Below are positions 1 to 64,000 of a stretch of DNA of 64,000 nucleotides, in pieces. The notes under the pieces are model-generated. The model was not told the origin of the DNA, made no database searches, and was given only the letters and a program-made list of their open reading frames with translations. Position numbers and translations under genes: made by a program. Source of the stretch: Morchella semilibera (Eukaryota > Ascomycota > Pezizomycetes > Pezizales > Morchellaceae); NCBI GenBank assembly GCA_009192285.1, contig CM018606.1, positions 1,230,081-1,294,080 on the forward strand, in the 5' to 3' direction. How positions within the stretch are numbered: position 1 is the first letter of the stretch; every line of letters starts with the position of its first letter.

Positions 1-413
1 GGGCGGCGCGGTTGCGCAATCGCTTTGGGACCCGCTTGACGTTGTGGCTGGCCGTTCGACGACGCATGTCGCGGGGGACCTGCTGGAAGGCACGCTTGTT
101 GCTGGCGCGCTTCGAGTTTTTCATGGCGGCTTGCAGGGCGGTGATCTCGAACTCGCGCGACTCTATGAAGGCGTTGATGTCGAGCTCGCCGGTGTGCAGG
201 GCGGGGTCGGGGCTCTGGACGGCGATGGTGCGTGCATCCTGGAATTTTGCGCGTTTGCGGTCGGTGCCGGAGAGGGCGGGGGCGCCACGTTTGCGGGGGT
301 TTGCGGGTGGTGGTGGTGGTTTTGGTGGTGGTGGTGGGGAGGGGTTTTTGAGGGTTTTCTTGGTTTCCGGGGGGCGGGGGGGTGGCCATTGTTGAAGATT
401 GGGGGGTAGCCAT
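1..413 (-). CDS. POP1: RNase P/MRP protein subunit Pop1, N-terminal part (runs off the window)
   Basis: Pop1 is the largest protein of nuclear RNase P and RNase MRP, needed for tRNA 5' processing and pre-rRNA cleavage. The minus strand encodes the hallmark Pop1 N-terminal block, with RAFQQVPRDMRRRTASHNVK followed by RVPKRLRNR at the window edge. It is preceded by a FQDARTIAVQSPDP-like segment and a short GELDINAFIESREFEI block typical of fungal Pop1. A Pro/Lys/Thr-rich stretch lies before that. The conserved frame has no in-frame ATG. The two natural start codons (complement of 387-389 and 411-413) are in another frame, and the frames would join if one C were removed from the C7/C6 tract at about 371-382. 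I infer a homopolymer error; an upstream exon is the alternative. The rest of the gene lies left of base 1. Identity is secure, the start is not. Confidence 0.85.
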   Translation of the reverse strand, partial: MATPQSSTMATPPPPGNQENPQKPLPTTTTKTTTTTRKPPQTWRPRPLRHRPQTRKIPGCTHHRRPEPRPRPAHRRARHQRLHRVARVRDHRPASRHEKLEARQQQACLPAGPPRHASSNGQPQRQAGPKAIAQPRR

Positions 414-1335
414 TGGAGATGACGCCAGACGGTGTGTGGGGGGTTTTTTTTCGTTTGGAGGGGAGAGGAATTGGTTGTTTGTTACCCTGGCCCGAACTTG
501 GGGGTGGGGAAATTGGTGGGGAACAATATCAATGCGGTGCAGTAATATAATGCAAGGGAGAAGAAAAATGTGCCTGCAATTGAAGATGATTATTGGTTAC
601 CGTTCACTTGACAAAAGTGTACTTTGTGGGCATGCATGTTGTATGTATGTGTGTGGGTAGGTTCATGTATAATAGCAGAGCAGGATATATATATATAAAG
701 ATTGCATACCGCGAGTGGTAATGCAGGTACAACTTGATTCGGTTTACTCAATTCTAGCACAATTGTCAGTTTACGGGCTGCAGATGGACTTGAATCTATC
801 TATCATCATCATCTCACTCACTGGTGTAGGTACCAATCAAGCTCTGTATGATGGCGGGAGAGACATGTATGCAGCAGTCACAGCAGAGGATAACATGTAG
901 TAGTAGTAGTCGTAGTAGTATCTGGTGTGCTGCTGATGAGGGGATGCAAACATGGAGATGATGGATGGATGAGAGAGTTTGAGTAGATGAGAGGAGAGGA
1001 GAGGAGAGCACCCACAAGCAGAGGGAGAGAGAGGAGAGAGAGAGGAAGAGAGGAAGAGAAAGAAAGAAAAAAGAAAAACATCACCGGCACACGAGAAGAG
1101 GACAAGAGTTGTGACTGCATCTACTCTACGCACTACTAAACTCGATACCTAATCCCTGCCCGCCGATAAGAAAGACGAAAGACTGCATGCGGCTCTTTTT
1201 CTTTCTTTCTTTCTCTTCACGTGATCTCGAAAAATTAATTCTCTCGACAACGACGAAGCTTTCAATCTCAACTCCGCAACTCCACTCAACTCCATACAAA
1301 TCAAACCATCACTCACCCCCCAATTAATTCACCAA
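414..1335. promoter_or_regulatory. Divergent POP1/RSA4 intergenic region with simple repeats
   Basis: This 0.9 kb lies between the divergent starts of POP1 and RSA4, so it probably holds both promoters. It contains an alternating TA run with TATAAAG near 687-702, TAG/TCG trinucleotide runs near 898-921, and a GA-rich tract from about 985 to 1075. A CACGTG E-box lies at about 1218-1223, followed by a CA/CT-rich leader before RSA4. Short ORFs here have no recognisable product and follow the simple-sequence composition. Confidence 0.4.
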
Positions 1336-3127
1336 ATGGCCACCGTCCTCCCCCAAAGAGCAAGCGCCAGAAGCTTGCAGAGTCGAAAATATCACAGGCA
1401 CAGCAGAAGATCGACCTCGTCCCCGAGCATGTACCAAACGTCGTCGTGCATCTCCAGGCCTCGGACACTGGCGCCCAGCTCGGTGGTGAGCTTCATATCC
1501 CCGGGAATACTACGGCGCAGCAGCTTGACCTCCTGGTGAATAAGTTGCTTGGGACAGTATGTTTTTTTTTTTCTTCCTTTCGTTTTTCATGGTGCCGTGA
1601 TCATTGGCCCTCGTAGCTCCCACATTTTTATATATACTAAGTATACAAATTCATCAACACCTAATAGGAAGACGACCGAGTCCCATATACCTTCTCTCTC
1701 CTAACCTCTCACACGGACGCCGACTCCCCACTCATCGATATCACCACCGATCTCTGGACCTCCGTGCTGCGCCCCGGCCACAAGACCACCGAGGACGTGC
1801 TCACCCTCGTCTACACGCCGCAAGCCGTCTTCCGCGTCCGCGCCGTATCCCGCTGCTCCGCCGCAATCAGCGGCCACGGCGACGCCATCCTCGCCACGCA
1901 GTTCTCGCCCACCTCCTCCGCACGCATGGTGACGGGCAGCGGCGACGGCACCGCCCGCATCTGGGACTGCGACACCGAGACCCCCATGCACACGCTCAAG
2001 GGGCACAAGTCGTGGGTTCTGGCCGTGGCCTGGAGCCCAGACGCAAAGTACATTGCCACGGGGAGCATGGACAACACGCTGCGCCTGTGGGACGCGCGCA
2101 CGGGGGAAGCCGCTCGGCGACGCAATGAAGGGCCACACAAAGTGGATCACGGGCCTGTCGTGGGAGCCCTACCACCTCCAGTCCGACCCCGGGAACCCCC
2201 GCTTCGTCTCGTCGTCAAAGGACCAGACGGTCCGCGTGTGGAACGCCGCGCTGCGCCGCGTGGAGACGTGCATGTCTGGCCACGCCGCGGCCGTCACATG
2301 CGTCAAATGGGGCGGCCAGGGGTGGATCTACTCCGCCAGCCAGGACAAGACCATCAAGGTGTGGAACGCGGCCGACGGGCGGCTGCTGCACACGCTGAGC
2401 GCCCACGCACATTGGGTCAACCATCTTGCGCTGTCGACCGACTTTGTGCTGCGCACGGGCTACCACGACCACACGGGGCAGGTGCCCTCCGACGAGGAGG
2501 GGAAGACGGCGAGGGCGCGCGAGCGCTACGAGAAGGCCGCGACAGTGGCCGGAGAGGTCGTCGAGAGGCTTGTCACCGCCAGCGACGACTTCACAATGTA
2601 CCTGTGGGAGCCGCGGAAGGGGACAAAGCCCGTGGCGAGGCTGCTCGGCCACCAGAAGCTCGTCAACCACGTGACGTTCTCGCCGGACGGGAGACTGATT
2701 GCCTCGGCCTCGTTCGACAATCACGTCAAGCTGTGGAACGCCAGGGATGGAAAGTTCATCTTTAGCCTGCGCGGGCATGTGGCGCCGGTGTATCAATGGT
2801 AAGTTCACGATCCTCCACCACAAGCCCAGCGGGGTTTTTTTTTCTGACGGACAGGGAAATAGTTGCTTCTCGGCAGACTCTCGGCTGCTCGTCTCGTCGT
2901 CCAAAGACACGACGCTGAAGATCTGGGACGTCAAGACGGGGAAGCTGCACACCGACCTCCCGGGACACCAGGACGAGGTGTTTGCCGTCGACTGGAGCCC
3001 GGACGGAAAGAAGGTTGCGAGCGGCGGGAAGGATAAGGTAGGTCATTTGTCAGCCCTTTTGTTTCTTGTGGCGAGTGGGTTGGCTAACGTTGCTGTTGTG
3101 AAGGCGGTGCGGTTATGGAAGTATTAG
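1336..3127 (+). CDS. RSA4: Rsa4/Notchless (NLE1), pre-60S ribosome assembly WD40 protein
   Basis: Rsa4 joins the late nucleolar pre-60S particle. Its N-terminal UBL domain contacts the MIDAS domain of the AAA+ ATPase Rea1/Midasin, which remodels the particle. Exons fit 1336-1556, 1668-2798, 2863-3037 and 3104-3127 with GT..AG introns, giving about 516 residues, the usual Rsa4 length. The NLE domain is clear (VHLQASDTGAQLGGELHIPG, then DDRVPYTFSL), followed by WD repeats such as SGDGTARIWD, GSMDNTLRLWD, SSKDQTVRVWN, SQDKTIKVWN, SASFDNHVKLWN and SSKDTTLKIWD, ending VRLWKY as in orthologues. Two single-base frame breaks are present. One C appears to be missing in CCCCC at about 1352, just after the start. 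One G appears extra in GGGGG at 2102-2106, after the second listed WD motif. Correcting both restores a continuous family-length protein. I infer assembly error, not decay. Confidence 0.93.
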
Positions 3128-3796
3128 GGGGGGACGTTTTTTGTAAAAATTGGGTAAATGGACTCTTTTTTTTTTCTTTTTTCCTTCTAATGTAATGTAT
3201 ATATATATTTTCCTAATTCCCCGCGAATCAAAAGTTTGTGTTTTTGGCGTGCTGTTAATGTGACGGGTGATGGGTGATGATGAGTGGTGGTTGACGGGTT
3301 TGAAGAGTCTTGAATCACGGCCAATCACTCGCCCCGAGTAACAGCCACAAACGTCAACGCCAACACAACGGACGACAACAACAAGAATCCCGGCCAGAGA
3401 ACAAACCAAGGCCCCTGAATAACTGAAATCCTACAAATAACCTCGTAGACACACGCACGGTGACCTGAATGTGCACTCAGTGGGGGTTCCAGCAGTGGGT
3501 AATAGGTTTAGATTTAGATCTAGACACTGCCGGCGATATTATCCATACACGCCTGTTTCTCTAATTGGTGGAAAACACATTTCCGCTGCCATTCCCCCAG
3601 ACCCCATAATCCGCTGCCCGGCGGTAGATGCAGTACCGCTGGCCCCACCGCGGGGCTGCGGACAAAAAGAAAAGCTCACAAGCAAAAACACCAAATCTGT
3701 GATATAAAACTTCAGTTATCACCACCACCACCATCGCAAAGCCTCCCAGATATATAAACAGATACATACATACATACCTCTCTCTCTCTATCTCCA
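3128..3796. other. Intergenic: RSA4 3' end and promoter of the next gene
   Basis: Nothing coding is supported in this 0.67 kb. T-rich tracts and TATATATATAT near 3199 follow the RSA4 stop and could serve 3' end formation. The 80 bases before 3797 carry CACCACCACC, ACATACATACATAC and CTCTCTCTCT runs typical of a fungal leader. Confidence 0.35.
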
Positions 3797-5052
3797 ATGG
3801 TGCCCTCAATCGCCGAGTCTGCTGCCCCCACAGCGGAGGCAGCAGCTGTAGACGGTGTCCAGCTCCAAGAAGAAGAAGAAGTCGACACAAGGCTCACCGA
3901 GACCATACCCGCCGCCGAAGCACCCCCGCACATCCACCCAGACGGCCCCAAAGTCTCCGCCCCCTTCCAATTCGGCTCGCGCCTCCTCCTCTCCGAGGAC
4001 GAAGTCTTCACCTTCAACGCCTGGGACCACGTCGAGACCGACGAAACCTACAAAGCCTACAGCCAAGAGCAGTACGCAGCGCAGCGGCGGCAGCCCGCCA
4101 GCGCCGGCGACAAGCGGCGGTTCATGAGCGACCCCGCGCGCTGGTGGGACCTCTTCTACAAGAACAACCGCGCAAACTTCTTCAAGGACCGGCAGTGGCT
4201 CGCGCAGGAGTTCCCCGTGCTCGCCGAGGCGACGCGCGCCGGCGCCGGCGACGTGCTGATGGTGGAGCTGGGGTGCGGCGCGGGCACACGCTGTTCCCCG
4301 TGCTGCGCCGAAACGAAAACGACCGCTTCCGCATCGTTGGCTGCGACTTTAGCGAGAGGGCCGTGGACGTGGTCAGGGCGCAGGGCATCTACGAGGAGAA
4401 TGCAAAGCGCGGGAGGGTCCGCGCTGAGGTGTATGATCTGGCGGCGCCGGACTCGCTGCCCCCGGGGGTCCAGGAGGGGTCCGTCGATGTGGTGATTATG
4501 GTGTTTGTGTTTTCGGCGCTGGCGCCGGAGCAGTGGGCTGCGGCGCTGGGGAATGTGAGGAGGATGCTGAAGAGGGGGGGCAAGGTCCTGTTTAGGGACT
4601 ATGGGAGGGGTGATCTGGCGCAGGTCAGGTTCAAGGCCGGGAGGTATCTCGACGAGAACTTTTACGTCCGCGGCGACGGCACGAGGGTCTACTTCTTTGA
4701 GCAGTGGGAGCTCAGGAAGATCTTTACCGGCGAGGCGGGAGAGACGGAGGAGGAGGTCAACTACAAGACCGAGAACGGCAAGATAAAGCAGCGGGAGAAG
4801 AACAACACCACCACCAACCCGCCGGCGGTCGAGGAACAGGCGCAAGAGGAAGAAGAAGAGGAGGAGGGCGAAGAGGCAGCAATCACGGTGGTGGAAAAGC
4901 CAAAAGAGGAGCAGCAGCAAACGTTCCCCGAGGGCGGGTTCGGCGGGTTCGTGGCGCGCGAGATGGGCGTGGATCGACGGCTGCTGGTCAACCGGAAACG
5001 ACAGCTCAAGATGTACCGGTGCTGGATGCAGGCGGTTTTCGAGAAGCTCTAG
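3797..5052 (+). CDS. tRNA N3-methylcytidine methyltransferase, Trm140/METTL2-METTL6 family
   Basis: Family members use SAM to make m3C in the anticodon loop of Thr/Ser/Arg tRNAs. Residues of about 50-115 carry the family signature FQFGSRLLLSEDEVF, FNAWDHVE, then RRFMSDPARWWDLFYKNN and RANFFKDRQWL. SAM motif I (VELGCGAG) is at about 155-162. The frame then breaks: continuing, the protein reads through a nonsense frame. One base later the expected NTLFPVLRR, IVGCDFSERAVDVV, DVVIMVFVFSALAP and RGGKVLFRDYGRGDLAQVRF blocks appear, as does FYVRGDGTRVYFFE. A single missing base (probably A in GGCAACACG, at about 4286) explains it and gives about 418 residues. A Glu-rich low-complexity insert (about residues 345-385) interrupts the C-terminal region before the conserved end. 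No intron is seen. Orthology to Trm140 as opposed to a METTL6 paralogue is not resolved. Confidence 0.88.
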
Positions 5053-5752
5053 ATGTCTTGTAGATGTTGGATAGATTTTCTTCTTTTATAATATATACTT
5101 TACCTTCTCCCTCTTTCGTTCGTTCGTTCTAGTTGAAAACCCATCCGTAGAGACATGTACATGACCCACAAGAGCAGAACACACGCCTCCGGTCCGCAAA
5201 GCATACAAACTAACATGTCCATAGTGTCCACCCCTACAGATGCTACTCCAAACTGGTTTATGCACGCTCTCGACCGGTCATGAACAATCACTCGACCGCA
5301 AGAGTGACAGACTGCTGTTGGCCGTAATAGACTCCCGTGTAGTTCACTGGCGGGTGGTGGAGTAGAGGAGCATAAAATGAGGTTTGGCAGCCATCCACCC
5401 ACCCGCATATATACTAGAGAATAGTCTAGGCATTACCGTCCGGTACGATACAGCTTAGCCTCACCTTCTTGTCATATTTGAGTAGGAAGTACATAACTCT
5501 AGGGCATGGACGGAGAGAGAGAGGCATGGTGGGCGGGTGTGGATGAGACATGGAATGTCACTCGGCCACAACAACTGCCTCACCCTTAAAACCACACAGA
5601 TGCTCAGCTCAAATCCACTTCATGCCATCGACGCGCGCAGTGGATATATTAAAACGCCATGTACTCCATTCATTAAAAGTATAAGAAAGAGCGCACCCAA
5701 GCTAGATATGGTGCTAATACTACAAATAAAAAAAAAACATGTACGCAACTAA
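5053..5752. other. Intergenic between convergent genes
   Basis: This 0.7 kb separates the 3' ends of the tRNA methyltransferase and the MFAP1 gene. It contains ATAATATATA just after the first stop and AATAAAAAAAAAAC before the MFAP1 stop (complement), both plausible poly(A) context. ORFs are short and unsupported. Confidence 0.3.
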
Positions 5753-7369
5753 CTATGCAGCAGGGACCTCCGTCCGCCGCCTCTTGTCCCCATCACTGGC
5801 GTTCTCGTCCCGCCGCCGGGGGAGCGACCGTGGCCGCTTCTTGTCCCGGTCCCCAGCGTCGTCGCGGCGTCGAGGCAGTGAGCGGGAGCGCCTGCGTTCA
5901 CGGTCTCGGTCTCGGTCTCGGTCTCGACCACCGCCGTACCTGTCCCTGTCCCCATCCCGCCGGTCATCGCGGTCTCTATTGCGGCGGTCGTCTCTGTGAT
6001 TGGGAGGGGGTCCACGTCTGTCTCTATCTCCACTTCCACCACCACCACCACGGTACCGATCACCACCCCTATCCCCATTACCCGCGCCCTCCCGGTCCCT
6101 CCTTGGCCCCTCTGGAGGCCTCCGGTCGCCAAAGTCCCGATCTCTATCGTTCCTCGGCGGCGGCCGGTTATCTCTCCTCTCATCGCCACCTCGTTCCCGC
6201 TGCCTGTCCTTGTCCTTGTCAGGCATGAATCTCTCATCGTCCCTCATGCCACCCAGCTTCTCCGCCGCCCGTCTATTACTCCCGCTCTTCTCGAACCACG
6301 GGCTCCCGCCGTTCTGCAAGCTCGTATCCTCGGCCGTGAGATGTGTCCACCGCGTCCTGCCTCGCTTCCCAACCTCGTCGCCGCGCACCTGCATATACTT
6401 TGGCAGCACATCCCGGTTCTTGACATCGTCCTCGACAGCGGCCGTCGCATAATTCTTCTTCATGACTTCCGACGTGTCATCCTGGTAGAAGGCGCCCTTG
6501 TGGTAGTACTTTTGCAGGAACCCCATCTGGCCACGACTCTCCTTCTTCTCCTCACGCTGCTTCGCAACATACTCCATGTCCTCCTTCCGCCGCTGCTCCG
6601 GGTCCATCGTGCGCCGACGCTCAATCTCCTCGCGCTCCTTCTCGATGGCCTCGAGTGCCTCGCGCTCCCGCTTGACGCGCATCAGCTCACGGAGCTTCCA
6701 GGCGGCGCGCTCGGCGGCCGGGTCCAGCCCGTCCGTGTCGTCGACGCCCGTGGGGTCATCATCATCGTTGTCATCCCAGCCCTTGCGGCCCGCGGCCTTG
6801 GCCGCGAGGTCGCGCTTGATATGTTCTTCGAGAAGGGCATTTGCTTCGGCCTTCGCGCGGGCCTCCTCCTCTGCTTTGCGCTTCTGCAAGGCCACGGGAT
6901 CTTCTATGGCGGAGACAGCGGCGGCGTTGCGCTTGTTCTTGGGGATGAATTTGGGGCGGAGAAGGAGCTTCTTGGGCGCCTCTTCTTCCTCAGATGAGGA
7001 TTCTTCGGAGTCTTCCTCGGAGGTGTATTCGCTGCTGCTTTCTTTTTCGGCGGCGGCGGCGGCCTCTGCTGCGGCCTCTGCTGCGGCTTCGGCTGCTGCT
7101 TGCGCGGCGCGAGCCTCTTCTTCTTTACGGGATTGCTCGAAGCGTTTGTTGAGGTCGACTTTTTTAAGGGCGGAGGAGACGATGGCGGGTGTGTCGTGCT
7201 TAGCGGTAGTAGTGGTAGTGGTGGGTACCTTGGGGGGTGCGGCAGAATCAGACTCGGAGTCGGAGGCGTCAGAGTCGGAGGTCTCGGAGTGTTCTTCAGG
7301 GGCAGTGGGTTTTCCGGGACGATAGCGCGCGGGCTTGACGGGGTTTGCGGTCATGCGTTTGGGCGGCAT
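5753..7369 (-). CDS. MFAP1-like spliceosomal protein
   Basis: MFAP1 is a nuclear component of the spliceosomal B complex, interacting with Prp38. The intronless 538-residue protein has the family order. A short basic start (MPPKRMTANPVKPARYRPGK) is followed by an acidic Ser/Asp/Glu region (about 28-50). An Ala/Glu-rich coiled coil with KKVDLNKRFEQSRKEEE comes next, then LLLRPKFIPKNKRN. A long charged helix (about 160-270) contains ERAAWKLRELMRVKREREAL. The diagnostic C-terminal block is MGFLQKYYHKGAFYQDD, VLPKYMQVRGDEVGKRGRTR and WTHLTAEDTS. After residue about 385 it continues into an Arg/Asp/Gly-rich tail with RS-like dipeptides, much longer than in animal MFAP1. That tail is encoded by GC-rich repetitive codons and may vary in length. 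It is divergent to YTM1 across a 0.78 kb shared promoter region. Confidence 0.9.
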   Translation of the reverse strand: MPPKRMTANPVKPARYRPGKPTAPEEHSETSDSDASDSESDSAAPPKVPTTTTTTAKHDTPAIVSSALKKVDLNKRFEQSRKEEEARAAQAAAEAAAEAAAEAAAAAEKESSSEYTSEEDSEESSSEEEEAPKKLLLRPKFIPKNKRNAAAVSAIEDPVALQKRKAEEEARAKAEANALLEEHIKRDLAAKAAGRKGWDDNDDDDPTGVDDTDGLDPAAERAAWKLRELMRVKREREALEAIEKEREEIERRRTMDPEQRRKEDMEYVAKQREEKKESRGQMGFLQKYYHKGAFYQDDTSEVMKKNYATAAVEDDVKNRDVLPKYMQVRGDEVGKRGRTRWTHLTAEDTSLQNGGSPWFEKSGSNRRAAEKLGGMRDDERFMPDKDKDRQRERGGDERRDNRPPPRNDRDRDFGDRRPPEGPRRDREGAGNGDRGGDRYRGGGGGSGDRDRRGPPPNHRDDRRNRDRDDRRDGDRDRYGGGRDRDRDRDRERRRSRSLPRRRDDAGDRDKKRPRSLPRRRDENASDGDKRRRTEVPAA

Positions 7370-8148
7370 GGTGGGCTGTGTGTGGGTGTATATGACGGGG
7401 GAGAGTTGTGGCAGCTGAGAGGACTAAGGGGGTTGAGAAGAGGAGTGAGAGGGGGGGGGAGTAGATAATGTCCCCCAGTCTCTCGAGCTCAGTTCTCTCT
7501 ACAGATGCAAGCACTCTCTCTGTCTCTGGCTGGGATGACGATGGGGGAGGAGAGCAGCAGCTGACAGGATGGACAGTATGAGGAGATTGAGATGATTGGG
7601 GATGGAGAGTGGTAGTATATCCCTTTCTCTCTCTCTCTCTCTCACGGATGTCGTTGGTCTCTGTGGGGAGATGGCAGACGTGACTGAGCTCTTGTCGTAT
7701 CTGCCTCTGTCTCTCTGTCTCTCTGTCAGTGTCTGTGCCTGGGACGATGGCAGATGTGATTGGCTAACTGACTGTCTGTCTGTCTCTCGCCGTCTCTCTT
7801 CAATGTCTGTGTCTGTCTGTGTCTGTGTCTGTGTCTGTCTGTGTCTGTGTCTGTGTCTGTCTGGGATGATTGCAGATGTGATTGACTGGGTGACCGAGAG
7901 CTTCTTCACTTCACTTCACTTCGCTTCACTTCTGAGGTCACAAATGGTTACCCGGCCGCGTCTCAGAGCCGCATTCACTCGCTTTTTTTTCAGTCGCAGT
8001 TGGATTTTTTGATATCACGACAATAAAACAACAAAATCTTCAATTGCTGCGCTCGAGGGCGACAAAGACCTCACTATACAGTATACAGACATATAAAGGG
8101 TCTATATCAAGAGTCTATATACAATAAAGGGCCTATAAAGAGTCTACA
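7370..8148. promoter_or_regulatory. Divergent MFAP1/YTM1 promoter region with CT/TCTGTG microsatellites
   Basis: The space between the two divergent starts contains a (CT)n run at about 7623-7642 and a TGTCTGTCTG/TCTGTGTCTGTG-type imperfect microsatellite at about 7768-7863. Around these are direct repeats of a ~60-base segment ending GATGGCAGATGTGATTG (seen near 7668, 7745 and 7865 with variation). The leader of YTM1 repeats TCTATATCAAGAGTCTATATACAATAAAGGG-like units. ORFs through it are artefacts of the simple repeats. Confidence 0.45.
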
Positions 8149-9534
8149 ATGGACACCCCAATGGCCGACGCAGCAGATCCCACTGCTGCTCCTGCCCCTC
8201 CAACATCAACTTCTCAGGTCCAGGTCAAGTTCATCACTCGTCACCCCGATATCGCCGTCCCCACCGCTCCAATTCTCGTCCCCTCAAACCTCAAACGTTA
8301 TGGCCTCTCCCAGATCATTAATCACCTTCTCGATACTCCCAAGCCCGTCCCCTTCGACTTCCTCGTCAGTGGCTCCTTCCTGCGCTCCTCCATCGACTCC
8401 TACCTCGCCCAGCAGGGCCTCAGCTCCGAGAGCGTCATCACACTCGAATACGTCCGCGCCATCGTCCCACCAAAGTTCCAAGCCGCCTTCCAGCACGATG
8501 ACTGGGTCTCCGCCGTCCATGTCCACTCCCATGGCCCCACAAACACCATTCTCTCCGCCTCCTACGACGGCATAGCCCGCATCTGGGACCTCAGCGGCCA
8601 GGTGCTATCGGAAGCGCCCGGCCACACCGCACCCATCAAGGCCGCGAGATGGGCCGACAAGGCCGGCGCAGCCCTCGTGACGGCGGGAATGGACCGCACC
8701 CTGCGCATCTGGTCCCACGACGCCGACGCAGCGACAATCACGCCCGTCGCGGAGCTCCTCGGCCACAAGTCCACCATCGAGAACATCGCGGTCGACCCCC
8801 GCAGCACATACATCCTCTCCGCATCCGCCGACAGCACCATCGGCATCTGGAGCGCCAGCAGCCCCGACTCTGCCCCCGCCGCCCCCGCAGCCGCGCTGCC
8901 CCCCAAGGCCACCAAGAAGCGAAAGACCACGCCAGCGACGACGGTCCCCCGCTGCGGCCCCCTGGCAATGCTCACCGGCCACACGGGGCCTGTCTCTGCC
9001 GTGGCCTTTGACGGGAAGGATGCGACGGTGGCGTACTCCGTCGGCTGGGACCACACCATCCGGACGTGGGACCTGGCCACGCACAGCCTCGTCGACACGA
9101 GGACGACGCAGCACCCGATTGCGAGTCTGTGTGTTTTGCCGGCGCTGTCGCTGCTGGCGGCCGGAAGCACGGCGAGACACATCACGCTGCACGACCCGCG
9201 GGCCAGCGCGAGCGAGGTTGCGGCGAGCACGCTGCGCGGACATACGAATGCCGTGGTGGCGCTATGTCCCGGGTGGGGCAGCGAGTGGCTGATGGCCTCG
9301 GGCAGCCATGACGGTACCGTCAGGGTGTGGGATGTGAGGGCTGCGGGCAGCGGGAGTATGTTTACGATCCGGAGGGAGGGCGAGGGCGTCAGTGGTAGGG
9401 AGAAGGTGTTTGACGTCGAGTGGAGCGAGGTCGGCATCGTGTCTGGGGGTGAGGACAAGAGGGTCCAGATCAACGAGACGCCGAAGGGGGGTGAGGAGCC
9501 AGAGGCGGTGGAGGTTGTGGAGCCGAAGCTGTAG
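8149..9534 (+). CDS. YTM1: Ytm1/WDR12, pre-60S WD40 protein of the Nop7-Erb1-Ytm1 (PeBoW) complex
   Basis: Ytm1 acts in 27S pre-rRNA processing. Its N-terminal UBL domain is a docking site for Rea1/Midasin, which strips the complex from the nucleolar particle. The intronless 461-residue protein starts with the UBL domain (VQVKFITRHPDIAVP, then LVPSNLKRYGLSQIINHLL, FDFLVSGSFLRSSIDSYL) and the Ytm1 linker LEYVRAIVPPKFQAAFQHDD. WD repeats follow, including ILSASYDGIARIWD, LVTAGMDRTLRIWS, ILSASADSTIGIWS, SVGWDHTIRTWD and MASGSHDGTVRVWD. A basic KKATKKRKTT-like insert at about 248-258 could be a nuclear localisation signal. Length and order match fungal Ytm1. It lies 5 kb from RSA4, the other Rea1 substrate. 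Confidence 0.95.
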   Translation: MDTPMADAADPTAAPAPPTSTSQVQVKFITRHPDIAVPTAPILVPSNLKRYGLSQIINHLLDTPKPVPFDFLVSGSFLRSSIDSYLAQQGLSSESVITLEYVRAIVPPKFQAAFQHDDWVSAVHVHSHGPTNTILSASYDGIARIWDLSGQVLSEAPGHTAPIKAARWADKAGAALVTAGMDRTLRIWSHDADAATITPVAELLGHKSTIENIAVDPRSTYILSASADSTIGIWSASSPDSAPAAPAAALPPKATKKRKTTPATTVPRCGPLAMLTGHTGPVSAVAFDGKDATVAYSVGWDHTIRTWDLATHSLVDTRTTQHPIASLCVLPALSLLAAGSTARHITLHDPRASASEVAASTLRGHTNAVVALCPGWGSEWLMASGSHDGTVRVWDVRAAGSGSMFTIRREGEGVSGREKVFDVEWSEVGIVSGGEDKRVQINETPKGGEEPEAVEVVEPKL

Positions 9535-10070
9535 GTGTGGGGGAGGATGTATATATAGTGTAGAATAGAATAAAAGTAATTGTTTTTGTTTTCTTCTTGT
9601 TTTTAGTTTTTTTGTTTCATTTCCATGGAGTTTCAGTGGTAGATGTGTAGTCTTGTAATCATGGATTATCACTCGTGTTTGTTTGTGTGTGAAATAAGCT
9701 TTATCTGCCTCTTCAACCCATCATCTTTCAAAAATACGCCCGTATATCCGCCAACTTACATCCCCACCACCACAAAGGTCTCGCAGAACGCAGGCCTCTA
9801 TAAAGGTTCTTCTGCCCAAAGACTATGTATGGTTTTCCAGGCCGATGTCAATGATCACATCTACAACCCTAGCTAGAAAGTGTCGCTTTCAATAAAATAG
9901 AAGCCCACCAACCTACAAGACCCAATACAATTCCCACCATCTTTCTTTCAAGTTAGAAGCAACAAACAGCCCCCCAACCCCAACCCATAAATACCCCCCC
10001 CCTCCTCCCTCTTTACCAATCCCACAACGCACCCACTCCTCCTCCACCACTCGCACCCACCAAACACAGA
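9535..10070. other. Intergenic, YTM1 3' side and leader of small ORF
   Basis: The first 100 bases are T-rich and likely contain the YTM1 polyadenylation region. CCCATAAATACCCC at about 9984-9997, about 75-85 bases before the next ATG, resembles a TATA element followed by a CT/CA-rich leader. No other feature is seen. Confidence 0.3.
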
Positions 10071-10316
10071 ATGTCAGGCCGCATCACAGCACAGACCCTG
10101 CTCCTGGGCGTCGCGCTCTCGGCAGTCACCAACGGCGTCAACGGCACGCACAGGAAGAAGAACCGCCCCCCGCCAAGGAAAAACATGCCGCTGGCGAAGC
10201 CGTTCGAGTATGAGGATGCCGCCAGCAGCAGGAGGCCGTCGGTCACGGGGGGGAGGGGCACGGCGCCGTATGTGCCAAAGGGGGTGAGTGGGGCGGCGGG
10301 GGGCACGGGGCGGTAG
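10071..10316 (+). CDS. Small hypothetical protein with N-terminal hydrophobic segment
   Basis: I do not recognise this 81-residue ORF. It begins MSGRITAQTLLLGVALSAVT, giving one hydrophobic segment (about residues 8-20) that could be a membrane anchor. A basic, proline-rich stretch (RKKNRPPPRKNMPLAKPFEY) and a Ser/Gly-rich end follow. Support comes from the GC-rich codon pattern shared with neighbouring genes and from the TATA-like/CT-rich leader. A GTGAGT splice donor at about 10282 means the true C-terminus could be a second exon instead of the stop used here. Small mitochondrial or ER membrane proteins look like this, but no family is assigned. Confidence 0.4.
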   Translation: MSGRITAQTLLLGVALSAVTNGVNGTHRKKNRPPPRKNMPLAKPFEYEDAASSRRPSVTGGRGTAPYVPKGVSGAAGGTGR

Positions 10317-12118
10317 GTAGCAGTATAACTGGCTATCGCTGGGAATGGGCAGCTGCATACTTATATAGAACACCTGCGCCCTTGCCACGGCGGGGGCCTT
10401 GAGACGGTGGAGCTGGCTCTGCATTTAGTTTATTTGTGCTTGTTGTTTATTTTGGGTTTTTAGATTATATATGCGCACTGTGGTTTGATCAATAGAATCC
10501 AATCCAATCTCTTTGTCTTTTGCGCCTCCGTCTCTACTCTACTTCCAAGGATGTAGGAGTCTTAAAGCCCTCTTTACAGCATCACAGCGTCGCCTCGAGA
10601 GTGAACCATGATATGATCCGTCTGGCGCCTGCAGATCCCCATCCCGGCCGGCGTCCCTCCTCGAAAATAGTGCCGAGTGATAATCCGTGAACCAGCATGT
10701 GTATACGTCCATATGCCTCTCCATAGCCGTGTATCCGGGTGCGATGTATCAACGTCGGTATCTCTGCCTTATAGGCTGGGCTGTAAGCACGGGCTAAGAA
10801 AACCATGAAGGAAGACCCACACACTCAATTACTCCCTAGAAGATACTTACAGCGACAGGAAATTGTATGGCGAGATACATACCTGTGCTTTTTTGAACCC
10901 ACCCCCATGCGGCTGCGGAACCTCTCCACCACGACCACCCCATTTCCTCCACCACCACAACCACTCCACCACAGCCTCTCAACGCACGAAAGGTGGGCTC
11001 AACCCGGCCGTCCACCTCAGTCGCCAACAACAACAAAAGCATCACAATCGCCATGCAGGCCCCTCTCCCGATCTCAGAGACTATTTCTTGCGGCTCCGGA
11101 ATCTGCCAAATAATGCCAAATGAAAGATGGGATATGATTTCCGCATCATGAGTTTATTCGCCCATCGATAACTCTACCCGCACAGAGACTACTTACCCGC
11201 TGGTTCGGAATAGGGAGATTACGCTAGTGATATCAGTTCGATGGTTGAAGACATGCAACCGGGACCTTTCTAATATTTCCACACCCTAGATTTAGGGGTT
11301 TTCGTTTGACAACTGACTACGGTACACAGTACCAGGGAGGTGTCTTATACACCCATATAAGACACTCACATATGTGTGTATTGGACAAATAGTCCTAGGC
11401 ACCTTAGTCGACTACATGTATACTCGGGAGCAACGCCGATTACAACACTTTCCACCGTCGGGGTGCTCGAGTGATAGCCTGTGAGGCAATCACCAACCCC
11501 TAGTTAGGCCTGCAGCGTGCAAGATGTGTACTTTCTCGCCTTGGGGGCTTAGAGGAATTTTCTCTTCATAGGCGCCGCACAGCTCAAAATCCATTTCGAC
11601 CTCGAATTCATGCAGCCCCGCGACCTGATCTGAGAGGAGTACCTTTAATTATAAAGGTGGCACCTTATCATTTATAAGAGACTTGGCGTGAACAAAGCCA
11701 TTACCATAACATCTTGGCACAATATCCTTGCGGGAGAATAGGTTTTGGAGCAAATTCAAACCTTGGGAGGTTTTGAGGTCATGGATCGAGCGTTTATTTC
11801 GAACTTGCCTATTATGCAGAACAACCATTGTTACGTAACAGACTATCTGCCGGCCAGAACTGTGGAATTTGGGTGTCACGGACAATGATTTCTTGGCCAA
11901 GTTTTTCCTTTGATAACTTAAAAACGCTCGATTATCGATAAACACCAGTCCATACCCCGAAACCCCAAAGTCCGCCGGATGTTAATGACCAAAAGAAATT
12001 TCTAAAAAATACTGCAGAAGAGAACTGCCACATAGCGCCAATTCTATCGCTATGTAGTTCTAGATACAAAATTACTCCATGATATCCCCCAACCTAACCA
12101 TGACCCAATGCACCCAGT
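10317..12118. other. 1.8 kb intergenic region with a dispersed repeat
   Basis: No gene is supported. One dispersed repeat copy (10895-11040) is described separately. The remainder is low-complexity AT-rich sequence containing one TACATGTA (about 11413-11420). One minus-strand reading frame (about 11649-11945) has no recognisable product and AT-rich, non-genic codon use. Confidence 0.35.
10895..11040 (-). repeat. Dispersed repeat, copy 1 (inverted relative to 17802-17948)
   Basis: The reverse complement of this stretch matches 17802-17948 closely over most of its length. Both contain GGGTTGAGCCCACCTTT, GCGTTGAGAGG, AGTGGTTGTGGTGGTGGAGG, AAATGGGGTGGTCGTGGTGG and GAGGTTCCGCAGCCGC and end GGGGGTGGGTTC. 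Sequence outside the shared block is unrelated. The core ends GAACCCACC and GGTGGGCTC form a short imperfect inverted repeat, so this may be a miniature transposon. Target duplications are not obvious. Confidence 0.75.
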
Positions 12119-12718
12119 TCAGCCTACAGCCCTCTTCTCAGTCTCCTCCACAAGCTCCCTCTCCCCTCCGTTCCCCAGCATCTCCTTCGCCCTCTTCTCG
12201 AATGCCTCGACCATGACGGTCACAATCTTTGGGGCAATCGCTCCGCTCAGAGCTGCATACACCGGGTTCTTGAACGCAAACTCGATATGCAGCTCTACGT
12301 CACTCCCTTTGCCCTCGCCCTTCGGCCGGATCTCCCATCGTGTCTTGAGCGATTTGAAGAGCTCATTATGCGACGCATCGGCACGCACAACCATCTTCGA
12401 AGGCTCGCATTCCACCTTGCTTGTAAAGGTCTCGTCGTAGGTCCCCCATCCCACTCTCAGATCGGCTTCGGTGGGGAGGTTATCTTTCTGCGAGTATTGG
12501 GTCACGTTTGAGCCCATGCAGTACGGGAGGAACTTGTGGTAGCTGTTGATATCGGAGACGAGGGTGTAGAGCTGGCCTGCAGCGTAGGGAAATGTCCGAA
12601 CCTCGGAGAACTTCTGAGAGCCGCCGGCGCCGGCGAGGTTGAGGAAGGTCCGTACGAACGGGGACTGGGAGGGACGGGGGACGGCGAGCTTTGGGAGACG
12701 TAGTGATATCCGGGGCAT
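12119..12718 (-). CDS. COQ10: Coq10, mitochondrial coenzyme Q-binding START-domain protein
   Basis: Coq10 binds coenzyme Q in the mitochondrial inner membrane/matrix and is needed for efficient Q function in respiration. The 199-residue single-exon protein has a basic, Ser/Pro-rich N-terminus (about 1-35) that fits a mitochondrial presequence. The Coq10 START/polyketide-cyclase fold follows: FSEVRTFPYAAGQLYTLVSD, INSYHKFLPYC, LRVGWGTYDETFTSKVEC and FKSLKTRWEIRP. It ends in a VELHIEFAFKNPVYAALSG block with the amphipathic C-terminal helix VMVEAFEKRAKEM. Length matches fungal Coq10. It is divergent to PHS1. Confidence 0.95.
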   Translation of the reverse strand: MPRISLRLPKLAVPRPSQSPFVRTFLNLAGAGGSQKFSEVRTFPYAAGQLYTLVSDINSYHKFLPYCMGSNVTQYSQKDNLPTEADLRVGWGTYDETFTSKVECEPSKMVVRADASHNELFKSLKTRWEIRPKGEGKGSDVELHIEFAFKNPVYAALSGAIAPKIVTVMVEAFEKRAKEMLGNGGERELVEETEKRAVG

Positions 12719-13426
12719 GGTTAGAGGGGTCTGTCCGTACCAGTGTTTGATGGGGTCTGTGTGGTTTTTTGGAGGGGAGGTGAGGGGAAGAGAGGTACCG
12801 CCGGCTGGACGAGAGGTTGGTGCGCAATGTCTTAGAACGTCAGTCCTCGGAAGCTTTACTTGGTGTAGTAACTACACGCCAAGAGTTGTTTGGGGGGGAC
12901 TTTTTTGTTGAGCCTCGAGACAGAGGTTGAAAAAGTTGTTAAGACTATCATTGTTTCTACCAAGTAGAGTAATATCAGTAATATCATGGGTTTAAACCAA
13001 CCCAAGATGCGATGCTGCATTTATATAGGGATTTTAATAAGGATATGCAGAAAACAACACAATAAACCCGGATCAGTACAAAGCGATCGAATTGTGATTG
13101 GTAGATACAAGTACTTTTCAATCCCCCCAATCAGTTTATGCTCACATATATAAAATATGTGATCAGCACTGTCATCGACAATGTTGATAATCCGTCCGTT
13201 TCATGCGCGTTTCAACAATTCTCCACCGTTCGGTTCGCACGTGTCAAAGGACATATTTCACATCCCAACAATTTGGATATATGGCTGGTCACTCAACCGG
13301 GTTTAAAAAGAAGCCCGCTCCCCATCACCCCTCTCCCCTCTAGACAATCATTACCACGTCCCTCCCATAAAATAATAAAATAAGATACCCCCTCCCCCTC
13401 CCAGATACTCACGATATAAACGACAA
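12719..13426. promoter_or_regulatory. Divergent COQ10/PHS1 intergenic region
   Basis: This 0.7 kb separates the divergent starts of COQ10 and PHS1. It is AT-rich, with ACATATATAAAATATG at about 13143-13158 and a C/T-rich, AATAAAATAAGA-containing leader before PHS1. I see no further element. Confidence 0.3.
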
Positions 13427-14190
13427 ATGGAGCGCTCACGAGCAAAGAGGCCAATCAAGGACCAATAGTGAGCCCCCGGCCCCCCCCCCCAATTCTTGCC
13501 TATCACTCAATTGAATCTCACAACTAAAAATAAAAACCTTAGCCTTATCGCCTACAATGCCATCTCCTGTGTTCTCTGGTTTGGAGTCCTCGGCCGTACA
13601 ATTCTCCTCCTTCCCCTCGTGGGGCACGAAAATGTCTACAGTGGTGTCGGCGAGTATACCAAGCTCACACAGACCCTCGCGCTGCTGGAGATAGTCCACA
13701 TTTTGCTCGGACTTCTGCGCAGCTCGCTCTTCACAACGGTTGTGCAGGTCTCATCGCGCATCTTGCTGGTGTGGGGGATCGCAAACCTCTTTGAGGCGCC
13801 CAAGGAATCGCTGGCGTACAGCACTATGCTCATTGCCTGGTCGGTCACGGAGGTTTGCAGGTACAGCTACTACGTTACAAACATTGTTGGCCGCACCCCC
13901 GGGTTCTTGGCATGGCTGAGGTACAATACGTTTTTTGTACTCTACCCGCTGGGAGCTGGGAGCGAGGCAGTTTGTATTTTCTATGCGCTGTCTGAAGCGA
14001 AGGAATTCAACACAAACTATTACTACTTCTTGGTTACGGTCTTGCTCACGTACCCTCCTGGTATGTCACCGCAAGTGCGATTTATCTTACTAGGCGAGAA
14101 CTGACTGGTGATATAGGTTTATACAAGCAGTACACCCACATGATTTCCCAGCGCAGGAAGAACATCAGGGGCAAGAAGAGACAAAACTAG
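13427..14190 (+). CDS. PHS1: Very-long-chain 3-hydroxyacyl-CoA dehydratase (Phs1/HACD)
   Basis: Phs1 is the ER dehydratase that performs the third step of fatty-acid elongation, supplying very-long-chain acyl-CoA for sphingolipids. Exons 13427-13467, 13543-14060 and 14117-14190 join in phase to 210 residues. The first exon encodes MERSRAKRPIKDQ and splits the Tyr codon that begins YLIAYNAISCVLWF. Family blocks follow: LEIVHILLGLLRSSLFTTVV, QVSSRILLVWGI, AWSVTEVCRYSYY and LRYNTFFVLYPLGAGSE. The Tyr and Glu of RYSYY and PLGAGSE correspond to the catalytic Tyr/Glu pair known for Phs1. It has about six hydrophobic segments and ends with a basic tail (RRKNIRGKKRQN) suited to ER retention. The gene converges on DPM3. 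Confidence 0.96.
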
Positions 14191-14563
14191 ATCGGCACCT
14201 CTCGCTGTGCAAGTAGCTTTGGAGGCAGGAGTAGTTAAGCTCCGAGTTATTTGGACAGAATATCGGACACGTGGTAAGACGTAGAAGCATTGCCGGAGAC
14301 CCTTCTAGGCTTCACAGGAGATAACCCCCTGGAAGCCTTTTTTTTTTTTCATTTTTTATTCTATGCTTAATGTTTCACCGACCGGCTGGTAGAAAGATCG
14401 ATGTCAAAAATATCTTTTTAAATTTCGCTAGAATGCAATCCTTAGTCGCATGTCCTGCATCCTGATATTAAGAGCATGCTCTCCTCTCCTCGTCCGCTCT
14501 AAATTCTTTCCTAATACTGTCCCCCCCAAATCCTGCTATCCGTAAAAATTCGTAGTTGGATAT

Positions 14564-15023
14564 TTAGTCTACATCAACGCCTTTGGCTCTAAGATCCTTC
14601 TTGGCCTGTTCGATTTCCTGTAATCCCGCTCCATTAGCTTTTAGTCACAACCTTACACAACCTTTAAAACATACCGTAACAAGTTCCTTGTACGCGTCCT
14701 CTCTGTCGTTAAAAGTAAAGATTCCCCATCCTAGAGAGAAAAGTAGATATGCGCCGAACGAAACGATGGCCCAGAATGGAAGCTACAGATCGCGCGCATC
14801 TGTTAGCACAGCGAGACCACAGTAGGCATGGAGTGAGTAAACATACAACTGGGATGATCTCATCTTGGACCTTTGCCGGAAACGGGATCAAGCCAAGAAA
14901 TGCCGCGAGGTATAGCTAGATTCAAGTCAATATTCTGCTATTAGAGATGTAGAAATGTATAGGGGGGTTACGTACGGAGCTGAACAGCAGCAGGGCGGAG
15001 ATGGTTTCGACCGCGCGAGTCAT
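14564..15023 (-). CDS. DPM3: Dolichol-phosphate mannosyltransferase subunit 3 (Dpm3)
   Basis: Dpm3 anchors and stabilises the catalytic Dpm1 subunit in the ER membrane, where dolichol-phosphate-mannose is made for N-glycans, O-mannose and GPI anchors. Four small exons (14976-15023, 14847-14915, 14675-14782, 14564-14617) all join in phase 0, giving 92 residues, the family length. Residues 1-27 form MTRAVETISALLLFSS plus LYLAAFLGLIPF, the first membrane segment. VQDEIIPVLPFWAIVSFGAY leads into the second, then GWGIFTFNDREDAYKELV and the charged coiled-coil end EIEQAKKDLRAKGVDVD, a strong Dpm3 signature. Because it is short and four-exon, automatic ORF calling misses it. It is convergent with PHS1 and divergent to the armadillo gene 318 bases away. 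Confidence 0.95.
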
Positions 15024-15340
15024 TGTAAGGGTTTTAAAAATATTAAACAAAAACAGGTATTGTGAAAGGAGCGTGGTTGAAGCGGGTAAGGGTTTGTGGG
15101 TTGTCCGAGTATTGGAGGTGTAAAGGAGAGTGATGATGAATTTATCATTTCCTGTGGTTGTTTCGGGGGTGGTTAGGTTAGGTGGCCCTTGCAGCGTTGG
15201 CACGCTAACGCTCCAGCTGTTGAGGTTCCACGTGCGATAGCAATAATTACTACCCCGCGACTGAACGCTGCAACATCTCGGTTTGTTGCAGTTTTTTTTC
15301 TTTTTCTTTTTGGCGGTTCTATATCAGTCAACATTGAAAA

Positions 15341-17539
15341 ATGGCATCTCAGGACCCAGTGCAGGCCCTTGCGGCGATCTTCAAGGCGGAGGAACAAGAG
15401 GGCAAGGATTTGGCCCCGGTGCTTGAAATGTTGAAAGCACTAAAGGTCGAGGAGGATAAAAGCCCTGAGAGGACCGAAGAAGACACAGAGAAGCTGAAGC
15501 TGGCTGTAAAGACCTGTGCAGATGCCAGTCGTGAAGGTGCGGGATTATCTGATGTGCTACACAATATTTCACGGGCATTCATAGCTGACTGCGAGCTCTG
15601 TATAGAGGAATGGCGTACGCCAATTGGCGAAGCTCAGATACTCACTTTCTTTCAAGGTGTACTTTCATCAAGCTACAAGGAGCATGACATCTGTCTGCAC
15701 TCTCTCCGTCTTATTGGGAACTGTTGTGCGGATAATGGTAACTTTTACCCCTTCTCCGGAGGTTAGGATATCCTAACTCAAATCCAGATCAGAACCGCCA
15801 ACGAGTGATCGATCATCCCGAATCCCTTATTCCTATACTTGAATGCATAAAGAACGTGGATTTACAGAAAGTTGGGCTTATGGTCCTCCATAATATTTGT
15901 TTAGACTACGGTTTGTTTCCTTGCCAGTTTTTTTTTTTTTTTTTGGAAGCAGCTTAGATGAGGCTAACTCTTCAAGAGAGCCCTCCCAGCTAAAGGCTAT
16001 TTCGGATGGCGTTTGCCCCGTTCTTTTAGAAATAATTGGATGTGAAGGGTTCCTAGAAGACGAAGAGCTTGACTACTTTGGTCGCGTCCTCGAGATACTA
16101 CTCTCTCATGGTATACCGAAAGTCGTTCTCCAGTGCACCACCACTCGCTAACATAAAGTAGATGCCGGCAAGGAAGCTTGCCCTCCCTCAACTCTCAAGA
16201 CCTTCCTCTCCCTTGCCGGTTCTCCACTATGTTCATTTGATGACCAGCTTTCATTGTCTACGCTGATCTCTTCACTCCTCTCCTCATCGGAATTCCAAAC
16301 TACTCTCATATCTTCTGACCTATTCCCACAAACTCTCGATCTTTTCGAGAAGTCGTTTACCCCCCCAAAATCCGACTCGGAAACGCAGGATGCCAAACTC
16401 ATAGCCCACGCTCGTAAGGCCCTCCTAGAAAACATCAGTGACTTGTCCTCCCATAACGACTTCCGGAATGCATACCCTCTTTCTAGTCCTGTCATAGCCC
16501 GTATCCGGGGCTGGCTGAACGAGACAGATGATGAGAAGATAGACTTGACAGTAGCTGCTTGTCTTATCCTCGGTAATATCGGTCGTAGTGATGAGGTTTG
16601 TAGCAGTCTTGTGCGGGAATATGAGGTGCACAAAGACCTATTCGGTATCATACGGCGTACAATCAAGAGGTACAATGACGCTAAAGCGGCAGCTTTGAGT
16701 AGGGAGAAGAAGCCAGTGCCTGTCCCAGAGGGAGGGGAGCCAGTTGCAGGACAAGGTGCTGTGGCAGTAGGGGTCCTACATGCTGCGACGGGAGTTCTAA
16801 AGAACCTTGCGATCGCAAAGGGAAACAAAGTAGTACTCGGAAGTGCAGGTGTGTTTGATCTGATATGGGACATGCTAAGCATGGAGGGAGTGGGGGTGGG
16901 GCAAGTTTGGTACTCGGCTGTTGGACTAGGGAGATTGGTCTGCGTTGATTGCAGTGAGTTTTACCTCCCAAAAGTTTAGCATTAGTTCGCACCCGCTAAC
17001 TTGTGCGCCTTTTCGTAGTTGAAAACGTAACTCTTGCACTACAACCATCCCCCGAGAGAGACGAAAAAACGGCTCTCTCCCGCTTTCTTGAAGTCTACAA
17101 TACTGCTGAAGAACTACCCACTAGAACCGAAATTGCACGAACCATCGTTGCCATGTTCCGTGTTCTCAACGCCTCATCCACTTACATCTCTACTTCCCCT
17201 GAACTGGAGGAGAAACTCTATTCCCATAACATCGCGCCGCCTCTTTGGAATATGATAACCCAGGACAAGTGGCCTGTCGTCCGTACAGAAGGTCTGTTCG
17301 GATTAGTCATCATGGCTAGAGGCGCGGCAGAGAGTGTGTATAAAGGATGCGGGGAAGAAGAGGAGAAGGCATTAAAGGCACTTAAAGCGCAGGATCTTGA
17401 TAACGCAATCATACTGATGATTGAGATTAAAAAGAATCTGGGTGAGGGTGCGGATGTTAGAATCGATGAATTGCTAGGCGCCCTTACGGAGAAGAAAGGG
17501 ACTGATGTGGCTGAGAGTATTGCAAACTTGGCTATCTGA
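15341..17539 (+). CDS. SmgGDS/RAP1GDS1-like armadillo-repeat protein
   Basis: Animal RAP1GDS1 is a chaperone/GEF-like partner of prenylated Ras- and Rho-family GTPases. Exons 15341-15737, 15788-15910, 15958-16110, 16162-16953 and 17019-17539 join in phase 1 throughout, giving 661 residues. The start is MASQDPVQALAAIFKAEEQE. Armadillo-type helices follow, including LSDVLHNISRAFIADCELCI, LRLIGNCCADN, HPESLIPILECI, VGLMVLHNICLDY, LVREYEVHKDLFGIIRRTIK and GVLKNLAIAKGNK (the canonical LKNLA signature). RTEGLFGLVIMARGA lies in the last third. The third exon starts right after a long T tract (18 T) acting as polypyrimidine tract. Substrate specificity in fungi is not established; a general armadillo scaffold is the alternative. 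Confidence 0.85.
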
Positions 17540-17801
17540 TTGAGAAGTTTCCTGTATTCAGGAGAGATTACATAGTTTCTTTTTAAATGCATACCAAACT
17601 GTTCCCAACTGTTCTCGCACAGCCCTAAGAAGGGACGGTGAAATGGCAGAAAGTCAGTAGGAGATCAAGCTGAGTGGTCTTGATCAATCTTGCCTATATA
17701 TCTAACAAGTCCGGGATGATGATCAAACAGTTGGATAGCTCGCTTACATTAATAGTCCGTGATCCAGGCGCTGTTAATCTACATCAAGCTTACGAGTGGT
17801 G

Positions 17802-17948
17802 GCTTTTGTGTGGTGGATGGCCGAGGTGGACGGGGGGTTGAGCCCACCTTTTTTCCCAAATGGGGCGTTGAGAGGAGTGGTTGTGGTGGTGGAGGAAATG
17901 GGGTGGTCGTGGTGGAGAGGTTCCGCAGCCGCGCATGGGGGTGGGTTC
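17802..17948 (+). repeat. Dispersed repeat, copy 2 (inverted relative to 10895-11040)
   Basis: This is the second copy of the GT-rich repeat described at 10895-11040, in opposite orientation and about 6.8 kb away. It carries a small insertion/deletion difference after GAGCCCACCTTT. It lies 260 bases past the armadillo gene stop. Frames through it encode only Gly/Val/Trp-rich low complexity and are not genes. Confidence 0.75.
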
Positions 17949-19042
17949 GCGATTCCTGCCTCTGGGGGACTAAGTTTTTTTTTTATTTTTTATTTTTTCG
18001 GGCATATCTACTTACGTTAAGTATCTGGATCTTTCTTCATGATTTTCTTGGTCCGTGCTTATGGCAAAAAAACCCTTTAAGCACCAAAGGACTATCGAGT
18101 CATGCAAGTACTACTACATGTAGCCACAGAGCTGATTTCTTGGCGTCGAGTGATATTGCATGATGTCATTTGTCAGGAGCATAGCATAGCGCGTGTTGGA
18201 TCTGGGAGTACCTATAACTTTCTCTATTGCTCAACCCATGGTTAAGGAATATAGAGATTTAGGTTAGCTACATGCATGTATGTATATGAGATCCTTTCAG
18301 GGGCGCGTTACCACATCGTCATTCCGTTTTTGAGCCTACATGGACTGGTAATAGAAAAAGGATTCCTCGAAATTCAGACGGTTCTGCCCTCCACGAAAAC
18401 CGAAACCGAAACCGCCAAGCAGAGGCGGGGGTAGTAGGTAGGGGGTCAAAGAATATTTCTAGGTATCTTAGTATATATTGGGGGCTTAATTTCCTAATAA
18501 TATGTTACTTTAAGGTATTAGAGGGAGTGTTTTCTTTAAAGATAGAGCGTGGCATGCGCCTTCATCTTGGATAGCTGATCCATTGTAATGCATGCCCACC
18601 ACAGTTCATTTGCTGTCGTTGGAAGAGGACTGAGATACATGTATGTGCATAGACTGGCATGTAAGTAAGTACATACTTGTAGCTGCCAGCTGGGGCTGTG
18701 TTGTGGGGTTACTTGCTCTCGTGCCTGTAGCTGTGGCTGCACCATATAGAGAGACCTCCCCCCGCTCCCTCTTTGTCTACACTACAATAGGATCACTACA
18801 TGTACGTTGGTTAGTTTCTAAAGATCACCCCCGATAAAGTATCACTGTCGATTTCATGAACTAATCCATGGCTCCCCGGCAGCTGCGTATAGTTCGATAT
18901 ATGTTTAATTCGCTCCATTACGACCTGTGGTATCTACTTACATATCAAGGAAAAACGAAAACTCGATAAAATCTAAAAACACAACTAATAAAAAAAATAA
19001 AAAAATAAAAAAAAATACATGCAATCCCCTACACAATCAAGC
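17949..19042. other. Intergenic with poly-T/A tracts and TACATGTA palindromes
   Basis: No gene is supported in this 1.1 kb. It holds TACATGTA palindromes near 18115, 18636 and 18799, a T-rich block at 17972-17998 and an A-rich block at about 18957-19016 just beyond the oxidoreductase stop, which probably includes its poly(A) region. Confidence 0.35.
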
Positions 19043-20450
19043 TCACCAAGGGCCGAAACTCAGATTAAAATCCGGCTTCTTGCCGGCTGCGACTAACTGG
19101 ATCTGCTGGCCATGCCACATACTCTGAACGCCCGCTCCAATGACCGGAATCTTCGAGAGCCACTTGCCACCCTTAATCTTGACAGGCCTCACCACCGCCT
19201 CGTCATCTGTCAACTCCCTGTTTAGCCACACGCTCTTCGGTACATCCGGGATGAGTGCCGCAGGTCTCGCAACACCCACAAGCTCGCAAGCGCCCTCTGT
19301 CACCGCTGCTGCCATTCCCGCACGGGTTCTAAACCCACCCGTCACCATGACCACACAGCCCTTCTTGACAGACTTTCTGGCCTTCTCCGAGAACTCTTGG
19401 AAGAAGGACTCGCGCAGCCGCGTTGACTCCCGGATGGGCTTGATGTCCTCCTGCACTTGCGCCATACGTGGATCTTCATACGAGCCACCGGAGATGTCGA
19501 TAAAGTCGACACCGGCATTGTCGAGCGCCGCCACCTGCGCGAGCACCTCCTCGTCGGAGACACCCATGGTCTGGTAGTCTGAGGAGTTGAGCTTTACGCC
19601 GATGCAGAACTGGGGGCTGGTGGCGCGCCGGGTCTCCTCGATGATACGCAAGATGAAGCGGAGACGCTTTTCGGGAGTACCGCCGTAGGCGTCGGTGCGC
19701 TTATTAGTCTAAATTTCTCCATTAGATTTCGTTCCTTCCAAGTGTTTGTTCTAGGAGTGAGTATTTATGTACCTTTGGGCTCAAGAACTGCGTAATAAGA
19801 TATCCATGGGCCGCATGCAACTGCACACCCTTGAACCCGGCCTCATACGACATTTTCGCTCCATTGACAAACATCTCCACGACTTCATCAATATCCTTCA
19901 GTGTCATTTCCTTCGGGGACCCAAAGAGCAACGCCTGCGCCAACTTGGTCATGATCCCACCCTTCATGTCGAGTGGAACCACACTTGGTGCAATGTTCTT
20001 GGTAAAGAAGCCTCTGTTTCCGGCACCGAGTGGGCTCTGTCTCCCAGGATGGCACAGCTGGACCACAGTTGGGGTACCAGAAGCCTGGCTGGCGTGTGCC
20101 CAGATCTTCCATGCTGAGAGCGCGACGGGATTCTTCAGGTCGTCGGAGGTGAAGGTAACGTCCCCGGGGCCGCCGAGATAGCGTGGGTCGACTTGAACGT
20201 TTCCGGTGACAAGCATACCGTATTGACCTTCACCCCATACGCGGTAGACGGTGTTTAGGAGGTCATTTGGGCGGTGGGAGGTTTTGCTAAAAGTGAGGTT
20301 TTCGGCCATAGGGCCCTAGGGAAGAGTTTAGTCTTTATTCTTTTGTGTGAATAGTAGGATAGGAAGATATACCTTAACAATGCGGTTTGGGACTACGAGC
20401 CCACATGGGAGAGTTACGGGGGTGGAAAGGATATCAATGTTGGATGACAT
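19043..20450 (-). CDS. Old Yellow Enzyme-family NADH:flavin oxidoreductase
   Basis: OYE-family FMN enzymes reduce activated alkenes with NAD(P)H; fungal members often act in detoxification or secondary metabolism. Three exons (20373-20450, 19773-20315, 19708-19043) join in phase 0 to 428 residues. Exon 1 is MSSNIDILSTPVTLPCGLVV plus PNRIVK. Exon 2 begins GPMAENL and carries QLCHPGRQSP, the FMN-barrel start YGMLVTGNVQVD and the family motif FKGVQLHAAHGYLITQFLSP, including the substrate-binding HAAHGY. Exon 3 opens with TNKRTDAYGG, the expected N/R-x-D-x-YGG site, then IGVKLNSSDY, GVDFIDISGGSYE and VMVTGGFRTRAGM (phosphate-binding GGF/R). The exon 1 splice leaves the family GPM motif intact. 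Physiological substrate is unknown. Confidence 0.93.
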
Positions 20451-20585
20451 TTTTTCTTTCTCTCTTTCTTTTTCTTTTATTCAAGATGGGTTTAAGTACC
20501 AATGATTGTGTTGCTTGTGTTAATTGACTTGTGTTGTGAACTCAGATATAACGGGATATACGGGCTTTATTAAATACAACCTCTA

Positions 20586-20728
20586 CAGAATCTGGTAGAA
20601 TTATTGTGAAAGTGGGTCTCCCGTGACCCGATAGTCCCATTGACTTTTGAAAGGACTTTTGCTGTGAGCACGGACCAGGAAACCCACTCTTTTAGTGTTG
20701 ACTTTCGCAATAATTCCACCAGACTCTA
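20586..20728. mobile_element. TIR miniature element (MITE) M1, TA target duplication
   Basis: The left end reads CAGAATCTGGTAGAATTATT and the right end, complemented, TAGAGTCTGGTGGAATTATT, an inverted repeat of about 28 bases with few mismatches. TA flanks both sides (20584-20585 and 20729-20730), as expected for Tc1/mariner-superfamily elements. At 143 bases it has no coding capacity. Its termini resemble those of M2. Confidence 0.8.
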
Positions 20729-20732
20729 TAGC

Positions 20733-21627
20733 ATTCATTCTAGCATTAGCAATCACTCCACTAGGGGTAAAGCTTTTTTCACCGAGCCTACCTTAGAAAA
20801 GTCTACAATGATGCCTTAACACATGCAATTACATGTAGACAACACTAAATGCTAGTTAATTCCGGGCCGGAGCTAGCAAGACTACATACTCCATGTAGCT
20901 ATCAAGGCTACAACATACTTCATGTAGTAGCTATCAAGGTTTACAAGGGTTTTTCCCCCCCTAGAGGGCACAATTCGACGATTCCGATAACAAGTGCATA
21001 AAAAGTAGTCTGATGTTTTCCTGAAGTTGAATTTATAAGCTAGAGATTATAAAGCGGGTTAGACATTTATAGAATGGGGTACATACATGTACCGCGCACT
21101 ACCCCAAACTAAATCGTTGGCTTGAACCCTGGGGAGACCGTTGGGTGCGTACATGTAGTTGCCAAGGGCGGTGGTGCGGAGGAATAATTACCCCATTGCT
21201 AGACTTCATGACTTTATTAGATGTAAATACTGAAATGGGAGCATTTTGTGGTTGCTAAGTCGGCGTTATCAATCCTGCCGACGGGAGACCACGTACCCGT
21301 ACCTGCATATCGCCTAGCTCGGTCAAGGTTGAAGGAACTCCGAGTCGTCTGTGCATAAACTTTGAACGTTGGCTTTCTTAGCAGGGATAAGGATAAGGAT
21401 ATATAACCTTAAAGGTGACATGTTGCTACATGTATTTCCGGATGTTTTTGAATAAATCAAATTCATTTCCAGCTGGAAACTGCTCTCTCGCTCAGGGGGG
21501 CAAAAAAATAGATTAGTAACATCTAGAAAATATATAAGAGTAGACTTTGTATAGATATCTTACTTGGTCGAAAAGTTATTAGCGATGCCATTTTCTGTCA
21601 CCTACATGTATGATCGAGGGCACCATA
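20733..21627. other. Intergenic, rich in TACATGTA, no gene seen
   Basis: About 0.9 kb upstream of element M2 with no supported ORF. It has a local imperfect duplication around 20880-20945 (CTACATACTCCATGTAGCTA versus CTACAACATACTTCATGTAG, both followed by ATCAAGG) and five to six TACATGTA palindromes. Confidence 0.35.
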
Positions 21628-21953
21628 CAGCCTCTGGTAGAATTACATGTATTGTAAAGTCCCTACCTAAAAGTTTTCGTGAAAGGGCTAATTACTACCT
21701 AAACTAGGTGGAACCAGGTTCCAAGTGTAGAACAATTAATTATAACGGTGAACAGAGGTAAAATATTTTGACCCTTGGGAGAAGCCCTTTGCACATTTTT
21801 GAATTGGTAAAAAGAGGTGGTTAAGGTGTAATAAAATATTTTAGTGGAGAACCCGTTGCTAGGTAGATTTGTATGGGTTTCGCCACTCAACTGCTTTTAG
21901 GCTTTCACGAAAACTTTTGGGTAGGGGCTTTACAAAAATTCTACCAGAGGCTG
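21628..21953. mobile_element. TIR miniature element M2, 326 bp, TA target duplication
   Basis: Inverted termini of about 55 bases: the left begins CAGCCTCTGGTAGAATT and continues to AAAAGTTTTCGTGAAAG, and the right end is its complement with a few changes. TA flanks at 21626-21627 and 21954-21955. The interior (about 21700-21890) contains only short AT-rich frames. The first 17 bases are related to M1 (CAGAATCTGGTAGAATT), so the two belong to one family or share a transposase. Confidence 0.88.
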
Positions 21954-21978
21954 TACTACGGTAAGTCTGTAGACAGTA

Positions 21979-22065
21979 CTACGGGTGTAGGGGGGGTAAG
22001 TCTGTAGACACCTACTGCTGTTGCAGCCGCGACCACTGTCTACAGACCTACCCCTACTCCCGTAG
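21979..22065. mobile_element. Fold-back miniature element M3, TA target duplication
   Basis: An 87-base near-palindrome with left arm CTACGGGTGTAGGGGGGGTA and AGTCTGTAGACA and a right arm that complements it (TGTCTACAGACCTACCCC, TACTCCCGTAG). TA lies on both sides (21977-21978 and 22066-22067). Part of the arm is repeated immediately to the left (TACTACGGTAAGTCTGTAGA at about 21953-21972), suggesting a second broken copy. Confidence 0.78.
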
Positions 22066-22117
22066 TAGTTTTACGAGTTTTAACTGAATCACATGACCTG
22101 TGAGCGGCACAACCAGC

Positions 22118-22254
22118 CATCAGCAAACTCAACTTATGACTGCAGTCTCCCAACAGTCTCCCAAGTCTCCTGAGAGTCTCCTGAGACTCCTGGATATCTT
22201 TTGAGTCTCCTGAGGCTCAGGAGACATCAGGAGACAAATGAAGTCTTGCTGATG
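22118..22254. mobile_element. 137-bp TIR element M4, copy outside the retrotransposon
   Basis: Ends CATCAGCAA and TTGCTGATG are perfect 9-base inverted repeats. The interior is made of near-tandem GTCTCC/CTCCTGAG words. A second copy of the same length sits inside the retrotransposon at 23324-23460 and differs at only a few positions. Flanks read AGC on both sides here (22115-22117 and 22255-22257), a possible 3-base duplication. It ends six bases before the four-base LTR target site. Confidence 0.82.
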
Positions 22255-22264
22255 AGCACCACGT

Positions 22265-22569
22265 TGTGGGGCTAAGATTAGGCAACCAGCGTGTAAGCGA
22301 GGGCTGAGAGCGCGGCTAGAGATTAGCGCGCCTTGGCGCCTTGGCGATGTTTTGTCACGTGGCGCGTTTGATAGTTCTCTGCTTTGTTTCCTTTCGTTCA
22401 TCTCCACCTATCATCATCAATAATCATCAGTTTCACAGTATCATCGGTTCGATAGTAGTTTTCGAGCATATGAGCGCTGTGAATAGTGAATCAGCCTAAA
22501 ACCTCCTTCTACCTAATCTATCTACATAAAACCTCCTTCTAAACCTCTATTCTCGTGTCCGCAGCCACA
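22265..22569 (+). repeat. 5' LTR
   Basis: Begins TGTGGGGCTAAGATTAGGC and ends CGTGTCCGCAGCCACA, matching the 3' LTR. It is followed after two bases by a primer-binding-site candidate. The shared segment includes GCGCGCCTTGGCGCCTTGGC and CATATGAGC, with differences such as GCTAAG/GTGAAG near the start. Confidence 0.93.
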
Positions 22570-22571
22570 AC

Positions 22572-22587
22572 TGGTGACCCCGACGTG
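22572..22587 (+). other. Primer binding site candidate
   Basis: TGGTGACCCCGACGTG sits two bases after the 5' LTR. It starts with TGG, as expected for complementarity to a tRNA CCA end. The tRNA cannot be named without a tRNA set of this genome. Confidence 0.7.
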
Positions 22588-22699
22588 ATTCTTTCTCACG
22601 GGGACAGAGTCCAATTGCTTCGTCTCTCCATTTTCATCGTCGGTTCATCAAAATCTGCCGTCCTCAGGTGCCGTTCGAGTCATCAAGGACCTGAAGAGG

Positions 22700-23323
22700 A
22701 TGAGCCCGAGAAAAAAGGCTCATACCTCAGAACCAAAGGCACCGTTAGCGTCACCTCCAGATTCATCCTCACCTCCGGATCCATCTTCACCTCCCCTCAC
22801 AATAATTGGACCATCGTCACCACCCCCTGACGTCAGCTCACCACCTGTCGAAACATCTCTCACAGAAACAGTTCACACACCTCCAATCATGTCTATCCCT
22901 GCTACCAAGTTCTACGGCAGGACTAATGAAGACGTAGACTCGTTCGTTAAGTCGATCGAAGTCAATTTTATCCCACAATCATCGTTCTACACCTCAGTTG
23001 ATGATCAGAACGCCGCAAAGCTATCCATTCTTAAGAGTAAGCTTAGGAGCAAGGCTGCTAGATGGATTGCGAATCAACCAAGGAGCGTTACTTCATCGTG
23101 GCCTGATATCGTTCAAGCACTCAAGAATAAGTACGACAATGATGGTATCAACGAAGAGAAGAAGCGGGATTCAGAGAATAAGCTCTTGAAGCTCAAACAG
23201 GGGAAAGATTCGCTGAAGAGATACCTAAGGAAAGCTATCAGAATCAATGAAAACCTCTCTGCCCAGTGGGATGATACTGCAGCAAAACGATTCATCTTGG
23301 GTATCAAGAAGGAGAACACACGA
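22700..23323 (+). pseudogene. gag of the LTR element, N-terminal part, interrupted by M4
   Basis: The frame encodes a Ser/Pro-rich start (PPDSSSPPDPSSPP), then an all-helical capsid-like region with TKFYGRTNEDVDSFVKSIEV, SKLRSKAARWIANQPRSV and YDNDGINEEKKRDSENKLLK, typical of Ty3/gypsy gag. The frame runs straight into the 137-bp element at 23324 and stops within it. Beyond the element the coding continues in the frame shifted by 1. Confidence 0.8.
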
Positions 23324-23460
23324 CATCAGCAAACTCAACTTATTACTGGAGTCTCCCAACAGTCTCCCAGGTCTCCTGAAAGTCTCCTGAGATTCCTGGA
23401 TATTTTTTGAGTCTCCTGAGGCTCAGGAGACATCAGGAGACAAATGAAGTCTTGCTGATG
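23324..23460. mobile_element. 137-bp TIR element M4, copy inside gag
   Basis: Same length and ends (CATCAGCAA...TTGCTGATG) as 22118-22254. It lies inside gag. The bases GA on both sides (23322-23323 and 23461-23462) fit a 2-base target duplication. Removing the element and one GA joins the two gag frames without a stop, which argues that this copy is an insertion into a formerly intact gag. Confidence 0.85.
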
Positions 23461-23462
23461 GA

Positions 23463-24437
23463 TGCCTAGTCATTGCAATGGGGCAGCTTGGAGACACGCA
23501 TACCTTTGCTCAAGCTATCAACGCCGTCAAGATGATGTTGAGAACATCATCTAAATCAAGTAAGAGGAGGAGGCGTGACGACGAGGAAGAGGAGGATTCC
23601 GAAGAAGAAGAAGGCTCTAGCGCTGAGTCAGATGATGAGAGTAGTAGTGGGGACGATGGAGAGAGCAGCAGTGAAGAAGAGATGCGGCGTAAGAAGAAGA
23701 AGAAGAGCACCAAGAGGGATAAGGTCGTCATCGATCGTGAGGACTTGTTGAAGCTCCTAGCGGATCTGAAGGTGAAGACTCAAGAGAAACCTGCCGAAGT
23801 CGGAAGAGTCATCAACCTTGCCCCAGAAACCGAAGTCTACGGGGTGCAGGGGAATGATCAAACTCGAGCACCAGAAACGGAAACTTACGCTGTGCAGCGA
23901 AGGCCTGGTCCTCAAGGCGCCTACAACGCAGGGTATCGGCCCGGGAATCAAGCTCCGCCGTTTCCGAATCAGTCATACGGGAATCAGTACGGCAATCAGC
24001 CGGGGTTCGGGTACGGAAATTCTGGGTACGCAAATCAGTATGGCAATCAACCTCCGCCGGGACAGCACGGAAATCAGTTCGGACATACCGGGTATCAGGG
24101 TAACCCGTACGGGAATCAGTCTCAGAATTCCTACGGATATCCTCAACAACGCCCGTTCGAACGCCGTGAGTTTGGTGGTGAGAGACGTCCTCCCGGCGTT
24201 TGTTACAGGTGCGGCCAATATGGTCACTACAGCAACGATTGTATTAATCCTCCTCTATCCCGCGAAGACCAATTTAGAATTCGACAGAAGAATGAGGAGG
24301 AGATGGCGCAGAGGATCCTGGCAAAATATCAGCCCGAGAACGTCAGAGCTCCCGAAAATAGACTGGGAACAAACGGACAGTCGAATGATGCTCGCATGAA
24401 TCCTCCACTGCCCCACAGCAGAACGCCAATTCAGTAG
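23463..24437 (+). pseudogene. gag of the LTR element, C-terminal part with CCHC zinc knuckle
   Basis: Downstream of M4 the frame continues CLVIAMGQLGDTHTFAQAIN. A basic/acidic low-complexity zone follows (KRRRRDDEEEEDSEEEE-like, about 23550-23730). A Gln/Gly/Asn/Tyr-rich linker comes next (YGNQ repeats, about 23960-24150). A nucleocapsid knuckle CYRCGQYGHYSNDC (CX2CX4HX4C) lies near 24200-24240. It ends in a stop at 24437. Confidence 0.82.
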
Positions 24438-24463
24438 ACTTCTGGAGGGGAGTCCCAGAAGGT

Positions 24464-25893
24464 ATGCAGGCGCCTGAATCGTCGCTCGTGGAATGGTACG
24501 ACTCAAACGCAGCGGACAAAAGAGAAGGCGGGGTGGCTTTTGGAAGCCGCTGGAATAGTGCTACTCCTTCCGTGCCGCCTGCAAACAGAAGAAGGCTCAG
24601 CACGACTGTAGAAAGCGAGTCTGATGATAACGAGAGGGGTAGCGTTTCACGAAGCAAAGCCAAGACGTCCGAGACCCCTGCCTCCGCGGGAGCAAACGAA
24701 AGAGAATACACACCTCCAGGAACGAAGAAGAAGATTCAGGCCTCCACAGTGTACCCCAAGGACATAAGAATGATGCGGGATCAAGCTGGTGAAGACGTCG
24801 TAGCCAGGCTCAGAGACACTCCTATCAACGGGCTCACCTGGGGTAAGCTTCTCAACATCGCCCCCGCCGTCAGAAGGGAGGTTGCGAAGAGTCTAGTTCA
24901 AGAGAGGACTCCGAGCACCCCAAGAAGTCCGTCAAGTTTAAAGAACCTCCTGCCTCGACCCCAGAAGCCGAAATGGAAGACGTCCTCGCCGTTGATACTG
25001 CCGGCCAGAATCGTGCAGGTCCTGATGACGGACCAGTGATCAACTTCTACACCTACGGTAGGATTCGTGTGCCGGGTAAGGGATACTACAGTATCAGCAG
25101 GATCCTCGTTGATGCTGGTTCAGTCATCAACCTTATGCCCGAAGCAGTCGCCGAGGAGATGGGCTTAAGTAAGCAAATCAGCCCTCAGTTTAATGTGAAG
25201 ACGGCAGATGGAAGCATCGCGGTGATTGATCGAATGGTTACCGTCGATCTCGAAGTAGCAAACGTCTCCGCTACTATCAATTGCTACCTAATGCCTGGTC
25301 CGGGTAAACCTGCGTACGCTATCCTCCTGAGTCGTCGATGGCTTAGGCAGTGCCATGCAAAAGGCGATTACAGGACCAGCACCTACGTTATTAAGGACCA
25401 AGCCGGTAATGAATATCTTGTTCCCGCGATGGAGGGAATGAAGACCAAGCCTCCGCGGGTATCGCTCCGAATCCCGCAAAGCCAGTCAGCAATCGTCGAC
25501 TTAGACGAGGAGACGCTTGAAGACCTTGAAGGCGGCGAGCAACTTATGGCTCAGATTATCGCCCAGATAATCAGAGAGACGAAGGAGCAAGATGCTCTGG
25601 ACACTCTCGAAACGTTCTCTGTTTCCACCTCCGTTCCCGAGTCCGATGTTACGGACTCCCGATCCTTTTATCGCCCCTCCGAGTCTGATGTTACAGACTC
25701 CCGCCCCCTTTTCCACCCGTCCTCCCCAGGGTCCAATGTGACGGACCTTCACCTCCTATTCTACCCGTCCGATCCTGATCCTCCCCTCCTCCCTCACACC
25801 TGCCGTCGCTGCGCCGGAGGGATCCTCCACCCCCGCGGCCATCTAGGTCATCTCGACCGTGGAGAACAGGATTTAAAAGCCTTCCGTTACTAG
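24464..25893 (+). pseudogene. Linker and aspartic protease region of the LTR element
   Basis: Two overlapping frames (24464-25039 and 24973-25893) cover this part, implying one frame shift near 25000. The second frame holds the retropepsin core: ISRILVDAGSVINLMPEAVA (active site D-A-G, where D-S/T-G is typical), then DGSIAVIDRMVTVDLEV and AYAILLSRRWLRQCHAKGDY. After it comes a tandem SDVTDSR-type repeat tail (about 25640-25760). The DAG active site is permitted in some retropepsins, so activity cannot be judged. Confidence 0.75.
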
Positions 25894-26651
25894 GCCGCCG
25901 GGGGTCTGGTAACGGGGTAGAGTACTCCCCCGGTAGGTACAGGAAAAAGGACCCCCCCTGCGTGGTAGAAACGCGGACGAGGGGAGGAAAAAGATGGGGT
26001 GGAGAAAGCCCATCTTCGACGTTGAAATAAATAAAAAGAAGAAGAAGAAGAAGAAAAGTTCAGAAAGAGAAGGAAGCAGATGTGCCGCCAGCGGTTGCGG
26101 TGAAGGGTGTGAAGAGTTGTGTCGTTTTCTGTTTGTCGGAGGTCCCCCTCCCGGTCAGATATCCCGAGTAGATAGTAGGGACCGAGCCGGGAGAGTTGAG
26201 GGACCTCAACGGAGGAGATGAAGGGAAAGAAAGGGAAGAAAAAGCGCGGGAAGGGGTGGAATCATAGAGGAGTGGAAAGACTCTCCCTCCCCTGATCCTT
26301 GGGACGAAGAGCAGCATGACTGGACCGGTCCTCCCGTTATTTAACGCCAACTCCAGCCCCAGCACCGGACATCAATCCCCAGTCCCGCGGCTGCAGATAT
26401 AGCCGTGCGGGGATCGAGGAGCTGGAGGTATGGGACCCGCTTCCTGCACCTCCGAAGGAGGATGGCAGTAAAAAGGAATCAGGGCTGCAAAGGCCTGATT
26501 CACCCTCCGGATCGGGGCTACAAAGGCCCGACTCACCCTCCGGATCGGGGCTGCAAAGGCCCGACTCTCTCTCCGACACCCAAAGTGCTGGAAAGAGCAG
26601 CAACCTGGGTGCCGGTCCCCCGAAGCGTCGGTATCACTCTCCAGATGCCAA
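25894..26651 (+). repeat. Non-coding spacer of the LTR element with a 33-39 bp tandem repeat
   Basis: No intact pol frame crosses this part. Near 26480-26575 a unit of GGGCT(G/A)CAAAGGCC followed by TGA/CGACTCACCCTCCGGATC is present about three times. There is also a GAAGAAGAAG tract at about 26036-26055. It may be a degenerated stretch between protease and reverse transcriptase. Confidence 0.5.
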
Positions 26652-29600
26652 ATGAACGCTGGACCTTCCGAAATCGAACCTCCAGAGACAATCGACCGCC
26701 AAGCCTCACAAATCGGGGTTGAAGACGATAGTGAGGGGTACTTTCGCGACGTCCATGGCGCCTATTACCCTCTAATTAGTGAAGACGATCGCGTTTACGG
26801 GATCAACACGACAGGATATCCTACGGAGGAGCGCCCAGCAGACTTTCATCGCCATATTGGCGAAGGCACCGATCCCGACACTCTAGAGCGCTGGTTTAGT
26901 ACGTGCAACATCACTATCGGAGAAGCCGCAAAAACCACCGAGGAAGTCCAAGCTGCGAAGAGACTCCTATACACCTGGCGAGACCAGTTCAGCGACGACC
27001 TGGGCGCTTTACCCGGAATGCAGGCTTGCACGTCATTATATCCCAACGTATGCAGGCTCGATACCCATAAAGCACGAATCCTCTCTATACAGCTGAAGAA
27101 GTAGAGTGGATGAAGCTGAACCTACCTAAAATGTGCGATTCTGGTATCATTACACACTCCAACTCTCAGTGGAGTAGTAAGCCCAAGTTCGTCCGTCGTA
27201 AGGATAACTCCCTCAGAATGGTGCACGTATTCTGCAAGCTCAATCAGGCGACTATCAAGTTCAACACGCCCATGAAGATGATAGAACCTATCCTCAACAG
27301 CCTTATGCAAGAGCAGTATCGCTGCTACTGGCAGGCAGATGCCTCAGTAGGGTATTGGGGTGTACCGTTGGCGAAAGAGCATGCGTATAAAACTGCTTTC
27401 AATACCCCATTCGGTCAGTTCTGCTATCTCCGAATGGGTATGGGGCTATCCGGCGCGGCGCATACGTATTCACGCATGAAGGCTATATTCGCTGGTCCGA
27501 TCCCTGCTCCAAAATCTGAACCTGGGATTGCAGGTCAGCATATCCAGCATAAGCAGTGCGCAGGAGGATCCATGTATGAGTACTTCATGGATAATGATTA
27601 CGGTGCTCATACTTCGTTTCAAGCTCAACACGACTTCCTCCACGACTACTACTTTCCACGCGTCGCTTGGTCAGGGCTAAAGCTTAATCCTAAGAAGAGC
27701 TGTTTCTGGATGAAGTCGTTGAAGTTGTTAGGGTTTGCAGGTAGTGGAGAAGAAGGACTACGCCCGTCGATAGACAAGATCGGGGCAATAGTCGATTACC
27801 CTACCCCCACCTCCGTCGCCGAAGTAGAGCGATTCCTTCACATTAGCACGTACTTGAAGCAATGGATACCGGGCCGATCAGAACATTCACGCATTCTGAA
27901 GTCGTCTATCGTATGCCGAGTGGATAGCCTAGGCCGAAGGCAAGAGCTAGAGCTGGTATGGAAAGAAGCCCACCAACGATCGTTTGAGCACATAAAATCA
28001 AGCATCGCCGAAAACGTAGTATGGGGAGGCGATCCTTCACTACAGTATCATCTGTCGACCGATGCATCCAATCACGCTATCGGCGCGGTGTTGTTCCAGC
28101 TTATCGGGCACCCGGCAGGCACGTTAGCCACCTCAAAACTTCGGGATGCCGAACGTGTTATAATGTTTATCTCGAAGCCGTTTGCTCCGGCGGAAACCCG
28201 ATACCATGCTACTGAGCGCGAGGCGCTAGCAGTGGTGAGAGCACTTGCCGAAATTAGATGGCTAGTCCTAGGATCTCCATATCCGATCAAGATATATACG
28301 GATCATCAAGCTCTTCTCTCCGTGCTTAGGGGTGATGAGGCAAAAGGAAGGCTAGTGAGATGGCAAGTACAAATCTCCGAGTTTGATTTAGAATTCCACC
28401 ACGTTCCGGGTACACAAAACGTGCTCGCAGATGGCATGTCGAGATTGAGGACGCGGCGGAATAGCGAATCATACTGCGAATCCGCTGCGGTTGATGAAGT
28501 TTGGAGAGAAGAAGGCGAGGAGCAGGCTAGGGGTCAGAGAGAGAGATTAGAGAGATGGGGCGAGTGGATAAGTGACGAGTGGTACGGTCTTATAGTAGAG
28601 TATAAGCTTACCGGGGAACTTCCCGTCCTGACGATCCTCAAAAGGATGAATAAGATAACACCTGCGTCAGAGCCCGAGTTAGCAAAATGGAAGCGCAGAC
28701 TGAAGCATCAATCAACTCGATTCATACTGGTGGATGAAAACCAAACAAGCACAGTCACCAAGAATCGCTGCTCCCTGCTGTACATCGAAAAGAGCGCAGA
28801 GACAGCTATATGCGTGCGAAAAGATGAGGTTAAACCTACGCTTCAATGGGCCCACGATATTCATGGACACTTCGCCGAGTCTATCACCTTGAAGAAGCTG
28901 ATCGGGAGGTACTACTGGCCGACAAGACACCGAGATGCTTCCTATTACTGTCGATCGTGTGATTCATGCCAGCGAGTTGGTCCTCTAAAGCCTTCTCAAG
29001 ACTTACTACCGATCTTCCAGCTTCAACCTATGGATATGTGGGGCATGGACTTCTTTGGGCCGATCGCACCCGTGTCTCTAAAAGGGAATCGGTATGTGTT
29101 AATAGTCGTGGACTACTTCACACGATATCTCTTTGCGAAACCCGTACCGAAAGCCGATAGCGCTGAGGTAGTGAAATCGTTGATCGATCTGAGCCGGTTC
29201 GTGGGATGGCCGAGAGCAATATATCACGATAACGGATCACACTTCGTAAGCCAGGAAGTGCAGCAACTTCTATCGTCATTCGGTGTGAAGCAGTATCCCG
29301 CGCCTAAATCACACCCTCAGTCAGTTGGACTCGCGGAAAGGTACGTTCAGCTAATCGTCGTGGGATTGCGAACCTTAATGGCGACCTCCGAGGAAACACG
29401 ATTGGTATGGGATCAGGTGCTTCCGCAGGTAGTCCACGCGATCAATACTAGGATCATTAGAACCCACGGGTATACGCCCAGCCAGCTCCTTTTCGGGTAC
29501 AACGTACGTAAGACCCGATTTGATGCTACTCCCCGCGATCAAATAGCGTCCGCGGTCCTCGCAGACACGCTGAAGTCCTCAACACCCGAAGGCCTGGAAG

Positions 29601-30076
29601 CATGGATCTTCAACCTCCGAGCGTCAAAATTAGAAGAGCTCAGGGACACCGTGCGTGAGAGGCTAGTCCGGAGGTCCCCAGATAAGAAGAAGAGGTTGTG
29701 GGAATCTCCTAAAGAGGGCGACTTAGTGATGCTGCGTCGATTTGAGGTGGATCGACAGCATGGACGCAAGTTCGAGGCGAAATGGGAGGGTCCATACCGT
29801 CTAGACAAAGTATCGTGGCATGGCAAAACTGGGAGAGTATTCGATCTGAAGACGGGGGCTGAAGCACGCGTTAGAAAGTCGGGTCTTCACGAGAGAGTGC
29901 ACCTAGTTGATCTTAAAGTCTACATACCTCGAGAAGAAAGATGGTTAGGGCATGACGGTGATATAAGAGGTGGTCAGGGGACGAAAGAAGTGAGATTTGT
30001 CTGCGTCTGCGAGATATTAGATGAAGTGGTGGGAGAAGGCGGTATGATCGGTGAAGACGGCGTAATTAGCATTTAG
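26652..30076 (+). pseudogene. pol of the LTR element: reverse transcriptase, RNase H, integrase
   Basis: A first frame (26652-27104) holds the RT lead-in and stops. The coding then continues as a 988-residue frame from 27110. RT: GIITHSNSQWSSKPKFVRRK, then ADASVGYWGVPLAKEHAYKT and AFNTPFGQFCYLRMGMGLSG. The usual F/YxDD box reads YFMDND, followed by GLKLNPKKSCF and LLGFAGS. RNase H: STDASNHAIGAVLFQ, ATEREALAVVRAL, YTDHQALLSVL, HHVPGTQNVLADGMSRL. Integrase: zinc finger HDIHGHF...CRSCDSCQ, core D in MWGMDFFGPIAP, D in YHDNGSHFV, E in GLAERYVQ, then the C-terminal WEGPYRLDKVSWHGKTGRVF domain. Frames before 27110 are shifted, so the polyprotein is not contiguous. Confidence 0.88.
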
Positions 30077-30148
30077 TTGACGATGAAGATCATCAATCGA
30101 TGAGAGACCCTATTTCTATTTTCCAACATTTATTAGTTAACGGTACAG

Positions 30149-30374
30149 AGCAAGCGGTGAAGCGGTGATGATTTTCCTACGTACTAGCTAGCAAGCGGTG
30201 AAGCGGTGATGATTTTCCTACGTACTAGCTAGCAAGCGGTGAAACGGTGATGATTTTCCTACGTATCAGTTAGCAAGCGGTGAAGACGTATTAGCTAGCA
30301 AGCGGCGAAGCGGTGACGATTTCCTATGGTTCAGCTAGTAAGCGGTGAAGCGGCGAGGGTTTTCTTATATCTTA
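30149..30374. repeat. ~41-bp tandem repeat in the 3' untranslated part of the LTR element
   Basis: The unit AGCAAGCGGTGAAGCGGTGA plus TGATTTTCCTACGTACTAGCT occurs about five times with increasing divergence. One unit is truncated (GGTGAAGACGTATTAGCT). Units are adjacent without unique spacers, so this is a minisatellite, not a CRISPR array. Confidence 0.85.
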
Positions 30375-30638
30375 GCTAGAGAATCGGAGGTGTACAGGCG
30401 AGATTCCGTATGTTTGGTGGCAGTTGGCAGTTGGCGGTGTTCCCTATTTCTTAGTCTCCTAGCTAGCTAGCAGAAGGCGGCCTGCGGTGATGACGTTGAT
30501 GATGCGGAGATGCGGTGATGATAAGATAAGGCGGAGATTAAGAAGGCGGCAATCGAAAAAGGCGGCGATGACGTATGCTTTTAAGCATAGGGGGTAGTAG
30601 CTAAAAAAGTGGTGGATTTGGAGCTAGTTTGTTGAGCT

Positions 30639-30657
30639 AAGAAAGAGAGAGAGGGGG
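30639..30657 (+). other. Polypurine tract of the LTR element
   Basis: AAGAAAGAGAGAGAGGGGG ends four bases before the 3' LTR, the expected place for the plus-strand primer. Confidence 0.8.
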
Positions 30658-30661
30658 TTGT

Positions 30662-30962
30662 TGTGGGGTGAAGATTAGGCAACCAGCGTGTAAGCGAGGG
30701 TTGGGAGCGCGGCTAGAGATTAGCGCGCCTTGGCGCCTTGGCGATGTTTTGTCACGTGGCGCGTTTGATGGTTCTCTGCTTTGTTTCCTTTCGTTCATCT
30801 TCACCTATCACAATCAATAATCATCAGTTTCACGTTTTCATCGGTTCGATCATAGATTCGAGCATATGAGCTGCGTGAATAGTGAATCAACCTAAACGTC
30901 TCTAATCTATCTAAACTAAAACCTCCTCCTCCAAAACCTCTATTCTCGTGTCCGCAGCCACA
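30662..30962 (+). repeat. 3' LTR
   Basis: Begins TGTGGGGTGAAGATTAGGC and ends CGTGTCCGCAGCCACA. It is nearly identical to the 5' LTR but with several substitutions and short indels. It is followed by the ACGT target duplication. Confidence 0.93.
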
Positions 30963-31046
30963 ACGTCCGGGTTGAGCAACTTGAAGGTGGGTTAAGTAAA
31001 GTCCAGAGCGAGCGAAGCAATCTCTAAAGCAGAACGGGAGGATCGG

Positions 31047-31410
31047 ATTCATAGGGCTTTAGCAAAGAGAGCTGAATGCGGTACACCTTGGTCTACCTTA
31101 TCGATTGAGTTCGGAGTACCAGCCTCAACATTAAATGACAGATTTAATGGCAGAAAAAACCGGCAAGAGGCTCATGCCAACCAGCAAAAGCTACCCCCAA
31201 GTGTTGAAAAGTCATCGTAATATAGCAGAAGAGGAAGGCCTTAGTCCTGACACTATCTATCTTGGTCAAAAATGGATATCACGCTTTCTCAACCATCCAA
31301 GTACAGTAAACAGCTCGACCGTCAACGTCAAAAGGCAAATAATCCTATTATACTTCGAGATTACTTTACCAAACTCAAGATCCTTATAAGCAAGCTTGTT
31401 TCTAAGGGAA
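31047..31410 (+). pseudogene. Relic of a pogo-type (Tc1/mariner superfamily) transposase, N-terminal part
   Basis: Three shifting frames read a psq-type helix-turn-helix (TPWSTLSIEFGVPASTLNDR, then FNGRKNRQEAHANQQKLPPS) and a CENP-B-type DNA-binding part (GLSPDTIYLGQKWISRFLNH, then KQLDRQRQKANNPIILRDYF). These are the standard order in fungal pogo/Fot-like transposases. Two frame changes and a stop (after VEKSS) prevent translation, and no DDE catalytic part follows. The adjacent retrotransposon target site lies 80 bases upstream. Confidence 0.75.
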
Positions 31411-31499
31411 TGAAATTCCTTCGCCAATTCCTAAAGCAAATACAATTGCAGCATGTGAGCCATTTCCTCCTTTTCCACCCAACCGATAAAGATATAAAG

Positions 31500-31927
31500 C
31501 TAATTGATAGCGCACAGGTGTCTGTAGCTGTGTTGATTGATTTTTGAAAACAGGATGTTCCACAATTTTGTTGTCTCAAATGCATTCTGACTCAAGCGAA
31601 AAAAAACTCGAAAATCTTTTTCTTGCAGTCTTGGTTGATGATACCACTCGTGGATTGTTGCTTCCCCTTTAAAATTAGAAGTTCTTGGAGACCAATAGCG
31701 CCTAGATTCAAGAAGGGCAATAGCGGATGTGTATCCATCGGTGATTGATTCCCAAAAATTTGAAGATTGTTGTGAGGTTTTTGACAGGCAAGTTGTCGCA
31801 GCAGAACAAGAATAGCTATCCCCAACGGGGTCAAACTGCATCTTAGCTTCTACCACCTCTTCAAAATCATTTCCTCATCACTAGAACTGATGGGGTCCGA
31901 ATCAGACTCCATATCGTCATCATCCAT
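31500..31927 (-). pseudogene. Relic of a PIF/Harbinger-type (HARBI1-like) transposase, N-terminal part
   Basis: On the minus strand an acidic start (MDDDDMESDSDPISSSDEEM) is followed after a frame change by ALLESRRYWSPRTSNFKGEA, IHEWYHQPRLQEKDFRVFF and RLSQNAFETT. The RRYW-x-PR and F(R)xxFRxxxxxF pattern is typical of the start of fungal HARBI1-like proteins. It lacks the DDE core and has at least one frame break. The assignment rests on motif spacing, so it is moderate. Confidence 0.55.
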
Positions 31928-32329
31928 TCAATCATCAATCAAACTGGAAAGGTCTCTGCATGAAAAGGTTGTGTTCTCGCATTGCATAGGTGTTGGTTGA
32001 GTCTTCGCGCAATGATGTGAAGCGGGGTTCAGCACAATCCAATTTAGCTATTGTGGAACACACAGCTTGAAGTTGCGCAATAAGCTGCTTGCGCTCTGAT
32101 ATCTTTGGCATCGCTGAAGACAGAATTCTTCAGTATCGCCAGCAGAACTTTCCTACTTGAGGTTCTTGGGGAAAAAACAGCAAACCACTTCCAGGCGCTG
32201 CTAGAATCAAAACAGTTAAGTCACGGTTCACTAAAGTGTTCTAACCACCTCATGAGCGCTCGGCAAATACGGACCCTCACTAAATCAATTCACCAATCAG
32301 ACCCTAGGCCAAGTCCTTTGTCCCGGGCA

Positions 32330-32990
32330 CTAAATCCGACCGTCCGTACAGCTATGAGGACCGTAAATGCCTCCATTGTTTAACGCGGCCCACATGCAGT
32401 CCACTAGCACCGAATAGTCCTTCATCCATAGCTCTTTCTCTTCCTCCATACCATCAAATAGAATGTCAATCTTGCGTGACATCTGAAATGATGCACCATC
32501 ATATTTGAGCATTCGCCAGGACTCTCCAGTTGTAATGAAACCGTACGCCTCACCTCCACCACTGTTGTCTCTTACATCTTTCATTACCAACAAACACTGT
32601 TTCCTCGCCACTCCGAGAGATGACTTCTTTGCCTCCATGACGACGACAAACCTTTCTTCTGCCACTGAAATCCGGTCCATCACAACAAATTCCTCCGTGC
32701 CTCCTGTCTCATTGTCTGTGGATATGATCTCTTTCTCCCTCACTAACCGTAGTCGTTTGCGTTCCGTCTTGTGACTGAAATCAAAGAGGATTGGACTAAT
32801 GATAGCATAAACAAGGTCACTAATGTTCGCTTCTTTAAAATCGGCACTCGATTCCGTAGGATATCCTTCGTTTGCAAGACACCTTCTCCTTGATGGCATC
32901 CGTCCCTTTAAGGCTATGCTTTGCGTTTACCAACATTGTATCGACCTTTACCCCTCTGAGTTCATCGAACCGAAAGCCTAGTCTTCTCTA
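32330..32990 (-). pseudogene. Nuclease-like hypothetical protein (PD-(D/E)XK-type motif), probably truncated
   Basis: The 189-residue frame (stop at 32330) contains DLVYAIISPILFDFS, then EFVVMDRISVAEERFVVVME followed by AKKSSLGVARKQCLLVMKD, which gives the D...E-x-K spacing of PD-(D/E)XK nucleases (D of MDR or nearby, EAK). GEAYGFITTGESWRMLKYDG, SFQMSRKIDILFDGM and WMKDYSVLVDCMWAALNNGG follow. Upstream (about 32890-32990) a second frame continues with FDELRGVKVDTMLVNAKHSL and KGTDAIKEKV, then the frame shifts. I recall similar proteins as multi-copy hypotheticals in fungal genomes, some near Crinkler-like or transposon contexts, but I cannot confirm a family. It could be a decayed mobile-element or effector-like gene. 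Confidence 0.5.
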
Positions 32991-33654
32991 CTTCTGCCTG
33001 GGTCATCTTGGAGTAGGAGGTAGTCCACTTCGGATTTCGCTCCTGCTTTTGGTGCTCGAGAGTGTTGTGTACCAGACGCGAGGACACAAAGCGAGACCTA
33101 GGAAGAGCCTTGACAGTCTGACGGCTGAATTGTCTGAACATGATGCTGCTGGAAATCCTTCGTCAGTGCTGGTAGCGGTCCTTCCAAGTGTGTTGTGAGG
33201 GAGTTTGCGCTTCTTTGAGGCGGGGACACCAACCTACATATACCTACTTCCAATCAGGCCGGGTAATCAATCTGGCGCCCGAACGGTGTGTGGCACTATT
33301 TCCATGTGAACAGGGATTTTTGGCGGACAAAGCACAGGCTCTCAGGCTGGTATCTAATCCTGAAACATGTGTTTTCGTCGTTGCCTCAGGTTCGTCGTTG
33401 CCCCCAAATTGACTTTACAGTTGAGCATGGTGCAAGTAAGTGGTTTTGTGCGATCCGAAGGTTGAGGTTTACTAGCGGGTCTTGGCAACACTAAGAAACG
33501 GAAAATGCCGTGTTTGATGATTACATGAGCATCAAAGTTTGTGTAGAGCCTCAACGCGGCGATATGGTTTCGAACTCCCCATGACTCTCCAACACCACTG
33601 TCCAGGACCGCCTCTCGTTCTTCGCACAACGTCCCCCCAGATCTTTTGCGCAAC
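32991..33654. other. Intergenic upstream of RPC2, no gene seen
   Basis: This 0.66 kb has only short, non-conserved frames. It separates the nuclease-like relic from RPC2 and probably includes the RPC2 promoter, without a recognisable TATA element. Confidence 0.3.
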
Positions 33655-36600
33655 ATGCCCCCACGCAAAGTACCGGCTGCTGCCTCATTTATAGCGCCAT
33701 CAAAGCCGAATCCCCCTAAATTTCGAGCAAAGGCCAAAACCAACGAAGTTGAAGAAGAAGCGTCCAAACCTCAGGGAGATGCATTCGATGACTTGCTACA
33801 GACCTATTACAAAGGGAAACACTTGACAGACTCCATTAGCACTGCAGAAGATAAATGGACGCTACTACCTGCATTTTTAAAAGTAAAAGGGCTTGTTAAG
33901 CAGCATATTGACTCGTTCAACTTCTTCGTTGATGTGGAATTGAAGCAAATTGTGAGGGCGAATGAACGTGTGGTTAGTGATGTGGATCCGCAGTTCTTTT
34001 TGAGGTAAATATATACTAAATTTGGCTTTTGAGGTTTGTAAGGCTTGAACTCATATTAGCAACGCAGGTATACGGATATCCGAGTAGGTACACCTGAGCG
34101 ACTAGATATTCAAAGTAATGCCGAAATCACACCCAACGAGTGCCGATTACGCGATCTTACTTATGCCGCACCAATTTTCGTCGATGTTGAGTACAGTCGT
34201 GGAAAGCAGATTGTACGAAGGAGAGGGATGAACATCGGACGATTGCCAATTATGCTAAGAAGTAGCAAGTGTGTCTTATCAAATAAGAATGAATGGGAGA
34301 TGGCAAAGCTCAATGAATGTCCCTTGGACCCGGGAGGATATTTTGTTGTCAACGGTACAGAGAAGGTTATTCTTGTCCAGGAACAGCTGAGCAAGAACCG
34401 TATTATTGTTGAAAACGATCCGAAGAAAGGCTTTGTTCAAGCAACAGTTACTAGGTTAGTGAAATCCACACGTACCTACAGCCAAAAGCTAATTTACCAA
34501 AGCTCCACGCACGAGAGAAAATCAAAAACCCACGTTATCACCAAAAAAGGATGTATCTATCTTCGACACAACTCTATCATGGAAGATATGCCGATCGTTC
34601 TGGTCTTGAAGGCCATGGGTATACAGTCGGACCATGAGATCCTTCTACTCGTTGCCGGCACAGATATGGTGTACCAGGATAGCTTCTCGATTAATTTTGA
34701 AGAATGTTCAAAACTCAAAGTATTTACACAACAACAAGCTCTTGATTATCTTGGAGCTAGAGCCAAAAAAGCAAGAATGCCCCAGAATGCGATAAATCGA
34801 AGACCACCAGCTATGGAGGCCCTCGAAACCTTAGCGAATATTGTTTTGGCACATGTTCCCGTGGAGAACCTCAACTTCAGACCAAAAGCCTTGTACTTGG
34901 CTTTCACGACGAGACGGGTGCTAATGTGCATGACAAACCCAGCATTGGTGGACGATAGAGATTATGTCGGAAACAAACGTCTTGAGCTGTAGGTCGCCCC
35001 CACTTCCAACTACATCGGTCAGACGCTGACTAAACCTCTAGTGCTGGCCAGCTCCTGTCTCTGCTGTTTGAAGATTTGTTCAAAAAGCTCAATAACGACA
35101 TGAAGATGAACATTGATAAGATTCTCAAAAAACCCAGCCGAACTGAAGAGTTCGATGCAAGCACTTTATTAGCCACCGGCGCTAACCTTATCACACATGG
35201 AATGAATCGTGCCATCTCGACTGGTAACTGGTCTGTGAAACGTTTCAAGATGGAACGTGCTGGGGTCACACACGTTCTTAGTCGATTAAGTTATATCAGT
35301 GCTCTTGGTATGATGACGAGAATATCATCTCAATTCGAAAAGACTCGTAAGGTCTCAGGTCCTCGTGCACTTCAACCTTCTCAATTTGGTCTGTTGTGCC
35401 CATCAGATACGCCTGAAGGTGAAGCCTGTGGCTTGGTCAAAAATTTGGCTCTCATGACACACATCACAACAGACGACGAAGAAGAACCTATCAGGAAACT
35501 CGTATTTGCACTTGGTGCAGAAGATGCAACATTAGTAAGCGGGTATGAGCTTTACGCGCCAGGGGCGTATATTATATTCATCAACGGTACGGTCGTTGGT
35601 CTCACGAGGTATCCAGCAAAGTTCCTGCAAAACTTTAGGCAGTTGAGGCGGACGGGCAAGATTTCCGAGTTTGTTAGTATTTTCATCAATCAACATCATA
35701 ATGGTGTGCACATAGCGACAGATGGTGGGAGGATTTGTCGGCCATTGATCATTGTTGAGAATAAAAGGTGCAAGGTTACACCACGATACCTCAAGGTTTG
35801 TTCAAGTGCCAACTTTTGCTCGCTATCACTGATTTTATTATTAGTCGCTCGCAGCTGGTCGCATGAATTTTGAGGACTTCCTCAAGCGCGGTCTTGTTGA
35901 ATATGTCGATTGTAACGAAGAAAATGATGCGCACATTGCCATCTATGAACACGAAATCACTGAATCAACAACCCACCTAGAAATTGAGCCTTTCACCATA
36001 CTAGGTGCTGTTGCTGGTCTTATTCCATACCCTCACCACAATCAATCACCCCGTAACACTTATCAATGCGCTATGGGGAAGCAAGCCATTGGAGCTATCG
36101 CCTACAATCAATTTCTCAGAGTAGATACTCTCCTGTACCTTATGGTCTATCCGCAACAGCCTATGGTGAAAACAAGGACTATAGAATTGATCCAATATGA
36201 CAAGCTCCCTGCCGGACAGAGCGCTATTGTAGCTGTCATGAGTTATTCAGGATACGATATTGAGGATGCATTAGTGCTCAACAGAGCGTCGCTAGATAGG
36301 GGATTCGGAAGGTGTCAGGTGTTTAGGAAGTATTCAACGACATTAAAGAAATACCAGAATGGGACGGTCGACCGTATCGGCGATATAAAGCGGGAGCCAA
36401 GCCGAGACCCGGAGAACCTCGACGAAGTGGTCCCAATAAAAAAGCACGCTGCTCTCCAAGCGGATGGCCTTGCTGCAGTGGGAGAAAAGATATCAGCAGG
36501 CGAAGTCTACATCAACAAACAAGTCCCCACAAACACCTCAAATGCTCCTACACTCCTCAGTGATGGCCCTCCACTGGACGAATACAAAGACGCGCCTATG

Positions 36601-37520
36601 ACCTACAAACTTGCCGACCATGCCTACATCGACAAGATCCTCATCTCAACCGCAGAATCAGAACAAACCCTCATCAAGGTGCTCACCCGTCAAACTCGCC
36701 GCCCAGAACTCGGCGACAAGTTCTCCTCCCGCCACGGGCAAAAGGGTGTCTGCGGCATCATCGCCCGCCAAGAAGACATGCCATTCAACGACCTCGGCAT
36801 CATCCCCGATATTATCATGAACCCGCACGGTTTCCCCTCCCGCATGACAGTCGGAAAGATGATTGAGCTACTCGCCGGCAAGGCCGGCCTCATGTGTGGA
36901 AAGCTGCAGTACGGCACCGCGTTCGGGGGTAGCAAGGTCGACGACATGGCAAAGATCCTTGTCGACAGCGGCTTCAGCTACTCCGGAAAAGATTTTGTCA
37001 CCAGTGGCATCACGGGCGAGTCTTTGCAAGCATACATCTTTTTCGGCCCCATCTACTACCAGAAACTGAAGCACATGGTACAAGACAAGATGCACTCCCG
37101 CTCGCGAGGTCCCCGAGCCGTAAGCCCCCGGCCCTCCTCTCCCTCTTCCCAGAGCCCCTTAAACTAACACACACCCAGGTCCTTACTCGCCAACCCACAG
37201 AGGGTCGTTCCCGCGACGGTGGTCTCCGTCTCGGCGAGATGGAACGTGACTGCCTAATCGCCTACGGCGCCTCGCAGCTGCTCCTGGAGCGCCTAATGCT
37301 CTCGTCCGATGTTCACGAGATCGACCTGTGTGAGACGTGCGGCCTTATGGGGTACAGCAACTGGTGTACTACCTGCCAGTCTAGCAAGGGCGTCGTCAAG
37401 ATGAAGATCCCTTATGCCGCGAAGCTACTGGTGCAGGAACTACTGAGCATGAACGTTCTCGCCAGGATCAAGCTGGAGGATCTGTTTCCCTACGGGGAGG
37501 TGGATATGAAGGAGGCTTAG
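33655..37520 (+). CDS. RPC2: RNA polymerase III second-largest subunit (Rpc2/Ret1)
   Basis: This subunit forms the Pol III active-centre wall and lobe and, with Rpc1, synthesises tRNA, 5S and U6 RNA. Exons 33655-34004, 34068-34454, 34503-34988, 35042-35795, 35845-37119 and 37179-37520 join in phase to 1,197 residues. The Pol III-specific start [20 protein letters not shown] and [15 protein letters not shown] separates it from Rpb2 and Rpa135. Other blocks are [97 protein letters not shown] and the C-terminal zinc site [16 protein letters not shown]. The ATG at 33655 gives [12 protein letters not shown]; an in-frame TTG upstream was not used. The 48-nt intron at 34455-34502 is open in frame and easy to mistake for coding. 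RPC2 converges on the methyltransferase gene. Confidence 0.97.
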
Positions 37521-38158
37521 AGGGTGAAGGTGGGGTAGGAGGTTTAGTTTGGTTTGTTTGGGCGGGTGTATTTTATTTAGGTGTATATATTTGGTGAAAC
37601 GTGCTGCGCTGTGATGTATGACAGGTGCTGTAGCTATGGGATATCCAATGCCGAATTTATGGAAGTATGTTCGTCTATTTCGAGTTCCAGAGGCAGGGTG
37701 GTGGGGACGTCAATGATCTGCTGGCGGAAACAAAGATGCCGACCAATCGAGTGATAATTCATGATGCCTCTCCTCAGTTTCATCCCACCAGTTCAAGCAA
37801 CACAAGCCCTAACCCTACACACCTCTAGAAATACCGCAAAAGTCCGTTTGATAAGACCAGGCTCTCTTTGCACGCCATTTTTCTGTGGCTTATGCCGTGA
37901 ACCCGTAACAGACCGGTCTTATCCAACGGACTTTTGCGGTAGGACTTATCATCTGTTCAGTATAAATAAATAAATATAATGTTCAGATATAAAGTGATCA
38001 ACATCACAATATTATCATTCAAGCCAACTATCATTAACAGAATCTAGTCGGTACATACATGATGCGGGATTCTGATCTAGTCTAGTCTACCCATACCCAC
38101 CACTCTAGCTGTCTCCTCCCAAACTACAGCGCCGCATGCTGCCAAAACCTCCTCACAT
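37521..38158. other. Convergent intergenic region containing a MITE
   Basis: The region lies between the 3' ends of RPC2 and the methyltransferase. Besides the element at 37834-37939 it has AATAAATAAATATAATG near 37965 and no gene. Confidence 0.3.
37834..37939. mobile_element. Fold-back miniature element M5, TA target duplication
   Basis: A 106-base element with inverted ends CCGCAAAAGTCCGTTTGATA/AGACC and its complement (one mismatch in about 25 bases). It is flanked by TA at 37832-37833 and 37940-37941. The interior is about 56 bases. Termini differ from M1-M4, so it is a separate family. Confidence 0.85.
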
Positions 38159-39369
38159 CTAGAGCTTTGTAGCCCAAGCCGTATGCACGATGTAATGCAC
38201 AGCAATCTCCCCCTTCTCATTCCTCTGCACATCATCCCCCTCTAGGACCTCATCGAACCCCCTCCTTAAACTCTATGTGACACCACATCAGCACCATCCC
38301 CCCCCTCCTCCCCCCTCTCACTTCACGCCACAAAACAACAAACCCCAAAGGAAAGGAGATAAAGAGAAAGAAAAGCTCACCTCCTTGTCCTCCTCCCCCA
38401 GATTCGCAATATTGCTCAGCGTCCCCAACCGCTTCCACAGCGCCTCCTTCTCGAGCCATATCTGCGTCTTGAAGATCTTGTCCTCCAGCGGTGAGAACGG
38501 CCCGGGGGTGGCAAAGGCGCTGGCCCACCCGCCGTCCTTGTACCGCGGTGAGCTGTCGGTGGTGTGTGTCCAGTTGAGGTCGCGGAGCTGTCCCTCCCAG
38601 ACGGTCGTGGTGGGGTATGCGCGCGACTGGTTGTAGTCCTCGACGTTCCAGATTAGGCCGAGGCGTGCGCCGGGGCGGAGGGTACGTGCGATAGAGGCGA
38701 GGGCAACAGTGTCGGCGAACCTGTCGGAGTGCGTTAGCTTGTGTTGTGTGGTGGGGGGTGGGGGGTTGAATAGGTAAGGAAGGTAGTTAGCTACCAATGG
38801 AAGGCCTGTATTAGTGATATGCCGCCGACGCAGGCGGAGTAGCGTCAGTAACCGCCGAACTATATATCTCCATACGAAGGGGCTCCTCCGCGTACCTGCG
38901 CAACCACCACTGCATCTGCCCACCCATCCTCCACCGGGATCCCATACGCATCACCCTCCCTCACGTCCACACCCTTCAGACCCTTCGCCTTCAGCGTCGC
39001 CAACATGTCTTTATGCGGCTCGACGGCCACTATGTCGAAGCCCTCCTCCCGCGCCACCAGGAGTTCCGTGAACTTTCCGGTGCCCGCGGCGAGATCAAGG
39101 ACCTTGGCGCCGGGAACGGAGGCCACGTTGAGCTGAGTGAGGAGGTGCGTGAGCGCAGGGGCGATGTAAGAGGGGCGGTGGGCGTCGTAGGAGGCGGCGG
39201 CGGAGAAGCCGCTGAGTGCGATGGGGTCGTAGGGTTTGGGGGTGCTCATTGTGCTGTTTCGGTGTGATAGTTGTTGTTGTAGGCGTGGGCGTAGTTGTAC
39301 GAAGGGCCTTGGGGGATGTTGGAGGAGTGAGAAGGGGCGAGGCAGAGAACGAGGGAGCTTTATAGGCAT
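38159..39369 (-). CDS. SAM-dependent class I methyltransferase with an 11-nt micro-exon
   Basis: Exons 38896-39369, 38795-38805 (11 nt), 38381-38720 and 38159-38272 give 312 residues. Seen: SGFSAAASYDAHRPSYIAPA, motif I KVLDLAAGTGKFTELLVARE, the acidic-loop IVAVEPHKDM and DGWADAVVVAQ. The micro-exon encodes AFHW, followed by FADTVALASIARTLRPGARL and GLIWNVEDYNQSR, a family-typical order. After LSNIANLGEEDKE the last exon gives RRGFDEVLEGDDVQR, NEKGEIAVHYIVHTAWATKL. Without the tiny exon the AFHWF motif of the family is broken. The first 40 residues before the inner Met (STMSTPKPYD) are basic, hydroxylated and Pro-rich, so the long form could be mitochondrial and the short form cytosolic. Substrate is unknown. 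Divergent to the dipeptidase gene. Confidence 0.87.
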
Positions 39370-40157
39370 TTTTTTAGTTAGGCTTTGAGGATCAATTGGG
39401 GGGAATTGTATATGACTCCTTGTGTCAGTGAGTCAATGGGTGGTATTCGCAATTGAGGATCTGGATGTGTGAATTTCTAGTATGTAACTGCATGTAGTCA
39501 GGGCCTAGTTAGGATTAATGCAGATAATTAATATCTACAAATCTGTTGTCTCCAGACCAATTGCGGGGTTTTTACCGATAAGTAGCCGAATTGATAGGTC
39601 CATGTAAATCAGGTCGTGTGTGAGCTCCAAATGCTGCCAAATTATGATTGACACTAGAGTAGGTAGAGTATGTATGTAGATCCATTGACCAATAGGAGAG
39701 AATCATTAAGTAAGATCAGATCCACCTAGGGCACGGGTTGATGTACCGGCATTTGATACATGTAGGCGGCCAAGAAAGTGTGGTTCCCCCCCCCACCCAC
39801 CCTTCGGGCCCTCCTTCCCGGAATACATAGAACAAGCTAAAAAGAGACAGCCAAGCCAAGTTGTGTGATATGATGCAACACCGCAGCCCCAGTTTGGTAT
39901 AAACCTTGAGTTGACGACCGATCGGCAGCCGGGTATTCGGGTTTCACTTGACCGTTCCTGTCCACTGCAATATGTGCTATCTCGGGTTACGCGAGAGCTC
40001 CGACCAATCTGTGGATTGCAGACCTTTGTCAATCGCTCGTATTCTTCGTATTCTACATAAGTACAGAGTGACGTTCTAGAGTAAAAGTGCTCAAGAAGTT
40101 TCAATCGTCTCTCTCACGCGTCGTCCTTCAGCTTTCCACAACTACAAAAAGCCGGCC
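39370..40157. promoter_or_regulatory. Divergent methyltransferase/dipeptidase intergenic region
   Basis: The 0.79 kb between two divergent starts holds one TACATGTA near 39758 and AT-rich stretches. It presumably contains both promoters, but no TATA element stands out. Confidence 0.3.
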
Positions 40158-41794
40158 ATGTTGCCCCACGATCATGGAAAGGGTCCACTGTTGGAGTCTG
40201 ACTATCAAGAGTTATCCGAAATGCCATCTCAAACATCATCTTCACGATTGAGTTCACGAGCTTCTCGTCTTCTTGTAGCGCTCTGTGTGGTGGGATTTGT
40301 ACTTTTCAATCCGGCTTCGTGTGTCTTCTCCGGTGACAGTCCGGTCGCGTCGAGAGATGAGGGGATGTCTGTGAGCGATTCGGTTGAGCTGATCTTGAGT
40401 TCAACACCATTGATAGGTATGGGGGTCTAGAAAGTAGCTATTGGTTATGGCAGCCATCCTTTCAGACGCGAATATTAATCCAAATACGTCCAGACGGCCA
40501 TGACGATCTACCTATTGCCATTAGATTTTCTACCAGAATAAGATTTACAGCAAGAACTTCACATTTGACACAGAGTTGGTGGGTCATGTTGATCTTCCAC
40601 GCTTACGAAAAGGGCGCGTAGGGGTTTGTTTTTCTTTCCTTTTGCTATGAATAATTCTCTGTACCTGTCAGCGTGCTTAATTCATCATGGTCTCGTCAGG
40701 GAACATTCTGGAGTATTTATGTCGACTGCCCAGCCACCGATAACAACTTCACCAATCCCGTTTATTACGAGGTAGCCTTACTTCCTTCCTTCCTACCTCT
40801 CAAACATCCCTCTAGCTAGTCCGCTGACAGTTCCCATTAATCCAGAGTGTCCATGACGCGCTCCAGCAGATTGACCTTGTCAACCGCCTCATCACCGCGT
40901 ACCCAGACGACCTCGAGCTTGCGCTTACGCCGTCCGCCGCTGTCAAGGCCCATGCGGACCACAAGATCGCCTCCATGATGGGTGTGGAGGGCCTGCACAT
41001 GATCGGCAACTCTGCGTCCACCCTGCGTTTGTACCACTCCCTTGGCGTCCGTTACGTAACACTAAACCACAATTGCAACAACATCTATTCCGACAGTGCT
41101 CTCCCTACCAACTCGCCGTTTTGGAATGGGCTCTCGGAAGATGGGGTGGCGATCATCAAGGAGATGAACCGCATCGGCATGATGGTGGATCTAGCACACA
41201 CGAGTAAAGACACAACGCTAGACACGTTGAGCGTTACCAGGGCGCCAGTCATCTTCAGCCATTCCTCTGCGTAAGCCAACCCAGGGGGCTCACTGTGTGG
41301 GGATGAAGCTATGTGTTGCCAATTGACTTACTAACATGCTTAACCGGTTCAGATTCGCAATCTGCCCCAGTCCCCGCAACGTTCCTGACGATGTCCTGCC
41401 CCTCGTCAAAGCCAACGGCGGTGTAGTCATGGTCAACTTTTTCCCAGAGTTTGTGCACTGTGGCCCTGGCAATGACCCTAAAGACGCAACGATCTACGAT
41501 GTTGCCGACCACATATTGCACATTGCGGGACTCATCGGGTGGGAGTATGTCGGCATCGGTTCCGATTTCGACGGGATCCCGATCGTTCCAAAAGGGTTGG
41601 AGGACACATCAAAGTTCCCAAGCCTTTTTGAGGTACTCATGTCTAGAGGTATGACGGTTGAACAGGGTAAAATGCTGGCTGGTGAGAATGTGCTCAGGGT
41701 TTGGCGGGAGGTGGAGAAGGTGGCAAGAGAGATGTCGGAGGAGGGGGTGGAACCCTTGGAGGATAAGGTGAAGCAGATGGTTTTCAATATGTAG
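40158..41794 (+). CDS. Membrane dipeptidase (renal dipeptidase type, peptidase family M19)
   Basis: M19 enzymes are zinc metallopeptidases that cleave dipeptides; in fungi some act in secondary metabolism or sulphur/thiol turnover. Exons 40158-40416, 40494-40623, 40700-40771, 40846-41270 and 41353-41794 give about 442 residues after one correction. A hydrophobic segment (LLVALCVVGFVLF, about residues 37-49) after a short charged tail predicts a type II membrane or secreted protein. Catalytic metal ligands are visible: DGHDDLP, the Glu of MMGVEGLHMIGNS, HSS in VIFSHSSA and FDGI in GIGSDFDGIPI, with PRNVPDDVLPLV after it. In exon 2 one T is missing in TTTT at about 40526-40529. Restoring it joins AIRF to YQNKIYSKNFTFDTE. 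I infer a homopolymer error. Confidence 0.9.
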
Positions 41795-44700
41795 ATTTTT
41801 CTAGAGGGGGCAAGGCCGTGGCGGCCGAGGTGTTGGTAGAAGGTACACCATAAATATCAGATCTGCGCAAAAATTTACACAGGACTCAAATAATAGCAAA
41901 CTTATCGCATTCTATTTACGCTAACGAATGCAAACGACATATATAAACTTCTTTATAAGGAGAGAAATGAGAGTTTTTTCTTGTCATTTTCTTTCCATAT
42001 TTTGAGGTGATATAATATAAAATCGACAAATGTCTCCCTTTTCAGAAACGGTTAGTAGGATTGAGTCATGAGTGATCACTCGATGGTCTTGAGCACAAGA
42101 CACTAGTACGACGGCCTAAAAGAGTAATAGGAAAGTCTGACAACTGGGGGGACATCTGGCCAGTAAGTGTTTTAGAAAGGATGCCAAGTCTTACCAAGGC
42201 CTGCTCGCCGGGCTGACCATTACTTGCTGCACCATATGTGAGACCCCCATTATTATTCGCCTGCCCTAATCTCAGTTACTAAGCTGTTTGAGCATCCGAA
42301 TCAAGAGAGAGTCATGCAAACGCCTACTCCAATTGGTAACATCTTCTCACCTACCCAATCAGACCTAAAATTGCGGCGGCATCATTTTTTATAGATAACG
42401 CGGATGCTTATCACAAACCAAGATTTAAAGGCTGATACCTGGAGCTGAGGTGGAAGCATCCTGGGAGAGGTTAGTGCGGGGGGGGGGGTGTGAGCCGTTG
42501 TAGGCTTTGAGATTGTAAGTGAGAGATGGACTAGAAGTCAAGCTGATGCATCAGTGACGAAAATGAGGTACCTGAAGTAACACCAGGCGTTGACTGATAA
42601 ATCCCCGAATGACAACAATCCTCCTCAGGCTCTTCTCCACGTAGGGTGTGTATTATTTGATATGTCCAAGCTGTGATACATACCTAGCCTAAGTACATGT
42701 ACTAATGTGGGGATTGTTATATGGAATTCCCATAGTGCCATCCTTCTACATAAAGCCTCATAGACATACTTCGCACATCCTCTACCCTGAAGGAGAGTGC
42801 GGATTATAATGAGGCTTGTGTGATGGAAAGATTAGAATTGTGATGTATGTAACCTGTCAACTTAACATTTCAAGCCCTCAGCCCTAGCTCGGTGCGGCCG
42901 GGGTGGGTTGCCCTTGGCGTGATGCCTGGGCGGGTGTTTGAACTATGTAACTTGAAGAACTGCATGTACTTTTCCCCAGTGTTTTCGTTACCCCGCAATC
43001 CCCTCCTTCCAGCATTCAGCTAGTTTTGCTTGCCCTACCAACAACACTCAGGACAGATATCCACGGGAAAGGTTTACTCAACAATCAGTTAACGGCTAAG
43101 GGAGATCCCCATACAGGTGGGGCTTTCAGTCCAATCATAATAAATTAAAGATGACTCAGTATAGAGTACTACGCAAAAGTTATTACCCTGCTAACTGCGA
43201 TTCGGTAGACTATTTAGGGACTGGGTTAGTGAGTAGGGCCGAGTGATCTCTTATGATCTAGTCAACTATTCTCTCGGTGCAACAAATCACAAGGAAGTGA
43301 GCACCAGGCAATTTAGGCCCATGCTCCAAGTACTCTGTTTCTTTTTTCCCACAGCTTACACTACACGAAAACATGTGAAACACCCGACTTCTCCCGCGCC
43401 GGGTATGCGTCGAGCCGGATTTCCGGATATATGGATGGCTAGGCTGAGAATTTTGGGGTGATGGATTCTCTTCTCAACTGATACTTGTCTATATCTACGA
43501 AGCAGAAACCTGTGCAAATAACTCGTCCGCAGCAGCTTAGCATTACCAACACCCCCACAGAAAAATGTCCCAAGCCGTTCCTACAAGCTTTCGGCTGGAA
43601 TGATGAGTCTTTACAAGAAAACAGCAGGATTTTTCTACTCAGAAATGACCACACCTCTCCCAGCTCGCCTCATACTATCCACGAACCTGTCCTATAGAGT
43701 TGACTCAGGATTAACACCTTATTCATTTCTAGTCCAGAAGGTTCTGGACAGCACAGGTGGGTTACAAAATCAGTATTTACTAGAAATACCATCAAACATG
43801 AAGCTCAAACTAGTTACATTCTATTGACTCTTGATCTATCATAGATATGACCACCCGTCAGTCAAGACCGAAATTTGATATCGCAAGGCTCGCGTTGGAC
43901 AGGAACACAGAGGAGATGCATCATGCCATTTAGGGCTCCCACAAAATGACTGCGCTTCAACATCTAAAGTATCAAGATTTCAAGGCTTGGGCCAAGCCGG
44001 GCCAAGCCGGGCCATCCCTCGGCGGTGCCTCTTCGAGAGGTGTTACACCCCTTTGGGTGGCAGAACCAAAAGACCTCTGAAGAACTTGGTCTAGACTAGC
44101 AGATGATATTGCACCGTACATGCATTTTCCGAGTAGCCTAGCCTTTGTTTGACGGGGTGGGCAACAACACCTGCCTTCTCGTGGTTTATGGCGACCGGAT
44201 GCTGGAGCTGCATGGACTAGCGTCTTGCGCGCTTACCACCTCCAGACACCAGGTAGCCTCGAAATGTAGCGCCTGGGGGGGGGGGGATTGGGGCTGTGCT
44301 ATTCCCTCTACCCGAATGAGCCTTATGAGACTGGCAAAGAAACGAGCACCACGGAAACAGATAAAGCCCCGGCAAATATCTGCTCCTCTAGTCTAAAATC
44401 ACCAATCGCCCGAGCCGAGGAAACTTTGCACCATTATCGGCTGGTACCACATGCTGACGACCCTGTGCCTCTATGTGGGCAACAGAGAGTCTTCCTTTGT
44501 GGGCATATTTGAAGGTTTCTTCCGCGACCAGTCCAGGGAAACAGGTCTAGCCTATCTATTACACAAATTCCATTCCCTGGGAGAAATCAGGGCTATGGCT
44601 ATGCCCATATGTTAGAGAGGCCGGCGGTCCGCAGTCGATGACTCTGGACTGGCTAGGCTAAGATCGAGAGCTCTCAGGGGCGTTGTCTATATCAACTTGT

Positions 44701-46915
44701 TTAGTCAGGGCATGTGACAATAGGCTAGACAGAGGCACGGCGGAGCTTATTTACCTCTGGTTATCCATAGGAGTGATCGCCGCGAGACCGGCCATCAAGT
44801 TAATGCTGCAGAGCTGCGGACATAGAAGGGCCTAGGATTAGAAAAAGGAACTTCCATTCCTCCGTAATAGCCTTCCTCATCGCCGCTGGGGACAAGGTTG
44901 AGTTGTATTGTCTTTGTAAACTCCAATATGTATACAGTTGGTCAGGCGACTGCAGATCTTCGAGGGTATATTGTAGGACGGGCAGTGCTTGAGAGGCTTC
45001 TGATCATGGACGTTGTGTTGTAGCCTTGTTAGGAAGTGCTGCATTGGTGTAGTTTGAGAACAGTCCTGATAAGGCTGCAGAGCGCGCTGAGGCAGTAAAA
45101 CGGCGTGTCTCCTCGGTTTTTTTTTTTTTTTTTCCTATCCAAGAAATCACCGGTAGAGTAAATATGTTAAATGTGAAAAGGATGTGAAAGGATGTGAAAG
45201 GAAAAAAAAGAAGGGAAAAAAAAAACACCCCCCCGGTCTGCATGAAGTTCAGCTCGCCAGGGTTCTTGGGGGTTGTTTGTTACTAGGATGATTGGATCCG
45301 TAACTTGAGATGTCTAACCGTTGAATCAAGGATATGGCGTTCCTGGGTGCGTAAGCTTTCGCGTGGGTACGTGCGCGCTAGATTACGAAATCTCGTTACC
45401 ACCAAAACAAAACAAATGCCTGCTCATTCGAAAACTCCTCAGCCAGGTCATCGTTCCGCTTGTAGGGTCTCGATTATTTAAACAACCTCATGGGTGATCA
45501 TTACGGTAAGCGACTTGACAGCCGGGGTGCACTTCACCACGTTGTGCTTAGGAGCCAAGTGATTCGATCACCGTTACGAGCGTTAAGGGACACGAGTAAC
45601 TATGGATACATATCCCCCAAACTCTCCCTCGGGGATAAGATTCCCCCATATAATGTATCTCCCGCTTATATCAGAGAAAGTTGCAATAATACATGTGTCC
45701 AATCCGGTCGTTGTTACAGCAGGTATGCTACTAGGTTAATTTAGAAACACCAAAACACATAAGTAGCTTGCGTAATAAGAAATGTGGTTTTGTTACATGG
45801 TGGTATGTATATACTCTAAGACGCAAGAATACATGTACTTACATTTTGGCGTGACTTGAGGAGAAGTGTTCCTGCAGTAGGCAACCCTAGAGTACTGTAC
45901 TCCACTCTGGAGTGCACGACATCGCATACGCACCCGATCGCATTGCATTAGAGCCTCAATCCTTACCCCAACAATTTGAACTCAGCTGTACTCCATGTAG
46001 TCTCCTCAGGATACACGACATATATATAACACTGAGTAAGTACTCTAGATTAAATGCTCTAAGTGTACCATATGGTGCCGGAAAGTGATGCAACGTTTGA
46101 CCTAGAAACACGGAAAAATACTCAGAATCTCAGCTTTTAAGACAACACGATATTTGAAGGACATAGATATTTAGCCGGCCATATGTATGATGAGTCTCCA
46201 GAATAGATCTGCATGCCCTTCCCCAGTCATTGATTTGGGCCTTTAGCCCGCAAAACAACAACTTATGACAGGAGACAATAGTAAAAGGAGAGGCAAGGGC
46301 TATTCGTATTAACTCTTACCATAACTAGGATCTCCAGCTTCTAACTTACCATGGGTTTGCTCTAGGTTCTGCTAGCTAGCTTGGTTGTTCCCGGCACCCC
46401 CGGGTACATAATGTATGCGAATATAATCTTAATAACTCCCTTAAGCATAACAACGACTTTGTACCAAGAGTTAACATTAAAGCAGTAATATTATGTATCG
46501 TACCGTACGTGGCTACATGTACTGTCATACCAGCATATTATAAAGTCCATAACCCGAATAAACCAAATAACTAGCCCCGGCCCTAAGATGTAAAAAGAAG
46601 ACAAAAGAAATCTAATCAACCAATACCCTCTATTGTTCACCCGCCCATCCGCCATAGCCAAAACCGTTTTTCCAATATGGGAGAAAGCGCCGCAAAGAAA
46701 CCAACCGACACCCCAACGAAACCGAGAGATGATTAAAGTAACTAAAGCACCAAAGAAAAGAAAACAAAAACAAAAAGAAAGATATGCAATTTTGTCTTGT
46801 GCCCATCCTAGCCGCGAACGATTAACACCAACCACCACATAACCTTACGAAAGTCAGTAAATAACTACAAGAGCCCAGCAGGGGTGGGTAAACATACCAT
46901 AGATACCCAATGAAT
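41795..46915. other. Gene-poor region, 5.1 kb
   Basis: I see no gene that I can support. Features include a G-run at about 42478-42488, a G11-type run near 44275-44284, a T15 run near 45120 and several short tandem words such as GCCAAGCCGGGCCAAGCCGG at about 43990. TACATGTA occurs near 42697, 45831 and 46514. Frames up to about 115 residues exist but lack conserved motifs. A hydrophobic minus-strand frame at 46491-46838 lies in the AT-rich 3' flank of the small gene and is treated as non-coding. Confidence 0.4.
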
Positions 46916-47156
46916 CTATGAAGATTTGCTAAACCAGACTTTGGAGGAGTCTTTCGATGGTTGGTCAAGGTAGTTTTGCATCATTGGGCTGGTGGCGGAT
47001 TGATTGCTGCTAGATGATGGCTGAGTAGAGCCTAGTAAAGATGTTAGTATGGGAGGTTGAGCAATGAATCGTGGACGGCGTGGAGTAGTGATGCTTACTT
47101 GTTGTGGTGCCAGCAGGAGCGGCCTGGCCTTGGGTGGTATTTGGGGGTGACGGCAT
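46916..47156 (-). CDS. Small two-exon gene, member A of an unrecognised paralogous pair
   Basis: I do not recognise the family. Exons 47099-47156 and 46916-47031 flank a GTAAGC...TAG intron (67 nt) in phase 1 and encode 57 residues. The N-terminal half is Pro/Thr/Gln/Ser/Ala-rich (MPSPPNTTQGQAAPAGTTT, then SSTQPSSSSNQSATSP). The C-terminal half is more defined: MMQNYLDQPSKDSSKVWFSK. The gene at 53112-53375 has the same two-exon plan, the same intron phase and a similar end (MMERFLNQTPSEES). No signal peptide or membrane segment is seen. Promoter evidence is a TATATAAGG-like element about 120 bases upstream with a CT-rich leader. It is missed by ORF finders because exon 1 is only 58 nt. Confidence 0.55.
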
Positions 47157-47272
47157 GGTAGGAGAAGGATGGATTGAGGAGTAGAAGATGTTAAGGCGAA
47201 GTGAATCTTTAGATGTAGCTTGACTGGGCGGAGGGAGTCGAATGGTCGGGAGTCGAGAGGTGGGAGACGCCG

Positions 47273-47282
47273 TCCTTATATG
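47273..47282 (-). promoter_or_regulatory. TATA element of small gene A
   Basis: GCATATAAGG on the minus strand lies about 117-126 bases before the ATG at 47156. It is followed by a C/T-rich leader (CTCCCACCTCTCGACTCCC and CGACTCCCTCCGCCCAG), the layout of strong fungal promoters. Confidence 0.55.
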
Positions 47283-50200
47283 CTTGCCTAGTCTTCACTT
47301 CCAATGATGTGCAAATTGGCACGGCTGAGATATTATGCACGGTGGTGAAGGAAGCTGTTGAAGGGAGGAAGGAGGCGACCGGGTTCTGGGTCGTTAGATA
47401 TGACGCCTAAACGGTTACTCAAGTATCGATAGTAGAGACGGTTTGGTGAATGGCATGGAGATATGGCGTAGGGCTCCTTATTTAACTTCAAGAGCGTAGG
47501 CAAGTAGCACATTGGTGGATCAGTCAATGTATGCACTGCTTGAGGTGCGGGTGCAAGTGGGTGCTGCTGGATTCTGGGCAAGACAGGGGAAAATGGTAGA
47601 CAGCCCCACGGCGGTTCATCATTTCCGCAGCCGTAGATGTGTATGGTCCGGATTGCCTCGTAGCATCGAAAAGTCACCTCTTCATCACAACTCCGTTCCG
47701 GGTCGATTGCGCCAACAAAGGCCCACTCAACCTAGCCCGCGCCTCCACCATCTCCCAACACCGGAAACACAATCGATAGGACACCGCCATAGACCAATCT
47801 AGGCAGGTGAGGAAGCACCGAAGGCGTTAAGGAACCGAAGCGTGGAGTAGGGCTGGTGGTAAGACGCCTCTTGGATGTTGTTGGGGGCAGCAGGGATTGA
47901 CGACACTGACAACTGCGTGTTCTCTCGGCCTTCTCGCAACTAGGCGGGAAAGCTGCGGTCTCAATCCGCGAGAGCGCGCTCCCGAGTGCGCACGATTATC
48001 GGGGACCTGTGTTTCGGCATTCTAGTTTAGGTGACGTCTAGTTAGTGACATCCTAAGTAACTTATTGCGTGTATGTAGAGAGATACATATGTAATCTCAG
48101 CCTCAAGCTTAAGGATAGTATACGACCAGGTAGAGTGAAGGAATAAGGTAAACAATAACGTGTGCGTGAAGAGGGGTAGTGAGGTGGAATAAGAGGCGGT
48201 TAGCTGTGTTATTGTTTCTTGGCAAGCAAGGTATGCTGGCACTCTAGGGCGCAGAAGGTCATTGTCAATCGATATATCATGGCGTCTTGACGAACCCAAA
48301 CCCCGAAAGCCACACGCAGTCCAGAGATCAAAAGCTCTTTTGTAATATTGTAATTTTATATACTTCACCCTGCACCACCCACAACGTGCAGGCCTATCCC
48401 TTGGACGTATGACATTTATAAACCTGCGAACTTCATAGCACATTCGGGGTATTCTAGAGACTACTCTGCTTACCCGGACTTCTTTGTGTTAATGCATGAG
48501 AGAGATTCTCCAAAGGATAGGCCTAGGAATAGAAACAGGCACCCTAGTAAATACAATATTACCTCATATAAGGTCTTATATCGGTAGACTCTCATGTAGA
48601 ACTACTCGAGGCTTGGGGTGCTGATATTCGTTCCGAATCTATATAAGGAATGTGAACGGCTTCATCTTGCGTTATGAAAATGGTTTATTTTTGGACTAGT
48701 GTATTGTCGATCTCGGGTCGTGCAGGTTCTATACATATACTGATAATTTAGGAGCTCTATATATACTATACACCAATCCCAAAAGTACTAGTGGTAAACA
48801 ATTAATTATTCATACCTCATTCACACACATAACGTCACACTCCGAGTTGACGATTACCGTCGTGGCTTTCAATTATGGAATGTGTATGTAGCCACTTGAT
48901 TCGGAACCCCTATGCGAAAGAAGTTTCGCCAGCTGTGTTCCTGTGGAAAAGTGTTTACCGACGTTATGACTCAAGACGTTTTTTGTGAGGCTTGAAACAG
49001 TAGGGTTAGTGCAAATGTTAGAAAATGTTCTCAGGCATTTACTTCATTAACTGATTCAAATCATCAACCTAATATAACTATATGAATGTACTTTAATTTG
49101 TTTAAAGGGATCGTCGCACTAGCTCGATTAATCTTGGCCGCACACCGCACCTGCAAGACATAAGGCTGTAAGTAAGAGTAATGTGATAGCAATGCGGGCC
49201 GACCCGAGCCCAAGCACCGTGGTTGACCGTGCCTGCTCCCGTTGGCTTGAAGGCGCGAGCTTTAAGATTGTTGCTTATCGTGTTGCACCGCCACACCTTC
49301 CTCCAAGCTAAGGTTGCAGATCGGAGATCTAAAGATCTGGTCGCAATTTAGAGGTGGGGCGGGGCAGGGCCTGGGGAATGGGTCACATCACACAAACGAA
49401 TAAGGAGTACATTGAATCAATGTTCTTTAGTTCACGTCACCTGTAGCAGATGGCGATTTCCCAACACTACTATTAATGAAAGTTCATCCGGACTCATACG
49501 CTGCAACGACTCAGGAGAAACACCTCCCTTAAGACTATGGAAATGCGATTAACCTGAGGGTTTGATCACCGATTCGGCACGGCACTTGGCTCCGCAGAAA
49601 GATTAAGGGGGAAAAAATGCATCTGCGTCAAGAATATTGGGCTATTAGGTAGTTCTAGGGGTAGTTGTATGTATTCAGGTAGTACTTAAACATATGAAGT
49701 ACCTAGGTTATAAGGTAAGAATTGTTCATAAACGAGCAGAAGATGTGAGTACTAACACGCACTTACACTACATGTCCATCCATGTGCTTTAGGCAACTAC
49801 AACTTGTACATTTAAAAAAATTTTCAACGAAGACCAAATACATTTTGTAGCACCAGCTAAAGCGCCTTGTTTGCCATACATGTAAAGTATAAAACATACA
49901 TGTACATGTATCTTGCATGCATATACGAATGATACAGTATGAAAAAATAGGATGAAATCACTACGGAATTTAAAGACAAATACCGAATTAAACCGGCATT
50001 AGAGGAAGTGTACCGTATTCTTACCGCATTTCTAGCGTATCAACGGGAATACCGTAGTGATCCCACCCCTCTTTTTGGTACTGTATTCTATTGTAAATTA
50101 GGAGGTTGACGTCGTCTATCAGATGCAGTATACGTAATGCGCATGTAGTACAAGCAACTGCTGCTATTTACTAATGTACAGCGGGTTTCTAGATCACTAC

Positions 50201-53111
50201 GTACATGTAGGTACACATGTACATGTAGTTTCACCTTTTATCTCCGAAACAGAATCAGAGTACTATATGTGCCTATCAACCCAAGTCTTCCCTTAATAAG
50301 AAAAACGATATACCGCCGCCGACGTCTCAAGGGGCAAATCGCAAAATAGATTGAGGAATGCATATTACTTGCTTCTCCTCGGTCTAGATTTTCCCTCACT
50401 CATGTTACTCACAATCACCGTTATAGCGCTGGCTAGTTCAGCTGAAAGCTAGGGACCAAAGTTCGGCCAGGTTGATATCCGAGACACTCACGTTATTCGG
50501 TGGGTAGAATTATGAAATGCGCACACAAGTCTTCATGGGGGCCATTAGAGCTGGGGCTTGTCCCGTTCTGGGTCTGGGGAAATGTAGGCTCCTCCCGCTC
50601 CTTGAATTTGGATTGAAGTCAGACTATAGCAGTAGCTACATGTAACACGAGGTTTAACTTGCTTACTCTATATTATATTTATATTAACACACCACTACAT
50701 GTAGGTCTACATGCACTTTATAGCACTCTTTTACATACCGTATGTATAGAGGGGAAGATCAATCGTGTATCTACCTGGTTTTCTATCCGTACGCTAATGC
50801 CAGGCTTACAGATGCATATTTTTTTTCTTGGACAGCTAGAATTATAATCCCCAAAATATGTCCATATGGCTAAATACAACTTTATTGGGTAGGTACGGAG
50901 GGTGGGGGGCGCTGGCTGTTCATAGGGAGTTACTATTGCTCACTAGGACCTAGTAATATGTCCCTCCCTGGCCCCATATCTTGCTAGAGAACTTTTGTTT
51001 GATTCCTGTGCGAACTTTTGGGAGTGAGGCCATCTTGACGTTGGCGTTAACACGGGTTTAGATGTCATGACATGATGAACTATACAAATCGTATCACGAT
51101 ATGTGTTTGCCAATGAGGGATATCCGGTTGGGGGTTGCTAGGTGTCATACCAGGCAATGTTGCAGAGTCTTTTGAATATCACAACGTCCCACAATCTCAC
51201 AAGCTAGACCCCCCACATTATCTAACGTGTCACGTTAAAGAATGATTCTCAAGATCTCGCCAATCTAATGTTGGTTTCCAATTAATGGTTCCCGATTTAT
51301 CCGATGTCGCACCGAAAAAGAATCTTACAGAACCGGATTTCTGATGTGGAGAAGCCAATCATAACACCTGTTTACGAGTCAATTTCTCCTAAACTTGCCC
51401 TGAGATGGGCATGTTAGACAGAGAGCTAGCAGGGAAACCCATGACTTTCAAAGTCGCTCTCTTTCCTGTGCAAAAATTGATTCATCAATTAGAGGACCAT
51501 ACAGAAAAAAGAGTGTGAGTACGTACTGCATGGGCGTTGTCGCTCATCTCTCATCATGTTATGGTGCTGTGCATAGACTTATTCCAAGATTCGCTTCCTT
51601 ATAGGATCTAGATTTAAATTCTCGGATATCGGATATCTTGGGGGCGCTTGTGCGCCTCGCGTGACGGCTCGTTCCGTGCAAATCAGCCTTCATTAATTCG
51701 CGAGGGTATAAGGCAATAGTTAGTGATTTATGAACTCTGTAGGAGCGAGCGAGTCCGAGCAACTACATACATGTGTACATGTATGTACCCCTAATTCACT
51801 TAGGCAAAGCCTCGAGAATGAATGATCTGCAAACCGTACCTACATTAGTACATGTATGTACTCCGGCCACGGCTCCGCTTGAGACTGACGGGGTTACTCC
51901 GTCAACAAGTAAAAGCACCAACGGAGGAACCTCCGTCCATGGAATAAAACGCAACAGCTATCCCAGGAACCTCTGTATAATGCAGAAGCTTATTCTTCTT
52001 CTCATTGGCGATCCTGGCGAGCGTGAACAAACCATCACGCCAAACCATCATTAACCCCCCCCCACATGACATTTGGCAGACCACCGTACAGCGTTGGGGT
52101 GCGGCGCGCGACCCAACTCCTTAACATCGCTGCAGGGCTACCTCTGCAGGCGGCGCACAGCATCTACGATCTTTGTGCAGTTGTCTATGGCGCTAGAAGG
52201 AGAAGAAAGAGAAGGAGAAAAAGAAAAGAGACAGAGACGAAACCGTTGAGTTCTAAGGTGCGAACTTACTTACTCACACTATCGTGTTTAAATATAGTAA
52301 CTACATATACATTGTTTGACAAGAATTCGACTACCGCAAAATCTCGAGTTATGTTATTTGGGGGTTGCCAAGGCCACCCAATAAACTACATCTAGTAAAA
52401 GAGAGCTCTAATGGAGGAAGTATGTAGGCAACAACGAAATTGTTGGGCTTCTTACTCCGAAACTACATTACTAGGCAGCGAAAAAAAGACTTGGGCCAAG
52501 GCTCTGTCGACATATTTCCGATATGTACACCCATAGAAGGACTCAACGCTAGCTCTTGTGAAACCAAGCTTATTGACATCGGACTACATGCAATAAGTAA
52601 TATTGGCTACTAGCCAGCGGAATGATATCATCAAAATTTGAAGAGTCGAATTACAGCCAGGCGCGCAGAGGTAATAAAAATGAAATTTTGGCGAGGTGGC
52701 CACGGTAGTAGAGCAGACGTTACATGATCAACCCTTTAAAATCAACGCGACAAAAAAAAGTAAAGAAAGAAAGAATGTCTCAAGCTAGAGCCGCCCCACC
52801 ATCCACCCCCCTTCCCCCCCTCCCCCCCCCCCACAAATCAAACCGACCCACCCAGGCCCTTCACGCCAGTGAGCTCATATCTGGCGTCATGAGTTCAAGG
52901 TCGCAGTAATCTTCCGCACATGTTGCAGCGCTGCGGCGTTCAACTAGGTACCCCTTGCACGTCGGAAGAGGATCCGGCTTTTATAATGCCGCCGTTATCG
53001 TAGTCTATAAACGAAAGTTAGACGAGTCAATCGGAGGGCAACTTGCGAAATTAAATACCTTGAATAGAACAGTGTCCACGCGGTTTAGAAAGGAAGAAAA
53101 GGAGCATTCAA
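47283..53111. other. Gene-poor region, 5.8 kb, rich in TACATGTA
   Basis: No supported gene. It contains about nine exact TACATGTA palindromes (49880-51855 is the densest part) and an imperfect fold-back stretch at 49956-50062 (ends ATCACTACGG and CCGTAGTGAT). There is also a C-rich low-complexity run at about 52793-52832. Short frames show no conserved motif. Confidence 0.4.
49956..50062. repeat. Possible small fold-back element
   Basis: Ends ATCACTACGGAATT and AATACCGTAGTGAT are inverted over about 13 bases with one change, and the interior (about 80 bases) is rich in TACCG words. TA flanks are not visible, so it may be a decayed MITE or chance. Confidence 0.35.
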
Positions 53112-53375
53112 TTACTTCCAGTTCCTTACAACGGCGGCCACAGATTCCTCGCTGGGAGTCTGGTTAAGGAATCGCTCCATCATCACGCCCACACGGGCTG
53201 GTTGAGCGCCAGTCGCACCTATATTTCTGTTAAGGCCTGGTTTTGGGGGATAAAGGGCGAATTATATACCTGCAGTACCTCCGGCGACTGTGTTGGGTGC
53301 TTGAGTACTAGCTTGGCCTTGAGCACCGCTGCTCGGCGTCTGCTGACCCCCAGGGGGAACCTTGGTGTCCGTCAT
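53112..53375 (-). CDS. Small two-exon gene, member B of an unrecognised paralogous pair
   Basis: Exons 53270-53375 and 53112-53218 flank a GTATAT...TAG intron (51 nt) in phase 1 and encode 70 residues. The N-terminal part is Gly/Gln/Ser/Thr/Pro-rich (MTDTKVPPGGQQTPSSGAQG, then QASTQAPNTVAGGTAGATGA). The C-terminal part is QPARVGVMMERFLNQTPSEE followed by SVAAVVRNWK. The block MMxx[FY]L[DN]Q-x(0,1)-PSxxS is shared with the gene at 46916-47156. A TATA-like element (TCTTATAAGA, about 53599-53608) and a CA/CT-rich leader lie upstream. No secretion signal or membrane segment is seen. It lies in a gene-poor, TACATGTA-rich region. Function unknown. Confidence 0.55.
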
Positions 53376-56300
53376 TGCTGAAATAAAGGATGCAGCGGAA
53401 AATTAATATGATAGATAAGTCTTAAGCAGTACTACTGAGAGCAAAGAAGAAGGAGGGTAGAGTAGCTCAAAGGAGTTTTGGCTTTTTGTGTTGTAAAGCA
53501 ATATAAGAGGTGTTTATTGGTTGCAAGAAGGGTACTGATGAGGTTACTGTGCTGTTGGTGATGGTTGAAGATTTGAAGTAACTTGGGGAGGTCTGTCTTC
53601 TTATAAGAACCAGGACGAGAGATATCTCTCTTCAGTCTCGTGGGCGTGTGGATCATTAATTTCATCCCTGCATGTATCGAGCCTGAGCAGGCTCGCACGA
53701 GTGCTTCGCCAGTTTCTGAATCTAGACGTTATTTGCTAACGTGTTCACTGAGACGTTCTCTGGAGTATCGGGACGGGCAGATCTGCGAGGCGGGCCTTTG
53801 GATGCCCTCGAACCCGACTCAACTGGCTTTGTGATACTGTGGAATAATAACATGGATCGGAAAATTACAGGTAGTGTGTCTCAGCACTGACCAGGAATTA
53901 AAAGATGCTCCTCTACTCTCACCACCTGTAGTCTAATCTACATGCAGTCTTAGTTTCCGGATTCCTATTCTACATACCACGTGGGATATGTGCCACATAC
54001 ATACTAAACTTACTTGCGCGCCTGCAAGGTACGGTAAAGCTTGAATCTGAGCTGAACACACCATGTATTTACATGTAATTACAACCTTCTAGAAGATATC
54101 ATCGCCTGAGCGACTGCCACACAAAGTACACACCATATAATGCATGTATCTGCACCCCAGTTGCTAATATAACACACATATCTAAGATACATATAGTATA
54201 CATATTTTATGTCGTTGACATGACTTAAGTTAGGGTACGTATACTGAGGACAAGGCTGTCTTTGGTCGAGCTGACCACATCATCTCGGGGAATTCTACTG
54301 TCTCTTTTTGTGAGGCGAGAATGGAAGGGTGTTTAGTCTGTCGTAAAAAAAAAAAAACACCCTAGGCCAAATCCTGATATTCTCAGTTACTAGTGTCGAC
54401 TCTGTCCCTGGAGTCCGAAGGGGGGGATGAACGTATACATACATGTAGTTTAGGCTGAACAGACTATCATGCATCTAGCCGCTGTTAGTGTAACCACATG
54501 ATGCAACTATTGGCCTTGCTTTTGTAAACAAATCCAACGGAAAATCGTACCTGCGCCACAGGTTTGGATAAATATTTCTAAGGAAAGGACGGATTTAAAC
54601 TAATTGGCAAAGCAATTTCGCCAGCCCCAATTCTTAGGGCTGACCTGTGTGATAACGGGTTGGCCGATATCTAAGGCTGACTATCTATTATCAGTATGTT
54701 CAAGAAAGTTTATGCCAAGGAGATCTAGTCGAAAGACTCATTGCAAGGGTATGTGGCTCATGCATGGTTTGTGTACTCAAACATTGTATAGCATCTTTTG
54801 TGGGCAACTTGTGCGCATAGAATTGTAAACCCATATTTCGCGAAACCACAATAATGTGATCCTATCTCTTTTAGCGTAAGGCAGATTGGATAATTGACGT
54901 TTCGTACGAGTCCTCCGTGTAGCTTAACCTAATAAGATAGCCAGCTGAATGTACGTGTTTCACATGTGACCATGAGAACTCTGAGGATAATGTTCAGCAG
55001 GGCGGAACGGGGTCGATGATCCGCAATGCATAAACGACTGGCTAGTATTACTAATTTGCAGTGAGATATCGGTGTATGTAATAAGTAAGTGGGCCATTGG
55101 TTGTAGGGACCCTTACAAGTCCTGCTTAATACATATTAAACAGGTGACATGGTCTGGTACAAGATACTGAATCCTCGAGTGATACAGTATGATGTTGTGG
55201 AAAACTGTAAAATACGTAGACCAGCTTGCCCATCAACGAGCACGGCCCATCAGCGAGCGTTGCCTGCTATTTTTCCCGTCGCAACGGATGCTACCCACCA
55301 AACTTTGGGTGTACGCTCGTTGAGGGGCCGCGCTCTCTGGTGGGCAAGCTAGTCTACATCCGACGAGTTTCTCGTCTTTTGACCAAGGGTGCTTTTGGGA
55401 AAATGAGAGATATGATTGTCGATATGGCCGATGTCTTAATTGATTGATTCGCCCTTATACAGTATATCAGTTCCAATTCTGTGGACATGGCAAGCTAAGG
55501 GAAGAGGACAGGGCCAATGGATAGGGGGGGGATCACCTCAGTATAGTATGAGCCAATGTATCTGCCGTATTGCATTCATCACAGCTGTGGCAATTAATTT
55601 GTGTCTCTTCGAGGATTCTAAACGTACGGGATCGCCTCTCTGCATGAATTCGTACTGATCCTATCTGTAGGTGTAACATATATGAGTTCATGTAGCTCAC
55701 AGTCTTTATTCGTTATGGCCATGTATGCCAGGGTGTTAAGTGAGGGGAAACAGAATGAAGGAAAGCAGAAGTAATCCATTTTACACCTATGTGGTGTGCG
55801 TAAGCTAGAGCGGCTGATGATATTTTGGCTTGGCACCTTTATTGGATATGCGTAAGTCAATCGGGTCTCCATGTGCATGTACTTAGTTGTGTATGTACTA
55901 TATGCGATGTGGGGATGGAGATTTCCGTGTGAGATGTGTGGCCGCAATGTAAAGGCACAGTGAGGAATATAATTGGTTTCAAATCGTATATAGCTCGAGG
56001 ATCGTTTTATTTAATGCATCACTGAAGCTGATATCGATTGGTTTACCTATCGACAAAAGTACATGTAGCTACATGTAGTTTAACTTGGTGTACTTATTGA
56101 TGCTTAATAAATTCTCACTAGAGTACTTGCCAAATAAAAAGGTCTGTTGATTTTTTTAGGTGCGGTTGCCACGCAAAATATCAACACTTTAAAAATTGGC
56201 GAGTAGTAGAGGATAGAGGCTCAGCTTTGACCAAGTTCTGCTTTATGTATGTCGGTGTGTGCGTCCTATCAGTTGAAGATGTGGCATATAATTAATTATA

Positions 56301-58197
56301 GTTATGATATGTTTCTGGTCCGCATATACCGTTACCGAGGCTCTGCGATACATAACCAGCTGTCTAAAAGCTAAGATATGATATGCGCATGCAACTGCGG
56401 GCTCTAAAATCTGAATTGTGTGGTCTTCGATCTAAAGCGATTTAGCTGTATAGATAGAATCAAAGTGGCAAAAAAACATTCCAAACTACATGTATGTATG
56501 GGTACGGGCCACGGCTGCAGGAACGGTATTGATATCATGATCTACACTTGAATTTGAATTCTCTGGCGTGTGGGGTAGTGAAATTAGCATAACGCCTTAC
56601 AGGAACTCCCACCCCAAAAAAATTTTCCCATACCTACATAAGATATAATTTTGCCCTTGTGGCGGGGTCCGATTTAATCCTGAGGCCATGCAACCTTTGG
56701 GTCGTAAATATGTGCCGACGTGAACCACCCCCCCCCCCCCCCCGCAGGGCCTTGATGAACTCTAGGTCCACACGATCTGCTCCGAGGAGATCCTAGCGCC
56801 ATCTCCGTCCTAACCGGCCTGCCCGAGGGACTAAGCCCTACCCTATCGCATCATTGGGTGGCCATTGTACGAGGCATAAATAGGATGATCTATCCAAAGG
56901 GCCTGATATGTATAGTAGCTTAGGTAACTCATGTAGCTTATCTAGATTGGGCGGCTCATGCCTAATACTTTGAGTGGTCGAGATCAAATAGTATTTTCCA
57001 TGGTTAGTAGCGAGGCATAGAAGATGGGCTCAGGAACTGTAAGAAAATTAGTACATATTCTGCCATAATGAACGAGCGTGATAGGTATTTGTTCAGAACA
57101 GGCTCACAATCCTGGGATTTCCAAAAATTACGCATGTTCCCCACGGTGCGTATAGAAATTTCGGTCAATTTTCAAACATTAAGATCAGTCAGTTGAAGAA
57201 GATATCACAAGGTTACTAGTCCCCACACCCTTGGGCCCGGGCCCTCCGGCCGACACCATTCTTCATATCACGAGACATGAAAGCTGAAACGTTTTTCGCT
57301 GTCCTGGAAGGCATGCACCGGCCGTGGCTCCCATAGTAAGATCTTTCCCCCCAGTACAAGAGGGTCGGTTACCTATGCTGGGTCAATGGGTGCTTTTTAG
57401 ATCTACTCATCGATGGTATCAGGCATTACCGCAACATCTCATAAGTAATTCCAGATAACCATGCGCGCTTACTGCCTATTGGATAAGTGACAGACTAAAA
57501 CACTCCTTCTCATAGAGTAGGGGGGGCTGTGAGGAGTGGGAGACCGGGACAAAGTCGCATCGGTTGTAATTATCATCGATCAGTCAATGAAATCACAGAA
57601 GGAAACGTGAAACAAAAGATGCAAGTACGTCTTATATGTAGGTTCAGCTGGAATAAAGAGCGAAAGGGAATTCCGAGCCCTTGCCTATGGTACCGGTATG
57701 CCTGTTATACCATGTCAAACTAGATCCTCAAACAGGTTTCACCAATATCACACGTAACCTCTTCTCACTTTCTAACTGCTTATACCTCGAAAGAAATATT
57801 TTTATCTAGACCGAACGAATATTTCTAGATAGGGTTTAGAACAAGTATACGTATATACACATGTACCTCTTCAACTCCCCCTTTTTTTTGAAACAAATCG
57901 AGCTAATCTCTGCCTTGTATCTAGTCTAGATCTTTGCTTCACAAATCACCAGAAAAGCACAGCACCAAGCTCGACACCTCAATCAACCATGCGACCCAAA
58001 ATTAGATAAACCTCGGCGAAAACTATTCAGCAGAGTCATAGTAACACAACATCCGCAGCAATATACCTATTTCCGATGAACTTCACCCCCGTGATCTATA
58101 CATATAGTATTGACTCAGGGCTCGAACATATCGACCCCAGCATCCATGAGCCTGATATCTGCATACTCAGTTAGTAGATTGGAGATTATTATGGGGC
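53376..58197. other. Gene-poor region, about 4.6 kb excluding the gene B promoter
   Basis: No gene is supported. It carries TACATGTA palindromes near 54067, 54438, 56064 (two, adjacent) and 56489, a long C run at about 56729-56743 and an A12 tract near 54345. Frames are short and AT-rich without conserved motifs. Confidence 0.4.
53599..53608 (-). promoter_or_regulatory. TATA element candidate of small gene B
   Basis: TCTTATAAGA, self-complementary, lies about 225 bases before the ATG at 53375. It is followed on the minus strand by a CA-rich leader (ATCTTCAACCATCACCAACA) and CTACTCTACCCTCCTTCTTC, similar in style to gene A. Confidence 0.4.
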
Positions 58198-58269
58198 TTG
58201 CAGAGTGGAACCAGTACCGTAAAAAAGGTTTCTTCAATTACTGAGAGCTGCGTTGGGGCATCTGGCATC

Positions 58270-59520
58270 ACAATTCCGATGACCCCTGATGCATACTGCC
58301 AGGCTCGAGAAACCCACTCCCCCGCCCTTCAGAACCTACAATCTTGCTCTGCAACAGCCCCCATCACTAAACCAGGGATATCTGATATCGTAACCTTGTT
58401 AAGGTCTGGTGCATGCCACCAGGCTCGAGCCGGTCTATGTTGAGGTCCTACCTAACCAGGCCCGGGTAAACACGTTTCTCAACCTCCTGAGATTAATGAC
58501 GGTATTTCGCCGTAGGCCCTCCTCAAAGCCTGGGGTACACGGCATCATGATTCCCAGAACCCTTAATTCATGCTGCCAGGCTCGAGCGGGTTCACCTCTA
58601 GATACCGATTGACCGGCCCGGGAAAAATCCCTCTTGGACGGTGATGATGCTCTGCAACAGTCTCTCCCACTAAAACAGAGCATCTGACACCATGTCTTCG
58701 GTAAATCTAGAGTATGCTGCCAGGCTCGAGCTCATCTACCGGGGTTACCGTCCAGGGCTCGATGTGCAGGCAGAATCCCTAGGCTCGAGCTTAAAGCAAC
58801 GACCTACCAGCGGAACCCCTGCAAAATCGTAGGTAAATAATCCTAATCCCCAAAAAAGGCTCTCGGTGTTCGCAAATATTCTTACACAAATGTAAGGCTC
58901 GAGCTTAAAGTAACGGCTTACCAGCCGAGCCACTACCCAGTTGTGGACAAGCGACTATAATCTCCGGGGAAGTAATGTTCGTAGGGTCTTCCTTGGGGGT
59001 AGCCCGATGCCACGAACCAGCCCTCGTGTTGTCGTGTGCTGTATGTCAGGCTCGAGTCTGGCTGTTGGCCTCGGCCCGTGAACGTTGATTAGGCTGAGGA
59101 GTCTGAAGAAACCGACCCACTGCATGGACGGGACGTTATCCGTTACACTAACCCAGTAATACCTCCTCCGAACATTTTTTTTTCTTGTTGCTGTCATTAG
59201 AGGCTTCCATCAGCTTCAAAGTGTAAATTATAAAGGAAACTCCTGCAGGCGCAGACTGAGAAATACTCGAGGACAGAATATTAAGCATTAAGTATTTATC
59301 AGAAAGTGACATGTCAGCTGCAGAAGTAGACGCAACTTGAATTTCCCTCTCACTTCAAGTCTCTATTGTCGTGTCTTGCTGTTTGTTGTCAGGCTCGAGG
59401 GGGTGGCCCGAGTACCTGGTATGGCCCGTGCCTACATGTAATGCATACATCCCCATCCATATATACATCATGCGTGGAGGTTTCAGGTCCGTCCGTCAGG
59501 CTCGACTAGCCGCCCGGTTG
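58270..59520 (-). repeat. Degenerate tandem array with CAGGCTCGAG core
   Basis: The core CAGGCTCGAG (or AGGCTCGA) recurs near 58292, 58423, 58577, 58722, 58784, 58895, 59048, 59391 and 59498, at irregular spacings of about 60-340 bases. Sequences around some cores are also related: TGCTCTGCAACAG followed by TCTCTCCCACTAAAACAGAG or a variant near 58330 and 58650, and CTGGTAAGCCGTTACTTTAA versus CTGGTAGGTCGTTGCTTTAA (minus strand) near 58900 and 58800. Read on the minus strand, CTCGAGCC resembles a Pol III B box and TGGTTTAGTGATGG or TGGCTCGGCTGG resembles an A box. No tRNA cloverleaf can be folded convincingly. Confidence 0.55.
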
Positions 59521-59856
59521 AGGTCTCAGGTGATTAAGAGACATAGTTTTACCGTAAATTAAACGAAAATAAAAATTACGAATCAAAGTCGTGACAGAAT
59601 CGCGTGTTTTCGAATATTTGTTGATATAGTTTGTTGAGTACGTCTGATCTCAACCAATGATGTCGAGTGAGAATTTATGATGACCAACAAGAGCCTCATC
59701 TACTCGGCCCCCCAACAGACCGGGTAACCATAACCCTAATCCAACTTCGCCTCTGCCAACCGCCAAGTCAACCCTAACCCACCAAACATCAACAACCAAT
59801 CCAGCCCGCCGCGCATCAAGAATAACCTCACAAAAAAGACAAGAAGCAAACGCAAG

Positions 59857-60261
59857 ATGCAGCCGACAGCCGCCCTCCACCGCTCCATCCGCCGCCTGGC
59901 ACTGACAACAAAAATGGTCAATGGCGGCTTCTACAAGGGAACGCGCACGGGGAGCATGGGTACCCACACCAGGCGCGGAGGGTATGTCATCGACTACAAG
60001 AAGGTTAGGACGTATGTCGTGCCCGATTTGGAGGGGTTTAAGGTGAGCTTTTCTGTTCCACGGGAATGAGCGGATTGGGATTGGGGGAGTGGAGTTGTGA
60101 TGTGGGTATGACGAGGGCTAATTGGTGTTTTGTGACAGTTGACGCCGTTTGTAACGAGGAGGATGATGCCGACGGTGGGCGCGGAGAGGTACAGTGGGAG
60201 TAGCCCGGGAAGTGGGGAGCTGTATCTGGAGAGGTGGAAGAGGGAGAACGGGGTTAATTAA
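59857..60261 (+). CDS. MRPL27: Mitochondrial large-subunit ribosomal protein mL41 (yeast MRPL27)
   Basis: mL41 is a mitochondria-specific protein of the 54S subunit. Exons 59857-60042 and 60139-60261 join in phase 0 to 102 residues. The start MQPTAALHRSIRRLALTTK is a basic amphipathic presequence-like segment. The family core is GGFYKGTRTGSMGTHTRRGG, then YVIDYKKVRTYVVPDLEGFK, with LTPFVTRR at the start of exon 2. It ends LERWKRENGVN. A short GTGAGC...CAG intron of 96 nt separates the exons. It converges on MRP51, whose 3' end lies 289 bases away. Confidence 0.93.
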
Positions 60262-60549
60262 TGGGTGTAGAAGGAGGAGGAGAGGACTGGGGTGTAAATA
60301 TTGGAGTATAATAAAAAAACGTTTCGATATGCGTATATATAGTGTTCTTATTCTGGGTTGTAGATTATGCTTTGGGTGGTGGATGTTTGATGGCGGAGGT
60401 GTATATACAGATTCTAATGAAGAAGGAATTTATGTACGATGCAGGACTTGCAGCAGATAGATACAGAGGAAGAAGAAGAAGAAGAAGAAGAAGAAGTATT
60501 TACAATGATATTTTTATTCTTTATTTATTTTTTCTTCCTCTGCTGCTGT
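60262..60549. other. Convergent intergenic region with GAAGAAGAA repeat
   Basis: The 0.29 kb between the two mitoribosomal genes contains AATAAAAAAACG just past mL41 and a (GAA)n run at about 60472-60497 next to T-rich sequence, plausible 3' end signals for both strands. Confidence 0.35.
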
Positions 60550-61788
60550 TCAGTACCTCTTGTACGGATTCAGCAAGTCCATGATCGCCTCCGTATGGTC
60601 TCCTCCACTCCTTCTCGGTACCGGCGGCGAACCTCCCATGCTTGAACTTTCGTTCAATTCTGGGTTAGCATCATACAATGATTCCCACCTCCTGTTCCCC
60701 TGCCCGAACCCCCTCAACAACGACGCCGCATCTCCCGCCCTCCCCTGGACGCCATACGCGCCCCTCAGCGACCCATCCTCGTTCACCGTATCAACATCCA
60801 GCAGCACCCGGCCAAGCGCATCCAAGCGCGCCTTGTCCGGAAGATACTTCCGAGTGTGCTGCCTGTTGTTGTACAGCTTCAGCGGGTTGTCCATACGCAT
60901 GGCATCAGTGCTCTTGGCCACAAAGCCTCCAACACCGATCATGGTCCCATAAACCCCAGAGTGGTTCAGGTACCGCCCCGTGACGGCCTTAGGTACCGTT
61001 TGTAGGCCCTCGAACGGGTCGTTCCTGACCGGCGCCGAGGACCGCGTATAGTGCAGCCCTCCGGACGGATGCGTCCTATGCGGGCGTGTCAGTGTCGGCA
61101 GGTCCAAGAACGCCACCACCAGCCGGCCCAGCAGGAACGCGTCCGCACGGAGCGCCATCAGGTCGACCTCACTTGGCTTCGCCTCCTCGCCCGTAGCAGG
61201 AACAGCATTCGGCTGTCCTTCGGGCTGGCTGGCAAACTTGCGCTGGTTCTTTGCGACGAAGGCCAAGAACTCGGCGCGGCGCGGCCTGACGGACTCCTTG
61301 AGGTAGCGCTTGAATTCGCCCGCGGGCATGTCGGGGATGTAGGGACCCTCGTAGCGCCAGCGGTACTTCTCCTTGTACTCGCCGGGCGCAAATTCAAAGA
61401 CGGTGTGGCGCCCAGAGTACATGCTTGCCAGAGCGGAGGGGTTAAGGGTGGGCCCGCGCAGTATCGGGACGTCCATCTCTTGCCACTTCTTGAGCGTGAG
61501 GACGTCGTCGGCGGCGGACTCGTAGGTCGTAAAGTGCTCGAGCGTGTCGAGCTTTGTATATCGCAGGAATGGGTAGCGGGTCTTCGTGGGGAGGTCACGC
61601 TTGAGGCCCCAGTTGCCGCGGGCGTGGGAGGAGGCGGGGGTAGTGATAGACTGAATAGTTGGGTGTGGAGCTATGTCAGGGTTGCTCATGAAGTACGAGG
61701 GCGGGGGCGGGACGGGAGCGGGCATAGAGATCAGACGTGATCTCCGGAGAAGGCTGGCACCGGGGGAGAAGCGTTTGGCGGTGGCCAT
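60550..61788 (-). CDS. MRP51: Mitochondrial small-subunit ribosomal protein Mrp51 (bS1m-like)
   Basis: Mrp51 is a fungal mitoribosomal 37S protein linked to initiation on mitochondrial mRNA leaders. The 412-residue single-exon protein has the family N-terminus: SPGASLLRRSRLISMPAPVP, then SITTPASSHARGNWGLKRDL and TLEHFTTYESAADDVLTLKK, then WQEMDVPI. The conserved TPxSSxxRGxWGLKR block is the strongest mark. The middle holds FAPGEYKEKYRWRYEGPYIP and DMPAGEFKRYLKES; the C-terminal part has AVTGRYLNHSGVYGTMIGVG, GFVAKSTDAMRMDNPLKLYN and DVDTVNEDGSLRGAYGVQGR. It ends in NPYKRY. No intron is present. It is transcribed towards mL41. Confidence 0.9.
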   Translation of the reverse strand: MATAKRFSPGASLLRRSRLISMPAPVPPPPSYFMSNPDIAPHPTIQSITTPASSHARGNWGLKRDLPTKTRYPFLRYTKLDTLEHFTTYESAADDVLTLKKWQEMDVPILRGPTLNPSALASMYSGRHTVFEFAPGEYKEKYRWRYEGPYIPDMPAGEFKRYLKESVRPRRAEFLAFVAKNQRKFASQPEGQPNAVPATGEEAKPSEVDLMALRADAFLLGRLVVAFLDLPTLTRPHRTHPSGGLHYTRSSAPVRNDPFEGLQTVPKAVTGRYLNHSGVYGTMIGVGGFVAKSTDAMRMDNPLKLYNNRQHTRKYLPDKARLDALGRVLLDVDTVNEDGSLRGAYGVQGRAGDAASLLRGFGQGNRRWESLYDANPELNESSSMGGSPPVPRRSGGDHTEAIMDLLNPYKRY

Positions 61789-64000
61789 GGCGGGTACGTG
61801 TGTATCTGTAAATTTGTATATTTGTATACCTCAATTGAGGTTTGATGCACTGTGTGGCACTCGGTGCTACCGGAGGAGGTTGAAAATTCGACGTGCGACC
61901 GGGTAACGTCGGCACCATCATCAAATATCACTCGCAGGTCAATGATTAACGGGTGGTTTGTTTATCTGTTTATTCTGGGAGCTCTGCAGCTGGCTGTGGG
62001 AACGGAACAAAATAAAATGCATATTTCCCGTAAATCTGCGCCTGACGGCGCCTGACGCCGCCCGCTAAGTGGTCCCTTTGTTGGTAACTTTAATATAATT
62101 CGTTTGAACGAATAGGATGGTTCCAAACACAAAAGCACTCCAGTGCAGTACGTAGACCACTGTGCATAAGCACTGCCGGTCTGTATGCAGATCATTACTT
62201 TATCATTAAAGGGGATCATCTCAGCTTTATCCATGGGTCCATCGATCACCTGCGTAGTGGATCCGCAGTTACCAGGTCTCACCCAAGGAGTCACCCACAA
62301 TAAAATAACATCTTGGCACGCATAGCTCTCAGTTTCTCATCCTCTTCCATACCAACCACACCTGCATCATTACCAAAAAAAAAAACAGTATCCCCCTCTA
62401 CTGCACGCCAACCAATACCCTCGAGGGAGTATACTTAATCACCCCCCAAGCCTCTCGGCTCAACGTTTGTGCTCAGCTTGTGGTGATAGCGAGAGCTGGT
62501 GGTCTCTGCAATAGCTTTGGATGCTGTCAAGGGGCTAGTTGGTGAGTTACGTTGCTTCGGTTCCGCTTGTTGCTTGCGGGGTGGGTACGATCTAGATCTC
62601 TACACCATATCATGACCCTTTGCGGTTTTGGCTGATATAGTGGATTCCCGGGAGAGTGCTACTGGCTGCGCCAGCAGTGGTATTAATAGCTAAAGGGGGC
62701 CACATGCCCCTTTAACTGCACCTAGGCTCCCGTAGGGTCTACAGCGGGTATGTATCATGCTGTAGCAGGTATACCAGCAGAAAATAGTTGATTGGCGGAA
62801 ATTTCCAATATAATTCTCCTTTCCAGCCCCGGGAAACGGAAAATGCTGAACCCCAGACGTAGACAACTTCTCGTGCGGACGGAGACGATATATCAGCCGG
62901 GGAACTGAGCTACTGCTTTGGTTCCTTCCGCGTGGCTAAGTGCGCAGAATGACCTATATATAATTCTCCCACCCTAATCCTTCATGTTCATGAAGAACTA
63001 GGGCGCTAAATATAAACCTGTGGTGTTGGGGCTTTCTTAGTGACCCTTTGTAGATGGTGCTTGCGTGCATGGGGGGTTGAGCTTGGATAGATGCGGAAAG
63101 CTACGCGGCGGGCAGTCTCGCTCCCAGGCTGTTGTCGCACAGCAGCCACACACACAATCAACCACCACAGGCTGGGCGCGAGACTATGCGGCGGGATTGG
63201 TTAATCTTGGCTGGAGTGGTCTTGGCTAAGCTGGACTTTGAAGTATGGCCTATCGGTTGTGGCTAGCTTTAAGTTTTCCCGAGTTCCGCACATTTAGGTA
63301 AGAAGGAAGCTGGAAGCCTTATTGCTGGCTATCGGGCAGGTGTGAAATCTAGGTCTGTATAAAATGTAAAAATGTAGTAAGGAGCTTATATCGGGAGCTA
63401 AGTAACAAATAAATAAAAGATACAAGAGCATAAACTTGCGAATAACGATTAAACCCTTATGATTATTTATTTTAAAGTTTTTTCGGGGTTACTTCACGTT
63501 ACTGGCTATCGATCACGTGGATACATGTATTTTATTCAGGGCATCGATTTCTTCTCTATAGAAAGCAAAGCATAACATACATGTACTTACATGTATCTAC
63601 CCAGAGACAGTCAGTTTGTTCGGGGGTGCAGCAACTACCACGGGTGATACTACAAGACTGAAGTTGAAACCGGATACACGCGTGGTATGCCCAGCTGAAT
63701 TCCCACCAAGGAGCGGGAGCTTGTGACTGGTCCTCTCTATAAGCCCTAAGACCCACCAACACCAAACCTTAAACTTACCCGCAACCTCCCTCTCTACCAC
63801 ACCTTCTCTATCCTCCACTCCCTATCAACCACTAAATAGAAATAATCCCAGAAAGCCGCTTATTCGTTCGAAAAACAGCGCACAGGGTCTGCCCCGTTAC
63901 GGGACGCATTCTGTCTCCCTGCCCCCTCGCCCCTTCTTTCACCCTTCCACCTTCACATACTCTCTTGCAAGCCTCTAATCCTAAGCAAAGCTCCGACGGT
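61789..64000. other. Terminal intergenic region, 2.2 kb, no gene seen
   Basis: No gene is supported. Two hairpin-capable stretches lie at about 62661-62678 (ACTGGC...GCCAGCAGT) and 62691-62715 (TAAAGGGGG...CCCCTTTAA). TACATGTA occurs near 63523, 63579 and 63590. The last about 150 bases are CT-rich, which could be the leader of a gene beyond the window. Confidence 0.35.

Follow-up and report, generated by a model that had tools for sequence, protein, structure and literature searches.

Two small genes in a gene-poor stretch

The window, by which we mean the whole 64,000-nucleotide stretch that was analysed (positions 1230081-1294080 of contig C4), carries two candidate genes, here called A and B, on its reverse strand. 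The two-exon models and the splice junctions proposed in an earlier sequence-only reading of this DNA (47099/47031 and 53270/53218) were reproduced exactly, and both models bear out that the genes share their strand and a phase 1 intron. The features are as follows, all on the reverse strand:

46916-47031, coding exon 2 of gene A with the C-terminal block, ending ...MMQNYLDQPSKDSSKVWFSKSS; stop at 46916-46918
47032-47098, phase 1 intron of gene A, 67 bases; donor GTAAGC, branch-like TACTAAC, acceptor TAG
47099-47156, coding exon 1 of gene A, ATG at 47156; MPSPPNTTQGQAAPAGTTT and the first base of the next codon
47157-47281, putative core promoter and CT-rich leader of gene A; TATAAG starts 124 bases before the ATG (consensus match only)
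53112-53218, coding exon 2 of gene B with the C-terminal block, ending ...MMERFLNQTPSEESVAAVVRNWK; stop at 53112-53114
53219-53269, phase 1 intron of gene B, 51 bases; donor GTATAT, branch-like CTTAAC, acceptor TAG
53270-53375, coding exon 1 of gene B, ATG at 53375
53376-53606, putative core promoter and CT-rich leader of gene B; TATAAG starts 230 bases before the ATG (consensus match only)

The spliced model of gene A yields a product of 57 aa, MPSPPNTTQGQAAPAGTTTSSTQPSSSSNQSATSPMMQNYLDQPSKDSSKVWFSKSS, and that of gene B a product of 70 aa, MTDTKVPPGGQQTPSSGAQGQASTQAPNTVAGGTAGATGAQPARVGVMMERFLNQTPSEESVAAVVRNWK.

On the left, the neighbourhood contains exons of the second-largest subunit of RNA polymerase (34228-37164), a methyltransferase frame and an M19 dipeptidase exon ending near 41791. 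On the right, a 412-aa frame at 60550-61788 encodes the mitochondrial ribosomal protein Mrp51 (PF11709, E 1.5e-76) and matches the PDB chain 6yw5_AA (137.7 bits), which we take to be from the Neurospora mitoribosome, far better than 5mrc_AA (41.1 bits), presumably from that of yeast. The DNA is thus fungal, and its source is probably a filamentous ascomycete. Between about 41791 and 59.7 kb, a span of about 18 kb, no conserved gene was recognised by a codon-score scan and Pfam. Eleven of the 164 segments scoring above 9 bits in the window start within 41900-60500; besides exon 2 of gene B (53133-53219, 9.2 bits), they comprise three segments that start beyond 59.7 kb and a remainder of short, unassigned ones. 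Two of the open frames of at least 100 aa in the gap were scanned with Pfam and gave no match. The region had been described as a gene desert without conserved genes; a gene-poor stretch is indeed present, but as Pfam covered two gap frames, "desert" is only likely. Rfam and tRNA searches of the window found nothing. Three further segments were noted in the window: an open 988-aa Gypsy-type polyprotein frame with reverse transcriptase, RNase H, H2C2 and integrase core domains (27110-30076, forward strand), a segment to the left of the Mrp51 gene with a coding-like score of 25.7 bits (59740-60045, forward strand), and the leader region of gene A at 47222-47407, which scores like coding sequence on either strand (12.6 and 9.1 bits in the scan) and may be a GC-rich island or an unrecognised exon.

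Coding potential of A and B

As a training set for the codon score, 35 long frames with 18,875 codons were taken from the 264 kb around the locus, among them the Gypsy-type frame. Gene B scored 16.7 bits in its frame against at most 9.8 in the other five, a value matched by none of the 553 nearby open frames of equal length, which, as overlapping windows, are not independent of each other. Exon 2 of B has the best in-frame score of the pair, and B is well supported as a coding gene by its codon statistics. Gene A scored 2.3 bits in its own frame, less than the 4.3 bits of two of the other five frames, and 13 of 1,299 open frames nearby reached its score. Codon statistics thus hardly help A; what backs it as coding is the clean intron together with the resemblance to B.

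Relation of A and B

Alignment of the two products by MAFFT gave 15 identical columns, including Q-G-Q-A and M-M...L-Q-P-S..S; exon 1 contributes the shared QGQA, and exon 2 the shared MM..[FY]L[DN]Q(x)PS..S. When B was shuffled 20,000 times, the global A-B score was reached by 15 shuffles for the whole proteins and by 80 for exon 2, and the local score by 66 and 38 shuffles, respectively; for the last 24 residues the figure was 23 of 20,000. The likeness is weak, yet above shuffles, and its significance is only moderate, because a reader of 64 kb could pick among many models. In the whole genome (56.8 Mb, 23 contigs), a strict DNA pattern of the block, ATGATGNNNNNNTWYYTNRAYCAR, has three matches, namely in A, in B and at a third site with an in-frame stop, and its reversed control has none. 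Likewise, three relaxed peptide patterns matched only A and B within the 264 kb. This rarity is partly post hoc, as A and B themselves were the basis of the patterns. The C-terminal block that the two genes had been said to share is thus confirmed, being above shuffles and nearly unique in the genome as a strict DNA pattern.

Protein searches of the genome (tblastn) with A or B at E <= 10 did not find the other member, and 3-kb stretches around A and around B gave no DNA match with each other at E <= 1, which rules out a recent tandem duplication. If A and B are related at all, they would therefore be old duplicates.

A probable third member

The relaxed pattern M..[FY]L.Q.P[ST] occurs at 17 places in the genome, compared with 9 for the control. 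One match is B and another one lies in an open frame on a different contig, here called gene C:

Contig C2, L036:1357-1569, gene C, an ATG-initiated open frame of 70 aa that begins MPEEYTPP and ends MKRYLEQKPSEDGVVVYTKSHE

The tail of gene C reads ...SISEAMKRYLEQKPSEDGVVVYTKSHE-stop, and its length of 70 aa is the same as that of B. The pattern [FY]L.Q.P[ST]E[DE] matched only B and C, but is by itself no proof of C, since the control also gave one match. Outside the pattern columns, the match of C to B was reached at 132 of 527,858 six-frame positions of the 264 kb, B itself included, and 6 of these 132 also stop at the same place as C. Multiplied by the 16 other pattern matches, this amounts to a chance of 0.004 for C, or of 0.0002 with the same stop place. 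Over the last 24 residues, none of 20,000 shuffles reached the B-C score and one reached the A-C score; for local alignments of the whole proteins the counts were 1 and 163 of 20,000, respectively. The best A-C alignment is ungapped with PS shifted by one position, and a one-residue gap brings the three tails into agreement. In each of A, B and C, 14 residues lie from the proline of PS to the C-terminus. The codon score of C was 4.5 bits in frame; two further frames, scored for comparison, gave -5.9 and -5.2. Taken together, gene C is a probable third member of the family, and the third copy that the sequence-only reading had called for is found in it.

The genome search with the tail of C did not find A and B at E <= 10. 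A hybrid query found B and C together, but neither A nor any fourth copy, and an A-like hybrid query recovered only A. The DNA surrounding B and C shared only three matches of 13-16 bases (E 0.32).

Gene C reads from its ATG to the stop with no intron in the coding part, and its charged N-terminal part is rich in Lys, Glu and Asn. Hence, neither the two-exon plan nor the N-terminal half rich in Pro, Gly, Gln, Ser and Thr, both of which had been regarded as shared traits, holds for C, and the tail alone is left as the family trait. A possible intron was seen by eye in the leader of C (L036:1270-1345; AAG, GTATAT...CTGAC...CAG, before the ATG at 1357).

Other pattern matches were discarded as copies. 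Five near-identical MMKEYF.Q.PS matches (L033, L034, L035, L039, L043) seem to be out-of-frame readings of a Gypsy-type RNase H repeat, as we presume from comparison by eye with the consensus. Four (L037, L040, L048, L049) have a stop inside the pattern, and six (L041, L042, L044-L047) are open frames in which the rest of the tail is missing. The A-type relaxed pattern gave 16 matches compared with 8 in the control; one is A, and the other 15 may include a further A-type copy. Weak matches of A (L006-L008, E 2.5-4.4) showed no block in the frames examined. Some matches occurred at nearly equal positions with the same translations on C9 and C10 (167127/167175 and 1772359/1772074, including L006/L007) and on C21 and C22 (142749/142904, including L048/L049), which suggests that the two contigs of each pair are duplicates or alternative haplotypes.

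Promoters and expression

Both genes had been credited with a TATA-like element and a CT/CA-rich leader. TATAAG and a CT-rich leader are found at A and B, with C+T fractions of 0.61 and 0.63, respectively, over the 150 bases that precede the ATG (mean 0.50, sd 0.048), but TATA[AT][AG] is common nearby, at 2.1 per kb per strand, and the leader of gene C, with TATAAA at -228, is not CT-rich (0.52). The strong expression proposed from these elements is not borne out: the codon score of A falls below that of two other frames, and C lacks the CT-rich leader.

Database and literature searches

None of the three proteins had a Pfam match above the cut-off. A resembled PLCG EF-hand motif 2 (PF23583) at 13.1 bits (E 0.13; curated cut-off 27 bits), and residues 27-63 of C resembled GCR1_C (PF12550) at 14.9 bits (E 0.033; curated cut-off 23 bits), a family that A and B did not match at E <= 10. 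PDB searches with A, B, C and a three-row profile found no relative, the only match being the DpHF7 filament at E 0.55 for C. Pattern stretches of B in viral contigs (90) and prokaryote genomes (427) yielded none that was confirmed, and literature searches, including one for peptide strings of the block, found nothing on it among the papers listed. That the block belongs to no known family, as had been suspected, is in line with the Pfam and PDB results. The A-B-C family is absent from all libraries searched, although its kind, a small orphan gene family, is familiar. Small orphan genes of this sort occur in the Pezizomycetes, a class to which the present fungus may also belong. A report on Pyronema confluens describes orphan genes as encoding proteins that are short, as are A, B and C, and without homologues in other groups; more than 40% of them are differentially expressed and more than 20% upregulated in sexual development, and their median expression is lower, contrary to the strong expression proposed for the present locus (PMC3778014).

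Protein character and weighing of explanations

All three products are hydrophilic (GRAVY -1.01 for A, -0.49 for B and -1.53 for C), which makes N-terminal disorder likely. Their N-terminal parts are low in charge and rich in Pro, Gln, Ser and Thr in A and B, and charged in C. The parts before the tail differ in length and composition among the three, and conservation is limited to the tail. By the Kyte-Doolittle scale, no hydrophobic stretch resembling a secretion signal exists at any of the three N-termini; the highest 15-residue mean starting in the first 26 positions was -0.51 in A, 0.29 in B and -1.17 in C. Secretion is therefore unlikely, and the role in host interaction raised earlier as a possibility is not supported. 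That A, B and C are secreted host-interaction proteins is indeed highly improbable: apart from small size and a gene-poor setting nothing points this way, cysteines are missing from A and B and number one in C, and unconventional secretion would be required. Improbable as well, though less so, is a role as hydrophilin-like protectants against desiccation or stress. Hydrophilins are by definition above 6% glycine, and a conserved C-terminal block of the present type is not known among their features. The three proteins are like them in being small, hydrophilic and probably disordered, and B is also rich in glycine (9 of 70 residues), but A (2 of 57) and C (3 of 70) fall below this threshold in spite of their strong hydrophilicity, and what is conserved is a specific tail and not a composition.

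It is also unlikely that no protein family exists, the open frames having arisen by chance or the models being spurious ones within non-coding transcripts. The gene-poor region, the very short frames, the lack of Pfam and PDB relatives and the noise of the relaxed patterns (17 versus 9 and 16 versus 8 in the controls) would fit such a reading; the codon score of B (0 of 553), the B-C tail (0 of 20,000 shuffles) and the equal end of three proteins speak against it. A more serious, if still rather doubtful, alternative is that B and C are true relatives and that A has its block by coincidence, being either a small gene without kinship to them or a model that arose by chance. A has the weakest codon statistics of the three, its block is one residue short, searches with it miss B and C, its ungapped alignment with C is out of register at PS, and its local score with B, reached by 66 of 20,000 shuffles, is not overwhelming given the many possible models per window. 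On the other hand, A has the cleanest intron, with a TACTAAC branch, the strand and intron phase of B, and QGQA in exon 1 and the 14-residue end, both as in B. On balance we slightly favour A and B being real genes that form, with C, a small family of old origin and rapid divergence, with proteins of 57-70 aa, confined to this fungus and perhaps its relatives.

A tentative role for the conserved tail

In such a family, the N-terminal two thirds would be hydrophilic, mostly disordered and free to change, and the conserved part would be the last 21-23 residues, M-x-[RN]-[FY]-L-[DNE]-Q-(x)-P-S-[EK]-[DE]-[SG] and, after it, a short tail that contains hydrophobic residues. The probable structural elements of this segment are a short helix, a P-S-x-x turn and an extended tail. 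We infer that it probably serves as a docking peptide for a partner inside the cell, as would be expected of a short tail that keeps its spacing to the C-terminus and is preceded by disordered sequence without common origin. Expression may be conditional, for example in sexual development, a setting that we weakly favour as the most likely one by analogy with the Pyronema orphan genes. It is possible, though tentative, that A, B and C represent new lineage-specific intracellular disordered proteins in which the docking peptide M.[RN][FY]L[DNE]Q(x)PS[EK][DE][SG] is the sole conserved part, acting as regulators that bring different, interchangeable N-terminal parts to one shared partner.

If this is true, low-charge N-terminal parts, as in A and B, and charged ones, as in C, would be interchangeable on the same partner. 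In other respects, the three genes would be one more orphan family of a sort that is numerous in fungal genomes. Annotation easily overlooks small lineage-specific genes, which are difficult to separate from chance frames, and a tail of 21-23 residues in three otherwise dissimilar proteins would provide a handle, as a profile or as a peptide bait, for tests of translation and binding.
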